Of a stretch of DNA of 57,381 bases, positions 1 through 57,381 are shown one piece after another. The position numbers and the translations under genes are program-made. The notes beneath the pieces are model-generated. The model was given only the letters and a program-made list of their open reading frames with translations, was not told the origin of the DNA and did no database searches. Source of the DNA: a virus; IMG/VR virus record IMGVR_UViG_3300042896_000260, positions 1 through 57,381 of that record; one strand, written 5' to 3'. Each line of letters starts with the position of its first letter. The first letter of the stretch is position 1.

Positions 1-149
1 AGGAATTCGACCCCAAGCGGGACTACATCGCCCCGAGCGGATCACCCATCATCACCGGTATCGTGTTCGCTATCGCACGAGAGAAGACGACGATCTTCAA
101 CGTGCTGAAGTGGAACTCGCGTGATTCGGCGTATACCTGCGCCACCATT
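1..149. repeat. Terminal overlap, copy 1 (genome closes into a circle)
   Basis: The first 149 bases match the last 149 bases (57233-57381) in the same orientation, with two differences: A5 against G57237 and C23 against T57255. Both are third-codon-position changes that leave the protein unchanged. The reading frame of the gene at the end of the window continues through the repeat to a stop at 177-179. The simplest reading is an assembly overlap of a circular or circularly permuted genome drawn from a population with slight variation. A true short direct terminal repeat is less likely because its copies would normally be identical. Confidence 0.85.
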
Positions 150-179
150 GACATTTCGGAGAATAGCCTTGTCTACTGA
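3..179 (+). CDS. 3' part of small phage protein that begins at 57070 (wraps the joint)
   Basis: An open frame runs from the first bases to TGA at 177-179 and joins, through the 149-bp overlap, to the ATG at 57070. The rebuilt protein has about 113 residues. It is not recognised. The visible part has a basic patch (KRDYIAPSGSP), a hydrophobic strand (ITGIVFAIA) and a C-terminal segment rich in polar residues; no signal peptide or membrane segment is seen. It is the first gene after the SNF2 helicase and overlaps the next gene, so it probably belongs to the replication operon. Confidence 0.75.
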   Translation, partial: EFDPKRDYIAPSGSPIITGIVFAIAREKTTIFNVLKWNSRDSAYTCATIDISENSLVY

Positions 180-600
180 GAACGAATACAGCCAATACGA
201 CGGCATGACATTGGTGCAGCTTATCGAGGAGATGAGCCGCGTGCAGAAGGCCAAGGAATCTCTGGAGGATAACCTCAAGGGGCTGAACAAGGTGTTCGAT
301 TACCTGCGGATCACGAAGGTGCCCGCCAAGATGGAAGAGGATGGCGTGGACCGCATCACGGTGGCCGGCGTTGGGCGCGTGTCGCTCACTGCGGATATGC
401 ACGTGTCGGTGAAGGCCGACATGAAAGATAAGTTCTATGAGTGGCTGCGCGACAACGGGCGTGGCGACTTGCTGCAAGAGACAGTCAACGCCTCGACGCT
501 GAAGGCAGCGGTCAAGGGCATGTACAAGAACGGTGAAGAGATTCCCGACGACATGTTGAATGTATCGCCCTTCACCCGTGCCTCGATCACGAAGGCATAA
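169..600 (+). CDS. Conserved-type phage protein of unknown function, 143 aa, TTG start
   Basis: The chosen start is TTG at 169, which has GGAG about 8 bases upstream and overlaps the previous stop; the GTG at 121 would add a stretch that duplicates the upstream gene's region in another frame. The N-terminal third (LVQLIEEMSRVQKAKESLEDNLKGL) is a likely coiled coil; the rest mixes beta strands and helices. It resembles short phage proteins found near replication genes, but no function is assigned. A hairpin with a T tract follows it, so it closes the operon that begins with the primase. Confidence 0.75.
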   Translation: MSTENEYSQYDGMTLVQLIEEMSRVQKAKESLEDNLKGLNKVFDYLRITKVPAKMEEDGVDRITVAGVGRVSLTADMHVSVKADMKDKFYEWLRDNGRGDLLQETVNASTLKAAVKGMYKNGEEIPDDMLNVSPFTRASITKA

Positions 601-628
601 CAGAATTCGGCGAGAGCCGGATACCCGG

Positions 629-649
629 CGCACGACGTGCGTCTTTTTT
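629..649 (+). terminator. Rho-independent terminator
   Basis: CGCAC-GAC-GTGCG (629-641) forms a perfect five-pair stem followed by TCTTTTTT. It lies in the gap between the gene ending at 600 and the one starting at 669, so it would end the transcript coming from the primase/helicase operon. Confidence 0.7.
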
Positions 650-668
650 AACCAACTGGAGCATTTAA

Positions 669-1418
669 ATGGCAAAGACGAATCTGGCAGTCAAGGAAGC
701 TGAACAGTTCGAACTGGTAACTAACGAGGCACCGGAGTGGCTCAAGCAGGGCGCGGCACGGGGCGCGGAGAATGTCGGCACTGACGACATGATCATCCCC
801 CGGATCGAGCTCGTGCAGGCGCTGTCCCCGGCACGTAACAAGAAGGACGCGGCCTACATCGAGGGCGCGGAAGAGGGCATGCTCTTCAACAACGTCACGC
901 GCGAACTCTACGGCGAAGCGGTGACGGTGGTGCCGGTGTACTACACCAAGCAGTTCCTGATCTGGAAGGACCGCAAGCAGGGTGGTGGCGGCAGCAACGG
1001 CTTCCGTGGCGCGTTCGCGACCCGGGAACTCGCCGAGGCCGAGATCGCTCGACTGGGCGAGGACGGCCTGGAGGCTACCGACACGGCTCAGCACTTCGTG
1101 CTCGTCCGCAGCGGCGACGGGTGGACTGAAGCGGTGCTGTCGATGGCCAAGTCCAAGATGAAGGTGAGCAAGCGTTGGAATTCGCTGATTCGGATGTCGA
1201 ACACGGACTCTTTCGCACGTGCCTATAAGCTCTCCTCGGTCACCGAGACTAACGCCCGCAACGAATCGTACTTCAACTACAACGTGACCCCTCTGGGCTA
1301 CGTTGCCAAGGAGATCTACGAGCGTGCCGAGAAACTGTACGAGACGATCCGTTCGGGCAACGTCAAGGTCAGCAATGACTACGATTCCGAGCCTGTCGTT
1401 GCCGACAGCGAGTATTGA
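669..1418 (+). CDS. Phage protein of unknown function, 249 aa, possibly nucleic-acid binding
   Basis: ATG at 669 has GGAG 8 bases upstream. The protein resembles a family of about 250 residues often found beside phage DNA polymerase genes and usually left unnamed. A conserved-looking core follows a flexible N terminus (DDMIIPRIELVQALSPARNK, about residues 38-57), then a strand-rich middle and an acidic C terminus. The position between early genes and the SSB/polymerase cluster, and the acidic tail, would fit a single-strand DNA-binding or replication accessory role, but that is inference. No catalytic motif is visible. Confidence 0.7.
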   Translation: MAKTNLAVKEAEQFELVTNEAPEWLKQGAARGAENVGTDDMIIPRIELVQALSPARNKKDAAYIEGAEEGMLFNNVTRELYGEAVTVVPVYYTKQFLIWKDRKQGGGGSNGFRGAFATRELAEAEIARLGEDGLEATDTAQHFVLVRSGDGWTEAVLSMAKSKMKVSKRWNSLIRMSNTDSFARAYKLSSVTETNARNESYFNYNVTPLGYVAKEIYERAEKLYETIRSGNVKVSNDYDSEPVVADSEY

Positions 1419-1426
1419 TGTGACCC

Positions 1427-1452
1427 GGGGCCGTGCCGTCTGGTGCGGCCCC
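1427..1452 (+). terminator. Strong GC hairpin, possible attenuator
   Basis: GGGGCCG (1427-1433) pairs perfectly with CGGCCCC (1446-1452) around a 12-base loop. There is no proper T tract, so it may attenuate or process the transcript between 669-1418 and the next gene rather than end it. Confidence 0.45.
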
Positions 1453-1468
1453 TCTACCGGAGACCAAA

Positions 1469-1759
1469 ATGGCTACCAAAAAGAGCGAAGCGGCTGCGCT
1501 GCAGGATGATTTTAAAGAAATGCCGAGCACGATGCCCGAGCCGGTCGCACCACCGCCCGTAGTGTATCATCCTCTGTCCGGGGACCAAGAGCGTCGCGTC
1601 GCGAAGGTCAAGGCCGATTTCAATGAATTGATCGGGTATATCAAGACCCTGCGCGATTCGGTGCACGACGCCGAGACGCAGCGTATGTATTCCGTCGCCG
1701 TCACCAACGCTGAGACCGCCAGTATGTGGGCAGTCAAGGCCATCACGCACCAGGGCTGA
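1469..1759 (+). CDS. acb2: Candidate Acb2/Tad1-fold cyclic-nucleotide sponge (anti-CBASS / anti-Thoeris)
   Basis: Ninety-six residues from ATG 1469, with GGAG 7 bases upstream; a longer frame to 1433 lacks a better site. After a flexible Pro-rich N terminus (about 1-35) it follows the pattern of the small Acb2/Tad1 family: HPLSGDQERRVAKVKADFNE, a helix (LIGYIKTL), a loop, then a C-terminal helix with T-N-A-E-x-A-x-MWAVKAI. Known members form hexamers that bind the cyclic oligonucleotide or gcADPR signals of CBASS and Thoeris and so block host immunity. The call rests on pattern, not on a search; the alternative is an unrelated small helical protein. It overlaps the next gene by one base. Confidence 0.62.
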   Translation: MATKKSEAAALQDDFKEMPSTMPEPVAPPPVVYHPLSGDQERRVAKVKADFNELIGYIKTLRDSVHDAETQRMYSVAVTNAETASMWAVKAITHQG

Positions 1760-3174
1760 TGAGAGTCGAGGCCATCTACGGGCCTCCCGGCACGGGCAAG
1801 ACCACGGAGTTACTGCGTCGAGTGAAGCACACCCGGGACACCGGGGTGCAAGCCGAGCGCATCGCTTTCGTGTCCTTCACCCGTGCTGCGGCGAGCGAGG
1901 CGCTGTCGCGTCTTGGGCTCAAGCGGTCGAATAACGTGAGCACGATCCACGCGATGGCGTTCAGGCATCTGGGTCTGAGGCAAATGCAGGTGGTCGATCA
2001 CGTTAAACTCAAGGAATTCGCGAAGGCGGTGGGAGTGCCGATCATCGGCAAGTCACCAGAAGACGACGAGGAGCGTGCAGATGGGGATTTCTACCTCGAC
2101 CTACTCAACTACGCACGAAGCACATTCAGCGTACCAGAGGAGGTCTACGACGTCTCGGACCGACCGGGCACGAGATCAGAATTCGGGATGTTCGTTCGGG
2201 CGTACGCTGAGTGGAAACGTACATACGGCTATTACGACTTCACCGACATGTTGGAGAGAGCGGCGAAAGGTGGTATCCGTGCGGATGCCGAAGTCGTATT
2301 CGTCGACGAGGCTCAAGACTTATCACCTCTTCAGTGGGCTGTTGTCGACAAGATCTGCAAGCGTGCACACGAAGTGCATCTCGCGGGCGACGACGATCAG
2401 GCCATCTACACGTGGTCAGGAGCAGATCCTCACGGTATGGCACGATTCACGGACCGGCACAAGGGTCATAGCCACGTTCTGTCGCTCTCGCATCGACTTC
2501 CTGTTGCAGTCCACGAAAGATCTCAAGCGCTCATCAATCGAGTCATGCTCCGAGTGGATAAGGAATTCAGTTCCAAAGGACATCTGGGACTGGTCCGCCT
2601 ACACGGTTCGATCAACTCGGTGGATATCCGCCACGGGCAAGATACGCTACTTCTGGGACGGACGCATTCGGTCCTGCGCGAAGTTGAGCAATTGCTCATC
2701 GAAAGGCGTGTTCCATATTCCCGCGAATCCGGTCGCCCCGGTATGTATCAGAACAAGTACGCCGCCGGAGTCCGTGCCTTTAATAAGCTCAAGCGCGGGG
2801 GCCACATTACAGACGGAGAGCGTAACGCTATTTACAACATTGCCACTACCGACGCACTTAAACGAATGGACGACGGTGACTACAAGTACCTCATCGACCG
2901 CCCCTTCTACGTCTGCCTCAACGTCCCCGCCCGAGCCGTTGACTTTTACGCGGATGCTGACCTTGATGCGGAGCCTACTATACGCCTTTCTACTATCCAT
3001 GCTTCTAAGGGTCACGAAGCGGATCAAGTGATCCTGCTGACCGACATGACGACGCGTGTGCAGCAGACAGCGGACAAACACCCGGACGACGAGATTCGGG
3101 TGTTCTACGTCGGCATGACGCGCAGCAAGAACATTCTCGACATAGTGGAGGGCTATAACGGATTCAAACTGTAG
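1759..3174 (+). CDS. UvrD/Rep-like superfamily 1 DNA helicase
   Basis: A 471-residue ATP-driven helicase, starting at the ATG that overlaps the previous stop (TGATG). Walker A is GPPGTGKT at residues 8-15; motif II is VDEAQD near 182-187; motif III is [17 protein letters not shown]; motif V region is [17 protein letters not shown] and motif VI is [11 protein letters not shown] near the C terminus. All SF1A signatures are present and the length is short compared with UvrD (about 720), so the accessory 1B and 2B domains are reduced, as in other phage helicases. It probably unwinds DNA for replication or recombination. It is translationally coupled to the Acb2-like gene. Confidence 0.93.
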
Positions 3175-3177
3175 ACA

Positions 3178-3206
3178 TTGATGTATTATTCCACCCGTGG
3201 TATACT
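3178..3206 (+). promoter_or_regulatory. Early promoter with operator-like spacer (family member 1)
   Basis: TTGATG - 17 bp - TATACT, with CCACCCGTGG in the spacer directly before the -10 box. The same CACC(C/G)GTG core recurs in the spacers at 7865, 10182, 11607 and 12531, with CACGGGTG at 14406. The leader ATAGAGGAC (3222-3230) precedes the SSB-like gene at 3234. The promoter would drive the SSB-polymerase-PurZ-MazZ-DatZ run. Confidence 0.7.
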
Positions 3207-3233
3207 TATACCGTCACTGACATAGAGGACCAA

Positions 3234-3503
3234 ATGAGCAAGCAATACGACAACACCAATTCCGGTATCCTCGCGCGTAACGAGCGCAAGGAGAAGGATA
3301 CCCACCCCGACTTCACGGGGTCGATCAACGTTGGGGGCACCGAATACTGGCTGTCTGCCTGGGTGAACGAGGGCCGTCCTGGCACGAAGTTCGAGGGCCG
3401 CAAGTACTTTTCGATCAAGGTCAATCCGAAGGATCAGGGTGGTGCTTCCCGGCCCGCGCCGCCCAGGGGCGACACGTACGTCGACGAAGACATCCCATTC
3501 TGA
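3234..3503 (+). CDS. Small SSB-like single-strand DNA-binding protein
   Basis: Eighty-nine residues from ATG 3234, after the leader ATAGAGGACCAA. A strand-rich core ([27 protein letters not shown]) would suit a minimal OB fold, and the protein ends in an acidic tail, YVDEDIPF, that copies the DDDIPF tip with which bacterial SSB recruits partner proteins. It overlaps the polymerase start by one base, which suggests a joint role at the fork. It is shorter than Ssb (about 178 residues). The tail is visible; the OB fold is inference. Confidence 0.65.
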
Positions 3504-5341
3504 TGACTGCCTTCCCGCGCATTGACCGCGTGCCTTACGTGGTCATCGACACGGAGACCACCGGGCTGTCGTGGTGGAAGGACCGAGTATTCGGGATTTC
3601 CATCGCTCTGCCCGGGGGCGACTCCCTGTACTGGGACATCCGCACCGACCCGCAGGTCATCCAGTGGCTCAACGATCTGGCTAAGGACGACCGCGTGGGC
3701 GTGTGGGTGGGGCACAACCTCAAATTCGACTACCACTTCCTGCGCGAGGCCGGATTCGAGATGCCGCGCGACAAGATCGACTGCACGATGGTGCGGGGCG
3801 CTCTGATCAACGAGCACGAGCCGTCCTACTCGCTCGATTTCCTGGCCCGCAAGTATGCTAAGCAGCAGAAGGACGAGGAGATCTACGAGGAGATGGCGAA
3901 GCTCTTTGGCGGTCGGCCTACCCGGTCGGCCCAGATGCCGAACATCTCGCGTGCCCCGGTGCACGTCGTCGCGAAATACGCCAAGCAGGACGTGATCGCC
4001 ACTCAGGCGCTGTACGAATGGCAGCAGGGCGAGATCGAGCGGCAGGGTCTGCACAAGGTGCACGGTTTCGAGCGTCGGCTCATGCCGGTGATCATCGACA
4101 TGGAGACCGAGGGCGTGGAGGTCGATGTGGAACTGGCCGAGAAGGCCGTTCGTGGCCTCACGGAGCGCATCGACACGATGCAGGGCGATCTCAATACCCT
4201 CGCGGGCTTCGAGGTCAACCCGAACCCCTCCGGATCGATCACGGACCTATTCAAGCCGACACTGGGCGACGATAACGAGTGGTATCTGGTTGACGGCACC
4301 AAGGCCGACAAGACCGAGGGCGGCAAGGCGTCCATCAACGCTGAGTGTCTGCGTCGCATGAAGCATCCCGCTGCCAAGATGATCTTGGACCTGCGCAAGA
4401 TGCTCAAGACGCGTGACACGTTCCTGTCCGGCCACATCCTGGGGCATCAGCATGACGGAATCATCCACTGTAATTACAATCAGACGAAGAATGATAGCGA
4501 GGCTGGCACGGGTACCGGGCGCTTATCTATTACAAATCCCGCTCTTCAGCAGATACCATCTCGAGACGTGGCAATCAAGTCCCTGGTTAGGCCCATTTTC
4601 AAGGCTGATCTGGGAGCGAAGTGGTTGGGCATGGATTGGTCCCAGTTTGAATTCCGAGTGGCTAATCATTACGGTCAGGTGCCCGCGATTCTGAAGGCGT
4701 ACCACGACAATCCGAATCTCGATTTCCACCAACTGGTGAGCGATATGACCGGGATTCCGCGAAATGCGCAGTACGCGGGCGGGCCGTCTTCCAAGGCGAT
4801 CAATCTCGGGCTCGCGTTCAACATGGGGTCGGGGCGACTGGCGCAGGAGTGCGGGCTACCATACACCGAAGAGGAGGGGCCGAATGGCAACGTCTACCTC
4901 AAGGCGGGGCCAGAGGCGATGGCGCTGTTCGAGAAGTACCACGCCGCCAATCCCGGAATGCGCAACACCGCGCAGAAGGCGAGCAGTATCGCCAAGGAGC
5001 GTGGCTACGTGCATTCGGCGATGGGACGGCACATCCGATTCCCAGGTGGGCAGTTTGTGCACAAGGCGTCGGGCTTGATCTATCAGGCCACGTCTGCTGA
5101 CTGCATGAAGCAGAAGCTCATCGAACTGGATGCGTATTTGAAGGAACATCAGTGCGGGCGGCTGCTGCTGACCGTGCACGACGAGGTGGGTATCTCCCTG
5201 GACAACGACTCGGTGCATCACGCGGAGGAAATCGCGCGGATCTACACGACGTTCGATGGCCGCGAGTGCCCGATAGCATTGCGGGTTCCGATCACGTGTG
5301 ATTGGGGCCTTGGTGATAACTGGTTAGAGGCGAAGGGTTAA
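3503..5341 (+). CDS. dpoZ: Family A DNA polymerase with 3'-5' exonuclease, DpoZ type
   Basis: A 612-residue replicative polymerase. Exonuclease motifs: Exo I with D16 and E18 (DTETTGL), Exo II VGHNLKFDYHF, Exo III YAKQDVIATQ. Polymerase motif A is WLGMDWSQFEF with metal-binding D378; motif C is VHDEVG with D560 and E561. Motif B reads SSKAINLGLAF around K431; relative to Klenow, the residue four before the lysine appears to be Gly rather than Arg, and the Phe762 and Tyr766 positions appear to be Leu and Phe. It lies directly before purZ, mazZ and datZ, as in phages whose DNA carries 2-aminoadenine. The DpoZ assignment rests mainly on this context. Confidence 0.9.
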   Translation: MTAFPRIDRVPYVVIDTETTGLSWWKDRVFGISIALPGGDSLYWDIRTDPQVIQWLNDLAKDDRVGVWVGHNLKFDYHFLREAGFEMPRDKIDCTMVRGALINEHEPSYSLDFLARKYAKQQKDEEIYEEMAKLFGGRPTRSAQMPNISRAPVHVVAKYAKQDVIATQALYEWQQGEIERQGLHKVHGFERRLMPVIIDMETEGVEVDVELAEKAVRGLTERIDTMQGDLNTLAGFEVNPNPSGSITDLFKPTLGDDNEWYLVDGTKADKTEGGKASINAECLRRMKHPAAKMILDLRKMLKTRDTFLSGHILGHQHDGIIHCNYNQTKNDSEAGTGTGRLSITNPALQQIPSRDVAIKSLVRPIFKADLGAKWLGMDWSQFEFRVANHYGQVPAILKAYHDNPNLDFHQLVSDMTGIPRNAQYAGGPSSKAINLGLAFNMGSGRLAQECGLPYTEEEGPNGNVYLKAGPEAMALFEKYHAANPGMRNTAQKASSIAKERGYVHSAMGRHIRFPGGQFVHKASGLIYQATSADCMKQKLIELDAYLKEHQCGRLLLTVHDEVGISLDNDSVHHAEEIARIYTTFDGRECPIALRVPITCDWGLGDNWLEAKG

Positions 5342-5342
5342 T

Positions 5343-6455
5343 ATGGACAAATTAGACGTGGTGGTGGATCTGCAATACGGTAGCACCGGCAAGGGATTGA
5401 TCGTCGGCTATCTGGCCGAAAATGGCCCGTACGACACCGTGGTCACAGCGTGGGCACCAAATGCGGGGCACACCTACATCGACAAGAAGGGGCGCAAATT
5501 CGTGCACACGCATCTGGCCAACGGCATCGTAGGCCCCGCAGTGCGCAAGGTCATGCTCGGCCCGGGCTCGCTGATCAACCCGCTGAGCCTGATGGCTGAG
5601 ATCTGGGAATGCGAGGACGTGGTCAAGAGCAAGGGCATCCGCATCATGATCCACCCGCACGCGGCGGTCGTGACTCAGCGGCATATCGACGAGGAAGCTG
5701 GCCCGATGACCAAGATCGGCTCGACCAAGAAGGGTGTGGGTGCTGCCATGATTCAGCGCATCCGGCGCGACCCGGACGACACGAATATCGCCGCGAACTG
5801 CGCAGCGCTGAAGGAATGGGTAGTGACCGTGGACGAGTACCGCCGGGAATTGAAGGATTCCGAGTACGTCCTGGTGGAGGGTGCCCAGGGCTACGGGCTG
5901 TCGATGTATCATGGGTTCTACCCGTACACCACCTCGCGTGACGTGTCGCTCTGGCAGATCCTCGCAGACTCCGGCATTCAGGCAGCGGACGTGCTCGACA
6001 AGTACAAGATGACCAAGGTCCGCGCCATCGGCACCTGCCGCACCTTCCCGATCCGCGTGGCGAACCGATTCGATGAGAATGGCACCCAGGTGGGCTACTC
6101 CGGCCCGTGCTACGACGACCAGTGCGAGATCACATTCGAGGACATTGGACAAAAGACCGAACTCACGACGGTGACCAAGCTGCCCCGCCGGATCTTCACG
6201 TTCAGCGGCAAGCAGATCAAGGAAGCGATCGACCACAACGCCGTGTACGAGGTGTTCCTGAACTTCGTGAATTACGTGCGCACCGAGACCGAACTCATCG
6301 ACATCGTGCAGCGCATCGAGCGCAAGGACACCCAGGTGCGTTGGATCGGCACCGGCCCCGCTCACAAGGACGTGCACGAGATTAATGGGGATCGCGCCCA
6401 GCGTATGCAAAAGATCGTATCTGTCTGGAAGGAATGTAAAAATGCTGCTGCCTGA
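5343..6455 (+). CDS. purZ: PurZ: adenylosuccinate-synthetase-like enzyme making succino-2-aminodeoxyadenylate
   Basis: A 370-residue PurA homologue starting one base after the polymerase stop. PurZ joins aspartate to dGMP to give the precursor of 2-aminodeoxyadenylate; host PurB and kinases would finish dZTP. The N-terminal loop is QYGSTGKG, where S14 replaces the catalytic Asp of PurA (GDEGKGK); this replacement is the accepted marker that separates phage PurZ from cellular PurA. APNAGHT retains the NAGHT block with the catalytic His, and YHGFYPYTTSRD matches the HGTYPYVTSS block. It is shorter than bacterial PurA (about 430 residues), as phage PurZ proteins are. It overlaps mazZ by 14 bases. 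Confidence 0.93.
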   Translation: MDKLDVVVDLQYGSTGKGLIVGYLAENGPYDTVVTAWAPNAGHTYIDKKGRKFVHTHLANGIVGPAVRKVMLGPGSLINPLSLMAEIWECEDVVKSKGIRIMIHPHAAVVTQRHIDEEAGPMTKIGSTKKGVGAAMIQRIRRDPDDTNIAANCAALKEWVVTVDEYRRELKDSEYVLVEGAQGYGLSMYHGFYPYTTSRDVSLWQILADSGIQAADVLDKYKMTKVRAIGTCRTFPIRVANRFDENGTQVGYSGPCYDDQCEITFEDIGQKTELTTVTKLPRRIFTFSGKQIKEAIDHNAVYEVFLNFVNYVRTETELIDIVQRIERKDTQVRWIGTGPAHKDVHEINGDRAQRMQKIVSVWKECKNAAA

Positions 6456-6936
6456 ATCCGAACTGCACACCGACGAGATGAACGACCTGCCGTGGTCGCT
6501 CCATCCGGAGAATAACGCCATGATACTCGATGCGAAAGGCTCGCCCGTCGCGTCGTTCGAGGTGCGCAACCCGTACCGTGGCGTGATGGGCAACTGCGAC
6601 AAGAACGCCGACCTCGCGGTGCGGGCGGTGAACGCCTACAAGAAGCGCGGTGGTGCCGACATCCGGCAACTGCAGGAGCGGATCACCAAGTGGGCCGACG
6701 CGAAGTTCCCGAATCGCACGACCGCCGACATTCTGCTCAAGCTTTACGAGGAACTTGGCGAGTACGCGCGTGACCCGAAATCCTCGCTCGAACTGGGCGA
6801 CGTGTTCATCCTGCTGCTCGACGTGGCGCACCGCAACGGCATCGACATCCACCGGGCGGTCGAGGAGAAGATGGAGATCAACGAGTCCCGCCAGTGGCGG
6901 GTGGACGAGAACACTCGAATCATGAGGCACGTATGA
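6442..6936 (+). CDS. mazZ: MazZ: MazG-type dNTP pyrophosphohydrolase
   Basis: One hundred and sixty-four residues from ATG 6442, with GGAAGGA upstream and overlapping the end of purZ. The C-terminal half carries the MazG metal site: LYEELGEYA (E103, E104, E107) and ELGDVFILLLDVAH, followed by HRAVEEKMEINESRQW. In Z-genome phages MazZ cuts dGTP to dGMP, the substrate of PurZ. Residues 1-70 (PWSLHPENNAMILDAKGSPV ... AVRAVNAY) form an extra domain like that of many small phage proteins, apparently fused to MazG here. Position next to purZ supports MazZ rather than a generic MazG. Confidence 0.88.
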   Translation: MLLPESELHTDEMNDLPWSLHPENNAMILDAKGSPVASFEVRNPYRGVMGNCDKNADLAVRAVNAYKKRGGADIRQLQERITKWADAKFPNRTTADILLKLYEELGEYARDPKSSLELGDVFILLLDVAHRNGIDIHRAVEEKMEINESRQWRVDENTRIMRHV

Positions 6937-7139
6937 AAGATACTGCATTCAGCCACTGGTACGACACCATGTTCGGCAACGTCCTGGGCGCGGAGGACGA
7001 CGAGAATCGTAACGCGGTGCGAAAGATCTGGAATGGCGTGATTGAGCACGTCGCGCAGTCGGTGGAATTCAACAATTTCGAGCCGATCAGCGCGGAGGAG
7101 ATCGCCGCCCGTATTCGTATGATGAAGGAGCGTGCATAA
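6933..7139 (+). CDS. Small unknown protein between mazZ and datZ, 68 aa
   Basis: ATG at 6933 overlaps the mazZ stop (ATGA) and its own stop overlaps datZ (TAATG), so it is translated with the Z-DNA enzymes. Predicted helical, with aromatic residues at the N terminus (FSHWYDTMF) and an acidic centre (GAEDDEN). No family is recognised. Its place within the cluster makes a role in nucleotide metabolism possible but unproven. Confidence 0.7.
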   Translation: MKDTAFSHWYDTMFGNVLGAEDDENRNAVRKIWNGVIEHVAQSVEFNNFEPISAEEIAARIRMMKERA

Positions 7140-7702
7140 TGGCACTCACGATCGCCGAGCAGATGCGGGCAAGCCACGTCACGCGGTGGCACATTGTGGC
7201 CACCTCGCGCAAGCAGTCGCTCGCTGAACACTTGTTCAACGTGTGCATTCTGTCGGTCGATTTGGCCGGTCGTGTCTACTGGCCCGGGATTCTGCACGAT
7301 TCGGAAAAGATGAAGCTCATGGATTACGCGCTCAGGCACGACCTGATCGAGGTCCGCACCGGCGACATCCCCACACCGTTCAAGAAGGTGCTCAAGGCGC
7401 TGATCGGCGCTGACGTCATGCACAGGGCCGAATCCGAGGTCGACAACGACCAATCAGGATTCTGCCGTTTGTACGCGGGCACCGACATCGAGCGCATCGT
7501 GAAGATGGCCGACATGATCGACGCGATCCAGTTCTGCACCGACACCGGTGTGGGGCTGCACGCAAAAGGCGTAATCGACGGTCTGCGCCAGGATTTCGAC
7601 GCGATGGTGAACCAGTACGAGAAAGAGTGCCCGCATTTGCGCATCCGCGAGGGGTGCCGGTCGATCTGTCGTGATCTCGGTGTCTGGGGAGGGATGCTAT
7701 GA
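7139..7702 (+). CDS. datZ: DatZ: HD-domain dATP triphosphohydrolase
   Basis: A 187-residue HD-phosphohydrolase of the YfbR/DatZ size class. The metal and substrate signatures are visible: HVTRWHIV (13-20), the helix LAEH with H31, HD at 67-68 followed by IEVRTGDIPTP, and KMADMIDAIQF with a later Asp. DatZ removes dATP (and dADP/dAMP) so that the polymerase is left with dZTP, which excludes adenine from the phage DNA. Its neighbours purZ and mazZ define the substrate; on sequence alone a general 5'-deoxynucleotidase remains possible. Confidence 0.88.
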   Translation: MALTIAEQMRASHVTRWHIVATSRKQSLAEHLFNVCILSVDLAGRVYWPGILHDSEKMKLMDYALRHDLIEVRTGDIPTPFKKVLKALIGADVMHRAESEVDNDQSGFCRLYAGTDIERIVKMADMIDAIQFCTDTGVGLHAKGVIDGLRQDFDAMVNQYEKECPHLRIREGCRSICRDLGVWGGML

Positions 7703-7923
7703 AGTGTGTACAATGCGGCGGTAGTACCAAGGTGATGACCACCTACAACAACGAGAATGGCAGCATCCGAAGGCGTCGCCGGTGCCTGGAGTGTGACTAT
7801 CGGTTCACCACCCGGGAGAAAGCCGACCCTCCCGAGGAACAACTGTATCCGTACGGGATTCGGGTTGACGGGTTACCCCACCCGTGTTATAATCGGGATT
7901 CCGAGGAACTTATAGAGGACTGA
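7699..7923 (+). CDS. NrdR-like zinc-ribbon protein without ATP-cone
   Basis: Seventy-four residues, starting within the last codons of datZ (ATGA). C3-x2-C6 and C29-x2-C32 form a zinc ribbon, and the stretch RRRRRCLECDYRFTTRE closely matches the DNA-binding zinc ribbon of NrdR, the repressor of ribonucleotide reductase genes. The ATP-cone that senses nucleotides in NrdR (about 100 residues) is missing, so this is a free-standing ribbon. It may be a DNA-binding regulator; whether it acts on host nrd genes or on the phage's own palindromic operators is unknown. The gene holds the next promoter near its 3' end. Confidence 0.75.
   Translation: MKCVQCGGSTKVMTTYNNENGSIRRRRRCLECDYRFTTREKADPPEEQLYPYGIRVDGLPHPCYNRDSEELIED
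7865..7893 (+). promoter_or_regulatory. Early promoter with operator-like spacer (family member 2)
   Basis: TTGACG - 17 bp - TATAAT, with CCACCCGTGT in the spacer abutting the -10 box. It lies inside the end of the zinc-ribbon gene, and the leader ATAGAGGAC (7912-7920) follows just before the TTG start of the deacetylase-like gene at 7925. Confidence 0.75.
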
Positions 7924-7924
7924 C

Positions 7925-8755
7925 TTGACCCCGATTTTCTACACCCCCGCCCAGACCGCTGACCACGACTTCATCTCGGTCAGCAAGATCCCCGAGTTCG
8001 TGCGACAGGCCGACCGCAAGACCAACAGCGATATCGAGCCGCTGACCCCGACCGATCTGGCCCGGGCGCACGACCCCGATTTCGTGGACGACGTGCTTAC
8101 GTGCCGAGTCGCGAACGGATTCGGAAACAGGAATCCGGCGCTCACCGACACAACCCGCTACACGACCGGGAACATCGTCCGGGCGACCGAGTGGGTGATT
8201 CAGGAGGGCATGCTCGTGGCGTGCTCGGCCACACAGGGATTCCACCACGCACACTACGCTAGTTGCTACGGGTACTGCACGTTCAACGGCCTGATCCTGG
8301 CCGCGCGGCGTGCTGTCGATCTCCTGGGCTTGAGGGTGCTGATCATCGACGGCGACGGCCATGAGGGTGACGGCACCGACGACATCATCGACAAGACGGG
8401 TCTCTACCACGACGTAATCAACATCGACCGTCGACAACTGGCGCATGGTGTTCGCCCGACTTGGAACGCCCGGATGTGGATGCATTACTTCACCCATTTG
8501 ATCAATCTGCACGAGCCGGGTATAATACTATACCAAGCGGGGGCCGATGCCTGGGAAGAAGATCCGTACGGCGCGGGGTACCTGAGCAAAGAGGGGATGC
8601 GTGATCGCGATAGCGGGTTGTTCCAAGCCGCTGCAAATGCTGTGATCCCCGTGGTGTGGAACCTAGCCGGTGGGTACACCGATCCGATGCAGGGCACGAT
8701 CGACATCCATCTGCAAACGCTCCAAGTGAGCGACGAGGTGTACTATGGCCGGTAA
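7925..8755 (+). CDS. Histone-deacetylase-fold amidohydrolase (acetylpolyamine amidohydrolase-like)
   Basis: A 276-residue zinc hydrolase of the arginase/deacetylase fold, starting at TTG 7925 five bases after the ATAGAGGAC leader. All catalytic positions can be read: the His pair in GFHHAH (H107, H108), metal ligands in DGDGHEGDGT (D142, D144, H146), the third ligand in QAGADAWEEDPYG (D208) and the transition-state Tyr in NLAGGYTD (Y251). Bacterial relatives deacetylate acetylated polyamines, acetoin-pathway substrates or proteins. The substrate here is unknown; freeing polyamines for DNA packing or removing acetyl marks from host proteins are guesses. It is shorter than typical members (about 310-370 residues). 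Such a gene in a phage is uncommon. Confidence 0.85.
   Translation: MTPIFYTPAQTADHDFISVSKIPEFVRQADRKTNSDIEPLTPTDLARAHDPDFVDDVLTCRVANGFGNRNPALTDTTRYTTGNIVRATEWVIQEGMLVACSATQGFHHAHYASCYGYCTFNGLILAARRAVDLLGLRVLIIDGDGHEGDGTDDIIDKTGLYHDVINIDRRQLAHGVRPTWNARMWMHYFTHLINLHEPGIILYQAGADAWEEDPYGAGYLSKEGMRDRDSGLFQAAANAVIPVVWNLAGGYTDPMQGTIDIHLQTLQVSDEVYYGR
8498..8526 (+). promoter_or_regulatory. Possible intragenic promoter
   Basis: TTGATC - 17 bp - TATAAT lies within the deacetylase-like gene, about 220 bases before the next start at 8745. The -10 box overlaps an imperfect palindrome (GGTATAATACTATACC). The CACC(C/G)GTG core is absent, so it is not a member of the early promoter family and could be chance. 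Confidence 0.4.
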
Positions 8756-9929
8756 TGCCCCGATGTCCTTCGTGGACCTGATGCGCGGCGTGAGCAAGGT
8801 GCACAAGGGTCTCGCCGAGAGCGTGCCCGGTGCCAAACGCATTCCGCAGGAGATGTCCTCCAAGGTCGAGAAGATGATGCCGACGGAGGTGCTCGAGGAG
8901 TACAACCGGCGAAAGATGTTCGGCCAGACCTCCACCGGCGAGCCCTACCGTGGCGTGATCCGCGAGTCGATCGGGGAGGCACCGGGTACCGGCGGGCGTC
9001 TGCCGAAGAGAGGGCATCTTCTCGTGGTGCCGGAGTCCAAGGCTAGCCGCTACGCGCAGGGGCTCGAGCCCATGGCGGGCGTCAGCGACATGCGATTCAA
9101 GCGCTACCAGAACATGGGAGCCGAGCCGCCGCTGACCGCCTATACCTTGGGCGATGTCGACCAGATGAAGATGGCCGGTCAGCCGAAGGCCGACATCTTT
9201 GACATTAACGCACTCGACATCGGACGTGGCATGGGGCCGATGCAGTACCGTGCGATGTACGACATGATCAACGCGGGCGGCGACGTGAATCAGGCGTCGT
9301 TCCTGACCGACATCAACGTGCTGCGGCGTCTGGGCAACGTGGCACCGCTGTATCTGGACGACCCCGCCCGCGTGGCCCATCGCGGTATCATGCCGATCAG
9401 CGAGTCGCCAAAGCCCGCCGGGTCTTACAGTCAGCAATTGTTCTCACAGCCGATCTCCTCGAAAGGTGGGGAGCAGTACGCTCTGCAGAAACTGTTCGAG
9501 GACTACGACGATTTGGTCGATGAGGCGATGACCATGCAACCCCGCGACCTGCGTGGCATGAGCCCCGACGTCATGGCCGGGTTGCTTTACTCACGCGAGG
9601 CGCAGTTGAACAAGGCGTACGGTCCGGAGTCGCAAGGCGGTATGATGGCGCTGCCTCAGCACCTGGGGAACAAGGACGTATTGTTCCGTCTGACGGAGCC
9701 CTACCGTTCTGCGGCTGCACGAGTTAACGAGACTGGCGTGCGTGCCGGCATCGGACCCCACACACTCGGGCGTGCTCGCACCACCGAAGAGGCGATCTAC
9801 CGGATGTTGCGTCAGGGTTCGGACCCGGACGACATCGCGAACGACCTGCTGCGCGAGATGCGCGGAGAGACCGGCGGCATGAAGGGACGCTATGCAAAAG
9901 GGGGACTCGCAAGTGCACTCCAAGGTTGA
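8745..9929 (+). CDS. Unknown protein resembling parts of large phage polyvalent proteins, 394 aa
   Basis: ATG at 8745 overlaps the end of the deacetylase-like gene, so the two are probably co-translated. The segment GRGMGPMQYRAMYDMINAGG ... FLTDINVLRRLGN (about residues 164-200) recalls a domain found in large phage polyvalent proteins, and the C terminus ends in RYAKGGLASALQG, a glycine-rich motif also seen in the virion protein at 18741 (AYAKGGKV). A virion-carried protein or an injected effector is therefore possible although the gene lies in the early arc. No catalytic residues are evident. Confidence 0.65.
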   Translation: MAGNAPMSFVDLMRGVSKVHKGLAESVPGAKRIPQEMSSKVEKMMPTEVLEEYNRRKMFGQTSTGEPYRGVIRESIGEAPGTGGRLPKRGHLLVVPESKASRYAQGLEPMAGVSDMRFKRYQNMGAEPPLTAYTLGDVDQMKMAGQPKADIFDINALDIGRGMGPMQYRAMYDMINAGGDVNQASFLTDINVLRRLGNVAPLYLDDPARVAHRGIMPISESPKPAGSYSQQLFSQPISSKGGEQYALQKLFEDYDDLVDEAMTMQPRDLRGMSPDVMAGLLYSREAQLNKAYGPESQGGMMALPQHLGNKDVLFRLTEPYRSAAARVNETGVRAGIGPHTLGRARTTEEAIYRMLRQGSDPDDIANDLLREMRGETGGMKGRYAKGGLASALQG

Positions 9930-10185
9930 CATCACCACAATCGTGGACGAGCGGGGCTCGCAGTACGGCGATTTCGCCGAGCAGGGGCAGATCGCTCAGG
10001 CGCTGAAGGACTACATGCGCGAGCACATCGGGTGGGACCGGCTGAGTGCCCATCAGCGCGAGGCGCTCGACATGATCATGCACAAGGTCTCCCGCATTCT
10101 GAACGGGAACCCGAACCACAAAGACTCCTGGGTCGACATCGAGGGTTACGCCCATATCGTGGCGATCAGGATACCGGGGGATTGA
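9892..10185 (+). CDS. DUF6378-like protein, 97 aa
   Basis: ATG 9892 overlaps the previous gene by 38 bases; a GTG at 9910 is an alternative start. The pattern DERGSQYGDFAEQGQIAQALK ... QREALDMIMHKVSRILNGNP-NHKDSWVDIEGYAHIV matches a widespread small phage family (DUF6378) with a conserved Glu/Asp/His set on helices. MazG-like nucleotide hydrolysis has been proposed for similar all-alpha folds, but its function is not established. It is followed by a promoter of the shared family. Confidence 0.75.
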   Translation: MQKGDSQVHSKVDITTIVDERGSQYGDFAEQGQIAQALKDYMREHIGWDRLSAHQREALDMIMHKVSRILNGNPNHKDSWVDIEGYAHIVAIRIPGD

Positions 10186-10211
10186 CAAGGGTATAGCACC
10201 GGTGTTATACT
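10182..10211 (+). promoter_or_regulatory. Early promoter with near-perfect operator palindrome (family member 3)
   Basis: TTGACA - 18 bp - TATACT. The spacer and -10 box contain GTATAGCACCGGTGTTATAC, a 20-bp palindrome with one mismatched pair. RNA polymerase and a dimeric regulator bound here would compete. The leader ATAGAGGACA (10241-10250) follows. Confidence 0.8.
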
Positions 10212-10256
10212 TCAGGTACTGGATCTTCCCAGTGAAACACATAGAGGACACGCCAA

Positions 10257-10541
10257 ATGGCACAAGTTGCAAGCATCATCACCGAGTCCATGGTCGACGA
10301 GTTGGCGCAAGTGCGCGACCAGTTGAAGGCACTGGAGGCCCGCGAGAAGTTCCTCAAGGAGCAATTCCGCAACGAGGGCGCGGGCACCTATCGTGGCCGT
10401 CACTACCAGATCGAGATCGTGTTCACGACGCAGAAGAACACGGACATGGACGCGGTGCGGGCAGAATTGGGGGCCGCATGGATCGCGTCACACTACAAGA
10501 CCATCGAGAAGATGAACATTCGCCAGATGGAACTCGTATGA
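10257..10541 (+). CDS. Unknown early protein, 94 aa, N-terminal coiled coil
   Basis: Starts at ATG 10257, after ATAGAGGACACGCCAA. Residues 10-40 (MVDELAQVRDQLKALEAREKFLKE) form a strong coiled coil; the second half has strands (TYRGRHYQIEIVFTTQKN) and a helix. It is reminiscent of small phage proteins of the DUF2312/gp5.5 size class, but no function is assigned. First gene of the operon behind the palindromic promoter. Confidence 0.72.
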   Translation: MAQVASIITESMVDELAQVRDQLKALEAREKFLKEQFRNEGAGTYRGRHYQIEIVFTTQKNTDMDAVRAELGAAWIASHYKTIEKMNIRQMELV

Positions 10542-10771
10542 AAGAGATCTACACCACCAAGACGGGGGTGAAGATTGGCCTCGCCTACGAGCGCCCCTTG
10601 CGATTTACCGTTGGTCAAGACATGGAGCGCCTACAGACGGCGCTTCTCAGCCAGAGGAGAAAGATTATGCCGAACATGAGTACTCAGCACCTAGTCGACA
10701 TCTTGTGTTGGATTCTGGCGGTCGTTGCCCTGGTCGGCATGTTCGCCATAGGCAGTCACGTCTTCGCGTGA
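10538..10771 (+). CDS. Small membrane protein, 77 aa
   Basis: ATG 10538 overlaps the previous stop (ATGA). Residues 1-45 are polar; residues about 52-75 (DILCWILAVVALVGMFAIGSHVF) form one transmembrane helix at the C terminus, so it is probably a tail-anchored inner-membrane protein. An early membrane protein could act in superinfection exclusion or host takeover, but nothing in the sequence decides this. A terminator follows. Confidence 0.65.
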   Translation: MKEIYTTKTGVKIGLAYERPLRFTVGQDMERLQTALLSQRRKIMPNMSTQHLVDILCWILAVVALVGMFAIGSHVFA

Positions 10772-10821
10772 TATGATCGGAATGCCGGGTTCATCTCCGC
10801 CCGGTGCAGAAGCCATTAACA

Positions 10822-10846
10822 GGAGCCCTCCGGGGCTCCTCTTTTT
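10822..10846 (+). terminator. Rho-independent terminator
   Basis: GGAGCCC-TCCG-GGGCTCC (10822-10839) is a perfect seven-pair stem with a four-base loop, followed by TCTTTTT. The ATAGAGGAC leader of the next gene starts two bases later (10849), so the next gene has no promoter between itself and the terminator; it must rely on read-through. Confidence 0.88.
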
Positions 10847-10861
10847 ACATAGAGGACCAAA

Positions 10862-11620
10862 ATGAGCCGAATCGTGTGGACCAAAGCCGAGAAAGCGCTG
10901 ATCTCGGACGAACTCGAGCGTATTTTCGCATCGATGCCCTGGAAGACCAATCTCGATGCCCTGCGAGAGGCGCAGCGAGTCCTGCCCGCAGCGAGGCATA
11001 TAGTAGTAAACCACGGCAGGGCGTGGAGCCACAAGGAGAGGATCCGTCTGGCGCGCGCTGCTGCGGGGCAGGTGCTCAAGAAGCGAGCCGAGGCCGAGAA
11101 GACCCGCAAGGAGGCGTTCGAGGTGGCCGTCGCTACTGGGATAGCCCGACCCGTGCAGGAGCCCAAGGAAGGTACCACGGCGAGGCTCGCTCGGGTATTC
11201 GACGAGATCCTGGACATCCTGGCCGACAAGGTGGCGCAGCGGCTGCAGCAACCGGGGGTCTCGATCAGCACGAAGGCCATGCCGCTGCCCGAGCGGGTCA
11301 AGCACAACCCCGAGCCGCCCAGTGCACCCCGCGTGGCCAAGACCGGCGTGCTCGTGATCGGGCTCCTGGGCGATCGGGTCGAGGCGTTGCCTATCTACAA
11401 CACCCTGGACATCACGTTCCTACCGACCGAACAAGCGCTGTCGAAAGACTACGTGAAGCGTGCCTACACGATCCTGATGACGAAATTCATCAATCACGCG
11501 GTGCAGGACAAATACCGAAAGGCCAACAACCTGCACTACTGCAACGGCGGCACGAGCGACCTAGCGAGAATCCTGATCTCGATCGCCGTCAAGGAGGATA
11601 TGGATCTTGCAAGGGTATAG
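10862..11620 (+). CDS. Unknown early protein, 252 aa
   Basis: ATG 10862 follows ATAGAGGACCAAA. The N-terminal part (IVWTKAEKALISDELERIF ... KERIRLARAAAGQVLKKRAE) looks like a helix-turn-helix-like or helical DNA-binding segment; residues 65-90 are a basic coiled coil; the C-terminal half (KTGVLVIGLLGDRVEALPI ... LPTEQALSKDYVKRAYTILM) has an alternating strand-helix pattern that suggests a small alpha/beta domain such as a receiver- or Toprim-like fold. No catalytic motif is clear. It could be a regulator of the early regulon; unproven. Confidence 0.72.
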   Translation: MSRIVWTKAEKALISDELERIFASMPWKTNLDALREAQRVLPAARHIVVNHGRAWSHKERIRLARAAAGQVLKKRAEAEKTRKEAFEVAVATGIARPVQEPKEGTTARLARVFDEILDILADKVAQRLQQPGVSISTKAMPLPERVKHNPEPPSAPRVAKTGVLVIGLLGDRVEALPIYNTLDITFLPTEQALSKDYVKRAYTILMTKFINHAVQDKYRKANNLHYCNGGTSDLARILISIAVKEDMDLARV

Positions 11621-11635
11621 CACCCGTGTTATAAT
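11607..11635 (+). promoter_or_regulatory. Early promoter with operator-like spacer (family member 4)
   Basis: TTGCAA - 17 bp - TATAAT. The sequence GGGTATAGCACCCGTGTTAT is almost the same as at 10190; the central pair differs, so the palindrome has the core CACCCGTG. It overlaps the 3' end of the gene ending at 11620. Leader ATAGAGGAC lies at 11652-11660. Confidence 0.78.
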
Positions 11636-11666
11636 GGGTTTCCATCAACTGATAGAGGACAGCAAA

Positions 11667-11876
11667 ATGGTCAAGACTACTGAATTCCGATTCGCTTCCG
11701 GTGCCGAGGCCGTCGCCCATTTCTACAAGCAGGGCTTTGAGACCATCGAGTGGGTCAAGACTGAGGACGGGTCGCCCGACGTGCGCGTCATGGACGACGG
11801 CATCAACATCGTGCAGATCCGTCGCGCCGAAATGCTCGATTGGGTGGCCACGCTGATCGAAGTGGAGGGCATCTGA
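11667..11876 (+). CDS. Unknown early protein, 69 aa
   Basis: The frame is open from 11607, but ATG 11667 is chosen because the ATAGAGGACAGCAAA leader lies just before it and the upstream part is promoter. Alternating strands and a helix (FASGAEAVAHFYKQGFETIE, then VRVMDDGINIVQI) suggest a small alpha/beta domain. Not recognised. Confidence 0.7.
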   Translation: MVKTTEFRFASGAEAVAHFYKQGFETIEWVKTEDGSPDVRVMDDGINIVQIRRAEMLDWVATLIEVEGI

Positions 11877-11877
11877 C

Positions 11878-12108
11878 ATGGTGGCGCACGCTCTGCGCCT
11901 GGGGCGCTACACCGAGATCGCCGGATCGGTGCGTGGGAAGTTCAAGACATACACCGACGGGCAGTTGTCGTTCGCCTACAACGACATCGTGCAGACCATC
12001 TCGATCATGGGCGACTCGATCGACCCTGAGTATGCCACTAAGCTCGACGCCGAGATGGACGAAATCCTGACTGAGATGAGCAAGCGTATGAAAGGAGCCA
12101 AGAAATGA
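11878..12108 (+). CDS. Unknown early protein, 76 aa
   Basis: Starts one base after the previous stop. The N-terminal half is basic (ALRLGRYTEIAGSVRGKFKT) and the C-terminal half is an acidic helix ending in a Lys-rich tail (MSKRMKGAKK). No family recognised; co-transcribed with its neighbours. Confidence 0.65.
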   Translation: MVAHALRLGRYTEIAGSVRGKFKTYTDGQLSFAYNDIVQTISIMGDSIDPEYATKLDAEMDEILTEMSKRMKGAKK

Positions 12109-12245
12109 CACGCGACGAATTCCTGCGACTGTTGGCCGAGTGGATCGAGCGCGAGGCCGCGCAGCACCCCGATTCTGATGACGCCGAGCCCTTGCGTGCA
12201 GCGGGCGACCGCCTTGTAGACGAAGCCCTGGAGTACGTGCCATGA
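12105..12245 (+). CDS. Unknown small protein, 46 aa
   Basis: ATG 12105 overlaps the previous stop (ATGA), has AGGAGCC upstream, and its own stop overlaps the next start (ATGA at 12242), which supports translation despite the short length. Acidic and helical (TRDEFLRLLAEWIEREAAQH). Function unknown. Confidence 0.6.
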   Translation: MTRDEFLRLLAEWIEREAAQHPDSDDAEPLRAAGDRLVDEALEYVP

Positions 12246-12526
12246 ACATCCCCGAGCGCACCCTTGACCTGATCGACGAACTCGCCAATCACGGATTTCA
12301 GCCCCGGTCGTATTCGGGGCGTTTCATGAACGGCAAGAAATGCGTGGCGTGCGTGATGCCGTGGAACAGCGGCTACACACTGGACGACTTTCCGCAGGAG
12401 GGCCAGATCTGGGACAATCTCGGTCTGGACACGATCATCTACTGGCCCGGGCACGAGTGGACGCCCGCCGTCGAGAAATACGTCGAGACGGTCTTTGACC
12501 CTTCCGGTGATGGGGTCAACGAGTAA
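12242..12526 (+). CDS. Unknown early protein, 94 aa
   Basis: Begins inside the previous stop. Contains two Cys (KKCVACVMPW) and several Trp/Tyr residues (WNSGYTLDDF, YWPGHEWTPAVEKY), which suggest a compact alpha/beta fold. No family recognised. It ends just before the strongest member of the palindromic promoter family. Confidence 0.68.
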   Translation: MNIPERTLDLIDELANHGFQPRSYSGRFMNGKKCVACVMPWNSGYTLDDFPQEGQIWDNLGLDTIIYWPGHEWTPAVEKYVETVFDPSGDGVNE

Positions 12527-12530
12527 ATAA

Positions 12531-12560
12531 TTGACAATACTATAGCACCGGTGTTATACT
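12531..12560 (+). promoter_or_regulatory. Early promoter with operator palindrome (family member 5)
   Basis: TTGACA - 18 bp - TATACT, with TATAGCACCGGTGTTATACT and the trailing TCAGGTACTGGATC identical to the promoter at 10182; the two regions look like a duplicated cassette. The 59-base stretch to the next start ends in the leader ATAGAGGAC (12604-12612). Confidence 0.82.
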
Positions 12561-12619
12561 TCAGGTACTGGATCGCGAAACGACCAGTAATCATCAACCC
12601 GACATAGAGGACAGACATC

Positions 12620-13135
12620 ATGACCAAGATCGCCATCATCAAGAGCACCAACGAGCAAGTGACCGTTCTGTCGGTCACCGGTGGTTGGACCACGGTTCGC
12701 GACCAAGCCGGCACCGAGAAGAAGGTGCGCAATGGCGCACTGACTGAGCCGGTCGAAATCACCGCCCCGACCACCGCGAAGCTCGTGAAGGCAAAGGCCG
12801 AGAAAGTGGCAAAGGAGCCCAAGGCACCCCGCGCCAAGAAGCCCCTGAATGAGCGTCTGAATGGCGTGGTCGAGTCCCTGTACCTGCAGTTCTACCAGGG
12901 CTACACCACCACCCGCAAGGACGGCACGAAGGTCCGCTCGATGGACAAGGGCGACAGCGTGGCCCAGTCGCTGCGCGGTCTGTCGATGGACGAGGTGTAC
13001 AAGCACGCCGCCAAGATCACGCACATCGGCGTGGCCGACCTGACCTCGCGATTCGCGCACCTGAACCCCGGCATGCAGCGCATGAACCTGGGCAACATGA
13101 TCCGCAAGTCCATGAAGGAGCAGGCAAATGTCTGA
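12620..13135 (+). CDS. Unknown early protein with basic linker, 171 aa
   Basis: ATG 12620. The N-terminal 50 residues (KIAIIKSTNEQVTVLSVTGG ... KVRNGALTEPVEI) form a strand-rich, possibly SH3-like module; then a Lys/Ala/Pro-rich linker (50-85, AKLVKAKAEKVAKEPKAPRA); then a helical domain with RKDGTKVRSMDKGD. Such an arrangement is common in phage DNA-binding or host-takeover proteins. It has the strongest early promoter in the window, so it is probably abundant. Confidence 0.72.
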   Translation: MTKIAIIKSTNEQVTVLSVTGGWTTVRDQAGTEKKVRNGALTEPVEITAPTTAKLVKAKAEKVAKEPKAPRAKKPLNERLNGVVESLYLQFYQGYTTTRKDGTKVRSMDKGDSVAQSLRGLSMDEVYKHAAKITHIGVADLTSRFAHLNPGMQRMNLGNMIRKSMKEQANV

Positions 13136-13358
13136 TATCTACTCGATCACCTTCTGGCTTCGTAACTTCGGCTACTCCACCTACCAAGTTACGAACGCTG
13201 ATGACGCCCTGCACGCGATGAACGTTCTGGTCGACATGTTCGAGAACAAGGAGCGCGTGCACATCAAAGACTTCAAGATTCGCGAAGTCAAGATCGTGCA
13301 CAAGATCGACACCGACTGGCCGTGGATCGACGCCGCGCAGGAGCAAGCAAATGCCTAA
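13128..13358 (+). CDS. Unknown early protein, 76 aa
   Basis: Starts eight bases before the previous stop. Strand-helix-strand pattern (ITFWLRNFGYSTYQVTNADDA, then IKDFKIREVKIVHKI), compatible with a small ferredoxin-like fold. Function unknown. Confidence 0.65.
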   Translation: MSDIYSITFWLRNFGYSTYQVTNADDALHAMNVLVDMFENKERVHIKDFKIREVKIVHKIDTDWPWIDAAQEQANA

Positions 13359-13557
13359 GGCACGCATCAAGATCACGACCGGCGAATTCGAGGGGCTGAT
13401 GCTCCTCGAAGGACGGCATATTCGGTTCACCACCAAAGTGCACCAGTTCGGGACCGACGCGGAGTTCAGCAAGCTCCTGCCCGAGGACCCGGAAGTCGAC
13501 GTGTGGAAGGCGTTCAAGGCGCTTGATACCTGGATCGACGAGAACATGAGAGGCTGA
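13351..13557 (+). CDS. Unknown early protein, 68 aa
   Basis: Overlaps the previous gene by eight bases. Basic N terminus (PKARIKITTGEFEG), acidic C-terminal half ending in a helix with Trp (DTWIDENM). Not recognised. Confidence 0.62.
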   Translation: MPKARIKITTGEFEGLMLLEGRHIRFTTKVHQFGTDAEFSKLLPEDPEVDVWKAFKALDTWIDENMRG

Positions 13558-13558
13558 C

Positions 13559-13678
13559 ATGAAGTGGCTCGGTGACTTGTTCGCCCTGGCCTGGGCGGTG
13601 TCTGTGGTGCTTGTGGTCTTCCTCGGGCCATTCGTCGCGTTGGCAATACTGATCAGTTACTTGTGGGGGATGCTATGA
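13559..13678 (+). CDS. Small hydrophobic membrane peptide, 39 aa
   Basis: ATG 13559 to TGA 13678. Almost the entire peptide is hydrophobic (LFALAWAVSVVLVVFLGPFV then ALAILISYLW), enough for one or two membrane passages. It overlaps the next gene (ATGA), which supports translation. Possible role in membrane targeting or exclusion; unproven. Confidence 0.55.
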   Translation: MKWLGDLFALAWAVSVVLVVFLGPFVALAILISYLWGML

Positions 13679-13902
13679 GCCTACGAGAAGCAGCGCAGCA
13701 GGCGCTTGAGGCGTTGGAAGACATCGCCGACGAGTTGATTTCCCCATACAACGATCCCATTGGCAAAGCAATCCTCGAACTCCGCACCGCGCTCACAGTG
13801 CCAGGAAACGACTACGAACGGGGCTTTGTGGACGGTATGTCCCATCAGGCCAAGTCCAGTGTGGATAGGGCTGTAAATGCGATGGCAAGGGGGCAGGAAT
13901 GA
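13675..13902 (+). CDS. Unknown small early protein, 75 aa
   Basis: ATG 13675, inside the previous stop and after TGGGGGATGCT. Begins with a helix typical of early phage proteins (SLREAAQQALEALEDIADEL) and continues with a GFVDGMSHQ segment. Resembles accessory proteins of lambda-like and Burkholderia phages; no function assigned. Confidence 0.65.
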   Translation: MSLREAAQQALEALEDIADELISPYNDPIGKAILELRTALTVPGNDYERGFVDGMSHQAKSSVDRAVNAMARGQE

Positions 13903-14258
13903 CCCGCGACGACATCATCCGCATGGCAGAGGAGTGCGGCATACCTGAGTTTGAGAACAACGAGTCTCAGGCAGACAACATCCTGCGCTTTGCCGCCCTT
14001 GTTGCCGCTGCCGAGCGAGAGAAGGTAGCCAGGTGGATGATGGGGCGTGGTTACGCCACGGGCCACGGCGACACCATAGAAGACCTGCTGCAAGAACTTG
14101 ATTGGCAGATTGCTGAAAACTGGAATAGGGCGCTGATCAATGGAATCACGACCGAGCGTGAGGCGTGTGCAAAGGTGTGCGAAACGTACGATCACGCTGA
14201 CCCGCTTGGCGTATCTACTGAGTGCGCCGCAGCCATCAGAGCAAGGGGGCAGGAATGA
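13899..14258 (+). CDS. Ead/Ea22-like accessory protein, 119 aa
   Basis: Starts in the previous stop (ATGA). The N terminus DDIIRMAEECGI and the later AAAEREKVARWMM and ITTEREACAKVCE blocks are frequent modules of phage accessory (Ead/Ea22-type) proteins, here joined in one chain; the second and third blocks look like repeats of one helix. Function in these families is unknown. Confidence 0.7.
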   Translation: MTRDDIIRMAEECGIPEFENNESQADNILRFAALVAAAEREKVARWMMGRGYATGHGDTIEDLLQELDWQIAENWNRALINGITTEREACAKVCETYDHADPLGVSTECAAAIRARGQE

Positions 14259-14395
14259 ACTGGCCCTTCCCTCCCCCTGGTGGCCCGAAGCCACCCGACC
14301 CGCGCGAAATGCGCCAGTGGGAGCGACGTCAAAGGCAGAACGACCGACAGGAGCGGCAGCGCGAACGTGACCGGATGCCCCCGGCACCCTTCTGA
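14255..14395 (+). CDS. Small Pro- and Arg-rich peptide, 46 aa
   Basis: ATG 14255 overlaps the previous stop and has AGGGGGCAGGA upstream. The chain is a proline-rich start (PFPPPGGPKPPDP) followed by a highly basic helix (REMRQWERRQRQNDRQERQR). It may be disordered and could bind nucleic acid; the function is unknown. Confidence 0.5.
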   Translation: MNWPFPPPGGPKPPDPREMRQWERRQRQNDRQERQRERDRMPPAPF

Positions 14396-14405
14396 CGCGA
14401 AATAC

Positions 14406-14435
14406 TTGTGCAGTATATGGCACGGGTGTTATAAT
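14406..14435 (+). promoter_or_regulatory. Early promoter with operator-like spacer (family member 6)
   Basis: TTGTGC - 18 bp - TATAAT; the spacer holds GTATATGGCACGGGTGT, a variant in which the core reads CACGGGTG instead of CACCSGTG. Leader ATAGAGGAC at 14457-14465 precedes the gene at 14471. Confidence 0.72.
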
Positions 14436-14470
14436 GTGTTCATCATCAACCGACCGATAGAGGACACGAA

Positions 14471-14674
14471 ATGACGCAAGATTACTCGCTCACCCTGCAA
14501 GACAGCACTGGTCGCACCACGACCCTGCATATCGATGGCGCATCGATCGACGAGGCGATCGCTTCCGGCGTCGAAGCCTGGGAGGCTAAGGAAAACGCCG
14601 AGTCTAATGCCTTCGGCAACGCCATCTCGAATGGCGTGATCGGCGATGACGCTTGGCTCGTCGCTCACGAATAA
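14471..14674 (+). CDS. Unknown early protein, 67 aa
   Basis: ATG 14471 after ATAGAGGACACGAA. Two strands (YSLTLQDSTGRTTTLHIDG) then an acidic helix (SIDEAIASGVEAWEAKENAE). Possibly a small alpha/beta regulator; unrecognised. Confidence 0.68.
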   Translation: MTQDYSLTLQDSTGRTTTLHIDGASIDEAIASGVEAWEAKENAESNAFGNAISNGVIGDDAWLVAHE

Positions 14675-14702
14675 TCCACCCACCACATAGAGGACACACA
14701 TC

Positions 14703-14921
14703 ATGGCACAGCCCCGACTGATCACCCTGGAATCCGACAAGACGTACGCCACCCGCGCCAACGCCATCAAGGCCGTCGAGAAGGCCTTCGCGGGCCACGA
14801 AGACGGCGACATCCTGCTGTACTTCGTGAACCAGGACGAGAAAGGCCGGTTCTTCCCGGTGTTCATCGGCGAGCGGGCGATCCGCAACATGGTCCATTTC
14901 CGCTTCAACGTGGTGGCCTGA
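14703..14921 (+). CDS. Unknown early protein, 72 aa
   Basis: ATG 14703 with its own ATAGAGGAC leader (14687-14695) although no promoter is seen between it and the previous gene. The central helix ATRANAIKAVEKAF and strands ILLYFVNQDEKGRFFPVFIG give a compact alpha/beta pattern. Small phage families with this layout exist, but their role is unknown. Confidence 0.7.
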   Translation: MAQPRLITLESDKTYATRANAIKAVEKAFAGHEDGDILLYFVNQDEKGRFFPVFIGERAIRNMVHFRFNVVA

Positions 14922-14923
14922 TC

Positions 14924-15376
14924 ATGGCACACCCGATCCACGCAGTCATGACCGAACATTGCCCCCGGGGCACGGACGACCCGTGCTACGTGCCCTGGTG
15001 GGCGAAAGGTGAGTACGCCAGGAAGAACGGCACGAAATACACGACCGAGGAGGGCTCGGCGATCGATGCGGGCCGGGTCAAGACGGAAGGCCACGGGAGG
15101 CGTTCGGAGCCCGCGCCGGTATCTAAGTACCGCCCGGAACCCGAGAAGGCCACGGAGACCCCAAGGAAGGCTCAGGAGACCCCTTCGAGGGTGACCAGGA
15201 CCCTCCCGGTCACGACGGACGACCAAGCCGCCGAGTTAGTAGCCACTTACAGGGATCGGAAGGGGCGCGAGTTCCTGTGCAGGAAATACGGCCTGGACCC
15301 AGGGATTCTCGACGCCCCCAACGCCGGTATCCAATCGATGCGTCTGCGCAACGCGCTAAGGAAGGTGATCAGATGA
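14924..15376 (+). CDS. Unknown protein with disordered centre, 150 aa
   Basis: Begins two bases after the previous stop. N-terminal part has Cys/Trp residues (EHCPRGTDDPCYVPWWAKGEY); residues 60-105 are charged and Pro/Thr-rich and probably disordered; the C-terminal 45 residues (AAELVATYRDRKGREFLCRKYG ... RLRNALRKVI) look like a small helix-turn-helix DNA-binding domain. A regulatory role is possible. Confidence 0.65.
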   Translation: MAHPIHAVMTEHCPRGTDDPCYVPWWAKGEYARKNGTKYTTEEGSAIDAGRVKTEGHGRRSEPAPVSKYRPEPEKATETPRKAQETPSRVTRTLPVTTDDQAAELVATYRDRKGREFLCRKYGLDPGILDAPNAGIQSMRLRNALRKVIR

Positions 15377-15672
15377 CACAGTGGTACGACATGTTCCTGC
15401 GGGGTGAGTATCAGGCGACGGTGTTCATGCCGTCCCCGGAGAAACTGGCGGAGTTCACCCGCCGATACAGCGAGTCGTACGCGGAGGAGACCGGGGAGCG
15501 AGAGCCATACCCCGAGGAGATCCGGTACGTGCAGCGCTCGTCGTTCAGCGGAGAGTACCTCACGACGCTCGACAGTCAGGGCGGGTATATCAGTAGCTAC
15601 CCCCCGGTCGAGAGCGTCTCCCGGGGCCACGGAGATACCTTCGCGGCGGACTCGGAAGGCGGGGAAGTATGA
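15373..15672 (+). CDS. Unknown protein, 99 aa
   Basis: ATG 15373 overlaps the previous stop (ATGA). Acidic, with many Tyr and Glu residues (RRYSESYAEETGEREPYPEE). No family recognised. Coupled to the nuclease that follows. Confidence 0.65.
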   Translation: MTQWYDMFLRGEYQATVFMPSPEKLAEFTRRYSESYAEETGEREPYPEEIRYVQRSSFSGEYLTTLDSQGGYISSYPPVESVSRGHGDTFAADSEGGEV

Positions 15673-16106
15673 GACTGCCCGAGCAGCGGCTGTGGGACTG
15701 GCTGCGCGACCGTCTGACCGGCAGGTGGTTCGCCGAGCGGGTCGAGAATCGGGTGATGGCCGGCACGCCGGACGTGTACTTCAGCCACCGCCTGGGGCGG
15801 GGGTGGATCGAACTCAAGGTGGTGAACAACTGGCCGCGCACCGAGGCAGCGAAATTCAAGATCCCGCACTGGACGCAGAACCAGAGGAACTGGATGCAAC
15901 AACACCACGCGCAGGGCGGCAAGTCGTGGCTCGTCGTGGGAATCGAGCACACCGGGGAGTTGCTGATACTGCCCGACACCCTGGCGCTGCGGGTGGTGGA
16001 CCACTGGACACAGGACGACATCCGACTGCACGCCAGGGGCGAAGGGATGCTGCAAGAGAAGAGAAAGACCGGGCCACAGGCACTGCTTGACGCGCTGCGA
16101 GGGTAG
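15669..16106 (+). CDS. PD-(D/E)XK nuclease (VRR-NUC / Holliday-junction-resolvase-like)
   Basis: One hundred and forty-five residues. The catalytic pattern is visible as GTPDVYF (D35) followed after 12 residues by WIELK (E48, K50), with a preceding Glu (E26) and a later HWTQNQRNWM helix that matches the QxxW/R motif of VRR-NUC and phage resolvase-type nucleases. It may resolve branched replication or packaging intermediates. It is the last gene of the early arc, immediately before the left mirrored array. Confidence 0.8.
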   Translation: MRLPEQRLWDWLRDRLTGRWFAERVENRVMAGTPDVYFSHRLGRGWIELKVVNNWPRTEAAKFKIPHWTQNQRNWMQQHHAQGGKSWLVVGIEHTGELLILPDTLALRVVDHWTQDDIRLHARGEGMLQEKRKTGPQALLDALRG

Positions 16107-16124
16107 TGGTTTAATCGAGTCCGA

Positions 16125-16144
16125 GGCAGAGTCTATGCTCTGCC
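16125..16144 (+). terminator. Hairpin after the early arc
   Basis: GGCAGAG-TCTATG-CTCTGCC is a perfect seven-pair stem 19 bases after the last early gene. It has no T tract, so it is a weak terminator or processing site. Confidence 0.45.
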
Positions 16145-16199
16145 CATCCCGTGCGCAACGCCGGGAAGACGGGGCCACCCGTCCGGTGATAACGAGATC

Positions 16200-16553
16200 T
16201 GTTACACCGTTCCATCAAGATGTAACACAGATGTAACACGCTCTCCCAGTCGAGAGAAGGGGGTCGTGTTACATTGTTACATGCATACGCGGGGGAAGAA
16301 CTTTGGTTCGGAAACCAGAATATGGGGGGTATATGATGGAACGGGTACTACAATGTAACAACCTCACAAAAGCGAAGAAGGACGCGGGCTGTGGAAGGGT
16401 GGTCTGTTACATCTGTGTTACATCTCGATGTAACAGCATTAGGGACGACCCTAATATGACATTAGGGAGAACCCTAATATGAATGCTTCCAGACGTCCCG
16501 GACCCTTCCACCACCACATAGGCATTCACGATATTCTCTCGTGTACGTGCATG
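16200..16553 (+). repeat. Left mirrored TGTTACA array (inverted copy of 53342-53676)
   Basis: Read on the opposite strand, 53342-53676 matches this region in blocks separated by diverged spacers: TGTTACACCGTTCCA; GATGTAACACAGATGTAAC; a long block around GTTACATTGTTACATG, ACGCGGGGG, GGTTCGGAAACC and ATATGGGGGGTA; GGAACGGGTACTACAATGTA; TCTCGATGTAACAGCATTAG; TCCAGACGTCC; and CTCTCGTGTACG at the edge. Nine TGTTACA/TGTAACA sites start at 16200, 16221, 16232, 16267, 16275, 16354, 16405, 16416 and 16429; three pairs are spaced 11, 8 and 11 bp. Spacers diverge while sites stay, as expected of protein-binding arrays. Confidence 0.9.
16438..16478. repeat. Two ATTAGGG-N4-CCCTAAT palindromes
   Basis: ATTAGGGACGACCCTAAT (16438-16455) and ATTAGGGAGAACCCTAAT (16461-16478) are seven-base inverted repeats around four bases, starting 23 bp apart. 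One identical copy of the second lies in the right array (53421-53438). They look like operator sites for a dimer. Confidence 0.75.
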
Positions 16554-16559
16554 TAAGCA

Positions 16560-16575
16560 GTTAGCGGACGCTAAC
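16560..16575. repeat. GTTAGCG-GA-CGCTAAC palindrome
   Basis: A perfect inverted repeat with a two-base centre, directly outside the left array. A second copy with centre CC is at 53044-53059, inside the last structural gene. The shared stems suggest a common binding site at both junctions. Confidence 0.6.
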
Positions 16576-16653
16576 ATCGGCGATAGTTTAAGCCTATCGG
16601 GTGGTGAAGGTCGATAGTTGGCTGAACCGGACTGGTAAGTAAGACCACGGGTG

Positions 16654-16682
16654 TTGTAGCACGGGTGGGGTTGTGTTGTAAT
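16654..16682 (+). promoter_or_regulatory. Possible late promoter with CACGGGTG copies
   Basis: TTGTAG - 17 bp - TGTAAT, with CACGGGTGTTGTA (from 16647) and CACGGGTGGGG (from 16660) nearby, which copy the core of the early promoter family. The -10 box ends eight bases before the terminase ATG and there is no Shine-Dalgarno sequence, so the mRNA would be nearly leaderless. Box quality is low. Confidence 0.35.
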
Positions 16683-16689
16683 TCGCGCC

Positions 16690-17361
16690 ATGGACCCAGG
16701 GTACGTTGAATCTAAGGTAATTGAACTGGACAAACTCGGTGCCGAGACGCTCGCCGAGTTGGAGCGCCGCGCGGGCATCTCTGTCCTGGCCCTCCTGGAC
16801 GCCATCCGGCGTGATCGGGTGCGCCATGCCGACAGCCCTGCAGCAAACGACTCCTCGTCTTTGTCGTGTAACAATCCGTCGCTCGAGGCAAGGGGCTTCC
16901 TCAAGAAAAATGAGGAGACCAAAGCTTACCGGATGCTGATTTTCCTGGCTGAATTTCGTGATGGTCCGTCCGATGCGAAATTCAGCATGCGGCACGCGTA
17001 CACGAAAGCCGGCATCATTCGGGTGACCCTGAGCGACTGGCGCAACGCGCATCCACTGTTCAATTCGATCGTGGAGTCGATCCAGGAAGAAATGGTCGAC
17101 ACGATGCGTGCCGAGGCGTACCGGCGTGCGGTGGTGGGTCACGACGAGCCTTTGGTGCACCAGGGCGTCAAGACCGGCGAAACGGTGAAGAAATTCAGCG
17201 ACGGCCTGCTGCAGTTCACGCTGATGGGCTACGACGCCAAGTTCCGTCAGAAAGAGGTCAACATGAACGTGTCGGGGCAACTCGACTCGAACATCAATAT
17301 CGAGGGTCTCCGTGATCGTCTTGCCCAACGCCTACAGCAGAAGGCAAAAGCCGAAGATTAA
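16690..17361 (+). CDS. terS: Terminase small subunit
   Basis: A 223-residue protein directly before the large terminase, with which it overlaps by 50 bases. The helical N-terminal segment, the central DNA-binding-like part (SMRHAYTKAGIIRVTLSDWR, a helix-turn-helix) and a C-terminal basic, Gln-rich tail fit small terminases, which recognise packaging sites and regulate the motor. ATG 16690 has no visible ribosome-binding site, so translation may be leaderless. It is the first gene of the late arc, next to the left array, which could include its target. Confidence 0.75.
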   Translation: MDPGYVESKVIELDKLGAETLAELERRAGISVLALLDAIRRDRVRHADSPAANDSSSLSCNNPSLEARGFLKKNEETKAYRMLIFLAEFRDGPSDAKFSMRHAYTKAGIIRVTLSDWRNAHPLFNSIVESIQEEMVDTMRAEAYRRAVVGHDEPLVHQGVKTGETVKKFSDGLLQFTLMGYDAKFRQKEVNMNVSGQLDSNINIEGLRDRLAQRLQQKAKAED

Positions 17362-18751
17362 GCTCCAGGCGCTCGATCCGCACAACATGAGCGAGTTCGT
17401 CGCGGAGTTGTCGGATCGGGAGGCACTGGAGCTTTTCTACGACTGGAAGACGTGGGCGCGGCCCAACCAGTTGGTGCCGGTGGACGACGAGACCTGGACC
17501 ACGTGGCTGATCCTGGCGGGGCGCGGGTGGGGAAAGACTCGGTGCGGCGCGGAGTTTGTGCGTTACCACGTCGAGAACAAACTCGCCGGTCGTATCGCGC
17601 TGATCGCCGAGGACGCGGGCGACGCGCGTGACGTGATGGTCGAGGGCGAGTCGGGCATCCTGGCGATCTCGCACCCGTACATGAAACCCACGTTCGTGCC
17701 GTCCAAGCGGCGGCTCGAGTGGCCCAATGGCGCGATTGCCACGATCTATTCGGACAACGACCCCGAGACCCTGCGCGGACCGCAGCATGATTTGGCCTGG
17801 GTGGACGAACTGGCGAAATTCCGCAACGCCGAGGACATGTGGTCGAACCTGATGTTCGGCCTGCGCCTGGGGCAGCGCCCACGCGTTTGCGTGACGACCA
17901 CGCCAAAGCCCGTGCCGATCGTCAAACGTCTGTATCAGGACGAGCGCACCTTCGTGACCACGGGCACGACGCACGAGAACTTCGGTAATCTGGCCCCGAC
18001 CTTCCGCGACGAAATCATCTCGCAGTACGAAGGCACGCGCATCGGGCGGCAGGAACTGTACGCCGAGATCATCGACCCGGAAGATTACGGCATCATCAAG
18101 CGGTCGTGGTTCAAGTTGTGGGACGCGAACAAGGCGTTTCCCGACTTCATGTACGTGTTGCAGTCCTACGACTGCGCGTACACGGACAAGACGATCAACG
18201 ACCCGACCGCGTGCTCGGTGTGGGGCGTCTTCCGTCCATCCGAGGACGGCCCGATGTGCGTCATGCTCATCGACTGTTGGGAGGACCACCTCGCCTACCC
18301 GGACCTGCGCGGTAAGGTCATCGAGGAGTACAAGTCCATCTACGGCGACCCGGGCAAGAAAGTCGACATGGTGCTCGTCGAGGACAAAGCCTCGGGCATC
18401 TCGATCATCCAGGACCTGCAGCGTGCAGGGGTGCCGTGCCGCGCGTACAACCCGGGCCGTGCCGACAAGACGCAGCGTCTGCATCTGGTGGCAAACATCA
18501 TCGCCCACGGGCGCGTGTACATCCCCGAATCCGTCGTGCACCGGGGACAGCCGCGCGACTGGGCCGAGGCTCTAGTGTCGCAGGTCTGCTCGTTCCCTGA
18601 GGCCGAGCATGACGACCTGACTGATACAATGAGCCAAGCCCTGCGCCTGTTGCGCGACATGGGTTTCCTCAACATCGACCCGGTGGCACCAGACACTGAA
18701 TACGTGGACGACGAGTACCGCGAGCGAAAGGCGAACCCTTATGCCCAATGA
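17312..18751 (+). CDS. terL: Terminase large subunit (packaging ATPase-nuclease)
   Basis: A 479-residue motor protein that drives DNA into the prohead and cuts it. Walker A is LAGRGWGKTR (K75), Walker B is LAWVDELAKF (D, E), a coupling motif TTTPKP follows. The RNase H-like nuclease has SYDCAYTDKTIND, VEDKASG and HDDLTDT acidic residues. GTG at 17312 is chosen because GAGGG lies upstream and it overlaps terS in the usual way; ATG 17387 is the alternative. Length is within the normal range. Confidence 0.93.
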   Translation: MIVLPNAYSRRQKPKIKLQALDPHNMSEFVAELSDREALELFYDWKTWARPNQLVPVDDETWTTWLILAGRGWGKTRCGAEFVRYHVENKLAGRIALIAEDAGDARDVMVEGESGILAISHPYMKPTFVPSKRRLEWPNGAIATIYSDNDPETLRGPQHDLAWVDELAKFRNAEDMWSNLMFGLRLGQRPRVCVTTTPKPVPIVKRLYQDERTFVTTGTTHENFGNLAPTFRDEIISQYEGTRIGRQELYAEIIDPEDYGIIKRSWFKLWDANKAFPDFMYVLQSYDCAYTDKTINDPTACSVWGVFRPSEDGPMCVMLIDCWEDHLAYPDLRGKVIEEYKSIYGDPGKKVDMVLVEDKASGISIIQDLQRAGVPCRAYNPGRADKTQRLHLVANIIAHGRVYIPESVVHRGQPRDWAEALVSQVCSFPEAEHDDLTDTMSQALRLLRDMGFLNIDPVAPDTEYVDDEYRERKANPYAQ

Positions 18752-20393
18752 TTCAGCTTTGCGGTCATTCCTGGCCGAACTGTCGCCCGAGGACATCACC
18801 ACGCTCGTGGGCCGGCTGTCACGCCTGATGCCGCAGGGCGCGGCGGTGTACTCACCCGAACTGAACGCGGGCGAGGCCGAGTTGGTGGCCAAGCGGCGTG
18901 CAGAGCGCGACGCGGCCCGGGCACGTGAACTCGAAATCATGGAGCAGATGCTGCCTCAGATGGCGGCACGTCGTCGTGCAGCGGTGCCCGAGGCACAGGC
19001 CGACGTGTTTGTGCCGACCCGGCCACGCGTCATGCGTGAAAGTCCGTTCATGTTCACGCAGCCCCAGTCATCCCGCGCCTATGCCGGTGGTGGCCCGGTG
19101 CTCGGCGACCAGACCATGCCGGACATGACCGATGCCGGTCGCATACTAACCGACCCGACCCCGTACCAATCGGGTGGACTGGCAAAAGCATTTAAGCACG
19201 CGAAAAGCCTGCTCGACGAGCCCCTGTATCATGGCGGCTCGTATAAGAAGGGCGATACGATCACGCAGCCGCTGTACACGACACCGAGCGAGGCGATGGC
19301 AAGCTCATTCGCCGACCCGATGCGCATTCCCGGTGCTAAACTGCAGGTGCTTAAGCCGGATGTCAAAAATCCTGCACCCGAGCGTCTTGTGCGTGCTGCA
19401 GCCCGGAAGTATGTACCCGCTAACGAACGTTCCGGTTTCACCCCGGCTTCGGTGTTCGATCCGAATCTGCATGACCCGAGAGATATTGATGCGTTGATTC
19501 GCGAGTTGAGGCGCAGGGGCTACGACAGCGCAGTGGCCGGCGATGTCGGTATGGGCGGGAATTGGCGAGCCAAAGAGGACGCGCTAGTTGTATTCCCCGG
19601 CTCCAAGGCGTATGCTAAGGGCGGCAAGGTCGGCACCAAGACTCTGGACGAAATGCAAGCCGAACTGATGAGCAAGCAGGGCCTCACGCGCCGCTCGCTG
19701 TTCGGTCTGCCCACCCAGTCGCAGCAGTACCCGCTGTCCAAGGTCGAGCAGGAAGTGCAGCGCATCGAGCAACAGGCTCGCAAGAAAGGCGAGGCACCGG
19801 CGGTCTCCACCACGCGAGTCGATGTGGACCCGGGCACGGGCAGCAAGCGCTCGGTCATGGAATCACTGGTCGAAACGCCTATGTCGCGCCGCGCAGTGCT
19901 CAAGACCGCAGGATCGCAAGCCATGCAGAGTATGTTGCCGGTGGGCGACATCGCCAAGGCGTTGGATGTCCCGGCTCCCACTGGTGTGGCAGGCGCATTG
20001 TCGCGAGCCACGCAGGCAGCACCGGTCATACCTGTGGTGACCGAGGCCATGATCCCAGGAATGATCGCCGAGGGTCTCAAGATGGGTTACAGTTTCCCTC
20101 GCATCATGAGGATGATAGAGTCCGATCTCGGCACCGGCCTTAAGAATGTCGGGGCCGACGACATCGAGCGTGCATACTACAACATGTTCGACCCGTTTAG
20201 TGCCACCTCGGGATTTGAGCGCAAAGTCACACCCGGTGAGGCGTGGCAGTCGTTGACTGGTGTAGAGAGAGCTTATGGGTCACCTATGGGTAAAATGCGT
20301 CAGTCTATGCGATCGGTCAAGGCGGCAGACCCGGAGTTGTACAATACTTTGAAGACTCTCTCTCGCGACATCGCCGAGTACGGTCCCGAATAA
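18741..20393 (+). CDS. Virion-associated protein with possible ADP-ribosyltransferase domain, 550 aa
   Basis: Starts 11 bases before the terL stop. Three parts can be seen: a helical N terminus (1-100) ending in AGGGPV; a middle domain (about 160-290) with LYHGGSYKKGD, then TTPSEAMASSFAD and a C-terminal ALVVFPGSKAYAKGGKV, which follows the pattern of phage ADP-ribosyltransferase and polyvalent-protein toxin domains (Y-H-G, S-T-S-like loop, a late Glu); and a C-terminal helical domain. It sits between terL and portal, a place often held by packaged proteins, so it may be injected. The enzyme call is tentative. Confidence 0.55.
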   Translation: MPNDSALRSFLAELSPEDITTLVGRLSRLMPQGAAVYSPELNAGEAELVAKRRAERDAARARELEIMEQMLPQMAARRRAAVPEAQADVFVPTRPRVMRESPFMFTQPQSSRAYAGGGPVLGDQTMPDMTDAGRILTDPTPYQSGGLAKAFKHAKSLLDEPLYHGGSYKKGDTITQPLYTTPSEAMASSFADPMRIPGAKLQVLKPDVKNPAPERLVRAAARKYVPANERSGFTPASVFDPNLHDPRDIDALIRELRRRGYDSAVAGDVGMGGNWRAKEDALVVFPGSKAYAKGGKVGTKTLDEMQAELMSKQGLTRRSLFGLPTQSQQYPLSKVEQEVQRIEQQARKKGEAPAVSTTRVDVDPGTGSKRSVMESLVETPMSRRAVLKTAGSQAMQSMLPVGDIAKALDVPAPTGVAGALSRATQAAPVIPVVTEAMIPGMIAEGLKMGYSFPRIMRMIESDLGTGLKNVGADDIERAYYNMFDPFSATSGFERKVTPGEAWQSLTGVERAYGSPMGKMRQSMRSVKAADPELYNTLKTLSRDIAEYGPE

Positions 20394-20405
20394 AGAAAGA
20401 TACAT

Positions 20406-22898
20406 ATGGCCACCGAATTCCCGCAGCCGCAGATGGAACCCCAGGCAGGGCCTGAGGATACCGAAGGCATCGTGTTCGACCTGGAGGACGAGTTCGCAGA
20501 GGTCGAGGAGCAGCCGGATGGCTCGGCCATCGTGCGGATGGAGGACTTCAAGGGGCCGAACGAGGACCAGGATTTTTACCAAAATCTGGCCGAGGAAATC
20601 CCGAGTTACGAACTGTCTGCACTGGCGCTCAAGTACCTTGACCTCATCGAGAAGGACAAGGATGCACGCAAGGAGCGCGACAAGCAGTACGAAGAGGGCC
20701 TGAAGCGCACGGGCATGGGCAACGACGCGCCCGGTGGTGCGCAGTTCCAGGGTGCGAGCCGTGTGGTGCACCCCGCCATGGCAGAGGCGTGCATCGATTT
20801 CGAGTCGCGTGCCATCAAGGAGCTTTTCCCACCCGATGGCCCGGTGCGTACGAACATCATCGGCAAGGTGGACGAGGAGCAGGAAAGGCGTGCTGAGCGC
20901 AAGCGCGACTTCATGAACTGGCAGCTTACCGAACAAATCGAGGAATTCCGCGACGAGGAAGAGCAGATGCTCACCCAGTTGCCGCTCGGTGGCTCGCAGT
21001 ACCTCAAGATGTACTACGACTCGCGCAAGAAGCGCCCGGTCGCCGAGTTCATCCCGATCGATAATGTCATCCTGCCTTTCTCTGCTGCAAACTTCTACAC
21101 GGCGCAGCGTGCCACCGAAATGCAGGACATCACGCAGCAGGAATTCGAGTCGCGCATCGCGTCGGGCCTGTATCGTGACGTGAGCATCATGCGGGCGTCG
21201 ATGGAGCCCGAGCCCACCGCGCCGGAGAAGGCCAACGACAAGATCGAAGGCAAATCCTGGCAGGACAATGTGGACGGCACGCGCCGCGTGTACCACGTGT
21301 ACGTAATGCTCGAGGTCGAGGAGGACTCGTACTCCAAAGGCGAACTCGCGCCGTACATCCTGATGATCGACGAACTCGATACCGAGATTGTGGGCCTGTA
21401 CCGCAACTGGGAAGAGGGCGACGATACTATGACCAAGCTCGACTGGATAGTCGAGTTCAAATTCATCCCGTGGCGAGGTGCATATGCGATTGGTCTTCCG
21501 CACCTTATTGGCGGTCTTTCTGCTGCCATTACTGGCGGTCTTCGTGCTTTGTTGGATACTGCGCATATTAATAACGCGGCCACAATGCTTAAGCTTAAAG
21601 GAGCGAAGATATCTGGCCAATCGCAGAATGTGGAGGTGACGCAGGTCACCGAGATTGAGGGTGCACCCGGCGTGGACGATATCCGCAAGATCGCCATGCC
21701 GATGCCTTTCAATCCGCCGAGCGAAGTGCTGTTCAAACTGGTTGGCTTCCTGACCGAGGCGGCAAAGGGCGTGGTGACGACCGCTGAGGAAAAGATCGCC
21801 GACGTGAGCGCGACGACCCCGGTGGGCACCGCCCAGGCGCTCATCGAGCAGGGCTCGAAGGTGTTCTCGGCCATTCACGCACGGTTGCACGACTCGCAGT
21901 CGCGCGTGCTCAAGATCCTGCAGCGCATCAACCGGTGGTATCTCGACGAGATGCACAAGGGCGATGTGGTCCAGGAACTCGACATAAAGCGCGAGGACTT
22001 CAATCGCAATTCGGACGTGATTCCGGTCTCGGACCCGCACATTTTCTCCGAGACGCAGCGCATGGCGCAGACCCAAGCGGTCATGGCCATGATGGACAAG
22101 TACCCGGATCTGTTCGACCGGCGTGCCGTGGTGCAGCGGGCACTTAAACAGATGAAGGTGCCGAACGTCCAGGAACTGATGCCCGCCACCGCCGAGCCGA
22201 TGGAGATCAACGCAGCGGAGGAAAATGCGGCGATGGCGATCGGTCGCGCGGCGTTCGCGTACCCACACCAGAATCAGTTGGCGCACCTGCAGGCGCATTT
22301 GGATTTCGCGCTGAACCCGATGCTCGGCAGCAATCCGATCATCGCGCCGCAATTCCTGCCGCAAGCACTCGAGCACATCAAGCAGCATTTGATGCTGTGG
22401 TACATGGGCCACATGAATGGCTACGTCGAGGAGAGCCTGGGTCGTCCGGTGAAAGACTACGACATCGCGGGCATCACCGGTGAGGTCGATAAGCTCTTTG
22501 CACTGGCGTCGCAGCACACGATGATCGACGTCAAAGAAACGCTCACTAAGGTGCAGCCCGCGATCATCCAGATGGTCAAGGTCCTGCAGTCGCTCAAGCC
22601 GCAGCCCCCGATGGACGGCGCGGATCAGGTGATCCTGCAGACGAGCATGGCCGAGACCGAGCGCCGGAAGCTCAAGGATCAGGCTGACGCGATCCTGGGC
22701 GAGAAGCGTTTGACGCAGGACGCATTGCACAAGAATCGTCAGCAGCAAATTGACATCGCGCTCAACGCGTCGGATAATCTGACCGAGGAGCGGATAAAAT
22801 CGGCAGAATTGTCGCACGATGCGCGGCGTCTGCAACAGGAGCAGCTTACCACTGCACTCACCGCGCAAGAAAGCGCACAGCGAGCACTAGGAGCTTAA
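20406..22898 (+). CDS. Portal protein
   Basis: An 830-residue protein of the large podovirus portal class; it forms the dodecameric ring at the capsid vertex through which DNA passes. Recognisable blocks are GASRVVHPAMAEACIDFESR and IKELFPPDGPVRT near residues 118-155, FIPIDNVILPFSA and QALIEQGSKVFSAIHARLHD near 480, and a long helical C-terminal barrel rich in Gln. The N terminus is acidic. It follows the terminase genes and precedes the scaffold, as in P22-like and other short-tailed phages. Confidence 0.9.
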   Translation: MATEFPQPQMEPQAGPEDTEGIVFDLEDEFAEVEEQPDGSAIVRMEDFKGPNEDQDFYQNLAEEIPSYELSALALKYLDLIEKDKDARKERDKQYEEGLKRTGMGNDAPGGAQFQGASRVVHPAMAEACIDFESRAIKELFPPDGPVRTNIIGKVDEEQERRAERKRDFMNWQLTEQIEEFRDEEEQMLTQLPLGGSQYLKMYYDSRKKRPVAEFIPIDNVILPFSAANFYTAQRATEMQDITQQEFESRIASGLYRDVSIMRASMEPEPTAPEKANDKIEGKSWQDNVDGTRRVYHVYVMLEVEEDSYSKGELAPYILMIDELDTEIVGLYRNWEEGDDTMTKLDWIVEFKFIPWRGAYAIGLPHLIGGLSAAITGGLRALLDTAHINNAATMLKLKGAKISGQSQNVEVTQVTEIEGAPGVDDIRKIAMPMPFNPPSEVLFKLVGFLTEAAKGVVTTAEEKIADVSATTPVGTAQALIEQGSKVFSAIHARLHDSQSRVLKILQRINRWYLDEMHKGDVVQELDIKREDFNRNSDVIPVSDPHIFSETQRMAQTQAVMAMMDKYPDLFDRRAVVQRALKQMKVPNVQELMPATAEPMEINAAEENAAMAIGRAAFAYPHQNQLAHLQAHLDFALNPMLGSNPIIAPQFLPQALEHIKQHLMLWYMGHMNGYVEESLGRPVKDYDIAGITGEVDKLFALASQHTMIDVKETLTKVQPAIIQMVKVLQSLKPQPPMDGADQVILQTSMAETERRKLKDQADAILGEKRLTQDALHKNRQQQIDIALNASDNLTEERIKSAELSHDARRLQQEQLTTALTAQESAQRALGA

Positions 22899-22901
22899 AT
22901 C

Positions 22902-23066
22902 ATGGCATCCAATCAAGAGCAAATGGGCCAGAACGTGAACTACCACAAGCGGATCGCCATGGGCGCGTCGCTTGATGGCAGCACGCTCGGCAGCAAAGAC
23001 GCCCCCAAGTCGTCGGCACCGGCTAAGTCCGGCACCGGCGCTCTGGCTCAAGCCAAGAAGAAATAA
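22902..23066 (+). CDS. Small basic protein after portal, 54 aa
   Basis: ATG 22902 after CTAGGAGCTTAAATC gives an excellent ribosome-binding site; its stop overlaps the next start (TAATG). The chain is Ser/Gly/Lys-rich (KDAPKSSAPAKSGTG, ending KKK) and probably disordered. Small Lys-rich proteins at this place occur in related virions; function unknown. Confidence 0.65.
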   Translation: MASNQEQMGQNVNYHKRIAMGASLDGSTLGSKDAPKSSAPAKSGTGALAQAKKK

Positions 23067-23275
23067 TGCGTTACGTCAGCGACCTGATCGGTGCTATCAG
23101 GGACCGCCAAGCGACGATCGCGAAGTCACTGGTGTCGGGTAACGCCGTCACCTTTGAGGCCTACCAACGCCTAGTTGGACAGCACCAAGGGCTTGAAGAA
23201 GTCCTGGAAATCATAAACGACCTTTTAAAGGACCCTGACGATGAGTCAGATCGTAGAGCCGGTGGCTTCGAATGA
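23066..23275 (+). CDS. Unknown small protein, 69 aa
   Basis: Overlaps the previous stop. Mostly helical (DLIGAIRDRQATIAKSLVSG ... LEEVLEIINDLLKD), with an acidic C terminus; its last 35 bases overlap the GroES-like gene. Similar small proteins occur between portal and scaffold in other phages. Confidence 0.7.
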   Translation: MRYVSDLIGAIRDRQATIAKSLVSGNAVTFEAYQRLVGQHQGLEEVLEIINDLLKDPDDESDRRAGGFE

Positions 23276-23678
23276 AGCCGAATTGCGGGAAGCATTTCCC
23301 GCTGTCGATCCCGGTGCCCTCCCCGTAGGTGGCCGTATTCTCGTGCAATGGCGACGGACCAAGAAGACCGTAACCAGTGCCGGAATCGTTCTCGTCGAGG
23401 AGACCAAGGAAACCGAGAAGTGGAACAATCAGGTCGCGAAAGTGATCGCTCTTGGACCACTCGCTTTCAAGAAGCGCGACACACTGGAGCCGTGGCCGGA
23501 AGGCAACTGGGTGCAGGTGGGTGATTACGTGCGGATGCCCAAATGGGGCGGCGACCGGTGGGAAGTCATTTATGGCGACCCTCAACTGGGCGAAACCGCA
23601 TTGTTCTCCGTGTTCAATGACCACGAAGTGATCGCAAAGGTCACTGGTGATCCCTTGAAGGTGAAGGCTTTCCTATGA
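23241..23678 (+). CDS. GroES-like co-chaperonin
   Basis: One hundred and forty-five residues. The Cpn10 core can be followed from GGRILVQWRRTKKTVTSAGI through the mobile-loop region (VLVEETKETEKWNNQ) to VAKVIALGPLAF, GDYVRMPKWGG and DHEVIAKV. Host GroES is about 97 residues, so this has an N-terminal extension and inserts. Phage co-chaperonins work with host GroEL to fold the capsid protein (as T4 Gp31 does). Its position directly before scaffold and capsid fits. Confidence 0.82.
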   Translation: MSQIVEPVASNEAELREAFPAVDPGALPVGGRILVQWRRTKKTVTSAGIVLVEETKETEKWNNQVAKVIALGPLAFKKRDTLEPWPEGNWVQVGDYVRMPKWGGDRWEVIYGDPQLGETALFSVFNDHEVIAKVTGDPLKVKAFL

Positions 23679-24670
23679 ACCAAGTCGAGAAGATGGAAAT
23701 GCAGGTGGCTGAGGAGCAGGACGGCTCCGCAGTCGTGCAGATGCCACCGGGTGAAATGCCCGGAAGCGAGGAGGTCGATGTCAAGCGGGCATCGGCTGAC
23801 GATCAATTGGACGATGACGACCACGACGATGGCGTCGACGACGGTATTCCGGACGTCGACCCGGAGCGCGAGGCGATTCGTCAGGCACGCCGCGAAGAGC
23901 GGCAGTTGAAGAAGAAACTCCAGAAGGCAAAGACCACCGAGTCGAACCACCTGATCCAGGCGCTCAAGCGTCAGAATGAGCAGATGGCCGAGCGTTTGGC
24001 GGTCCTGGAGAAGCGTACGGCGGGTTCCGACCTCGCCCGACTGGACAAGGCGATCGAGGACGGTCACCTGCGTTTGCAGTATGCCAAGTTGAAGCTCAAG
24101 GAGGCCGCTGAAATGGCCGACGGGGCGGCTTTGGCCGAGGCGAACGAGGCGTGGTATGAGGCCCGCCGTCAGGTCGAGTCCCTGGAAGCGCTGAAGAAAA
24201 AGGCCGTCGAGACCGACTCGACGCCCAAACACTCCGTGCCAAAGGCTCCGGACCCCCTCCTGAAGCAGCAAGCCTCCCGGTGGATGGATCGGAACAGGTG
24301 GTACGACCCCAACGGCGCGGACATGGACTCCCAGGTCGCGACCAAGATCGACGAGAAGCTCGTGGCCGAGGGTTGGGACCCGACGACCCCCGATTACTGG
24401 GACGAGCTTGACCGCCGATTGACAAAATATTTGCCGCACCGCTATAATGGTGGCAATGACGAATCAAATAGTCGGTCGTCAGACAGGAGACCCCGAACTG
24501 TGGTAACTGGCTCAGGACGCGAACAATCACCTTCGGCGAAGCCGGGGGAGTTCCGTCTGTCACCCGAGCGGGTGCGGGCCATTAAAGAAGCCGGTAAATG
24601 GGACAACATTTCCGAGCGTAACCGCATGATCAAGAAGTACGCGGAATATGACCGCGCCAACAAGCAATAA
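23675..24670 (+). CDS. Scaffolding protein
   Basis: A 331-residue, highly charged, Ala/Glu/Lys-rich helical protein. After an acidic N terminus (DQLDDDDHDDGVDD) come long coiled coils (REERQLKKKLQKAKTTESNH, LQYAKLKLKEAAEMA) and a basic C terminus (SERNRMIKKYAEYDRANKQ) that would bind the capsid lattice. Its place before the major capsid gene supports the call. A consensus-like promoter lies within the last third of the gene. Confidence 0.75.
   Translation: MNQVEKMEMQVAEEQDGSAVVQMPPGEMPGSEEVDVKRASADDQLDDDDHDDGVDDGIPDVDPEREAIRQARREERQLKKKLQKAKTTESNHLIQALKRQNEQMAERLAVLEKRTAGSDLARLDKAIEDGHLRLQYAKLKLKEAAEMADGAALAEANEAWYEARRQVESLEALKKKAVETDSTPKHSVPKAPDPLLKQQASRWMDRNRWYDPNGADMDSQVATKIDEKLVAEGWDPTTPDYWDELDRRLTKYLPHRYNGGNDESNSRSSDRRPRTVVTGSGREQSPSAKPGEFRLSPERVRAIKEAGKWDNISERNRMIKKYAEYDRANKQ
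24419..24448 (+). promoter_or_regulatory. Strong intragenic promoter before the capsid genes
   Basis: TTGACA - 18 bp - TATAAT: both boxes match the sigma-70 consensus exactly. It lies inside the scaffold gene, about 230 bases before the gene at 24681 and 1.4 kb before the major capsid gene, so it could raise expression of the decoration and capsid proteins. Confidence 0.7.
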
Positions 24671-24680
24671 GGGGCTTCAA

Positions 24681-25223
24681 ATGACACGTGATGACCGACT
24701 GAAAAAAGATCTTTCCGCAGGTGGCCGTGAGTCTCGCGCAACGCAAGACAGTTCACGCGGTTCGGCTACGGAGGAACTGGCGAGCGCGCAAGAACGTCGT
24801 AGGATGTTCAGATCGGAATGGATTCAAGAATCCCTTCCTACACCCCCGGCGATTCCGGGATTCCATGTATGTTGGCTTTCGACTACCAACGGGTACGACC
24901 CCATCCATAAGCGACTCCGCATGGGCTATCAGCCTGTGCAGATCGAAGAAGTGCCGGGCTTTGAGAACTACAAAGTTAAAGCCGGTGAGCACACTGGGTT
25001 CGTCGCCTGTAACGAGATGCTTCTGTACAAGATTCCTGAAGAAGTCTATCAGGACATCATGGCAGAACTGCACCACTACGCCCCTCAGGAAGAAGCGGAC
25101 AAAATCCGCGTTCAGGCTGAACAGGCGGTTGGTCGCGACTCGAAGGGCAGGCCCCTGGGTATGATCGAAGGCGAAGGCATCTCGGAATTGGACAAGCCAA
25201 AGCCCGTCCCTGTATTCCAGTGA
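24681..25223 (+). CDS. Unknown structural-region protein, 180 aa
   Basis: ATG 24681 after AAGGGGCTTC. The N-terminal 40 residues are charged and probably disordered; the core (IPGFHVCWLSTTNGYDPIHK ... GYQPVQIEEVPGFENYKV ... GFVACNEMLLYKIPEEVYQD) is known as a conserved block in many uncultured phages just before the capsid protein. It may be a head-completion or capsid-assembly factor; function not known. Confidence 0.72.
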   Translation: MTRDDRLKKDLSAGGRESRATQDSSRGSATEELASAQERRRMFRSEWIQESLPTPPAIPGFHVCWLSTTNGYDPIHKRLRMGYQPVQIEEVPGFENYKVKAGEHTGFVACNEMLLYKIPEEVYQDIMAELHHYAPQEEADKIRVQAEQAVGRDSKGRPLGMIEGEGISELDKPKPVPVFQ

Positions 25224-25255
25224 CGGATATCTGAACCCATATGGAGTAAAAGCAA

Positions 25256-25858
25256 ATGTCTGCTACCTCTGCTCCGTTTGGCCTGCGCCCCGCGTTCCAT
25301 CCCTCTGGTCTGGACCGCGCTCAAGCGTTGGCTAACGGCATCCAAGCCGTCTCGACGAGCGGCAACGTTTCTGCTGGCTATGCCACCAACATCTTGAAGG
25401 GTCAGCCCGTCAAGATGGACACCGGTGGTTATATCGTCGTCGCCGCTGCCGGTGATGCGTTCCTCGGTGCCTTCGCTGGTGTCGAGTGGACGGATTCTAC
25501 TGGCCGTCGTCGCGTCAGCAATTATTGGCCCGCGAATGAGTCCTTCCAAGTGGGCTCGGTGGTCGCGTATTTCTACAACGATCCCAACATCGTGTACGAA
25601 ATTCAGACCGATGGTACCCTGACTCAGACCGCTATCGGTGCTGAGGCTGACCTGAGCAACACGACCAATGGTTCCACGACCACGGGTCTGTCTCAGGCCA
25701 CGCTGTCCATCAGTGTTGTGGCATCGCCCAACACGGCGCAAATGCGCATCGTGGACATCGCTCCGTACCCCGACAACGCTTGGGGAGATAATTTCGTCAT
25801 CGTCCGTGCAACCATCGCCGAATACCAATTCGCCGGTGTCGCCGGAACTGCACTGTAA
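25256..25858 (+). CDS. Head decoration or minor capsid protein, 200 aa
   Basis: Rich in Thr/Ser/Gly strands (GNVSAGYATNILKGQPVKMD ... AFLGAFAGVEWTDSTGRRRV). The N terminus SAPFGLRPAFHPSGLDRAQA is like that of phage head proteins placed directly before the major capsid gene. It probably binds the capsid surface. The gene is 15 bases before the capsid start. Confidence 0.75.
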   Translation: MSATSAPFGLRPAFHPSGLDRAQALANGIQAVSTSGNVSAGYATNILKGQPVKMDTGGYIVVAAAGDAFLGAFAGVEWTDSTGRRRVSNYWPANESFQVGSVVAYFYNDPNIVYEIQTDGTLTQTAIGAEADLSNTTNGSTTTGLSQATLSISVVASPNTAQMRIVDIAPYPDNAWGDNFVIVRATIAEYQFAGVAGTAL

Positions 25859-25873
25859 AGGAGGGCATGAATC

Positions 25874-26788
25874 ATGGCAGCCCCGATGAGAAGTACCGAC
25901 TTCCGGAGCATCGTTGAGCCTATCCTCAATGAGTGCTTCGATGGCGTGTACGACCAACGTAAGGATGAGTGGTCCCGTGTCTTCCGCGAAGAGCAGGGCA
26001 TCCCCCGTAACTACCACGAAGAGCCGGTCCTGTACGGATTTGGTGCCGCTCCTCAACTGCCTGATGGCACTCCGGTGGCCTATCAGCAGGGCGGCGTGCT
26101 GTTCCTCAAGCGCTATGTGTACCAAGTCTATGGCTTGGCCTTCGCGCTGACCAAGGTTCTGGTCGAGGACGGCGATCACATCCGTATCGGTCAGGTCTAC
26201 GCCAAGCACCTTGCCCAGTCTCTGATTGAGACCAAGGAAACGCTGTCGGCTAACGTCCTGAACCGCGCCTTTAACAGCGCCTATCCCGGTGGTGATGGCG
26301 TGCAGTTGAACTCGGCTTCGCATCCGATCGTCAACGGCACCTTCAGCAACCTGCTGAGCACCGCTGCTAACCTGTCGCAGACCTCGCTTGAGCAAATGCT
26401 CATCCAGATCCGTCAGGCTGTGGATAACAACGGCAAGAAGATTCGTCTGGTGCCCCGCCAACTGGTGGTCGCTCCTGGCAACGTCTTCCAGGCCGAGGTG
26501 CTGCTGAAGTCGGTTCTGCGTGCCGGTACCGCCAACAACGACATCAACCCCGTGAAATCGATTGGTCTCCTGGACGAAGGCGCTGCCGTTCTGTCCCGTC
26601 TGACCAACGCCAACGCATGGTGGGTTCAGACCGACGCTCCCGAGGGCATGAAGCTCTTGATGCGCCGCGCTCTGGAGAAGACCATGGAAGGCGACTTCGA
26701 AACGGACTCGATGCGTTACAAGGCCACCGAGCGTTACGACGTGGGCTTCACTGATCCGCGTGCGATGTACGGTACCCCCGGCGTCTAA
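25874..26788 (+). CDS. Major capsid protein, HK97 fold
   Basis: A 304-residue shell protein. The order portal - scaffold - decoration - this gene - terminator, the helical N terminus (FRSIVEPILNECFDGVYDQR), the A-domain-like stretch (LEQMLIQIRQAVDNNGKKIR, RQLVVAPGNVFQAEVLLKSV) and the C-terminal strands with DVGFTDPRAMYG support it. There is no long delta domain for proteolytic maturation. It is followed by a UUCG-capped terminator. The exact family was not searched. Confidence 0.85.
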   Translation: MAAPMRSTDFRSIVEPILNECFDGVYDQRKDEWSRVFREEQGIPRNYHEEPVLYGFGAAPQLPDGTPVAYQQGGVLFLKRYVYQVYGLAFALTKVLVEDGDHIRIGQVYAKHLAQSLIETKETLSANVLNRAFNSAYPGGDGVQLNSASHPIVNGTFSNLLSTAANLSQTSLEQMLIQIRQAVDNNGKKIRLVPRQLVVAPGNVFQAEVLLKSVLRAGTANNDINPVKSIGLLDEGAAVLSRLTNANAWWVQTDAPEGMKLLMRRALEKTMEGDFETDSMRYKATERYDVGFTDPRAMYGTPGV

Positions 26789-26793
26789 ACCTA

Positions 26794-26813
26794 GAAGGGG
26801 CTTCGGCCCCTTC
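26794..26813 (+). terminator. UUCG hairpin after the major capsid gene
   Basis: GAAGGGGC-TTCG-GCCCCTTC is a perfect eight-pair stem with the stable TTCG loop. Only a weak pyrimidine tail follows, so it may end part of the transcripts and protect the capsid mRNA 3' end. Confidence 0.75.
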
Positions 26814-26832
26814 TCCAACTAGGAGCAAGACA

Positions 26833-27282
26833 ATGGCACAAACGTACTTTGGCTCGACCGTCCGCACTGGCACGGATGCGCTGTCTGATACTGTTGACGG
26901 CGGCTTCGTCGTCACGGCTCAGACAACCACTGTGACCACGGTTGCGGCGGGCACGGCTGTTTCGTCTACCATCACCATCCCGGCGTACTCGCAGATCATT
27001 AATTTCTTTATTGACTGCACGACGCTTCCGGTGGTCGGTGGTGGCACCGCTACCACTGTTCCCATCACGATCGGCACCGCTGCTGCGGGTACCCAGTACC
27101 TGTCGGCTACGGACTGCATTTCTGGTGGTCGTGCTGCCCTCACCTTCACCGCCGCTCAACTGACGGCGATGTCGGATGTCAGCACCAACCAGAGCGTGGT
27201 GGTCACGGTGGATCCCAACGGCACCATCAGCACGACTCAGGGTGTGTACCGCCTCACGGTGGTCTACGCTCAGAAGGTCTAA
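26833..27282 (+). CDS. Small virion protein, likely decoration, 149 aa
   Basis: Thr- and Val-rich, strand-dense chain (VVTAQTTTVTTVAAGTAVSS, SQIINFFIDCTTLPVVGGGT). Good ribosome-binding site (TAGGAGCAAGACA). Its place directly after the major capsid and the composition suggest a decoration or head-fibre protein. No family recognised. Confidence 0.7.
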   Translation: MAQTYFGSTVRTGTDALSDTVDGGFVVTAQTTTVTTVAAGTAVSSTITIPAYSQIINFFIDCTTLPVVGGGTATTVPITIGTAAAGTQYLSATDCISGGRAALTFTAAQLTAMSDVSTNQSVVVTVDPNGTISTTQGVYRLTVVYAQKV

Positions 27283-27292
27283 GGAGGTCATC

Positions 27293-28105
27293 ATGGGCCA
27301 ATTCAAACCAATGGTCAAGATGATGACCACCGAGCCTTCGGTGGAGTTGAAGCTCAAGAAGGGTGGCAGCGCGACTCACGATCGCCTCCACAAAGAGGGA
27401 GCCAAGGAGGGCTTTAAGCCTGTAAAAAAGATGAACGGGGGAGTGATGGGCGCTTTATCCCGCACTCCCGCCCCAACTACTCCTATGGGCAATCTCCCCG
27501 CCGCTCGGGCAATGGCGGCTAAGCGTCCGATGCGTGCACCGGCTCTGCCGGGACGCAGCATGGCCGCAGCACCCGCTCGTCCGATGATGAAAAGCGGCGG
27601 CATGATGGAGGCGCTTGAGGCTCACGCCGACAAGCCCGCGTCGAAGGCTCACAAGGGCCTGAAGACTGGTGGCGTCGTCATGGGCCAGGGCGGCTTTAAG
27701 GATGGCGGTATCATCAAGTCGGATTTCCACAAGAAGACGACGAAGATGAGCACCGCTGAGGGCGAGAAGCATTTCCCCAAGCACACCGGCGAAGTCCGTA
27801 TGGGCAACGACGGCGGCTACAAGCACGGCGGCAAGGCGGTGAAGAAATTCGCCAAAGGCGGCGGTGTCGAGGGCAATGTGTCTGGCACTCCTCCCGGCGT
27901 CACCAACACGACCACAGGCGAAGTCAAGAAGGGCAACGCCGGCGGTTACAAGAAGGGTGGTGCCGCAAAAAAAGCTTTTGCTACGGGGGGCGTAGTTGAT
28001 ACTGGGCGTCCCGTAGCAATGCCCCAAGGTAAGAAGCCACCAAGCAAGCCCGTCGCGATCTCCGAACTATCGGGGACCTTCAAGAAGGGCGGCAGGGTCT
28101 GCTGA
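27293..28105 (+). CDS. Lys/Gly-rich virion-type protein with KGG repeats, 270 aa
   Basis: ATG 27293, preceded by TAAGGAGGT, a full match to the anti-Shine-Dalgarno sequence. Almost the whole chain is basic and low-complexity, with repeated GG-K and KGG motifs (FKDGGIIKSDFHKK, YKHGGKAVKKFAKGGG, NAGGYKKGGAAKK). Such proteins occur behind the capsid gene in many environmental phages, and KGG patches bind DNA or act as interaction tags. A DNA-condensing role in the head is possible but inferred. Confidence 0.7.
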   Translation: MGQFKPMVKMMTTEPSVELKLKKGGSATHDRLHKEGAKEGFKPVKKMNGGVMGALSRTPAPTTPMGNLPAARAMAAKRPMRAPALPGRSMAAAPARPMMKSGGMMEALEAHADKPASKAHKGLKTGGVVMGQGGFKDGGIIKSDFHKKTTKMSTAEGEKHFPKHTGEVRMGNDGGYKHGGKAVKKFAKGGGVEGNVSGTPPGVTNTTTGEVKKGNAGGYKKGGAAKKAFATGGVVDTGRPVAMPQGKKPPSKPVAISELSGTFKKGGRVC

Positions 28106-28108
28106 TCT

Positions 28109-28135
28109 AGCGGGGGCTTCGGCCCCCGCTTTTTT
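28109..28135 (+). terminator. Strong Rho-independent terminator
   Basis: AGCGGGGGC-TTCG-GCCCCCGCT (nine pairs, TTCG loop) followed by TTTTT. It lies 3 bases after the KGG gene and is the strongest terminator in the late arc. Confidence 0.92.
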
Positions 28136-28146
28136 AGAGGATTGTT

Positions 28147-28449
28147 ATGAAGGTCCAAACCGTATCCAAAACCGGTGTCGGTTCGAGTTCCACCTTGGTC
28201 ATGAACACCAACATCACGCCATTCAACGTTGGCTTCGGGGTGATTGTGACCGGGACTGTCGACTATACGATTCAGCACACCTTTGACGACCCCTTCTCGG
28301 GGACGCCCACATGGTTCTCGCACCCAACGATCACTGGTGAGACCACCAATCAGGATGGCAATTACGCTTTCCCTGTCACTGGTATCAAAGTGCTCGTGAA
28401 TTCCGGAACGGGAACGGCCACTCTGAAGCTCATTCAGGCGGGTATCTGA
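28147..28449 (+). CDS. Small virion protein, 100 aa
   Basis: Starts 17 bases after the previous terminator, with TTAGAGGATTGTT as leader. Beta-rich (TLVMNTNITPFNVGFGVIVTG, VDYTIQHTFDD). The pattern FGVIVTGTVDYTIQHTFDDP resembles a small conserved phage protein often placed next to tail or head fibres. Function unknown. Confidence 0.68.
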   Translation: MKVQTVSKTGVGSSSTLVMNTNITPFNVGFGVIVTGTVDYTIQHTFDDPFSGTPTWFSHPTITGETTNQDGNYAFPVTGIKVLVNSGTGTATLKLIQAGI

Positions 28450-28450
28450 C

Positions 28451-28687
28451 ATGTCTTACGTTGGCTATGGTGGCGTCGCCAATCAGGTCAACACTACGGA
28501 CGGCTTCGGCGATAACGTCAACGCCGTCAATCCCGTCGGCGGGGGCGTGGGTGAGGATGTTGGTGATGATGGGGTGGTTGATCTGTATGGTGCCACACCA
28601 GTCACCACGTTTTACATCCTTGATGAGACGAGTCCCGGCTATGTCCTGCAAGAGGACGACAGCAAGATCATACTGGAGAAGTCGTAA
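28451..28687 (+). CDS. Unknown small protein, 78 aa
   Basis: Starts one base after the previous gene. Gly/Val/Asp-rich (NPVGGGVGEDVGDDGVVDLY) with a short strand block at the C terminus (TFYILDETSPGYVLQEDD). Co-translated with the C1q-like gene, whose start overlaps its stop (TAATG). Not recognised. Confidence 0.62.
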   Translation: MSYVGYGGVANQVNTTDGFGDNVNAVNPVGGGVGEDVGDDGVVDLYGATPVTTFYILDETSPGYVLQEDDSKIILEKS

Positions 28688-29271
28688 TGGCTGACCAAAA
28701 AATCTCCGCGATGCCGTCGGCCCTAGCGCTTGACGGTACTGAATTAGTTCCCTTGGTGCAGAGTGGTGCCAACGTCAAGGCCACGCTTGCTACAATCAGG
28801 GCATTCGAGAACGCCTATGGCGCTTTCAGCGATAATACTGACCAGACCGGTAACATCGCGGCGGGCACCATTGTTACGATGAACACCATTGATGTGGCAG
28901 ATGGTGTGACCTTGGTCAGCGGTAGCCGCATGACTGTCCCAAGCACCGGTGTCTACAATCTGCAGTTCAGCATTCAGTTCAAGAACACGAACAACGCTCA
29001 GGAAGACGCTACGATCTGGTTGCGCGTAAATGGCGTGGACCTGCCGAATTCCGCTACCCAGTACACCATCCCCGCTCGTAAGAGCGCCGGTATATTCGGG
29101 TATAACGTGGCAGCGCTGACGTTCATGTTGAATCTGAATGCCGCGCAGTATGTCGAGGTCGTGTGGGTACCCGCATCTACCACAGTAACCATCGAACATC
29201 TTCCGGCCAGTGTCTCGCCTGCGTATCCGGCGATTCCTTCCATCGTCGCTTGCATGCTGCAGGTGGCCTAA
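28687..29271 (+). CDS. C1q/TNF-like jelly-roll virion protein, 194 aa
   Basis: After a 45-residue N terminus of the phage fibre type (ISAMPSALALDGTELVPLVQ ... NVKATLATI), the rest has the pattern of a C1q-like jelly roll: AYGAFSDNTDQTGNI, MTVPSTGVYNLQFSIQFKNT and TIWLRVNGVDL. Such domains trimerise and bind ligands. It probably decorates the head or forms a short fibre. Confidence 0.72.
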   Translation: MADQKISAMPSALALDGTELVPLVQSGANVKATLATIRAFENAYGAFSDNTDQTGNIAAGTIVTMNTIDVADGVTLVSGSRMTVPSTGVYNLQFSIQFKNTNNAQEDATIWLRVNGVDLPNSATQYTIPARKSAGIFGYNVAALTFMLNLNAAQYVEVVWVPASTTVTIEHLPASVSPAYPAIPSIVACMLQVA

Positions 29272-29790
29272 ATGCCGCTGATCAAGAGCAAATCCGACAA
29301 GGCGTTCAAGGAGAATATCCGCGCGGAGGTCAAGGCGGGTAAGCCTGTAAAGCAAGCGGTCGCGATCGCGTACGACGTTCAACGGCGTGCAAAGGGCATG
29401 GCAGAAGGAGGTCTCTATGCCAATATCAATGCAAAGCGTGAAAGAATCGCTGAAGGATCTGGCGAAAAGATGCGCAAGCCGGGTCAGGCAGGTGCTCCAA
29501 CGGATCAGGCCTTCAAAGACTCCGCCAAAACAGTCCGAATGAAGGACGGCGGGGTAAACCTTTCGATCGGTCGCGGAGAGAAGCTCTCTGTCAAAGAGGG
29601 CGCCGGATTGACCGAAAAGGGTCGAAAGAAATATAATGCGGCTACTGGCAGCGATCTGAAGGCTCCTCAACCGCAGGGAGGACCCCGCCGGGATTCTTTC
29701 TGTGCTAGAATGGGGCCAGTCGCGAAATCTAGTGAAAAAGGTAGCCGCGCTCGTGCTTCTATGAGGCGTTGGAATTGCCCCGGGTGGTGA
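29272..29790 (+). CDS. DUF6321-like basic protein, 172 aa
   Basis: Starts directly at the previous stop. The N-terminal helix (SKSDKAFKENIRAEVKAGKP-VKQAVAIAYDVQRRAK) and the C-terminal block (GRGEKLSVKEGAGLTEKGRKKYNAATGSDLKAPQPQ, PRRDSFCARM) are two modules known from environmental phages, the second matching DUF6321. They look fused here. Basic charge suggests DNA contact inside the virion; the function is not known. Confidence 0.7.
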   Translation: MPLIKSKSDKAFKENIRAEVKAGKPVKQAVAIAYDVQRRAKGMAEGGLYANINAKRERIAEGSGEKMRKPGQAGAPTDQAFKDSAKTVRMKDGGVNLSIGRGEKLSVKEGAGLTEKGRKKYNAATGSDLKAPQPQGGPRRDSFCARMGPVAKSSEKGSRARASMRRWNCPGW

Positions 29791-29798
29791 GGTGATAA

Positions 29799-30884
29799 AT
29801 GTCTTATTCGGGCACTGTAGGGACGACGGTAATCAGCGTACAGAAGCTGATTGATCATGGTGCCCGTCGCTGCGGCAAGTTGGCCGAGGAGCTAACCTCC
29901 GAGCAGGTGTTGTCGGCCCGCGAGAGCCTGTTCTTTTTGCTCATGAACCTGAGTAACATCGGGATTCAGTATTGGGCAATCGACAAAAAAGTCTTCGGAC
30001 TCCAGGCGGACAAATACCAGTACAAGATGCCGCTCGGCACCATAGACGTGCTGAACGTCTTGTACCGCACGATGAATCGTCCGACGCCCAATTCTACGGG
30101 CGGTTACAGCACGAGTGCCGGTGGCGTGATCGCGAATGCTTTCGATAACAACATCAATACTTACACGCAGCAGACGAGCCCCAACGGGAATATCGCGATC
30201 AATTACGGCACGAACAATCCGATCTACGCGGGTTCCATCGGCATACTACCGTATGTCGCAGGAGGCGGTTCTGCCACTTGGTCGTTGATTCTTGAGTATT
30301 CCGTAGACGGGATTTCGTGGAACACGCTCAATGACCTGGGCGAGGTGGTGGTCACGGATGACGAATGGATCTGGACTGATATCGATCCAGGTCAGACTGT
30401 ACAATACTACCGGGTTCGCGCGTATAACGGCACGACCTTGTCCCTGCGGGAATTCTACGTCGGAAACAATAGCCGCGAGATCCAGATGTCCCGATTGAAC
30501 AGGGACGACTACACGAACCTCCCGAACAAGAATTTCACGGCCAATCAGCCATACCAGTTCTGGTTCGACCGCACAATCCCTCAGCCGCAGGTGTTCTTGT
30601 GGCCCACCCCTAGCGACCCCTTCATTCAGATGACGGTGTGGTATTCGCGTCAGATCATGGACGTGGGTTCTCTGAGTGACGAACTTGAAGTCCCGCAGCG
30701 GTGGTACGAAGCCACCGTGATGATGCTCGCCCACCGGATGTCCCTTGAACTCCCGCAGGTGCCTCTGGACCGCGTTCAATACCTCGAGGGTCAAGCTGAG
30801 AAGTTTCTGCAGCAAGCGGAGCAGGAAGAACGCGACAAGTCGCCAATCTACTGGGCTCCGAATCTGAGCGTGTACACGAAGTAA
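29799..30884 (+). CDS. Head-tail adaptor (P22 gp4 / T7 gp11-like) with inserted F5/8-type domain
   Basis: A 361-residue protein. The outer parts (ISVQKLIDHGARRCGKLAEE, LFFLLMNLSNIGIQYWAI and the C-terminal WYEATVMMLAHRMSLELPQV with its long helix) match podovirus adaptor proteins that connect portal and tail. A beta-rich insertion at about residues 90-230 (NAFDNNINTYTQQTSPNGNI ... SLILEYSVDGISWNTLNDLG) resembles a discoidin/F5-8 type C fold, a sugar- or surface-binding module. Insertion of such a domain in an adaptor is unusual. Confidence 0.78.
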   Translation: MSYSGTVGTTVISVQKLIDHGARRCGKLAEELTSEQVLSARESLFFLLMNLSNIGIQYWAIDKKVFGLQADKYQYKMPLGTIDVLNVLYRTMNRPTPNSTGGYSTSAGGVIANAFDNNINTYTQQTSPNGNIAINYGTNNPIYAGSIGILPYVAGGGSATWSLILEYSVDGISWNTLNDLGEVVVTDDEWIWTDIDPGQTVQYYRVRAYNGTTLSLREFYVGNNSREIQMSRLNRDDYTNLPNKNFTANQPYQFWFDRTIPQPQVFLWPTPSDPFIQMTVWYSRQIMDVGSLSDELEVPQRWYEATVMMLAHRMSLELPQVPLDRVQYLEGQAEKFLQQAEQEERDKSPIYWAPNLSVYTK

Positions 30885-30886
30885 TC

Positions 30887-31237
30887 ATGCCCATCTTTCT
30901 TGACACTACTGGGCTAACATCTATCGCGATCGCGGTCTGCGATCGTTGCAAGATGAAGCGCCCTTTCGTGTCTTTGGGCTCCGATCCGAATTTTCCGGGT
31001 TTGAGGGTGTGCGATCAAGGGTGCCGAGATCAATTCGACCCGTATCGACTCCCGGCTCGAAAGACCGAACGAATCAATCTACGTTTCCCTCGTCCCGACG
31101 TGAGTGTTGCGGTCAATCCGAACGACATCATCACGACTGGTTACGGTGGTTACGTCCTGTCCACACAGACCAACGACCAGAATCCCGAGAACAACGGTAA
31201 TCTGGACGGCATCGCGGTCACTCCGTCTTCCTCATAA
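30887..31237 (+). CDS. Small protein with Cys motif, 116 aa
   Basis: Starts two bases after the adaptor. CDRCKMKRPF and VCDQGCRDQFDPY give C-x2-C and C-x3-C pairs that probably bind zinc, as in a known small phage family next to the adaptor gene. Its role (tail assembly or DNA binding) is not established. The stop overlaps the next gene. Confidence 0.7.
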   Translation: MPIFLDTTGLTSIAIAVCDRCKMKRPFVSLGSDPNFPGLRVCDQGCRDQFDPYRLPARKTERINLRFPRPDVSVAVNPNDIITTGYGGYVLSTQTNDQNPENNGNLDGIAVTPSSS

Positions 31238-33735
31238 TGGCAAACGTAACCATTACACAGTTACCCGCTGCCGGTCCCATAACGGGAACGGAGTCGGTGC
31301 CTATTGTTCAGAACGGGGTGACGGTACAGACGACCACGGCGGCTATTGCTGCGTCGCCCTCGCAGTTCCAGACATTCCTGACGCTGAATTCGGAAGCCAC
31401 TCTTCCGAATAGTCGTTACCTGTCTACGGGGCTCGGTCTGGGCCTCACGGATGGTGGAGCGCTATCTTACTACCGGATAACTCTCAACAGGGCCTCCGGA
31501 AGCCTCGAGAGTGCCTCCACGGGCATCATCGCGAAGGACACAGCCTCCTCCGTAGTCGCTCGGACGCTCCAGACGTCCGGGAATGGCCTCTCGGTGACCG
31601 ACGGGAATGCCGTTTCGGGTAATCCGACATTCTCGCTGACTGGTCAAGTCCTCTCCCTGGCCAATGTGACGGGTCCTGGCCTTGTCGCGTTACCGAACAA
31701 CGGCTCGGTGGTTCCTCGAATTCTCACCGGCACCACATCTGAAATCGATGTAGCCAATGGAACGGGTGCCCTGGGCAATCCGACCATTGGGATCGCCGAC
31801 GACCCAGTTCTCCCTGGTACTGGCGCGGTCACGCTGCCCAAAGGAACCAACGCCCAGAAGCCCGGCGGCGTGACCGGCATGGTTCGCTACAACACGGACT
31901 TGGCGACGTTCGAGGGCTACACCTTGAGCGGGTGGAATCAGTTCGCCCTGACTGGTGGCGTTACCCTGATCAACACCGGCACCGGCTTGACGGGTGGCCC
32001 GATCACAACCTCGGGAACGATCTCAATTGCCAACACGGGCGTGACGGCGGCGACCTATGGTTCGGCCACTGAAGTCGCGCAGATTGCTGTCAACGCACAG
32101 GGCCAAATCACCAGTGCGAGCAACGTTGTCATTTCCGCAAGCGGTATTGGTGCTGTAGCGTCCGTATCTGGTACGGTCAACGAGATCACGGCAACCGGTA
32201 CAACGAACGTCACGTTGTCCCTGCCGTCTTCGCTGACCTTCACCGGCAAGACGGTCACCAATGGCACCTTCAACTCCCCGACCCTGGTCACCCCTGCGTT
32301 GGGCACTCCTACTTCGGGAACGCTGACAAACGCTACCGGGCTGCCGATCTCCACCGGCGTTTCCGGCCTGGGGACGGGAGTTGCATCTGCCCTGGCGGTC
32401 AATGTCGGCACCGCCGGTGCATTCGTCGTCAACGGCGGGGCGCTCGGCACCCCCACTTCGGGAACGCTGACCAATGCCACGGGTTTGCCGATTTCCACTG
32501 GCGTATCCGGCCTGGGCACCGGAGTTGCCACGGCGCTCGGACTCAATGTCGGAACCGTTGGCTCTGTGGTGGTCAACGGAGGAGCCCTTGGAACGCCTTC
32601 CTCGGGGACTTTGACCAACGCCACTGGTCTACCTATCTCCACGGGCGTTAGCGGTCTGGGAGCGGGCATTGCGACCTTCCTGGCCACCCCGTCAAGCGCG
32701 AACCTCGCTGCGGCGGTCACGGACGAGACCGGTTCTGGATCTTTGGTCTTCGGCACGAGTCCCACGATTACGACGCCCGCGATCACTGGCGGCACGATCG
32801 ACAACACGATCATCGGAGGAACTACCCCTGCTGCGGGCACGTTCACTTCGGTGACGATGACCTCCGGCACGATCACCACGGCTCCGGTCAGTGGCAACGA
32901 CATCGTTAACAAGACGTATGCCGATTCGATCGCCTCGGGCATCAACTTCCACCAGTCCTGCGTCTACGCAACGACAACCGCACTGGCCGCGAACACCTAC
33001 AACAACGGCACTGGAGGCGTCGGCGCGACGCTGACCGGGAACGTCAACGGTGCTCTGGTCATTGATGGCCACACCTTCGTCTCCCCGACTGATGTAGGCA
33101 AGCGGGTTCTGATCAAGAACGAAGGGAATGCTGCGTACAACGGCGTCTATACCGTCACGCAGACGGGTAGCGCCGGTGCTGTGTACATCCTGACCCGTGC
33201 GACCGACTTTGATACCGCGGGTTCTGGTGTTGACCAGATCGATCAGGGCGACTTCTTCCTGATCACCTCGGGTACGGCGAATGCCAATACTTCGTGGGTG
33301 CAGCAGACTCCGCTGCCAGTCACGGTTGGTACGACGGGAATCGTCTTCTCGCAGTTCGGTGCGCCGCTGACCTACTCAGCCGGGACTGGGCTGAATGAGT
33401 CCCCTGCCTACACCTTCAACATCGCCAACACTGGGGTGTCTTCCGGGTCTTATGGCAGCGCATCAAGCGTGCCGACGATCTCGGTCAACGCTCAGGGTCA
33501 GATCACCTCTGCGGTCAGCACCTCGATTGCGATTGCTGCATCTCAGGTAACTTCTGGGACTTTGGCGATCGCGCAGGGCGGTACGAACACCAACGCCACG
33601 CCAACTGCGGGAGGCGCGGTATACGGAACCGGCACGGCGTATGCGTTGACCGCTGCGGGAACTGCAGGTCAGGTATTAACATCAACCGGAGCAAGCGCCC
33701 CCGTATGGTCGGGCATCTCTGGCGGCACTTTCTGA
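31237..33735 (+). CDS. Tail fibre/head fibre protein with 48-residue repeats, 832 aa
   Basis: The first 45 residues (NVTITQLPAAGPITGTESVP) form the attachment module; the middle has three copies of a 48-residue repeat (GALGTPTSGTLTNATGLPIS-TGVSGLG...) at about residues 355-480; the next 200 residues resemble FNIANTG and VDQGDFF-type fibre modules; the end is SGISGGTF. Ser/Thr/Gly-rich and beta-helical, as host-recognising fibres are. Confidence 0.85.
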   Translation: MANVTITQLPAAGPITGTESVPIVQNGVTVQTTTAAIAASPSQFQTFLTLNSEATLPNSRYLSTGLGLGLTDGGALSYYRITLNRASGSLESASTGIIAKDTASSVVARTLQTSGNGLSVTDGNAVSGNPTFSLTGQVLSLANVTGPGLVALPNNGSVVPRILTGTTSEIDVANGTGALGNPTIGIADDPVLPGTGAVTLPKGTNAQKPGGVTGMVRYNTDLATFEGYTLSGWNQFALTGGVTLINTGTGLTGGPITTSGTISIANTGVTAATYGSATEVAQIAVNAQGQITSASNVVISASGIGAVASVSGTVNEITATGTTNVTLSLPSSLTFTGKTVTNGTFNSPTLVTPALGTPTSGTLTNATGLPISTGVSGLGTGVASALAVNVGTAGAFVVNGGALGTPTSGTLTNATGLPISTGVSGLGTGVATALGLNVGTVGSVVVNGGALGTPSSGTLTNATGLPISTGVSGLGAGIATFLATPSSANLAAAVTDETGSGSLVFGTSPTITTPAITGGTIDNTIIGGTTPAAGTFTSVTMTSGTITTAPVSGNDIVNKTYADSIASGINFHQSCVYATTTALAANTYNNGTGGVGATLTGNVNGALVIDGHTFVSPTDVGKRVLIKNEGNAAYNGVYTVTQTGSAGAVYILTRATDFDTAGSGVDQIDQGDFFLITSGTANANTSWVQQTPLPVTVGTTGIVFSQFGAPLTYSAGTGLNESPAYTFNIANTGVSSGSYGSASSVPTISVNAQGQITSAVSTSIAIAASQVTSGTLAIAQGGTNTNATPTAGGAVYGTGTAYALTAAGTAGQVLTSTGASAPVWSGISGGTF
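32302..32680 (+). repeat. Three tandem 144-bp coding repeats
   Basis: The units start at 32302, 32446 and 32590 and each encodes about 48 residues (GTPTSGTLTNATGLPISTG and the following linker); the third unit is partial. Nucleotide identity has drifted between the copies, so they are old and kept by protein selection. Confidence 0.8.
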
Positions 33736-33744
33736 GGAACCATC

Positions 33745-35772
33745 ATGGCTCAAACCGGATACACCCCGATTCAGATCTACTACAGCACGACGACCACCAA
33801 CGCTCCGTCGGCGGGTAACCTTCTGAGTGGTGAACTGGCCATCAACATCACTGATGGCAAGATGTTCTACAAGGACAACGGGGGCTCTGTACAAGTCATC
33901 GCCTGGAAGACCACCCCGACGACGGCAGGTGGTACGGGTCTGACCTCCTGGACCGCAGGTGACCTTCCGTACTACTCCACCGGCACGACGCTGACCAAAC
34001 TCGGCATCGGCACCAACGGTCAAGTCCTGACCTCGACGGGAACGGCCCCTCAGTGGAGCACCCTGTCTGGTGTGGCGGTCACGACCTTCAGCGCAGGCAC
34101 GACGGGCTTCACGCCCTCAACCGCCACCTCCGGCGCAGTCACCCTGGCAGGAACACTTGCCACCACGAACGGCGGCACGGGGCTGACATCGTTCACCGCA
34201 AACGGTGTTGTTTACGCATCGTCTAGCAGTGCGCTGACCACGGGGAGTGCGCTTGTCTTTGACGGCACTAACCTCGGCATTGGGACGACAAGTCCAACTG
34301 GTTGGGGAAGAACTGTTTCAGTTAGCAATACTTCAACTGACAGCGGCTTTACTTTTGAAGGTTCCACAAGAAAATGGGGTATTGGTGGTGGATTTACAGA
34401 TGGGGCTTTACGCATCTATGACTTTACTGCTGCCACCGAGAGTATGCGTATCAGCGCCACGGGTGACGTGGGCATTGGGACGAGTTCGCCTGTTTATAAG
34501 TTGGATGTTTCTGGTTCTGTTATTCGCTTGAATAATTCAGGATCAACTGCTGATATTTTTCTAACTGATTCCGGAACTACAAACGGTCATGTCCGTCTTC
34601 GTGGCGAATCAAACGCCATGAAATTCATTACTGGTAATGGTATTTCAGCCACCCTTGACTCCTCCGGCAACCTCGGTCTGGGGGTGACGCCGAGTGCTTG
34701 GAGTTCTTTATGGTCTGCCGAGCAATTTGGTCAAGCAGGCTCTTTGTTTTCGTATAAATCAGGTTCTAACTACACCGTAATTTCTAATAACAGTTATGCC
34801 GCTGGAGGCAATTATCAAGGAACAGACGCAAGATATACAAACGACGGGTATGCAACTGCGTATGTCCAAAATAATAGTGGCCAACATTTGTGGTTAAACG
34901 CAGCCTCCGGCACGGCGGGTGTTGGTGTCACCTTCACGCAGGCGATGACGCTGGGGGCTGACGGAAATTTGCTTGTTGGTACTACTTCATCAACGTCTGG
35001 AATAAGACTAGATGTCCAAGGAGCAAGCGGAGCAAACTCCTATGTTCGCACAACAAGTGTTGGCAATAGTACAAGGTCTGGATTCCGTGCTTTTGGGAAA
35101 ACGAGCGGTGGCGCAGATGTTCAATTAGATTTTATTGCATACGGTGATTCTCCAGAAGCGGGTCTAAATGTTGTAACCAATCATCCACTTACTTTTGCCA
35201 CCAACAACACCGAACGCGCACGGATTACGTCGGGTGGGGATTTGTTGGTTGGGACTACGGATTCTGGGTCAGGAGCAACAGCAGCCAAACAAAGAATTAT
35301 TGGTGCGGCTGCCAATAACTTGTATTTGGGAAGCACTTCTGCTGGAGGCTGGAGAATTACCTCAGACGCGCTAAATGATGGTGGCACTTTCTACCACATT
35401 AAATTTACTGAAAATGGCACTGAGCGAGGTTCTATTACTTCTAACGGCACAATAACTACCTACAACACCACCTCTGACTACCGCCTTAAAACCGTAATTG
35501 GCCCTGTGGCAAACGCAGGCCAGCGCATTGACGCACTCCAGCCTGTGGAGTACACATGGAACGCTGATGGCTCACGCACTCGCGGCTTCTTGGCTCACCA
35601 ATTCCAAGAGGTATATGCAAGCAGCGTAAGCGGCACTAAAGACGCTGTGGACGCTGAAGGCAAGCCCGTGTACCAAGCCATGCAAGCAAGCACCTCTGAG
35701 GTCATTGCTGACCTTGTTGCAGAAATCCAATCTCTCCGCGCCCGTGTGGCGGCCCTGGAGAGCCAGGCATGA
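33745..35772 (+). CDS. Second tail fibre with S74 self-cleaving chaperone
   Basis: A 675-residue fibre. The C-terminal 100 residues are the intramolecular chaperone: TTSDYRLKT (Ser-Lys catalytic dyad of peptidase S74), LQPVEYTWNADGSRTRGFLA and a final coiled coil (EVIADLVAEIQSLRARVAAL). It trimerises the fibre and then cuts itself off. The middle has GIGTSSP repeats of the beta-helix type. The GC content drops clearly from about 34300 to the end of the next gene, so the C-terminal half may be recently acquired. Confidence 0.88.
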   Translation: MAQTGYTPIQIYYSTTTTNAPSAGNLLSGELAINITDGKMFYKDNGGSVQVIAWKTTPTTAGGTGLTSWTAGDLPYYSTGTTLTKLGIGTNGQVLTSTGTAPQWSTLSGVAVTTFSAGTTGFTPSTATSGAVTLAGTLATTNGGTGLTSFTANGVVYASSSSALTTGSALVFDGTNLGIGTTSPTGWGRTVSVSNTSTDSGFTFEGSTRKWGIGGGFTDGALRIYDFTAATESMRISATGDVGIGTSSPVYKLDVSGSVIRLNNSGSTADIFLTDSGTTNGHVRLRGESNAMKFITGNGISATLDSSGNLGLGVTPSAWSSLWSAEQFGQAGSLFSYKSGSNYTVISNNSYAAGGNYQGTDARYTNDGYATAYVQNNSGQHLWLNAASGTAGVGVTFTQAMTLGADGNLLVGTTSSTSGIRLDVQGASGANSYVRTTSVGNSTRSGFRAFGKTSGGADVQLDFIAYGDSPEAGLNVVTNHPLTFATNNTERARITSGGDLLVGTTDSGSGATAAKQRIIGAAANNLYLGSTSAGGWRITSDALNDGGTFYHIKFTENGTERGSITSNGTITTYNTTSDYRLKTVIGPVANAGQRIDALQPVEYTWNADGSRTRGFLAHQFQEVYASSVSGTKDAVDAEGKPVYQAMQASTSEVIADLVAEIQSLRARVAALESQA

Positions 35773-36248
35773 TTACTCAAGAGCAGGCAAACCATCTTTT
35801 TGAATACAGAGATGGCAAGTTGTTTTGGAAAAACTCCAAAAGACCGTCATTCAATGGCAAAGAGGTTGGTTGCGATGACGGACAAGGGTACATCAAAGTT
35901 ACTATTGACAAAAAACAATATCTTGCGCATCGCATCATTTATTTAATGCATCATGGTGAGATGCCTGAAATGATAGATCATGCTGATAGAAATGTGAAAA
36001 ATAACTATATTGAAAATTTGAGGGCGGCAGACGCTACAAAAAATCGCATGAACGGAAGACATTGGCGGCCTGCTAAAAGTGGATGCAGAAATGTAAGCCT
36101 GCAAAAAGGAAGAAGCAAATTTTCTGTCTATATCAGGATACAAGGTAAAAGCACGTTTATCGGAAATTTTGATAACTTAGAGTTGGCCGACTTGGTTGCA
36201 ACTGAAGCAAGATCAAAATATCACGGTGAGTTTGCTTTTAATGGTTAA
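35769..36248 (+). CDS. HNH homing endonuclease with AP2-like DNA-binding domain
   Basis: One hundred and fifty-nine residues, overlapping the fibre stop by four bases. Recognisable blocks are YIKVTIDKKQYLAHRIIYLM and HGEMPEMIDHADRNVKNNYIENLR (HNH core, with His in the first and third positions) and the C-terminal AP2-like strand block (SGCRNVSLQKGRSKFSVYIR). It is AT-rich, unlike all its neighbours. Free-standing HNH genes of this type spread between phages; it may be responsible for moving the adjacent fibre module. Confidence 0.88.
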   Translation: MITQEQANHLFEYRDGKLFWKNSKRPSFNGKEVGCDDGQGYIKVTIDKKQYLAHRIIYLMHHGEMPEMIDHADRNVKNNYIENLRAADATKNRMNGRHWRPAKSGCRNVSLQKGRSKFSVYIRIQGKSTFIGNFDNLELADLVATEARSKYHGEFAFNG

Positions 36249-36272
36249 TGTAAAGTAAGAAAGGAACTGAAC

Positions 36273-36608
36273 ATGGCTACGACTATTACCTGGGTAATCT
36301 CTGCCCTTGATTGCATCCCTAGCACCCCCGAAGGTGCCGACTACGTTGTGACAGCGCACTGGCGCTGTAACGGCGCAGATGGCACCTACAACGGTACTGT
36401 CTACAGCACCTGCTCTTTCCCGGTGGTGCAGGGTTCTTCGTTTGTGCCCTACGCGCAGTTGACAGAGAATGAAGTTCTGGGCTGGTGTTGGGCAAACGGC
36501 GTGGACAAGGCTGCAACCGAAGCCGCCGTTGAGCAACAAATCCAGAACCAGATCACGCCGCCGGTAATTTCACCGCCACTTCCTTGGATCACCCCCGCAA
36601 CCGCCTAA
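36273..36608 (+). CDS. DUF7936-like tail-associated protein, 111 aa
   Basis: Starts after AAAGGAACTGAAC. The pattern ITWVISALDCIPSTPEGADY-VVTAHWRCNGADGTYNGTVY and CSFPVV...WCWANGVDKAATE fits a small family often found behind fibre genes of aquatic phages. Two Cys could form a disulphide. Function unknown; perhaps a fibre tip or assembly helper. Confidence 0.72.
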   Translation: MATTITWVISALDCIPSTPEGADYVVTAHWRCNGADGTYNGTVYSTCSFPVVQGSSFVPYAQLTENEVLGWCWANGVDKAATEAAVEQQIQNQITPPVISPPLPWITPATA

Positions 36609-36615
36609 TGGGCAA

Positions 36616-36637
36616 GCCACCGGCCCTTGACGGTGGC
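36616..36637 (+). terminator. Hairpin between fibre-associated gene and next gene
   Basis: GCCACCG and CGGTGGC pair perfectly around an eight-base loop (36616-36637). No T tract; a weak terminator or RNA-processing site. Confidence 0.4.
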
Positions 36638-36656
36638 ATCTTGAAGGAGAAACAGA

Positions 36657-36875
36657 ATGGGCAACAACAAAGAACCCCAGACTGTCAGCATCGACGGCAA
36701 AGAGTACAACCTGGACGACTTCACGCAGGAGCAGAAGATGATGCTCGACCACTGCATGGACCTCGACCGGAAGATTGCCTCTTGCCAGTTCCAGTTCGAC
36801 CAACTTCGCGTGGGTAAGGATGCGTTCCTGACCCTGCTGAAGAAGTCGCTCGAACAGCCCGAAAAGGCTGAGTAA
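36657..36875 (+). CDS. DUF6447-like small protein, 72 aa
   Basis: SIDGKEYNLDDFTQEQKMML and DRKIASCQFQFDQLRVGKDA give the pattern of DUF6447, a small phage family usually found near fibres and lysis genes in aquatic phages. The rest is a coiled coil (FLTLLKKSLEQPEKAE). Function unknown. Confidence 0.75.
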   Translation: MGNNKEPQTVSIDGKEYNLDDFTQEQKMMLDHCMDLDRKIASCQFQFDQLRVGKDAFLTLLKKSLEQPEKAE

Positions 36876-36880
36876 CAACC

Positions 36881-36894
36881 GGGGCTTCGGCCCC
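36881..36894 (+). terminator. Short UUCG hairpin
   Basis: GGGGC-TTCG-GCCCC is a five-pair stem with a TTCG loop, followed by TCACTAATCTTT. Probably a partial terminator before the lysis cassette. Confidence 0.55.
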
Positions 36895-36913
36895 TCACTA
36901 ATCTTTAGCGATC

Positions 36914-37111
36914 ATGGAAGAGACAGTGGAGACCCGATTGTCCGTACACGAAGCGGTGTGCGCTCAACGCTATGAGGGCATCGAGAGGAACTTCAAAGAG
37001 GGAACTCGGCGCATGCGTAACATCGAGATCCTGCTGTACATCACTATCGCTGCGGTCTTCCTTGGCCCTGGCGTGGCGGCGCTGTTCCTGAAGAATCTAT
37101 TGGGCCTGTAA
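36914..37111 (+). CDS. Small XhlA-like membrane protein, 65 aa
   Basis: Cytoplasmic helix (HEAVCAQRYEGIERNFKEGT) followed by one membrane segment (IEILLYITIAAVFLGPGVAALF) and a short tail. The layout is the same as hemolysin XhlA-type holin partners. It starts the lysis cassette and its stop overlaps the next start. Role as holin accessory is inferred. Confidence 0.62.
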   Translation: MEETVETRLSVHEAVCAQRYEGIERNFKEGTRRMRNIEILLYITIAAVFLGPGVAALFLKNLLGL

Positions 37112-37605
37112 TGGAGCCGATCACCGGCATTCTTGCGGCAGTCTCAGCAGCGAATGCCGCGTTCGGCGCAGTCAAGAAACTTGTCGCCACTGGTCGCGAG
37201 ATTCAAGATGTTGCCGGTCAGATTGGCAAATGGTACGGCGCCTTTGGGGATTTCAACCGCCTAGCCAACGAGAAGGCCAACAAGAAGCCCTCGGTCTTCA
37301 AGCGGCTGCTGCACGACGACAGCGTTGAGCAGGAAGCCTTGCAGATCACGATGCACAAGCAGGCGCTGATCAAGCAGGAGTACGAACTCAAGATTCTGAT
37401 CGTCGCTCACTACGGTGAGAGCGTCTACAACGAGATGATCATGGAGCGCATCCGGCTGAAGAAGGAGCGCGAAAAGAAGGAGCGTGAGCACCGCCTGCGG
37501 CAGCAGGAGTTCATGCTCAACGTGAAGTACGGGGCAGGTATTGCCTTCGTGGCAACCGCCCTGATTGCGGTGGGCTACTACTTACTCGACAAGGTACAGC
37601 AATGA
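37111..37605 (+). CDS. Coiled-coil protein with C-terminal membrane anchor, 164 aa
   Basis: ATG 37111 overlaps the previous stop. Amphipathic N terminus, long charged coiled coil (MERIRLKKEREKKEREHRLR) and one C-terminal transmembrane helix (AGIAFVATALIAVGYYLLD). The type is known in uncultured phages near lysis genes, but no role is assigned. It could be a lysis or virion membrane protein. Confidence 0.65.
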   Translation: MEPITGILAAVSAANAAFGAVKKLVATGREIQDVAGQIGKWYGAFGDFNRLANEKANKKPSVFKRLLHDDSVEQEALQITMHKQALIKQEYELKILIVAHYGESVYNEMIMERIRLKKEREKKEREHRLRQQEFMLNVKYGAGIAFVATALIAVGYYLLDKVQQ

Positions 37606-38078
37606 GTTTCAGGAAGCCGCCGGAAGGCGCAAGCCGTTCAGAAAGGGAGGCCCATGTCAAGGCTCTTGCTGCGGTTTCTATTAGCCTGCTTGCTCTACTC
37701 CTTGCTGTTACAAATTACTTTGCCGGACGGAACTCATCTGCAGTTCTCAACGGAACCATAGAGTCCAACAATCTGTGGGCGTGGTATCAGGCCAAGAATG
37801 TCCGGGCGACCATCTACGAGGTCACCAACAACGAGCAGAAGGCCACCAAGCAACGCGCCGACATGGACGAGATCATGGAGAAGGCCCGTGCTGCTGAAGC
37901 CAAGCGTGACGCTGCCAAGGCCAAGTCTTCCTACTACTCCTACTCCGGCATGGCGCTGCAACTTGCCATCGTCCTGTCCTCTGCCGCCATCTTGGCCGTC
38001 ACCCTGAGCCTGTTCTACGCCTCCATCGGCGTGGGGGCGGTTGGGGTGCTTCTGTTCTTTTTTGCTCTAGGAGCCTGA
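37602..38078 (+). CDS. Multi-pass membrane protein of the lysis region, 158 aa
   Basis: Starts four bases before the previous stop. One N-terminal membrane segment (AVSISLLALLLAVTNYFAGR), a charged periplasmic or cytoplasmic helix (EQKATKQRADMDEIMEKA) and two more hydrophobic helices (MALQLAIVLSSAAILAVTLS, GVGAVGVLLFFFALG). A DUF4337-like arrangement, common near phage lysis genes. Perhaps holin-related; unproven. Confidence 0.65.
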   Translation: MSFRKPPEGASRSEREAHVKALAAVSISLLALLLAVTNYFAGRNSSAVLNGTIESNNLWAWYQAKNVRATIYEVTNNEQKATKQRADMDEIMEKARAAEAKRDAAKAKSSYYSYSGMALQLAIVLSSAAILAVTLSLFYASIGVGAVGVLLFFFALGA

Positions 38079-38079
38079 C

Positions 38080-38355
38080 ATGGGTTGGTCAGACGTACTC
38101 AAGGCAGTCATCCCCATCGTCGTTGCCTGTCTTGCATGGCTCTTGGGTCAAGTGGCATCCTTCTCTGAGCGTCTGACCAAGATCGAAGGGCAGATGCCTG
38201 CCCTCATCACGAAGGAAGGCGTCCCGACTGATAGTCCCATCAGCGCAGAGCGCAGGGCCATCCTGAAGGAACAAATCTACAAGGACATCAACGACCTTCA
38301 GGTGAAGGTCAAACTCCTTGAAGAGCGCGAGAAATTCTTAAAAGGAGCCAAGTAA
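38080..38355 (+). CDS. Spanin- or holin-partner-like protein, 91 aa
   Basis: An N-terminal membrane anchor (VLKAVIPIVVACLAWLLGQV) is followed by a hydrophilic, coiled-coil domain (DLQVKVKLLEEREKF) to the end. This is the layout of inner-membrane spanin subunits, but no outer-membrane lipoprotein partner is seen in another frame; it could also be a DUF2730-type protein. It lies directly before the holin-like gene and overlaps it (TAATG). Confidence 0.58.
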   Translation: MGWSDVLKAVIPIVVACLAWLLGQVASFSERLTKIEGQMPALITKEGVPTDSPISAERRAILKEQIYKDINDLQVKVKLLEEREKFLKGAK

Positions 38356-38858
38356 TGCTGTCCTTGCTTTCCACCCTTGGGGGCTTGCTGCTCTCGGGCC
38401 TGCCCAAATTGCTCGAATACTTCCAGAACAAGGCAGACCAAGCCCATGAACTGAAGTTGGCTCAGGTTCAGACCGAGCGCGAACTGCAACTGGCCGCAGC
38501 AGGCTTTGCCGCCCAGGCCCGGATGGAGGAGATTCGCACCGAGCAAGTGGCGATGGAGACTGACGCCAGGATGACCGAGGCGGCTCTGGCGCACGACCAG
38601 AAGATCATGGACAAGGCTTCCCGGTGGGTGGTGAACTACACCGGCACCGTCCGTCCCACGGTTACTTACATCTTCGTCTTTGAGTTGGTGGCCATCAACG
38701 CCTTCATGGCGTGGTATCTGTGGAACCACCCGAATCTGATTCAGGGCATGGACGACATCATCCTGTACTCCGACCTGATCTTCTCTGCCGACGAGATGGC
38801 GATCCTCGGGGGCATCATCGGCTACTGGTTCGGTTCTCGCCAGTGGAGTAAGAAGTGA
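38355..38858 (+). CDS. Holin of the three-transmembrane GTA type
   Basis: One hundred and sixty-seven residues. Residues 1-17 are hydrophobic, then a charged helix, then TGTVRPTVTYIFVFELVAIN (the RP-T motif of GTA_holin_3TM) and GGIIGYWFGSRQW at the end. The pattern fits holins that release gene-transfer agents and many podoviruses; they open the inner membrane for the lysozyme gene that starts 4 bases before its stop. Family call is by pattern. Confidence 0.7.
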   Translation: MLSLLSTLGGLLLSGLPKLLEYFQNKADQAHELKLAQVQTERELQLAAAGFAAQARMEEIRTEQVAMETDARMTEAALAHDQKIMDKASRWVVNYTGTVRPTVTYIFVFELVAINAFMAWYLWNHPNLIQGMDDIILYSDLIFSADEMAILGGIIGYWFGSRQWSKK

Positions 38859-39358
38859 AACTGAGCAAGGCGGGCGAAGACCTCATGCACAAGTATGAGG
38901 GGTTTAGGAGTAAACCCTACCTTTGCCCTGCCCACATTTGGACGATTGGCTATGGCCACGTCCTGTACCAAGAGCAGATTAGGCTCCCGGTTATCCGCAA
39001 GGAAGGCTACACCGGGATGCTCCGCAACGAGTTCCCCCTGAAGCCGGAGGACAGCCGTGTCTGGACTAAGACGGAGATCGACGAACTATTCCGTAATGAT
39101 GTCGGGACTTTTGAACGTGGTGTTCTTCGACTTGTTCCCGGCGTATCTGGCCGTCAAGGCTCTTTTGACGCTCTGGTCAGTTTTGCCTTTAATGCAGGGC
39201 TAGGCAATCTTCAGCGCAGTCAGATCAGGATGCGTGCCAACCGGGATGACTGGAGCGGGGCGGCTGATGCCTTTCGCCAGTGGACGATGGGCGGCGGCAA
39301 AGTCCTGCCGGGTCTGGTCAAGCGCCGGGAAGCCGAGGTTGCGTTGTTCCTGTCTTAG
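38855..39358 (+). CDS. Lysozyme-type endolysin (GH24 muramidase)
   Basis: A 167-residue enzyme that cuts the peptidoglycan sugar backbone at the end of infection. The catalytic triad region is Y14-E15-G16 with E15, then C24 and T30 in YLCPAHIWTIGYGH, an E-C/D-T pattern of T4/P21-like lysozymes; C24 stands in the place of the usual Asp, as in some relatives. There is no signal peptide or SAR segment, so release depends on the holin. It ends the cassette just before a strong promoter. Confidence 0.9.
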   Translation: MKLSKAGEDLMHKYEGFRSKPYLCPAHIWTIGYGHVLYQEQIRLPVIRKEGYTGMLRNEFPLKPEDSRVWTKTEIDELFRNDVGTFERGVLRLVPGVSGRQGSFDALVSFAFNAGLGNLQRSQIRMRANRDDWSGAADAFRQWTMGGGKVLPGLVKRREAEVALFLS

Positions 39359-39387
39359 TTGACCATATACTTGAGTGGTGATATAAT
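39359..39387 (+). promoter_or_regulatory. Near-consensus promoter after the lysis cassette
   Basis: TTGACC - 17 bp - TATAAT, in the 61-base gap after the lysozyme stop. It lacks the early-family operator. The following leader AAAGGAGTTGT starts the gene at 39420. It would give the tail genes their own transcript after the lysis genes. Confidence 0.78.
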
Positions 39388-39419
39388 ATGCGAAACCCAC
39401 CTGAATCGAAAGGAGTTGT

Positions 39420-40055
39420 ATGACTACCGCTGCGGTCATGACATACGACTCGTTGGTCGAAAACATCCGTACCTACCTTGAGCGCACGGATGCCGCTACC
39501 CTGGACAAGATCCCCCTTTTCATCATGCTCGCCGAGCAGGTGATCGCGGCTGATCTCAAGATCCTGGGTAGTATTACGGTCAATGCTAGCACGATGGTAC
39601 AGGGCTCGAACGTTATCGACAAGCCCGCCCGGTGGCACAAGACCGTATCGATGAATGTCACGGTCAATGGCAAGCGTCAGCCGGTGCTCCTGCGTAAGTA
39701 CGAGTATATCAGGAATTACTGGCCTGACCCCTCCGAGACTGACGTTCCGCTGTTCTACTGCGACTACGACTACACGCACTGGATGGTGGGTCCCACGCCA
39801 AATGCTGCGTACAATTTCGAGGTACTGTACTACGAGCGGGCTCAGCCGTTGGATTCCTCGAATCAGACCAACTGGTTCACGATCTACGCTCCCCAGGCTC
39901 TGCTCTATGGCTCGCTGCTGCAAGCCATGCCCTTCCTCAAAAACGACGACCGTATCCCGATCTGGCAAGCACAGTACGACCAGATCATCGCAGTGTTGAA
40001 GAACGAAGACAAACTGCGGATTGCTGATCGTCAAGCCATAGCGGTGGATACATGA
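39420..40055 (+). CDS. Second adaptor-like (gp4/gp11-type) tail protein, 211 aa
   Basis: Helical N terminus (YDSLVENIRTYLERTDAATL and IPLFIMLAEQVIAADLKILG), a strand-rich core and C-terminal YAPQALLYGSLLQAMPFLKN followed by a helix with WQAQYDQIIAVLKNED. This is the family of phage adaptor proteins; the C-terminal layout is like that of the gene at 29799, but without an insertion. Two adaptors suggest successive rings in the neck. Confidence 0.78.
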   Translation: MTTAAVMTYDSLVENIRTYLERTDAATLDKIPLFIMLAEQVIAADLKILGSITVNASTMVQGSNVIDKPARWHKTVSMNVTVNGKRQPVLLRKYEYIRNYWPDPSETDVPLFYCDYDYTHWMVGPTPNAAYNFEVLYYERAQPLDSSNQTNWFTIYAPQALLYGSLLQAMPFLKNDDRIPIWQAQYDQIIAVLKNEDKLRIADRQAIAVDT

Positions 40056-41290
40056 GTTACAACAGTCCTTTCACCGGTACCGTCATTCAACCGACGGACG
40101 TTGCGTATCGAGCGGTCACGCTGACGGCCAACACCCAGTTGCAGTGGCCGATCAACGGCAACGCGACGGACGATTACGCCGCGCGTATCATGAACGTGAC
40201 GGCCTCCTCTGCGGGGTTGTCGCTGTATATGCCGCCTGCGAACCAGACGTCGGTAGGTAACGACGCTCTGATCCGTAACGTCGGCGCGAACTCCTTCACC
40301 GTCAGGACCTTTGAGGGTAACAGCACGATCGTTACGATCGCGGCAGGAGAGACCAAGTACATATACATCACGGCCAATCCGAACGTGTATGGCACGTGGG
40401 GTAATATCGCGTTTGGCGTTGGTACCTCTGCTGCGGACGCCGCGACCCTGGCGGGCAATGGCCTTGTGGCGACGGGCGCTACGCTGAACCAGAGTCATCC
40501 GGCCCTGTCGCTGATCGCGTCGTACACTTTCGCTGCTACCGACCGCGCCCAGAATTACGTCTGGACTGGTGGTACCACGACCGCGACCCTGCCGACTGCC
40601 GCAACCGTCGGAAATAACTGGTTCCTGCTGTTCAAGAACAACGGGTCGGGAACGGTCACAATTAATACCACCGGTGGTCAGTTCATCGACGGAATCACTT
40701 CTAAGGCGTTCGCCCCGGGCGAATCCGCGATGATTCTGTGCACCGGCGTCGAGTACGTGACGGTCGGGTACGGGCAGAGTTCCGAATTTGCGTTCAACGT
40801 CTTGACGAAGCCGGTGACCGGTGGCGCGTACACGCTGACCGCCTCGGAAGCATCGAACACGATTCAGTTCTACACCGGCACGCTGTCCTCGAATGTGACG
40901 GTCACCTACCCGCCGGTGGTAAACCTGTACGTGATTTCGAACCAGACGAGTGCGGGTGGCTACACGCTGACGGTCACCACCGGCATTATCGGCGGCGCTG
41001 ACGCGATCATCCCTTCCGGTGGTCAGGCGACCGTCATCTGCGACGGTATTAATTTCTACAACGCCAACACCACTCAGGCCGGCGCTACCGCTTTGAGCCT
41101 CGTGAACGGCTCGGCGGGTTCGCCTTCGCTTAACTTCGCATCTGAGACCAACACTGGCGTATACCGCCCCGGATTAGGTCGCTTCGGCATTTCGGTGCTC
41201 GGTAACCTGATCGTCGACACGACGGCCACTGGGATCGCCGTGACTGGTTCCGGCAATTTCACCTCCGGCATCTCAGGCGGGGCCTTCTGA
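40052..41290 (+). CDS. Tail or fibre-like structural protein, 412 aa
   Basis: ATG 40052 overlaps the adaptor stop by four bases. The chain is Thr/Gly/Ala-rich and strand-dense, with repeated patterns such as YTFAATDRAQNYVWTGGTTT and GAYTLTASEASNTIQFYTG. The C terminus NFTSGISGGAF resembles the end of the fibre at 31237 (SGISGGTF), suggesting a shared capping module. Probably part of the tail tip. Confidence 0.72.
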   Translation: MSYNSPFTGTVIQPTDVAYRAVTLTANTQLQWPINGNATDDYAARIMNVTASSAGLSLYMPPANQTSVGNDALIRNVGANSFTVRTFEGNSTIVTIAAGETKYIYITANPNVYGTWGNIAFGVGTSAADAATLAGNGLVATGATLNQSHPALSLIASYTFAATDRAQNYVWTGGTTTATLPTAATVGNNWFLLFKNNGSGTVTINTTGGQFIDGITSKAFAPGESAMILCTGVEYVTVGYGQSSEFAFNVLTKPVTGGAYTLTASEASNTIQFYTGTLSSNVTVTYPPVVNLYVISNQTSAGGYTLTVTTGIIGGADAIIPSGGQATVICDGINFYNANTTQAGATALSLVNGSAGSPSLNFASETNTGVYRPGLGRFGISVLGNLIVDTTATGIAVTGSGNFTSGISGGAF

Positions 41291-41291
41291 A

Positions 41292-43298
41292 GTGACCAAG
41301 AAGGTATTCGCCCTCGATACCAAACCCGGCATTCAGCGGGATGGTACGACTTTTGACAAGCAGTATTATTCTGATGGTCAGTGGGTGCGATTTCAGCGTG
41401 GCCGCCCGCGCAAGATTGGTGGGTACAAGCAGATCGTAGACGACCTTGCGGGGCCGTCACGCGGCATCTATGTTGATCCGCGAAGCAGTTTCAACGATGT
41501 CTACAGCGGCTACAACAACGGGTTGCAGGTCATCCCGATCGACAATAACGGCGTCGGCTCCGGTATTACATTCCTGACGCTGAATAATTTCACGCCGAAC
41601 AATCTGAATCTCTGGCAGTTCGACACATTCACGGACACGGCAGGGTCGGGGAACAAGATCCTCCTGGCACATCCGGGCCTGAACCTCCTGAATATCGACA
41701 ACGAGGTCAACACCCCGGTGCTCGGTGGCGCGGTGTCGGGCACCACGATGTCGGCCATTGGTGTATTCACCCAGTCGGCGACCACGACCTCGGGTCTCCC
41801 TACGATCACCCTGTCCGCTGCGAACACCAATGTCGGCGTTGGTCAATTGGTGACGGGCACAGGCATTCCCGCGAGCACCACAGTCACAGCGGTGGTGGGC
41901 ACCACAGTCACGCTGTCGAATAATGCCTCCGCGAGTGGTACGGTGACCCTGACCTTTGACAATCAGGTCGCAGTGTCTGGGGGCGTGGTTACGCTGCACC
42001 CGTATGTATTCGTCTATGGTAACAACGGTCTGATCAGAAACAGCGCCTCTGGCAATATCGACGACTGGGTGTCGGCTGAGGCGAACGAGGTGAACGTCGC
42101 CACCGGCAAGTTCATCCAGGCACTCCCGGTGCGCGGTGGTTCAAACTCCCCGTCAGGGCTGTTCTGGTCACTCGATTCTCTCGTGCGTGTAAGTTACGCC
42201 CCGACGAATATTGTGGTCGGTACCACGACGGTGACCCAATACTGGCGCTACGACATTATTTCGAGCCAGTCTTCGATCATGTCGAGCCAGTGTGTGATCG
42301 AGTACGACGGCATCTATTACTGGATCGGCACCGACCGGTTCTTGCTGTACAACGGCGTCGTCAAAGAGATCCCGAACGCGTTCAACCAGAACTACTTCTT
42401 CGATAATCTGAACTACTCGCAGCGCCAGAAGGTGTGGGCTACCAAGGTGCCCCGCTTCGGCGAGATCTGGTGGTTCTACCCGCGTGGCGACTCCACCGAG
42501 TGTAACGACGCGATCATTTACAACATCCGCGAGAATTGTTGGTACGACGCCGGTACGGCGGTCGGGTCACGCCGCTCGGCGGGTTTCTTCTCGCAGGTGT
42601 TCCGGTTCCCGATCTCTGCCGGTTGGGAGCCCAACGCTGTCGGTGGCGTCGACCTTTACACATTGACCAGTCCTGGCAGCGGCTACGTTAACGGTACTTA
42701 CAGTTACGTTCCGGTGTCAGGTGGTGCCGGGACCGGAGCGACCGCCACCGTAATCGTGACCGGTGGTGTGGTGACCAGTTTCACGATTCAAGATCGGGGC
42801 GTCAATTACGCCGTCGGCAATACCCTGACGGTGGCGAACACGCACCTAGGCGGCACCGGCTCCGGTCTCGCCGTCACTGTGGACGCTACCGAGACTTACG
42901 TCTCGCTGTGGCAGCACGAGACTGGCACCGACGCGATTCGAGGAACCACACAACTGGCCGTCGAGAGTTATTTCACGACGAACGACCTGGGGTGGGTGTC
43001 TGGTGGTCCGTCGGAACCCGCTATGGTGGGCGAAAACCGGTGGTTGGACATCGAGCGTGTCGAACCCGACTTCTTGCTGTCGGGCAGCATGACGATGAAT
43101 TTCCAGGCGAACCCGTACGCCCAGTCTGACACTGAGACGTCCTCAGATTACGTGTTCGGTGCGGATACGAATAAGATCGACGTCCGATTCCAGGGCCGCG
43201 AATTGCGGATCAGATTCACCTCGAACGAGGTGGGTGGCAATTACCAGTGTGGTCGAATCCTGCTCAACGGCTACTTCGGCGACGTGCGGGGTTACTGA
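41292..43298 (+). CDS. Phage stabilisation protein (P22 gp10-like tail component), 668 aa
   Basis: GTG 41292, one base after the previous gene. The N terminus (FALDTKPGIQRDGTTFDKQY and DGQWVRFQRGRPRKIGGYKQ) is the signature of podovirus stabilisation proteins that seal the portal channel after packaging. A Thr/Gly-rich beta insertion lies at about residues 155-220, and the C-terminal third carries another repeat-like beta block (GSGYVNGTYSYVPVSGGAGT). It is followed by a coupled small gene. Confidence 0.82.
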   Translation: MTKKVFALDTKPGIQRDGTTFDKQYYSDGQWVRFQRGRPRKIGGYKQIVDDLAGPSRGIYVDPRSSFNDVYSGYNNGLQVIPIDNNGVGSGITFLTLNNFTPNNLNLWQFDTFTDTAGSGNKILLAHPGLNLLNIDNEVNTPVLGGAVSGTTMSAIGVFTQSATTTSGLPTITLSAANTNVGVGQLVTGTGIPASTTVTAVVGTTVTLSNNASASGTVTLTFDNQVAVSGGVVTLHPYVFVYGNNGLIRNSASGNIDDWVSAEANEVNVATGKFIQALPVRGGSNSPSGLFWSLDSLVRVSYAPTNIVVGTTTVTQYWRYDIISSQSSIMSSQCVIEYDGIYYWIGTDRFLLYNGVVKEIPNAFNQNYFFDNLNYSQRQKVWATKVPRFGEIWWFYPRGDSTECNDAIIYNIRENCWYDAGTAVGSRRSAGFFSQVFRFPISAGWEPNAVGGVDLYTLTSPGSGYVNGTYSYVPVSGGAGTGATATVIVTGGVVTSFTIQDRGVNYAVGNTLTVANTHLGGTGSGLAVTVDATETYVSLWQHETGTDAIRGTTQLAVESYFTTNDLGWVSGGPSEPAMVGENRWLDIERVEPDFLLSGSMTMNFQANPYAQSDTETSSDYVFGADTNKIDVRFQGRELRIRFTSNEVGGNYQCGRILLNGYFGDVRGY

Positions 43299-43540
43299 TG
43301 TCGACATTCTACGACCCTCGCTATCAGACATGGGACAATTGGGCTGCTCTCATGTGCGAGGCATACGCCGCACAGAATCTCGAGATACCAAACGGCGAGG
43401 ACAATTGGAAGGGATGGGCGGCAGGATTCGTGGGCATCGACCTCTTCGCCCGCGACGGCATGCCGAATCCGTACCAGTACGACGACTGGCAGGAGTGGGC
43501 CATGGCCGTAACGAATACTCTCAGCACATCGGGTAGGTAA
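43298..43540 (+). CDS. Small tail-region protein, 80 aa
   Basis: ATG 43298 within the previous stop (TGATG). Trp-rich and acidic, with two similar halves (WDNWAALMCEAYAAQNLEIP and DDWQEWAMAVTNTLSTSGR); the pattern NWKGWAAGFVGIDLFARDGM is shared by small proteins next to podovirus stabilisation genes. Likely a tail component; no more can be said. Confidence 0.7.
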   Translation: MSTFYDPRYQTWDNWAALMCEAYAAQNLEIPNGEDNWKGWAAGFVGIDLFARDGMPNPYQYDDWQEWAMAVTNTLSTSGR

Positions 43541-46500
43541 ATGCGATTCATCGACGAATCAGATTACTATCAGTTCGATGAACAGGATTACCCGTCAGTT
43601 CCGTCGTCGCCTCTGCAATCTGCGGCTGCAAATACAGCGCCCGTAGTGGCGACGTCACCTCTGAGGACGGCATCGACCGAGAATGCTACCACTCTGACGT
43701 CTTTGTATCAAGATGTCCTGGGTCGGGCTCCTGACGAGGGCGGCTTTGGCTTCTGGCTCAACGCCATGAATGACCAAGGTTACACGCCTGAGATGGTTCG
43801 TCAGCAGTTTATGCAATCGCCTGAATATCAGGCTCGTCAAGCAACTACCACCGGGGCTCTTGCTCAGGCGGTATCCCCAACGCCCACCACGGCACCGACT
43901 CCCATTTCCGCAGCGCCCTCTGTAGGAGTTACCCCGAGCATTTCCCCCGCAGAGCGTGTTACCCCATCGACTCCTGCGGCAGAGGTCATGCCGCCGAGCC
44001 GACCTGTAGACCAGATACCTGATCGCGAAATCGTAGAACCAGAACCCGTTCGAGTCGCACCTAATCTTCTCCGCACTCCTGGTGGGACCTACATCAACGA
44101 TTCGGGCTATCCGGTTGACACGGCAGAAGCTCAGAGAGTTATCTCCGGTGGTGCTGCCCCGGCTCCTGCTCCTGCTCCTGCACCCGCCCCGTCGCCTTCC
44201 TCCGCTCTCTCCCAAGCGGCATCCGCTTCTCCTCAGGCGCTCTTCACGACTTTGTTTGGTGCCGACCCAAGCATTGCTGATCAATTGAGGGCGAGTTATA
44301 ACCAAGCGTTCAACCAGGGCGAAGGCTCCACCTTCTACGACGCCGGGATGCAGGTCGGCGAATACACCGTTCGGTCCATGCCGATCGGGTACGATTTCGC
44401 GGGCGAGCGCCAGGGTGGCGGATTCCAGGCCACCAAGACTGCGACGAACGACCGCAATCTGCCGCTTGAGACGACCTACACCTACGACGACAACGGAGCG
44501 ATCACGGGTGCCGAGGTTCGTTATTTCACGGGCAGTGATAGTGGCGTCGCCATCCGTTTCGACGGCCAAGGTAACAAGATAGACGAGAGGGGCTTCGACT
44601 ATTCGGAGTCCTGGAAGGGCGCTGTCGCTCCTTTGGTGTCGATGGCAGCGATGGCCTTCGCGGGGCCAGTCGCACAGACCCTCGGTGCCACCCTCGGAGG
44701 GGGTACCGCCACGCTCGCGTCGGAGATCGCGGCAAATGCTATCGTTCGCGGTGGCCTTGGTGCTGCCCAGGCGGGCCTGACCGGTGGCGACATATTGAAG
44801 GGTGCCTTGACCGGTGCAGCGACTGGAGCACTCGGCGCGGGTGGTGCGAGCCTCGCCAACACCGCCGCCGCTGAGACGCTGAATCTTACCGGAAGCCAGA
44901 TCGCCGCTGATGCGGTGCGTGGTGCCGTGCAAAGCGGGCTGAATGCCATCCCCGGTGCCATCGTGTCCGGCGATCTCGGCGGGCTTGGACAGGCTCTTCT
45001 CACCGGTGCGGTGACCTCCGGCGTTGGTAGTGCTGCGGGGCAAGCGCTTTCCGGCACCGGCATCACCCAACAGCAAGTCACTTCCGGATTGGCACTGGCA
45101 CAGCAATTGCAGTCTGGAAAGCCCAACATCTCCGCCATCGCTAACGCCGCAGCAGGACTCGTAAATAACCCGAATGCCACCGTCGCAGCGAAGGCTATCA
45201 GCTTGATGGATACCATCCAGAGGGCGGGTGGTAACCCGATGGCCCTCATGGGTATCATGGAGGCGGCGAATCAGTTATCGAACGCGGTGAATGCTGCGGA
45301 GCAAGCCGGTATCAAACGTCTACCCGGGACTGTCACCGGTCCTACGGTCTCCGTGACTGGTGGTGATCTGCAATCGGTTGGTTCTACGGACCTTGGGCTA
45401 TCCACGTTCATCAACTCGATCAACACGCTCGGCGCGTCTACAGACGAGGCGTTGGCAGCGGCTAACGCGGCACTGGGCCGAGCCACCACAAATCTCGCCA
45501 CGCAAGACGCGATCGAGAATGCATCCACCTTTGACAGTGCCTTCTCGCAAGCCCGCGCTGCATACGGCCCCGGTAAGACCTTCACGTGGCAAGGCAAAGA
45601 GTACAGCACTGACACCCGCACTGAGAACCCAACGCTCGCTGCGGCATCCGACGCTGCACGACAAACAGCAGTAGGGGCCGGTGCCGGACGCGGGACTAGC
45701 ACTGGCATGACCGCCACCGAGGCGACGAATCTGGCCGGTGTCCCGCTCCGCACGACGTCGACCACTGGGACGACTAGTGGTGACGATACCGCCATCGATT
45801 ATGGCTCTGCTGCCACCTCTATGCAGGGCACTCCACTAAGCGACGAATTCAAGCCGGTGGTGGCGGCCCCGCAGTGGATGAAGGATCACTTGCAGACCGG
45901 CGGTAACGTCGTACAGCAGGGCATCTCGAACATTCTGCAGTTGGTGGGCGAGCAGGGCTCCAGTCTGGTCACTGGCCTGGGTGGTCGAAATACTTTCGTC
46001 GATCGTGCTTTCACAGCGCTTGAGCACGCCGGCAAGTACATGGAGTTGCCGCAGGTCACCGAGGCCACACAGAACGTCCTGAACCGGGTCCAGAACACGG
46101 AAGGTCTCTTTAACAAGGGATTCGAATTTGTTAAGGCGGTTATCGATAACCCGTTGTCGCTTAACATGGTCCTGCGCGAAGTGGGGCAAGAAATCCTGCC
46201 AACTGCGGCAGCGGCGCGTGCCACCAAATTACTGGGTCTCGCTGCCGGGGTGACCACTGATGTTGGACTCAACTCGATCGAGTCGATCGGAGCCACATCC
46301 CGCGACAAATACCAGGAATATCTGCAAAAGGGGATGACACCGGAACAGGCAGACCGCGAGGCCGCTATCGATGGCTACATAGCGGGCGGTATCACCGCTG
46401 CCACTGCCGGTGTCGTGGACGCGGCTATCGCCAAACGGTTCGGAAATGCCATCGAATCATTGGTGGGTAGGAAGGTTGGAGCGGGGGCGACAGAGGCTCC

Positions 46501-48613
46501 CGTGGAGGGTTTCGAAGAATTCGTCATTGCCCTGGCCACGGGTGAAGACCTGAATTCCGCTCTTACGAAGTCCATCGTCGGTGCAGGTGTGAGCGGTAAG
46601 ACCGCCAGTACAATCCAGACCTCAGCAGATGTCAACACTGCACTGGCGAATTCTTTCGCTAATCAGGGACTGATATCGATAGACGGTTCATACCGTCCCG
46701 ATTCGGTGGTCAACACCAACATCTCTATTGGTACCGATGCTTCGGGCAATACGCTAACCCTCGGCGATCTGGTTAATGTCTCTCTTGCGAACGACAACTC
46801 ATACCTGTCCACCACCGGCCAGATCGACGTCAATCAATTAATCTCGGATTACAGCCGTGAAGTGTTGGGCGGCGGGTTGATCGATACGTCTGGCATGACT
46901 GCAGACACCGTGCTTGGCACGAGTGCGTCGGGTACCCCGATCACGGCGGCGAGCCTCGGGTTGGTGGGTGGTGGTACGGCCCCGGGAGTGAAGGTAAACA
47001 CCAACACCGGGACGGTGACTGATTCTACTGTGAATAACACCGGCGGCACGACCGTGACTGCCACGAATCAGAACACCGGAGCAACGAGCACCACCAACAC
47101 CGACGCGTCGAACAACACGACCACGACTAGTTCGTCTAACCCTAACAACGGCACAGATACCGTCACCCAGACGAATAACAACACCGGCACTTCTACGAGC
47201 ACCACTACCGACAACAACGCCGGTACCAGCACTGTCGTAACGAATGATCCGAACGCCGGGACGAAGGCTGAGACCGTCACAAATCAGAGCAACAATACTA
47301 CGACCGAGAGTGTGACGAACACGAATACTGGGGTGACCAATTCCACCAGTACGAACGCCAATACCGGTGCCACTACCCAGACCACGACCAATACCAACAC
47401 CGGGACGTCAACCTCGACTTCGACCGACCCGAGCACCGGTGCTACCACGAATTCTCAGACTAACAATAACACCGGTACGACGACTTCGACCGAGACGAAC
47501 ACGAATACTGGTACAACCACTTCGACCGAGACGAACACCAACACCGGAGTCAGCACCAGTACCGAGACCAACACGAATACCGGTACGACGACAAGCACGG
47601 AAACGAATACCAACACCGGCACCACGACATCGACTGAGACTAACAATAACACGGGCGTCACGACCACCACGCAGGTGGACCCCAACACCAATGTTACTAC
47701 CACTACGCAAGTAGATCCGAATACAAACACGGTCACTACCACTCAGGTCGATCCGAATACGAATATTCAGACCACGACGGTCACCGACACGAACACCAAT
47801 ACTAGCACGACGGTCAACGTCGACGTGAACACTGGTGAACCGGTGGAAGGACCCACAAAGACCCTGAGTCCTATTCCCCCGGTCAAAGATGTGCCGCCTA
47901 TGGACGTCACCCCGGAAGGGCCGGTCACGCCTCCGTCGGTAGACCCGATCACGACTCAAGTAACCAAGGTCACAGACAAGGCGATCAAGGCCGGTGCCAC
48001 ACCTACCCAGGCGACCCAGATCGCGATCGCCGAGGTCGCCGCCCGTACTGGGCGTCCCGAATCCGACATTAAAGAAACATGGCTCGGTGGAAGATTTATG
48101 AACAAGACTAGTCCATACGCTGCTCTGGCCGCTCTCTTCGGCTTGACCCCTGACGCACAAGAGGCCGAAGCCTTGTCCGCTCTGCAGCGGGCGTCCGGCG
48201 TAACCTCAGAGGAGCCCGGGTACTTCTCGTACGGCTCCGAGGCGTCGCCCGCCGACGTGATCGCCCCGTACCGGGCCGGTGGAACTGTACAGGGCCATGC
48301 CTCGGGTGGTAAAATTCTTTCGTCACCACTGATGGCAGCGGCAGGCGGCGATGTACCCCACAAAGGTTCGCATTATGTGCAGGGTGCCGGGGGCGGTCAA
48401 GACGATCTTATCCCCGCGAAACTGGCTGACGGCGAGTACGTCTTTGACGCGGAGATCGTGGCCGCGCTCGGCGACGGCTCTAACAAGGAGGGTGCCAAGA
48501 AGCTCGATGCAATGCGCGAATCAATCCGCAAGCACAAGCGTTCCGGCTCCTTGAAGTCGATCCCCCCACAAGCCAAATCGCCCCTGCAATACTTCAAAGA
48601 GGCTAACAAATGA
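43541..48613 (+). CDS. Giant virion protein, 1690 aa, with DUF4214 domain and Thr/Asn repeat stalk
   Basis: The largest gene. Residues about 50-98 (LTSLYQDVLGRAPDEGGFGF and VRQQFMQSPEYQ) match DUF4214, a surface or binding domain. Residues 180-230 are Pro/Ala-rich. Residues 360-1000 are Ala/Gly-rich with membrane-prone helices (GAVAPLVSMAAMAFAGPVAQ), as in ejection and internal proteins. Residues about 1150-1445 are the Thr/Asn repeat. The end (HASGGKILSSPLMAAAGGDV and KLADGEYVFDAEIVAALGDG) has a DGEYV-type module of phage tail and internal proteins. It may be a channel or ejection protein; the repeat could be an extensible linker. Confidence 0.75.
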   Translation: MRFIDESDYYQFDEQDYPSVPSSPLQSAAANTAPVVATSPLRTASTENATTLTSLYQDVLGRAPDEGGFGFWLNAMNDQGYTPEMVRQQFMQSPEYQARQATTTGALAQAVSPTPTTAPTPISAAPSVGVTPSISPAERVTPSTPAAEVMPPSRPVDQIPDREIVEPEPVRVAPNLLRTPGGTYINDSGYPVDTAEAQRVISGGAAPAPAPAPAPAPSPSSALSQAASASPQALFTTLFGADPSIADQLRASYNQAFNQGEGSTFYDAGMQVGEYTVRSMPIGYDFAGERQGGGFQATKTATNDRNLPLETTYTYDDNGAITGAEVRYFTGSDSGVAIRFDGQGNKIDERGFDYSESWKGAVAPLVSMAAMAFAGPVAQTLGATLGGGTATLASEIAANAIVRGGLGAAQAGLTGGDILKGALTGAATGALGAGGASLANTAAAETLNLTGSQIAADAVRGAVQSGLNAIPGAIVSGDLGGLGQALLTGAVTSGVGSAAGQALSGTGITQQQVTSGLALAQQLQSGKPNISAIANAAAGLVNNPNATVAAKAISLMDTIQRAGGNPMALMGIMEAANQLSNAVNAAEQAGIKRLPGTVTGPTVSVTGGDLQSVGSTDLGLSTFINSINTLGASTDEALAAANAALGRATTNLATQDAIENASTFDSAFSQARAAYGPGKTFTWQGKEYSTDTRTENPTLAAASDAARQTAVGAGAGRGTSTGMTATEATNLAGVPLRTTSTTGTTSGDDTAIDYGSAATSMQGTPLSDEFKPVVAAPQWMKDHLQTGGNVVQQGISNILQLVGEQGSSLVTGLGGRNTFVDRAFTALEHAGKYMELPQVTEATQNVLNRVQNTEGLFNKGFEFVKAVIDNPLSLNMVLREVGQEILPTAAAARATKLLGLAAGVTTDVGLNSIESIGATSRDKYQEYLQKGMTPEQADREAAIDGYIAGGITAATAGVVDAAIAKRFGNAIESLVGRKVGAGATEAPVEGFEEFVIALATGEDLNSALTKSIVGAGVSGKTASTIQTSADVNTALANSFANQGLISIDGSYRPDSVVNTNISIGTDASGNTLTLGDLVNVSLANDNSYLSTTGQIDVNQLISDYSREVLGGGLIDTSGMTADTVLGTSASGTPITAASLGLVGGGTAPGVKVNTNTGTVTDSTVNNTGGTTVTATNQNTGATSTTNTDASNNTTTTSSSNPNNGTDTVTQTNNNTGTSTSTTTDNNAGTSTVVTNDPNAGTKAETVTNQSNNTTTESVTNTNTGVTNSTSTNANTGATTQTTTNTNTGTSTSTSTDPSTGATTNSQTNNNTGTTTSTETNTNTGTTTSTETNTNTGVSTSTETNTNTGTTTSTETNTNTGTTTSTETNNNTGVTTTTQVDPNTNVTTTTQVDPNTNTVTTTQVDPNTNIQTTTVTDTNTNTSTTVNVDVNTGEPVEGPTKTLSPIPPVKDVPPMDVTPEGPVTPPSVDPITTQVTKVTDKAIKAGATPTQATQIAIAEVAARTGRPESDIKETWLGGRFMNKTSPYAALAALFGLTPDAQEAEALSALQRASGVTSEEPGYFSYGSEASPADVIAPYRAGGTVQGHASGGKILSSPLMAAAGGDVPHKGSHYVQGAGGGQDDLIPAKLADGEYVFDAEIVAALGDGSNKEGAKKLDAMRESIRKHKRSGSLKSIPPQAKSPLQYFKEANK
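46990..47840 (+). repeat. Low-complexity Thr/Asn coding repeat, 36-bp units
   Basis: The repeat codes for about 280 residues of Thr, Asn, Ser and Gly. From about 47461 to 47660 the unit is TNTNTGTTTSTE (12 residues, 36 bp) repeated five or six times; then TQVDPNTNVTTT units follow to about 47800. The codons differ among units, so the repeat is kept for its protein sequence and is not a recent slippage product. Confidence 0.85.
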
Positions 48614-49626
48614 GTCTGCTTCAAGGTGACCCGCTACCGAATATTACGACCACCAAGGACGTAAAGACCCTCGGTCCGGATTGGTATAACCAATACCTCC
48701 AAGATCTGTCTAAACCGGGTCAGGCCCTGATCGGGCAGACCGGTGAGCAACTGGTCTCGCCGATGACCGGTTTGCAGACTGGCGCACTCGCTGCGGCACC
48801 GTCTGATCTGGCTCGTTATGAAGACCTGATGAGACAGGCCGGCGAGACCGCGCAACTGGCCGCACAGGGCATCAGCCCCGAGTTGATCAAGACGTACATG
48901 AACCCCTACACTGGTGGTGTGGTGGACGAGATGGCACGTCTGCAGCAGCAGAATCTGCAGCGTAACTTGCTGCCAAGCCTCAAGAGCGCATTCGCCGGTA
49001 CCGGTGGGTTCGGCTCGCGGCGCATGGCGGGCGCACTGGGCCAGATGGGTGCTGACGTCCAGGCGAATCTGCTCGGTCAGCAGCAAAAGGCTCTTGAGAC
49101 TGGCTACAATAAGGCGCTCGACACCGCACTGGCTCAAGCCGGTCTGTACCGTCAAGCCGCCGAGACCCAGAGGGGCATTTCTACCGCTGACCTGGACACC
49201 GCGATCAAATCGCTTGAGGGGCAATACGGGCTTGGCAGCAAGGAGCAGCAATTCGAGCAGTCGAAGATCCTCGCTCCGGTCGCTGCTGCGAAGAGCGCCG
49301 CCGACGTGTACGCGAACCTCAAGGTGCCTACCACCGTGTCGGAGACTGCCGTTGGTCCGGTGCCCGGTGCCTACAGCACCTCGCCCTTGGCGCAAATCGC
49401 GGGCCTGGGCTCCCTGTTCGCTTCCGGCTCCGGCGGCACCAGTGCTGTTCAGGGGATCCTGAATATGTTCGGCCTCGGTGGCAGTGGAGGTGGCAGCGGT
49501 GGCGGTCTCCAATTCCTCGGAGGCGGCGGCAGCGGCGGCAGTAGTGGCGGTATCACTTACAATTCGGACGGCAGCTATACCACCTCCAGTGGGGACATAG
49601 TTCGTCCGGGTGACTACGGCGGTTAA
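48610..49626 (+). CDS. DNA-ejection-type virion protein, 338 aa
   Basis: ATG 48610 overlaps the previous stop by four bases. Helical, Ala/Gln-rich (QQQNLQRNLLPSLKSAFAGT-GGFGSRRMAG), with a Gly-rich C terminus (GSGGGSGGGLQFLGGGGSGG). The first of three helical proteins in the place where podoviruses encode their ejection proteins (as gp7, gp20 and gp16 of P22). Related GSRR-containing proteins are annotated as internal virion proteins. Confidence 0.7.
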   Translation: MSLLQGDPLPNITTTKDVKTLGPDWYNQYLQDLSKPGQALIGQTGEQLVSPMTGLQTGALAAAPSDLARYEDLMRQAGETAQLAAQGISPELIKTYMNPYTGGVVDEMARLQQQNLQRNLLPSLKSAFAGTGGFGSRRMAGALGQMGADVQANLLGQQQKALETGYNKALDTALAQAGLYRQAAETQRGISTADLDTAIKSLEGQYGLGSKEQQFEQSKILAPVAAAKSAADVYANLKVPTTVSETAVGPVPGAYSTSPLAQIAGLGSLFASGSGGTSAVQGILNMFGLGGSGGGSGGGLQFLGGGGSGGSSGGITYNSDGSYTTSSGDIVRPGDYGG

Positions 49627-49631
49627 TAATC

Positions 49632-51245
49632 ATGGCAGAATCCACTGAAGACAGCGGCTACAGCCCGCTCCTGGCTAGGATGCTGAAGGTGGACCCGAAT
49701 CAAATCGGGTCTATCTCCTTGTCCGCTCTCGGTAGACAGGCCATGGGCGCGGATAGCGAGGCGTATCAGAAGGCAAAGGCTGAGGTAGACTCTGCGCGTA
49801 CTGCGATGGTGAGCGCGTTGCAGGACCGCAAGAGTCGAATTGATCCGTCGATGTTGGCTCTGGCTCAGGGATTCCTCGCCCCCACCCGCACCGGCTCATT
49901 TGGTGAATCGCTAGGTTCTGCGGCGGGTGCCTACTCTAAGGCGCAACAGGCCGAGGAGGATCGTGCCGCCAGGATCGCGCAGATGCGCTATGAACTGGCT
50001 CGCGCGGCGATGGGCGAAGAGACCCAGGCGGCGCAACTAGGCCTGTCGGTGGCCTCGAAGCTCTCACCTAAGCTCACCGCATACCAACAGCAGGTGCAGT
50101 CGGAGGGCATCGACCCCCGCTCGCCCGAGGGCATCAACCGGGTCAAGGAACTTCTCGCGGGTGACAAGGCCACACCCGAGATGAAGATGTTCGCGGCTCA
50201 GACCGGGACTTCGCTGACTGACCCGGCCTTCGCGGCCAAATTCCGTCAGTACGAAGAGACCAAGGGTCTCCGCGATATCGCCGCGCGTCTGAATCTAAAT
50301 CTGACCGACCCCAACCAACTCGCTCGGGCACAGCAGGAAGCACAGCGCGAGGCCTTCCGGCGCGAAAATCCCGAGGTGGCCAAGAAACTGCAGCAGTTCG
50401 GTGGCGACCCGCTCAACCCGAAGGATCTGGCCCGCGCTCAGCAGGAAATGCAGACGGATGTGGGTCTGGAGCGCCAGAGTAAGGTCACTTCGATAGCGCA
50501 ACAGCAAGCCCAGACTATCCGAACCCGGCAGGAGATCGATGAACACATCCGACAGGGAGACGTCAACGCAATCGCCCAGACCGCGCAGGAGGCGGGGATA
50601 CCAATCGATCCCAAAGTCCAGTTCACCGGACTTAACAAGAAAGAAATCGCAACCAAGCGCACAGAGCAAGCAAGAGAAGCGGACAAGTACATCAACGAGA
50701 AGATCGCTCCGCATATCTCTGGTATCGACGATGATCTCAACGACCTTCGTCGCGCCCTGGCATTGAACGCCGAGATCCGCACCGGCTACACCTACGGTGT
50801 GGGCATGGGTGTTGGCGAAGCCGCTAAACTGCTGTCCGGCGACCGCGCCAAGATCAGTGAGTTCGACTCTATCGCTGCCCGTGCCGCCAAGCAGAATCGG
50901 ATCCCCGGTGACTCCAACGTGTCGAATGCTGACATGGCGTGGATGCGACTGGGCACGTTCAGTTCGGACAAGGAGCCCATCACCAACGAGAACATCATCA
51001 AGTTCCAGTTGGCGCAGCGGCAGCGTGACCGGGACTTCCACGACTACATCCAGAAGTACGCCGCGATCAACGGTGCGGTGACTCCCCACGCCCAGGCTCA
51101 GTGGCGCAGGTACCTGGAAGCGAACCCAATCACGACGCGTGACGCGAGCGGTAAGATCGTGCTGAATCCGAATCGCATGACGTATCAGCAGTATTTCAGT
51201 ATGCCTCGCGTCCGTGTTGACGCCCAAGGCCGGGAGACTCAGTGA
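49632..51245 (+). CDS. DNA-ejection-type virion protein, 537 aa
   Basis: Starts five bases after the previous gene. Almost all helical and charged with Gln-rich coiled coils (DLARAQQEMQTDVGLERQSK, VTSIAQQQAQTIRTRQEIDE). The composition and place between two similar genes suggest an internal protein ejected with the genome. No enzymatic motif is visible. Confidence 0.68.
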   Translation: MAESTEDSGYSPLLARMLKVDPNQIGSISLSALGRQAMGADSEAYQKAKAEVDSARTAMVSALQDRKSRIDPSMLALAQGFLAPTRTGSFGESLGSAAGAYSKAQQAEEDRAARIAQMRYELARAAMGEETQAAQLGLSVASKLSPKLTAYQQQVQSEGIDPRSPEGINRVKELLAGDKATPEMKMFAAQTGTSLTDPAFAAKFRQYEETKGLRDIAARLNLNLTDPNQLARAQQEAQREAFRRENPEVAKKLQQFGGDPLNPKDLARAQQEMQTDVGLERQSKVTSIAQQQAQTIRTRQEIDEHIRQGDVNAIAQTAQEAGIPIDPKVQFTGLNKKEIATKRTEQAREADKYINEKIAPHISGIDDDLNDLRRALALNAEIRTGYTYGVGMGVGEAAKLLSGDRAKISEFDSIAARAAKQNRIPGDSNVSNADMAWMRLGTFSSDKEPITNENIIKFQLAQRQRDRDFHDYIQKYAAINGAVTPHAQAQWRRYLEANPITTRDASGKIVLNPNRMTYQQYFSMPRVRVDAQGRETQ

Positions 51246-53278
51246 TGCCAATCGAACGCGTGATCGGAGGGGTGATCTATGAATTCCCTGATGGTACTTC
51301 TGAAGCCACAATCCGGAAGTTCGAGGCCCAAAAGACTGGCGGCGCTGCTGCTCCCTCCGCAGCCCCGGCTCAACCCTCAGCGTCCCGCCCTAGACCCTTC
51401 TCCACCGGTGCCGGTAGCCAATTCCTGCAAGGCCTGACGTTCGGCTTCTCGGACGAGGCAATCGCGGGTCTGCGTTCGGCGATGGGTCAGGGTAAGTACG
51501 AAGATCTGGTCAAGGCTGAGCGCGAGGCATTGCGCAAATACGGTGAGCAACACCCGGTGATCGGGACCACCGCCGAGATCGTGGGCGGCATAGCCCCCGC
51601 AGTGGTGACAGGCGGTGCGTCATTAATCCCAGGACTCGGTCGGACTCTGGCTTCGACGGTCGGTCCTCGAGCCGCACAATTGCTTCTGGGTACTCAACCC
51701 ACCATTGGTCGCATGGCCGCAACTGGTGCGGGGGCCGGTGCCGCCACCGCCGTGGGTACATCCGAGAAGTCCCTGATGGAACAGCCCGCCGAGGCTGCGA
51801 AAGGGGCCGTGGCCGGTGCCGCCGTGACAGGCACACTCGGTGTGGCCGGCAAATACATCATGGCTCCGGCGTTCCGCAGGGTCAAGCAAGCCATGGGGTT
51901 CGGCGATGCGAACAAAGCCGCTGACATCGCGATAGCCCGGGCACTGGAGAAGGACGGCCTGACACCGGATCAAGCCGCCGCAAAGATCGCTGCCGTTCAA
52001 CGTGGCGAGATGACACTGGCCGACCTGGGCGAGAACACCGCAGCACTCCTGCGCCACGCGTCTGCCGCGCCGGGTGAGGCACGTCGTGTAACGAAGGCCG
52101 AACTCGCAGGGCGTGAAATGGAGCGGGTGCCCCGCGTGACGGAAGACCTGCGCACGTTGATGTCCGGATCGAAGGATTTCTACACCGATATTCAGGACCT
52201 GATCAAGAAGCGCTCGAAGGACGCAAACGCCCTGTACGACGCGGCGTACTCCGCAGCGCCTTCTTTCTCCGCGCAGACCGCACCAGACATCGCCCGACTG
52301 CGTAACCTGCCGAGCTTCCAAGAGGCCATGAAGAAAGGCGCGAAACGCATGGCCGATCTGGACCTCGACATCGCCGACCCGAAGAACACGTTGCGGGCGC
52401 TGCACGAGACCAAGATCGCACTCGACGACATGATCGACACCGCAGTGCGGGCCGGCGAGGGCAATCAGGCACGCACGCTGATCAGCATGAAGAATCGACT
52501 GCTCAAAGACATGGAGAGCGCGTCGCCCGAGTACAAGATCGCCCGCCAGACGTACGCCGGTGATATGGAGATGCAGACCGCGATGCAGGAAGGGCAGCGC
52601 GTGTACCAGTTGCCCGAACTCGAGATGCGCAAGCTCATCGACCGGTTCAAGGATTCCCCGAGCGAGTACGACGCTTTCCGCGCCGGTATCGCCCAGTCGA
52701 TGCTCGACCGACTGCGTGCCGGTGGCCCGTCGGCAGATCCGGTCAAAACGGTGTTCCCGCGCGGGGTCGAGGATAAACTGCGCCGCGCCTTCCGCGACGA
52801 CGAAGCCTTTGACGCATTCAAGACCCGACTGGCTGAAGAGCAGACGATGCTCGGCACCGAGAAGGCCGCATTCCGTCGCACGCCTTTGGATACCGACCTG
52901 GATCAGGGCGCGGGCGGGGTCGGTGCCGCCACGAGCCTGCTCGCCGGTCGTCCGATGACCGCCGGGATGGAGGCGTTGCGTGCCCGGTTCCCGAATGTGG
53001 TAGGCATGCCCCCGGCGATCGCCACCCCCACTGCTCAGAAACTGTTAGCGCCCGCTAACAAGACCGACGAGGTGTTGGGTAGCATCATGCAGTCGCTGAA
53101 ACAGCAGGAACAGGAACTGCTCGCCGCGACCGGTGCTGTGGGTGCCGGATCGGCCCTTATGGGTGGTCTCGCTGCCGCCCGACCGGTTCAGCAGCAGTAT
53201 CCGGAAGAGAGCCTGAACCAACCCGGCCTGCCGCCGATGCCCTCCGGAGCCTCTCCGTTGGGCTCTCTGAAGCCTTAA
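51245..53278 (+). CDS. Ejection-type virion protein, 677 aa, last late gene
   Basis: ATG 51245 (GTG 51242 is one codon upstream) overlaps the previous stop. The start PIERVIGGVIYEFPDGTSEA-TIRKFEAQ is the conserved lead of many podovirus internal proteins; next come Ala-rich hydrophobic helices (residues about 100-200: GGIAPAVVTGGASLIPGLGR) able to insert in membranes, then a long helical region (GDMEMQTAMQEGQRVYQLPE) to the end. A GTTAGCG palindrome lies in its last 250 bases and a 16-bp AT palindrome begins at the end of its stop. Confidence 0.75.
   Translation: MPIERVIGGVIYEFPDGTSEATIRKFEAQKTGGAAAPSAAPAQPSASRPRPFSTGAGSQFLQGLTFGFSDEAIAGLRSAMGQGKYEDLVKAEREALRKYGEQHPVIGTTAEIVGGIAPAVVTGGASLIPGLGRTLASTVGPRAAQLLLGTQPTIGRMAATGAGAGAATAVGTSEKSLMEQPAEAAKGAVAGAAVTGTLGVAGKYIMAPAFRRVKQAMGFGDANKAADIAIARALEKDGLTPDQAAAKIAAVQRGEMTLADLGENTAALLRHASAAPGEARRVTKAELAGREMERVPRVTEDLRTLMSGSKDFYTDIQDLIKKRSKDANALYDAAYSAAPSFSAQTAPDIARLRNLPSFQEAMKKGAKRMADLDLDIADPKNTLRALHETKIALDDMIDTAVRAGEGNQARTLISMKNRLLKDMESASPEYKIARQTYAGDMEMQTAMQEGQRVYQLPELEMRKLIDRFKDSPSEYDAFRAGIAQSMLDRLRAGGPSADPVKTVFPRGVEDKLRRAFRDDEAFDAFKTRLAEEQTMLGTEKAAFRRTPLDTDLDQGAGGVGAATSLLAGRPMTAGMEALRARFPNVVGMPPAIATPTAQKLLAPANKTDEVLGSIMQSLKQQEQELLAATGAVGAGSALMGGLAAARPVQQQYPEESLNQPGLPPMPSGASPLGSLKP
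53044..53059. repeat. GTTAGCG-CC-CGCTAAC palindrome within a coding sequence
   Basis: The same stem as the palindrome at 16560-16575, with centre CC instead of GA. It is placed about 280 bases outside the right array and is translated as part of the last late gene. Confidence 0.55.
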
Positions 53279-53293
53279 GCTATATATATAGCT
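53278..53293. repeat. AGCTATATATATAGCT perfect 16-bp palindrome
   Basis: The palindrome starts on the last base of the stop codon of the final late gene. The sequence is fully symmetrical and AT-rich, and the stretch that follows includes CTCCGGGG and CCTCGGAG arms (53311-53337) that can pair. It could be a melting element, a regulator site or part of a terminator. Confidence 0.6.
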
Positions 53294-53341
53294 CCCACCA
53301 CTCCGGGGCTCTTCTCGGGCCTCGGAGGGCTTCTCTGCATT

Positions 53342-53676
53342 CATGCGCGTACACGAGAGTAATCCTGAATAGCCCTGAGTGGGGTCAGGAGGGTGGTGGA
53401 CGTCTGGAGAATACCCCGATATTAGGGAGAACCCTAATGCTGTTACATCGAGATGGAACGGAGATGTAACAGACCATAGGCTCAGAGGCCGCGTCGGACG
53501 CGGGCTCTGACAGTGTGTTACATTGTAGTACCCGTTCCACCTACTACCCCCCATATTCCGGTTTCCGAACCAGAACTCGACCCCCGCGTACGCATGTAAC
53601 AATGTAACAGAGGGCCTGTTCTTCGATTGGGAGAGGGTGTTACATCTGTGTTACATCACGGTGGAACGGTGTAACA
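53342..53676 (-). repeat. Right mirrored TGTTACA array (inverted copy of 16200-16553)
   Basis: TGTTACA/TGTAACA sites start at 53441, 53465, 53516, 53595, 53603, 53638, 53649 and 53670. The order of shared blocks is the reverse complement of the left array, from CATGCGCGTACACGAGAG at 53342 (left edge at 16536-16553) to TGGAACGGTGTAACA at 53662-53676 (left edge at 16200). One site present in the left array is here changed to GATGGAAC. Length 335 against 354 bp. Confidence 0.9.
53421..53438. repeat. ATTAGGG-N4-CCCTAAT palindrome in the right array
   Basis: ATTAGGGAGAACCCTAAT, identical to the copy at 16461-16478. It lies just outside the first TGTTACA site in both arrays. Confidence 0.75.
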
Positions 53677-53686
53677 ATGTCGGGGG

Positions 53687-53715
53687 TTGAAGCCCCGAGC
53701 GAGGCGTGGTATGAT
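53687..53715 (+). promoter_or_regulatory. Promoter of the primase operon
   Basis: TTGAAG - 17 bp - TATGAT, directly behind the last TGTTACA site of the right array. A small hairpin (GGGGTTGAAGCCCC) overlaps the -35 box. The leader AATAGAGGGATC precedes the primase ATG. A protein bound to the array could control it. Confidence 0.6.
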
Positions 53716-53767
53716 TACATCACCACCGGGGAGCCGGTGTCAATCCATAGCCTAGAATAGAGGGATC

Positions 53768-55321
53768 ATGACGAGTTTAGTACAGGACTTTGCGGGCCTG
53801 TTCGCCGGTAATCTGAGGTCTTACGGCCAGTGGGACCCCGCGACAGGGAACATGACGACAGTGAAAGCCGAGATACCTCTCTCGGCCTACGAGGATCATA
53901 TAGAGGGCAGGATGGGCCTGGGGGTGGTGCCGATTACCGACGGCGGCACCTGCGTGTTCGGGGCGATCGACATCGACAAGCACGACACGCCTGAGGACAT
54001 CGACTTCAAGTCGCTTGCGGACAAGATCAAAGAGTACCGACTGCCCCTGGTGATGTGCCGCACCAAGCGCGGCGGGGCGCACCTGTACGTGTTCGGATCG
54101 GAGTTCCTCCCGGCCAAGCAGGTGCAGCGCATCCTGGCTTCGTGGCGCGACATGCTCAAGATCCCGTACAAGACCGAGATCTTCCCGAAGCAGGACTCGC
54201 TCGTGACAGCGGGAGGCGAGAAGGCGCTCGGTAACTGGATCAATCTGTGCTATTTTGACGTGGCCGACACCAAGCGGTACGCGTTCGACGAGAACGGCGA
54301 GCGGATGACGTTCGAGTTATTCGTGCAGTACGCCCAGTCCAAGCGGATCAGCGCGGCAGAATTGGCCGAGTTCACGCAGCGTGAGCATCTGGAGGCACCG
54401 CCCTGCGTGCAAAAGATGATCCACACTGGGGTGGAGTCTGGTGCCCGTAACGACGCCATGTACAACGTGGTGATCTACCTCAAGCGTGCGCGGCCCGAGA
54501 CGTTCTTCGACGACGCGATGGTGTTGAACAAGACGATGTTCGACAAGCCGTTACCACCGTCCGAGGCCAAGAAGGTGATCCGGTCGGCGTCCAGACGGGA
54601 TTACCTGTACAAATGCGCGGAGGAGCCCTGCAAGTCGCTGTGCGACCGTAAGGTGTGTGTCACGCGCGAGTTCGGCATCTCGATGGACGAGAAAAAGGAA
54701 CTGGACGCGCACGACTCGCTGCCGCAGTTCACCGACCTCATCGAGTACCAGTCCGACCCGCCACGGTGGGGGCTACACGTCAACGGCACACTGATCAGCA
54801 ATATCCCGACGGTGGTGCTGCGCGACCCGGCGGCGATGGGTACACTCATCTTCGAGAAGCTCAAGATCAATATTCCGAAGATCAGCCAGGACTCATGGCG
54901 CAAGCGAATCCTCGACCCTCTAGTGCCGAATCTGCGCGTGATCGAGGTGCCAAAGGAGGCGAGCGCGTCGGGCGTGATTCAGGCCAAGTTCGCCGAATTC
55001 GTGCAAAAGGCGAACCTCGACTCAGACGGCACCAACACTGAGGAGCGGAAGGCGCTGCTGCGGAATATCCCAGTGGTGCAAGTGATGAACGGCGTGCGCT
55101 GCGTGGTGTTCAGGGGCACCGCATTCTCCGAGTTCCTCAAGCGTAACAAGGCCGAGGTGATGACGGGCATGGACCTGTGGATCGCGCTGCGGCGTGACTG
55201 CGGCGCGGATCACGACAAGATGCGGATACCGGGCGGCAAGGTCATAAACGTTTGGTACGCCCCGATAACCGAGGATTATGAGGTGAGTGCTGATGAGCCC
55301 GAATTCAAGTCAGAATTCTAA
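53768..55321 (+). CDS. Archaeo-eukaryotic-type primase (TOTE/PrimPol-like)
   Basis: A 517-residue protein. The AEP catalytic core is seen as VFGAIDIDKHD (D68, D70), followed by CRTKRGGAHLYVF (H105, with the K-R-G-G-x-H pattern) and a third acidic region (KTEIFPKQ); NDAMYNVVIYLKRA near residue 230 resembles the PriCT-type linker, and CAEEPCKSLCDRKVC (about 283-297) is a zinc-binding Cys cluster. It would make the primers for replication and works beside the helicase gene that overlaps its end. Start ATG 53768 after AATAGAGGGATC. Confidence 0.85.
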   Translation: MTSLVQDFAGLFAGNLRSYGQWDPATGNMTTVKAEIPLSAYEDHIEGRMGLGVVPITDGGTCVFGAIDIDKHDTPEDIDFKSLADKIKEYRLPLVMCRTKRGGAHLYVFGSEFLPAKQVQRILASWRDMLKIPYKTEIFPKQDSLVTAGGEKALGNWINLCYFDVADTKRYAFDENGERMTFELFVQYAQSKRISAAELAEFTQREHLEAPPCVQKMIHTGVESGARNDAMYNVVIYLKRARPETFFDDAMVLNKTMFDKPLPPSEAKKVIRSASRRDYLYKCAEEPCKSLCDRKVCVTREFGISMDEKKELDAHDSLPQFTDLIEYQSDPPRWGLHVNGTLISNIPTVVLRDPAAMGTLIFEKLKINIPKISQDSWRKRILDPLVPNLRVIEVPKEASASGVIQAKFAEFVQKANLDSDGTNTEERKALLRNIPVVQVMNGVRCVVFRGTAFSEFLKRNKAEVMTGMDLWIALRRDCGADHDKMRIPGGKVINVWYAPITEDYEVSADEPEFKSEF

Positions 55322-57035
55322 TGTCTCCATTTCGTATGACAGCAAGACGGGTCGATATGTTATCGTCACTCCTGCATGGATGGTCGACAAGGTTCGCCAA
55401 ATTCCCAATCGCCGTTGGGATTCTCGTCGTCGAGTGTGGACGGCTCCTGCTCTTCGTGCTAACAGCCGCTACTTGCTCGATTCTTTTCCTGCTGACGTAT
55501 TCAGCGATGAAGCTCGCCAGATTGCGCATTCTTCTCTGGAGCGTACTCGAGCAAGAGAGATAGCGAATTTCCCGTCCCGGTACCGGTTCAAGACCGACCC
55601 ACGTCCGTATCAGGTCAAGGCGCTCGATCACGCGTGGGGGAAGGCCACCTACGCGTTCTACATGGACATGGGCACCGGCAAGACCAAGACGTCACTGGAC
55701 CTGTTCTGCGGGTACTACCAGGATGCTAAGGTCGAGCGGGTTCTAGTGGTGACCAAGTTCAGCACGCGAAAGAACTGGGAGCGCGAGATCGGCATTCACT
55801 GTCCGGTGGAGACCGACGTGCTAGTACTCGACACTGGTAAGCCCAAGGCGTTCGAGGAGTGGAATTCGACGGTGGATGGCCGGCTAAAGTTCCTAATCGT
55901 CGGCACCGAGTCGCTCGCTGCGGGCAACGCGATCCACCTTGCGCGAAAGTTCGTCGATTCGAGCGTGCGGGTCGGCATGATCGTGGACGAGGCGCACATG
56001 ATCAAGAACCACTCGGCGGTACGCAGCAAGAACTGCGTGAGCCTGGGCAGGTCGGCGAATTACAAGGTCATCATGACCGGCACGCCGGTGGCGAATGGCC
56101 CGATGGACGTGTTCATGCAGTTCGAGTTCCTCGACCCGAACATCATCGGGATTGGGGATTTCTACTCATTCCGCAACCGTTACGCGATCATGGGCGGCTA
56201 TGAGGACAAGCAGATCGTAGGATACCAGAATCTGGAAGAACTGATCGAATTGATCAGCCCTTTCGTGTATCAGGTGCGCAAGTCGGAGGTGCTGACCGAA
56301 CTGCCGCCGAAGGTGTATGAGATTCGAGAAGTGCAGTTAACCGATGAACAGAAGCGACTCTATAAAGACATTGCTAAACGTGACCAGACAGTATCTGGGG
56401 ATCAAGGAATCACCGTCAAGACCGTACTCGAAAGGATGCTCCGGCTCCAGGAGATCGCCGGTGGCGTCATCACATTCGAGCGCAATCCCGACATGTTCAA
56501 CCCCGACAAATTCGAGCACTGCCGAATCCCCGGTAGGAACCCCAAGGTAGAGGAACTGCTCGCGATCGCCGAAGAGAACGAGGTCAGCACGATCGTATGG
56601 TGCCGGTTCCTGGAAGAGATTCGGATGGTGTCGGCGGCGCTGCGTGAGAGATACGGCGACCACGCGGTCGTCGAGATTCACGGCGGCGTGAACGAGGCGC
56701 AGCGGGACTACAACGTGCAGAATCTGTTCCAGACGGGTAAGGCGCGATTTCTGGTGGGCAACGCTGCCACGGGTGGTGTGGGCCTGAACATGACGAAGGC
56801 CGAACTCGTGGTGTATTACTCGAACTCTTTCTCGTTCACCGACCGCGAGCAGTCAGAGGACCGTGCACACCGGATTGGTCAGACCAAGAGCGTGACTTAC
56901 ATCGACATCATCGCCGAGGGCACGGTGGATGGCCTGATCGTGGAAGCGCTTAAGTCCAAGAAGGACGTGTCGGAATTCGTGCGCACTACCATCAATTCGG
57001 TAAACGACAGGGCATTCCTGGGTGGTCTCGCCTAG
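55293..57035 (+). CDS. SNF2-family DNA helicase/translocase
   Basis: A 580-residue ATPase. ATG 55293 overlaps the primase by 29 bases; GTG 55287 is two codons upstream. The first 90 residues have a HARP-like pattern (SISYDSKTGRYVIVTPAWMV ... IPNRRWDSRRRVWTAP); Walker A is MDMGTGKTKT (K130); motif II is VDEAHMIKN (D232-H235); motif III is MTGTPVANGP; motif V is VGNAATGGVGLNM and motif VI is DRAHRIGQ. It probably acts as replicative or fork-remodelling helicase beside the primase. Confidence 0.92.
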   Translation: MSPNSSQNSNVSISYDSKTGRYVIVTPAWMVDKVRQIPNRRWDSRRRVWTAPALRANSRYLLDSFPADVFSDEARQIAHSSLERTRAREIANFPSRYRFKTDPRPYQVKALDHAWGKATYAFYMDMGTGKTKTSLDLFCGYYQDAKVERVLVVTKFSTRKNWEREIGIHCPVETDVLVLDTGKPKAFEEWNSTVDGRLKFLIVGTESLAAGNAIHLARKFVDSSVRVGMIVDEAHMIKNHSAVRSKNCVSLGRSANYKVIMTGTPVANGPMDVFMQFEFLDPNIIGIGDFYSFRNRYAIMGGYEDKQIVGYQNLEELIELISPFVYQVRKSEVLTELPPKVYEIREVQLTDEQKRLYKDIAKRDQTVSGDQGITVKTVLERMLRLQEIAGGVITFERNPDMFNPDKFEHCRIPGRNPKVEELLAIAEENEVSTIVWCRFLEEIRMVSAALRERYGDHAVVEIHGGVNEAQRDYNVQNLFQTGKARFLVGNAATGGVGLNMTKAELVVYYSNSFSFTDREQSEDRAHRIGQTKSVTYIDIIAEGTVDGLIVEALKSKKDVSEFVRTTINSVNDRAFLGGLA

Positions 57036-57037
57036 GT

Positions 57038-57043
57038 TATAAT
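57038..57043 (+). promoter_or_regulatory. -10 box (TATAAT) upstream of the joint gene
   Basis: GTTATAATG three bases after the helicase stop resembles the -10 end of the early promoter family, but the CACCSGTG core and a good -35 box (TTCCTG is in place) are missing. The leader AATAGAGGAGAAT (57057-57069) is a family-type ribosome-binding site. Confidence 0.45.
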
Positions 57044-57069
57044 GAGCACATCAGTTAATAGAGGAGAAT

Positions 57070-57381
57070 ATGGACCGACCTAAAGTGTTCGTCACGCACG
57101 AAGTGCCGACGGCTAATTACGCACCCGCCGAGGAATGGGGTGAAGTCACGTTCCTGTCGGTGGCCGAGATCTCGGGCGTGCCGAATTCCTTGCACAATCG
57201 CAAGCTCATCGCGGCCATCCGTGACCGCATGAAGGAGTTCGACCCCAAGCGGGATTACATCGCCCCGAGCGGATCACCCATCATCACCGGTATCGTGTTC
57301 GCTATCGCACGAGAGAAGACGACGATCTTCAACGTGCTGAAGTGGAACTCGCGTGATTCGGCGTATACCTGCGCCACCATT
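57070..57381 (+). CDS. 5' part of the small unknown gene that wraps the joint
   Basis: ATG 57070 after AGAGGAGAATA, read to the end of the window without stop. With the continuation at 150-179 the protein has 113 residues (MDRPKVFVTHEVPTANYAPA ...). It shows WGEVTFLSVAEISG and HNRKLIAAIRDRMKE. It is not recognised; the basic helix might contact nucleic acid. Confidence 0.75.
   Translation, partial: MDRPKVFVTHEVPTANYAPAEEWGEVTFLSVAEISGVPNSLHNRKLIAAIRDRMKEFDPKRDYIAPSGSPIITGIVFAIAREKTTIFNVLKWNSRDSAYTCATI
57233..57381. repeat. Terminal overlap, copy 2
   Basis: Matches 1-149 in direct orientation with two synonymous differences (see the first copy). The genome unit excluding this copy is 57,232 bp. 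Confidence 0.85.

What the first reader, a model, noticed from the sequence alone, without database searches (positions are those of the whole stretch)
3503..7702. Complete 2-aminoadenine (Z) DNA pathway: polymerase, PurZ, MazZ and DatZ in one operon
Sequence shows a family A polymerase, a PurA-like enzyme whose catalytic Asp is replaced by Ser (S14 in QYGSTGKG), a MazG-type hydrolase with EELGE and an HD-phosphohydrolase, with one-base gaps or overlaps between most of them. Known Z-genome phages (S-2L, phiVC8, SH-Ab 15497 types) carry PurZ with a DatZ, MazZ and DpoZ in the same grouping. I infer that adenine in this phage's DNA is replaced by 2-aminoadenine, which would protect it from many restriction enzymes and raise DNA stability.
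Basis: partly seen in the sequence, partly recalled or inferred. Interest (0 to 1): 0.85.

Follow-up and report, generated by a model that had tools for sequence, protein, structure and literature searches.

The report
Z-DNA gene set in uncultivated phage
This uncultured bacterial virus carries the set of phage genes known to swap the DNA letter A for 2-aminoadenine (Z), and it belongs to a large family of uncultured relatives that keep this set next to a conserved, separately switched-on gene pair, one of them a predicted deacylase.

Summary
3503-7702 encodes DpoZ (NCBIfam DpoZ_1, 800 bits, cut-off 500), PurZ (NCBIfam PurZ, 340 bits, cut-off 300), a MazZ-1-type hydrolase and DatZ, with an unmentioned 81-aa ORF between the last two. 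Nearly all published specificity and catalytic residues I could map are conserved, here and in 52-64 relatives. PurZ lies in the phage PurZ clade, outside PurA. The polymerase has the DpoZ Phe and Gly substitutions and insertion 2, all absent from three PolAs of phages with no PurZ seen. The Z-genome inference is well supported, but DNA chemistry was not measured and a restriction-site test was null.

New: the window is a circularly complete genome of about 57.2 kb in a wholly uncultivated clade (44 loci with DpoZ at least 70% identical), combining SH-Ab/PMBT28-like replication genes with another virion type. Conserved near-consensus sigma-70 promoters split the locus: one precedes SSB-DpoZ-PurZ-MazZ-ORF-DatZ-NrdR-like, another an HDAC-like deacylase with a partner gene. 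That cassette's link to Z-DNA is open. A bacterial chromosomal PurZ-like gene was noticed in passing.

The parts
3178..3206 (+). extended sigma-70 promoter-like site upstream of the SSB gene (TTGATG, 17, TATACT, TG)
   Evidence: 9 of 12 in the window; its counterpart scores 11 or more of 12 in 36 of 39 group-A loci, 0 shuffles
3234..3503 (+). single-strand DNA-binding protein
   Evidence: phrog_7364 E 1.1e-15
3503..5341 (+). DpoZ, family A DNA polymerase with 3'-5' exonuclease
   Evidence: NF038380 799.6 bits; residues
5343..6455 (+). PurZ, 2-aminoadenylosuccinate synthetase
   Evidence: NF038379 339.8 bits; residues; tree
6442..6936 (+). MazZ (DUF550/MazZ-1 domain with an N-terminal extension; longest ORF starts at 6385)
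   Evidence: PF04447 E 9.7e-11 at residues 97-175; residues
6894..7139 (+). small ORF of unknown function between mazZ and datZ (internal ATG at 6933)
   Evidence: no family; found in 41 of 44 group-A loci
7139..7702 (+). DatZ, HD-domain dATP triphosphohydrolase
   Evidence: phrog_7076 E 2.5e-30, PF12917; residues
7699..7923 (+). NrdR-type zinc ribbon without ATP-cone (74 aa)
   Evidence: PF22811 E 5e-11; four Cys invariant in 22 sequences; 43 of 44 group-A loci
7865..7893 (+). extended sigma-70 promoter-like site of the deacylase cassette (TTGACG, 17, TATAAT, TG)
   Evidence: 11 of 12 in the window; at least 10 of 12 in 47 of 47 relatives; 11 or more in 40 of 42 group-A loci
7925..8755 (+). 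HDAC-like Zn-dependent deacylase; neighbour of the Z cluster, link to Z-DNA unproven
   Evidence: PF00850 E 1.6e-29; invariant active site; model pLDDT 91.5, VcHdaH Z 33.8
8745..9929 (+). partner of the deacylase, possibly GNAT-like acyltransferase (weak)
   Evidence: present or absent together with the deacylase; eight best structural rows are GNATs but Z at most 5.8

Best explanation
The region is the Z-genome module of an uncultivated tailed phage. MazZ hydrolyses dGTP to dGMP; PurZ condenses dGMP with aspartate to dSMP; host enzymes turn this into dZTP; DatZ removes dATP; DpoZ copies the genome with a preference for dZTP over dATP, helped by its proofreading exonuclease. Adenine in the phage DNA is thereby largely or wholly replaced by 2-aminoadenine. 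Shown here: gene content, order, conserved residues, phylogenetic placement, conservation across the clade, promoter layout. Inferred: all enzyme activities, the use of host enzymes and the DNA composition.
For: Curated family matches; PurZ, MazZ and DatZ residues; DpoZ residues and insertions; PurZ tree; MazZ 44 of 44 and DatZ 43 of 44 in group A, the one miss being a contig end; one promoter-bounded unit.
Against: No chemical evidence. Palindrome-avoidance test null. The phosphate-binding Lys of DatZ is Glu or Thr in 11 of 61 relatives, though Lys in the window. The phage is uncultured and its host unknown, so the needed host enzymes cannot be checked.
Confidence: 0.88

Rival explanations
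1. Mixed DNA: the enzymes are active but only part of the adenine is replaced, because dATP removal or polymerase selection is incomplete in the natural host.
For: Transplanting the S-2L triad into E. coli gave only partial replacement (12.1% in plasmids, PMC8342488).
Against: That experiment lacked a DpoZ and used a non-native host; this phage has a full DpoZ with intact exonuclease.
Confidence: 0.07
2. Nucleotide scavenging: the enzymes reshape the host purine pool (dGMP and dATP turnover) but the genome keeps ordinary adenine.
For: Some phages carry a canonical Asp-type PurA without a Z cluster in the held DNA, for example L155.
Against: PurZ has Ser and the other PurZ-specific residues, and a matching DpoZ is next to it.
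Confidence: 0.04
3. For the flanking cassette: the deacylase and its partner are host-takeover or counter-defence genes unrelated to Z-DNA, placed beside the Z cluster because early genes lie there.
For: Own near-consensus promoter; found in 0 of 12 group-B Z loci and none of seven isolated Z-phage regions; L053 and L011 lack both genes yet keep the Z cluster; nine more distant homologues lie in loci without DpoZ, MazZ or DatZ matches.
Against: All 43 close homologues with at least 3.5 kb upstream have PurZ there; but they are one clade, so descent alone can explain this.
Confidence: 0.8

Closest known systems
Acinetobacter phage SH-Ab 15497 and Salmonella phage PMBT28 (siphovirus Z-phages)
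   Same: helicase, DpoZ, SSB, PurZ, MazZ, DatZ in one run; PurZ 43-48% and DpoZ 47-49% identity; related primase, 42-43%
   Different: SSB lies before DpoZ here and after it there; their mazZ genes are longer (SH-Ab fuses DUF5664 per PMC12884076) whereas no DUF5664 was matched here; no NrdR-like, HDAC-like or partner gene there
Vibrio phage phiVC8 and cyanophage S-2L
   Same: PurZ, a MazZ and DatZ adjacent; residues
   Different: phiVC8 has MazZ-2 and a DpoZ with Ser in motif C where the window has Glu; S-2L uses a PrimPol and no DpoZ (PMC8065100 passages)
Caudoviricetes sp. ctpbd312 (MW202545), uncultivated
   Same: virion module: portal 62%, terminase 49-57%, GroES-like 59%; similar genome size
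   Different: no match to the window Z-cluster proteins in its 57 kb
Bacterial classical deacylases, cluster 5 (VcHdaH; Leptospira HDAC11), for the neighbouring deacylase
   Same: fold, Z 33.8 and 32.4; active-site residues; Gly-Phe-His-His as in human HDAC11 in place of the RPP motif (PMC11532494 passage)
   Different: 21-26% identity; phage-encoded; substrate unknown

Membership tests
PurZ | Ser in place of the catalytic Asp of PurA | tested here: met
   S14; Ser in 60 of 60 relatives with that column, Asp in E. coli PurA
PurZ | PurZ-type nucleotide pockets (S-2L T273, N305, F306, G335; V241) | tested here: met
   T275, N307, F308, G338, V239; position 308 of S-2L is Asn, as in phiVC8
PurZ | groups with phage PurZ, apart from PurA | tested here: met
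   45-row set at 100/100 in a 53-row tree, midpoint-rooted, with some long branches
PurZ | makes dSMP from dGMP and Asp | not testable with these tools
   needs an assay
MazZ-1 | metal ligands E35, E38, E50, D53, guanine contacts I56 and D60, R83 (S-2L numbering) | tested here: met
   E123, E126, E136, D139, I142, D146, R169; each conserved in 62 of 62 relatives
DatZ | HD metal site, R19, W20, I22, P79, K81, K116 (S-2L numbering) | tested here: met
   R16, W17, I19, H31, H67, D68, P80, K82, K122, D125; K116 position varies in 11 of 61 relatives
DpoZ (phiVC8-like clade) | L455, F459, G548 (phiVC8 numbering), exonuclease residues, HD dyad | tested here: met
   L435, F439, G524, D16, E18, D76, Y159, D163, H559, D560
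DpoZ (phiVC8-like clade) | three insertions around the active site | tested here: inconclusive
   insertions 1 and 2 clearly present, insertion 3 present but shorter in the alignment; no structure made
DpoZ (phiVC8-like clade) | preference for dZTP over dATP | not testable with these tools
   needs an assay
PurZ0-type Z-phage (Wayne, Ghobes) | dutZ gene | tested here: inconclusive
   no dUTPase match among 40 ORFs scanned with PHROGs, covering 39 of the 69 called ORFs plus one more
Zn-dependent classical deacylase (HDAC family), neighbouring gene | His-His dyad, Asp/His/Asp zinc ligands, Tyr | tested here: met
   H107, H108, D144, H146, D208, Y251 invariant in 25 sequences; assignment of roles by recalled HDAC8 pattern
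NrdR | zinc ribbon plus ATP-cone | tested here: not met
   zinc ribbon met (PF22811); the 74-aa protein matches only positions 1-45 of the 147-position NrdR model
GNAT acyltransferase, partner gene | GNAT fold | tested here: inconclusive
   eight best VIA rows are GNATs, but Z 4.4-5.8; no Foldseek match below E 0.7; pLDDT 77.6

The most novel reading that the evidence does not exclude
In this uncultivated clade the Z-genome programme has two further arms: a NrdR-type zinc ribbon without the nucleotide-sensing ATP-cone, which occupies host NrdR sites and keeps ribonucleotide reductase under phage control while DatZ strips dATP; and a separately transcribed acylation pair, a cluster-5-like deacylase with a GNAT-like partner, that retunes host or phage proteins for replication with Z.
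Probability: 0.1. Interest if true: 0.75.

Novelty: new member of a known kind. Interest (0 to 1): 0.45.

Why it matters
It places the Z-genome pathway in a large uncultivated lineage whose virion genes resemble those of a phage without Z genes, so the Z replication module appears to be exchangeable between virion types. The clade offers many natural variants of PurZ, MazZ, DatZ and DpoZ for enzymology, and it points to conserved neighbours (a NrdR-like ribbon and a deacylase cassette) whose roles can be tested.

Tried and rejected
Restriction-site signature: I expected relaxed avoidance of A-containing palindromes in Z-phages. After two encouraging comparisons, the enlarged test of 20 Z and 12 comparison sequences showed nothing (6-mers with A/T p 0.40, GC-only 6-mers p 0.68). 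Rejected as evidence. The comparison set was picked by hand and differs in G+C.

NrdR box in the window: none with up to 3 mismatches to a recalled consensus, so self-regulation through that box is not supported.

GNAT assignment of the partner gene: suggested by strand order and a recalled motif, then tested; weak only. Pfam over 26 members gave a few weak, mixed hits, PDB sequences nothing useful. Its C-terminal tail motif is not shared by other window ORFs.

Deacylase link to Z: nine more distant homologues lack DpoZ, MazZ and DatZ matches; L155 has a canonical Asp PurA about 7 kb away, L154 a partial PurA-type match whose N-terminus is not held. 99 of the 179 loci found were not returned and not examined.

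Host: no tRNA, no near DNA match of bases 1-25000 among phage records; none assigned.

Counts: the 'viral' denominator of 65 wrongly included an E. coli control; one search recounts with 64. Several loci are near-identical, so counts are not independent.

Papers: PMC12884076 parts 1, 3, 4, 5 of 7 and passages; PMC8342488 outline and Results; PMC8599892 outline and two sections; PMC8065100, PMC8515928 and PMC11532494 passages only. Searches of an open-access library listed no paper on a deacylase in Z-phages; most subscription journals are not held.
Full report
CHECK. The window is the whole of one virus record. Its first and last 149 bases agree at 147 positions, and a relative at 97-99% DNA identity (L049) runs across that junction, so this is a complete genome on a circular map, about 57,232 bases. 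DpoZ and PurZ pass curated NCBIfam cut-offs; MazZ matches PF04447 and DatZ the PHROG for dATP triphosphohydrolase. NCBIfam calls this polymerase DpoZ_1, whereas PMC12884076 uses DpoZ-2 for the polymerase of PurZ phages, so the numbering is not uniform.

RESIDUES. I aligned the window proteins with those of SH-Ab 15497, phiVC8, S-2L, PSA28, PMBT28, Bm1 and BUCT555 (phiVC8 left out for MazZ, S-2L for DpoZ) and with IMG/VR relatives. PurZ: S14 stands where E. coli PurA has Asp, and T275, N307, F308, N310 and G338 occupy positions that differ in PurA; V239 contacts the sugar (positions from PMC8342488; counts). MazZ keeps E123, E126, E136, D139 and the guanine contacts I142 and D146 in 62 of 62 relatives. 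DatZ keeps the HD metal site in 61 of 61; Ile at the 2-amino gate in 58 of 61 (Met in 3); the position of S-2L K116 is Glu or Thr in 11 of 61 but Lys in the window. DpoZ keeps L435, F439, G524 and the HD dyad in 52 of 52, and the exonuclease residues in 49 to 52 of 52. A control: the PolAs of HTVC027P, 023Pt_psg01 and DSL-LC04 have Tyr instead of Phe, Asn instead of Gly and lack insertion 2, though they share the Leu. None of these three was among the 60 of 214 records listed, and their annotations show no PurA or PurZ in the 50 kb read of each.

PHYLOGENY. A tree of 53 proteins puts the window PurZ in a 45-row set (100/100) with all seven isolated-phage PurZ rows, apart from E. coli PurA, a phage PurA and four archaeal Asp-type proteins. 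PurZ0 of Wayne falls outside, on a long branch next to another long branch, so its place is unsure. Within PurZ the window sits in a 17-row clade (100/97) made only of uncultivated viruses.

CLADE. Of 64 IMG/VR loci with a PurZ relative, 44 have a DpoZ at least 70% identical in the held DNA (group A), 12 a more distant one (37-53%, group B) and 8 none in the held stretch (group C). In group A: MazZ 44, DatZ 43, NrdR-like 43, HDAC-like 42, partner gene 42 of 44. One miss in the last four (L035) is a contig that ends; L053 lacks the deacylase, also elsewhere in its 56-kb record. In group B the NrdR-like, HDAC-like and partner genes are found in 0 of 12. Of fifteen records searched whole, fourteen carry the deacylase.

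MOSAIC. Virion proteins (portal 62%, terminase, GroES-like and others) match ctpbd312, an uncultivated phage with no match to the window's Z-cluster proteins. The primase, DpoZ and PurZ match known Z-phages best among listed records. So a Z replication module is combined with a different virion type; the direction of exchange was not tested.

TRANSCRIPTION. Scoring the 150 bases upstream of twelve genes across group A, three stand out: SSB (36 of 39 loci at 11 or 12 of 12), HDAC-like (40 of 42) and the gene at 10257 (39 of 40); the other nine genes have none, and no shuffle reaches 11. Over 47 loci with the deacylase gene the best score is at least 10 in 47, all with the TG of an extended -10. 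Thus SSB-DpoZ-PurZ-MazZ-ORF-DatZ-NrdR-like looks like one unit, and the deacylase with its partner and the gene at 9892 another, both probably read by host RNA polymerase. In the window itself the SSB site is weaker (9 of 12).

DEACYLASE CASSETTE. The model (pLDDT 91.5) is closest to VcHdaH (Z 33.8, 269 residues, 2.3 A) and Leptospira HDAC11 (Z 32.4, 266 residues, 2.5 A); the first acetylpolyamine amidohydrolase row has Z 27.2. It has G105-F106-H107-H108 where VcHdaH has GYHH and human HDAC11 GFHH; in cluster 5 this replacement of the RPP motif goes with a pocket for long acyl chains (PMC11532494 passage). Long-chain deacylation is therefore my inference; the substrate is unknown. Only 5 of 50,697 phage records hold a relative. 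Of 80 IMG/VR loci returned (179 found), 71 are close (at least 45%): 66 have DatZ in the held DNA, the other five have 361 bases or less upstream; all 43 with at least 3.5 kb upstream have PurZ. This is strict linkage inside one clade, which descent alone can produce.

NRDR-LIKE RIBBON. The 74-aa protein has the NrdR zinc ribbon and its arginine run but no ATP-cone; 17 positions, including four Cys, are invariant over 22 sequences. A decoy or repressor at host NrdR sites is an idea only.

VERDICT. The Z-genome reading is very likely right, and the finding is a new, well-populated lineage of a known kind. The unexplained part is the conserved company it keeps.

Noticed in passing
L081:7968-9011 and L080:7977-9014 (MAG contigs, genomes G018 and G017): PurZ-like genes (Ser at the catalytic position and the Thr/Asn/Phe/Asn/Gly PurZ residues) sit in bacterial chromosomes between cmk and an RdgB/HAM1-like non-canonical purine NTP pyrophosphatase, followed by a rpsA-like gene. 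They are the only PF00709 members found in those two assemblies, purB matches are sub-threshold fumarase-like proteins, no DatZ match, ordinary PolA with Tyr and Asn. Both of 2 genomes held of that family have it, 2 of 6 of the order by a strong match. The NCBIfam PurZ score of L081 is 206.5, under its cut-off of 300. Assemblies may be incomplete. A cellular PurZ with a pyrophosphatase next to it would be of high interest.
   Followed up: partly
L089 (Candidatus Gottesmanbacteria MAG contig, 11.8 kb): PurZ, DatZ and a distant DpoZ-like polymerase (29% identity) on a contig binned with a candidate-phyla bacterium: perhaps a Z-phage of that group.
   Followed up: no
L083 (Gammaproteobacteria MAG) and L078 (Verrucomicrobia MAG): Z-phage-like contigs with PurZ, DatZ and DpoZ inside bacterial bins, possible host hints for other Z-phage groups.
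   Followed up: no
L082 (Acidobacteriaceae MAG contig): PurZ0-like protein with GSEGKG motif, next to Wayne PurZ0 in the tree but on a long branch.
   Followed up: no
L043:11436-13478, L044:11436-14084, L045:11436-13334: The partner gene is an open frame of 1,899-2,649 bases here instead of about 1,200, suggesting an in-frame insertion or fusion.
   Followed up: no
window 53768-55321: Primase with an AEP domain closest to the TOTE conflict-system model PF22548 plus PriCT_1, shared with SH-Ab-type Z-phages.
   Followed up: partly
window 43541-48613: 1690-aa ORF in the virion region with no PHROG match.
   Followed up: no
window 10182-10211 and 12531-12560: Further extended sigma-70-like sites with 11 of 12 matches; the first is conserved upstream of gene 10257 in 39 of 40 group-A loci.
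   Followed up: partly

Follow-up and report, generated by a model that had tools for sequence, protein, structure and literature searches.

The window, by which we mean the whole stretch of DNA analysed here (57,381 bases), corresponds to one IMG/VR virus record. Because its two ends overlap over 149 bases with 98.7% identity (self blastn), the map is regarded as circular, with a length of approximately 57.2 kb. All assigned genes are located on the plus strand. The early block runs from the primase gene (start at 53768) across the window ends to a small nuclease-like gene (15669..16106, +) with a weak resolvase/VRR-nuclease-like family match. The late block runs from the gene of the small terminase subunit (TerS; 16690..17361, +; phrog_4044, E 4e-20), which is followed by the TerL gene, to a last gene at 51242..53278 (+). 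The genes of the window include those for a PurZ-type adenylosuccinate synthetase, a dATP/dGTP pyrophosphohydrolase and an HD phosphohydrolase, and the replication genes comprise a PolA-family polymerase, an SSB, and SNF2-like and UvrD-like helicases. This gene set indicates that the window is probably a 2-aminoadenine (Z-DNA) phage, in which adenine is replaced in the DNA. Proteins resembling Pam3 gp32-34 are encoded as well, and the replication module is common to the window and Acinetobacter phage SH-Ab 15497. The only such replication proteins found in the scanned early genes were helicases of the SNF2 and UvrD types and the AEP primase; a gp38-type initiator with a DnaB-type helicase and loader was not found there, nor was a DnaB-type helicase among the scanned genes as a whole, and Rfam and tRNA scans were empty.

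Both junctions between the early and the late block hold an array of short sites: array A is located in the gap before the terminase genes and array B in the gap before the primase gene, 163 bp past the end of the last late gene. An earlier note on this DNA had placed inverted copies of one array at these two junctions and expected a match between 16.2 and 53.5 kb. Self blastn indeed aligns 16200-16457 with 53676-53419 on the minus strand (80.3% identity over 259 bp, E 1.5e-60), a weaker second inverted piece extends the match (16488-16560 against 53408-53335), and the junction genes are those that had been named, namely TerS and TerL after A and an AEP-type primase after B. The heptamer TGTTACA occurs 19 times in the whole window, against 2.9 occurrences expected, and this number was reached in 0 of 100 shuffles. 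Array A (16200..16435, +) contains nine copies and array B (53441..53676, -) eight, as the earlier note had counted. As a description of the sites TGTTACA was borne out but proved too narrow, since degenerate CGTTCCA sites occupy the same grid (two in A, three in B), resulting in 11 sites per array in the window and 12 in most relatives.

In array A, the sites are found at 16200>, 16208> (degenerate), 16221<, 16232<, 16267>, 16275>, 16337< (degenerate), 16354<, 16405>, 16416> and 16429<, where > and < give the direction of each site. The general grid per array reads > 8 > 13 < 11-12 < (~35) > 8 > (~63) < 8 < (~60) > 11-12 > 13 < 8 <, and array B shares this spacing in an orientation inverted with respect to A. 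A single array is itself quasi-palindromic, because its outer blocks are mirror images of each other; measured against shuffles, this symmetry stands out clearly in A and less so in B. Between A and B, 75 of the 77 site positions are identical versus 138 of the 181 spacer positions (Fisher p 9e-6), so that the earlier statement of conserved sites between diverging spacers, and hence of selection on the sites, is upheld. The array centre is not strikingly AT-rich in the window, and an AT-rich centre is present in some relatives (L007, L012). GC and AT skew were followed round the circle, the former being a check proposed in the earlier note, and neither switches at A or B.

Each array is entered from the early side by a sigma70-like promoter. 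The promoter directed into A (TTGACG-17-TTTAAT, 16087..16115, +; p 0.01 against shuffles) has a similar counterpart in most relatives, where the site is somewhat weaker than the one directed into B. The latter (TTGACA-18-TGTAAT, 53714..53743, -) runs leftward, against the gene direction, and in most relatives its counterpart is TTGACA-17-TATAAT or TAGAAT (p 0.01 against shuffles). Because the unit of promoter and array faces away from the early block on either side, the A and B copies look inverted. A GC hairpin, CAGAGGCCGCGTCGGACGCGGGCTCTG, is located among the site blocks of array B (53483..53509; z -4.7 for the surrounding 101 nt), array A has the shorter form GGACGCGGG, and a similar element was recognized by eye in relatives. 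The arrays are also accompanied by ATTAGGG...CCCTAAT palindromes, two lineage-specific copies next to A (16438..16478) and one next to B (53421..53438). The single mirrored palindrome reported in the earlier note thus applies to B, A having two, and these palindromes were dropped as core elements because they are confined to the nearest kin of the window.

Two further elements were observed on the late side. Beyond both arrays (16488-16560 and 53335-53408) a common element, GTCTGGA ... CTCTCGTGTACGYGCAT, is present in the window and also in relatives. Past the last late gene (53279-53330), a perfect GCTATATATATAGC palindrome is found together with a terminator-like hairpin, and many relatives, including SH-Ab 15497, have a GCTATATA-type palindrome at the same place.

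Megablast and blastn of the window or of array A against GenBank phages gave no matches, and relatives were reached only via their proteins: a search with the primase yielded 46 loci, one with TerL 21 records with both junctions, and one with TerS 80 loci. The earlier note had named the loss of the arrays at conserved junctions as an observation that would count against it. Both arrays are present in 21 of the 21 relatives in which both junctions are readable, array B is found in 41 of 41 close primase loci, where it adjoins the primase promoter, and array A in 66 of the 67 TerS loci with enough upstream sequence. The sole TerS locus without an array (L189) is not a good counterexample, because its upstream sequence is unrelated.

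The motif differs between lineages: TGTTACA is used by the window and a few others, TGTTCCA by most, and TGTATCC by one clade, in which the sites are spaced by 9 bp versus 8 bp elsewhere. Although the motif class varies, A and B share the same class within a genome in 21 of 21 relatives. The class of both arrays therefore switches together across lineages, which points to one trans-acting factor. Among distant phages in culture, SH-Ab 15497 possesses two inverted arrays (70.8% identity over 233 bp), located before the primase and before TerS, of which the literature searched gave no description. Klebsiella phage K21lambda1, Salmonella phage PMBT28 and Providencia phage Kokobel2 have two arrays each in direct orientation, so that the presence of two arrays is the conserved feature and their inversion is not. 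Accordingly, the plastid-like layout proposed in the earlier note is correct for the window insofar as inverted repeats divide the circle (blastn), but it is not supported as the functional point. Many distant phages with an AEP primase display other 7-bp motifs at 8-9 bp spacing ahead of the primase gene; no clear tandem motif was found at this place in the distant relatives L255, L266, L270, L271, L272, L274, L275 and L276.

The primase gene that follows array B (53768..55321, +; AEP-TOTE) encodes the proposed array-binding initiator. Its AEP catalytic domain (PF22548, E 3.6e-11; Foldseek match to CAPP Prim-Pol, E 1e-11; profile match, E 6e-11) is followed by a PriCT_1 domain at residues 221-279 (PF08708, 23.2 bits with a cut-off of 21.1) and a predicted C-terminal winged helix, and there is no helicase domain. 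The winged helix (residues ~430-500, codons at 55055..55267, +) was predicted with confidence by AlphaFold2 (helices 450-459 and 467-478, strands 481-486 and 492-499, pLDDT ~90), and the second strand of the predicted wing begins at residue 492 (codon 55241-55243, +). The best structural match of this C-terminal domain (VIA-align) is TcpK with Z 7.6; all winged-helix matches have a Z below 8, the usual background, and indicate a common arrangement only. Foldseek of the winged helix returned nothing below E 0.001, and a profile search against PDB sequences gave no match. The structure of ColE2 Rep is absent from the structure match lists, which decides nothing.

To find proteins that track the site motif, 17 phage proteins were scanned column by column (3263 columns, of which 1944 variable). 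Only one of the 3263 columns, V492 of the primase, sets the four TTA (TGTTACA-rich) representatives apart without exception from the 23 remaining lineages, and residue 492, which was noticed first in the same data and ranked afterwards, takes first place among the 1944 variable columns for motif composition. No column of the 16 other proteins fits all TTA representatives; position 226 of PurZ fits three of the four. When the motif and residue 492 are mapped on a tree built from SNF2 and the primase minus its C-terminus, three changes are required for either, and they fall at the same points. The covariation thus consists of three independent changes, and since there are only three change pairs, significance in a sign test (p 0.25) is out of reach. 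The TGTATCC phages have Y492 and a wing that is one residue longer. The same combination of Y492, longer wing and TGTATCC arrays was found in two loci that were fetched later, outside the discovery set (L244 and L247), and that may belong to the TGTATCC clade.

Because the pair of arrays is family-wide and the site sequence changes with one primase residue, the clusters are most likely the two places at which the primase begins to copy the genome. With moderate confidence, we interpret the arrays as clusters of 7-bp half-sites for the winged helix of the phage's AEP primase and as twin replication origins, which lends support to one of the roles listed in the earlier note, that of paired origins. 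Primase-bound twin origins are proposed in view of the domain order known from ColE2 Rep, the phage's own PolA and SSB, and the lack of a DnaB-type helicase among the scanned genes. The location of one array at the primase promoter and the tandem motifs ahead of the primase gene in many distant phages also speak for this reading. Against it stand the missing skew switch at the arrays, the array centre that is not strikingly AT-rich in the window, the small number of independent motif changes, the low Z values of the winged-helix matches, and the distant relatives in which no clear tandem motif was found.

We infer primase binding to the arrays, origin activity, transcriptional opening and autoregulation, which could be connected as follows. 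The primase would be made early from the promoter next to array B, and its winged helices would bind to the tandem site pairs, spaced by 8 bp, in both arrays. RNA polymerase that sets out from the promoter aimed into each array would help to open it, whereupon the AEP domain would synthesize primers, to be extended by the phage PolA-family polymerase together with the phage SSB and helicases of the SNF2-like and UvrD-like kinds. Binding at array B may also tune the primase promoter. In its most complete form, the proposal comprises twin origins served by a single AEP initiator-primase, whose winged-helix wing would read two mirrored arrays of 12 sites. A separate promoter on the early side would lead into each array, transcription-opened forks would leave the early block both ways, and the sites and the wing would diversify together within a large family of phages that probably contain 2-aminoadenine. 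This full combination is put forward tentatively, as a possibility rather than an expectation.

The promoters beside the arrays also allow a reading in which the sites are operators only, through which a phage regulator, possibly the primase, would switch transcription between an early promoter at B and a late promoter at A without any origin role. Promoters are found at both arrays, and the positions of the arrays coincide exactly with the starts of early and late transcription. At array B, which adjoins the primase-gene promoter (TTGAAG-17-TATGAT, 53687..53715, +), this rightward promoter and the leftward one overlap. We nevertheless consider this reading rather unlikely: the promoter-like sequence ahead of the small terminase gene (TTGTAG-17-TGTAAT, 16654..16682, +; consensus match only) is separated from the closest site of A by more than 200 bp, 12 spacing-locked sites in each array is a large number for an operator, and the covarying protein is the primase, while no dedicated regulator tracks the motif among the genes tested. 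An operator role at array B is compatible with an origin role, and the two may coexist.

It is less probable still that a host protein or a phage accessory factor binds the arrays for looping, partition or segregation of the circle, with the covariation of the primase being coincidental. Two arrays ~20 kb apart could pair, the hosts of these phages differ, and small early proteins that occur in only some relatives fall outside the covariation scan; yet no protein of the ParA/ParB type turned up in the genes scanned, and the best-tracking column is residue 492 of the primase. Packaging recognition, another role listed in the earlier note, would make the arrays pac or cos sites for the small terminase subunit. 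Array A does lie 250 bp before the TerS gene, but array B is far from the terminase genes, and in a separate comparison of TerS from 50 non-redundant loci, including 10 TTA representatives, no column fits the motif partition even within two errors (adjusted R2 of 0.55 for the best TerS column versus 0.88 for primase residue 492). As no TerS column tracks the motif, we regard packaging recognition as very improbable. Finally, a plastid-like flip-flop, in which the arrays would act as recombination repeats that invert the late arc, as the earlier note had also suggested, is hardly credible: the arrays are mutually inverted and flank two arcs, but the copies are only 80% alike, the genes are all on one strand, the Klebsiella, Salmonella and Providencia relatives have direct arrays, and primase and TerL are co-directional in 17 of the 17 genomes with both markers.

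The proposed primase-read origins resemble several known systems in part. The Rep protein of ColE2 is an initiator primase that binds two iterons and unwinds the origin with its PriCT-1 and HTH domains, only Pol I and SSB being needed in vitro (PMC4980987; PMC5862659). The primase of the window shares with ColE2-P9 Rep the order of an AEP domain, PriCT-1 and a C-terminal HTH-type domain, the last of which is predicted here (PMC4980987, PMC5862659, PMC4538821), and for it, too, binding to short repeats beside the primase gene and Pol I-type extension with SSB are proposed. The differences are that a 57-kb phage with two arrays of ~12 half-sites takes the place of a single origin with two iterons, and that PolA and SSB are phage-encoded. 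Bacillus phage SPP1 likewise has two similarly organised repeat arrays per genome, oriL and oriR, one of which is located in an intergenic gap, and both are served by one origin-binding protein, gp38 (G38P) (PMC6316719, PMC3485210). However, its oriL lies inside gene 38, its repeats are direct and accompanied by an AT-rich element, and it uses a DnaB-type helicase, a loader and the host primase, whereas the proposed binder here is the primase itself.

In the primase protein alpha of phage P4, a winged-helix domain binds origin repeats (PMC4234260), but there a bacterial-type (Toprim) primase is fused to a helicase, in contrast to the AEP primase without a helicase domain described here. RepB' of RSF1010, with ssiA and ssiB, has the AEP primase fold (match 3h20), two sites and GC hairpins nearby; it recognizes single-stranded hairpins of opposite polarity within one compact origin, and the iterons are bound by a separate protein, RepC. 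TcpK, the closest structural match of the primase C-terminal domain at the level of a common winged-helix arrangement only, reads tandem 9-nt boxes through its wing at the oriT of plasmid pCW3 (PMC6137059), but it is an accessory protein of conjugation and no primase. A further parallel is formed by SH-Ab 15497 and its kin, sequenced 2-aminoadenine phages with a homologous primase module and paired arrays, although the motif of SH-Ab 15497 is GGTTGCT.

No account of where replication starts in this phage group was found in the literature, and the arrays offer precisely placed candidates for origins, both in the window and in relatives that have been cultured, SH-Ab 15497 for example. The wing residue and the site seem to change together, which would constitute a rare natural series on how the DNA specificity of an initiator changes, with two distant sites changing jointly. 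A use also suggests itself for the winged helices that are joined to AEP primases lacking a helicase and that were earlier proposed as origin recognisers.

Several other features of the window were recorded. An early protein of 276 aa (7925-8755) has a histone-deacetylase/arginase-like family match (PF00850, E 1.6e-29), which is unusual for a phage, and relatives with 49-54% identity are present in most genomes of the group. A 74-aa early protein (7699-7923) corresponds to an NrdR-type zinc ribbon (PF22811, E 5e-11) but lacks the NrdR ATP-cone, and no tracking of the site motif was observed for it. A 45-bp direct repeat (93%) is located at 10181-10225 and 12530-12574, ahead of two small early genes; these are perhaps repeated promoters, and comparable repeats are present between genes of SH-Ab 15497, K21lambda1 and Kokobel2. 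Within two long late genes, which are probably structural, tandem repeats are found at 32296-32672 and 47296-47812. In PurZ (5343-6455), many columns are common to the window and one relative (L016) and unlike those of their neighbours, and for this reason an exchange of purZ between lineages is suspected.
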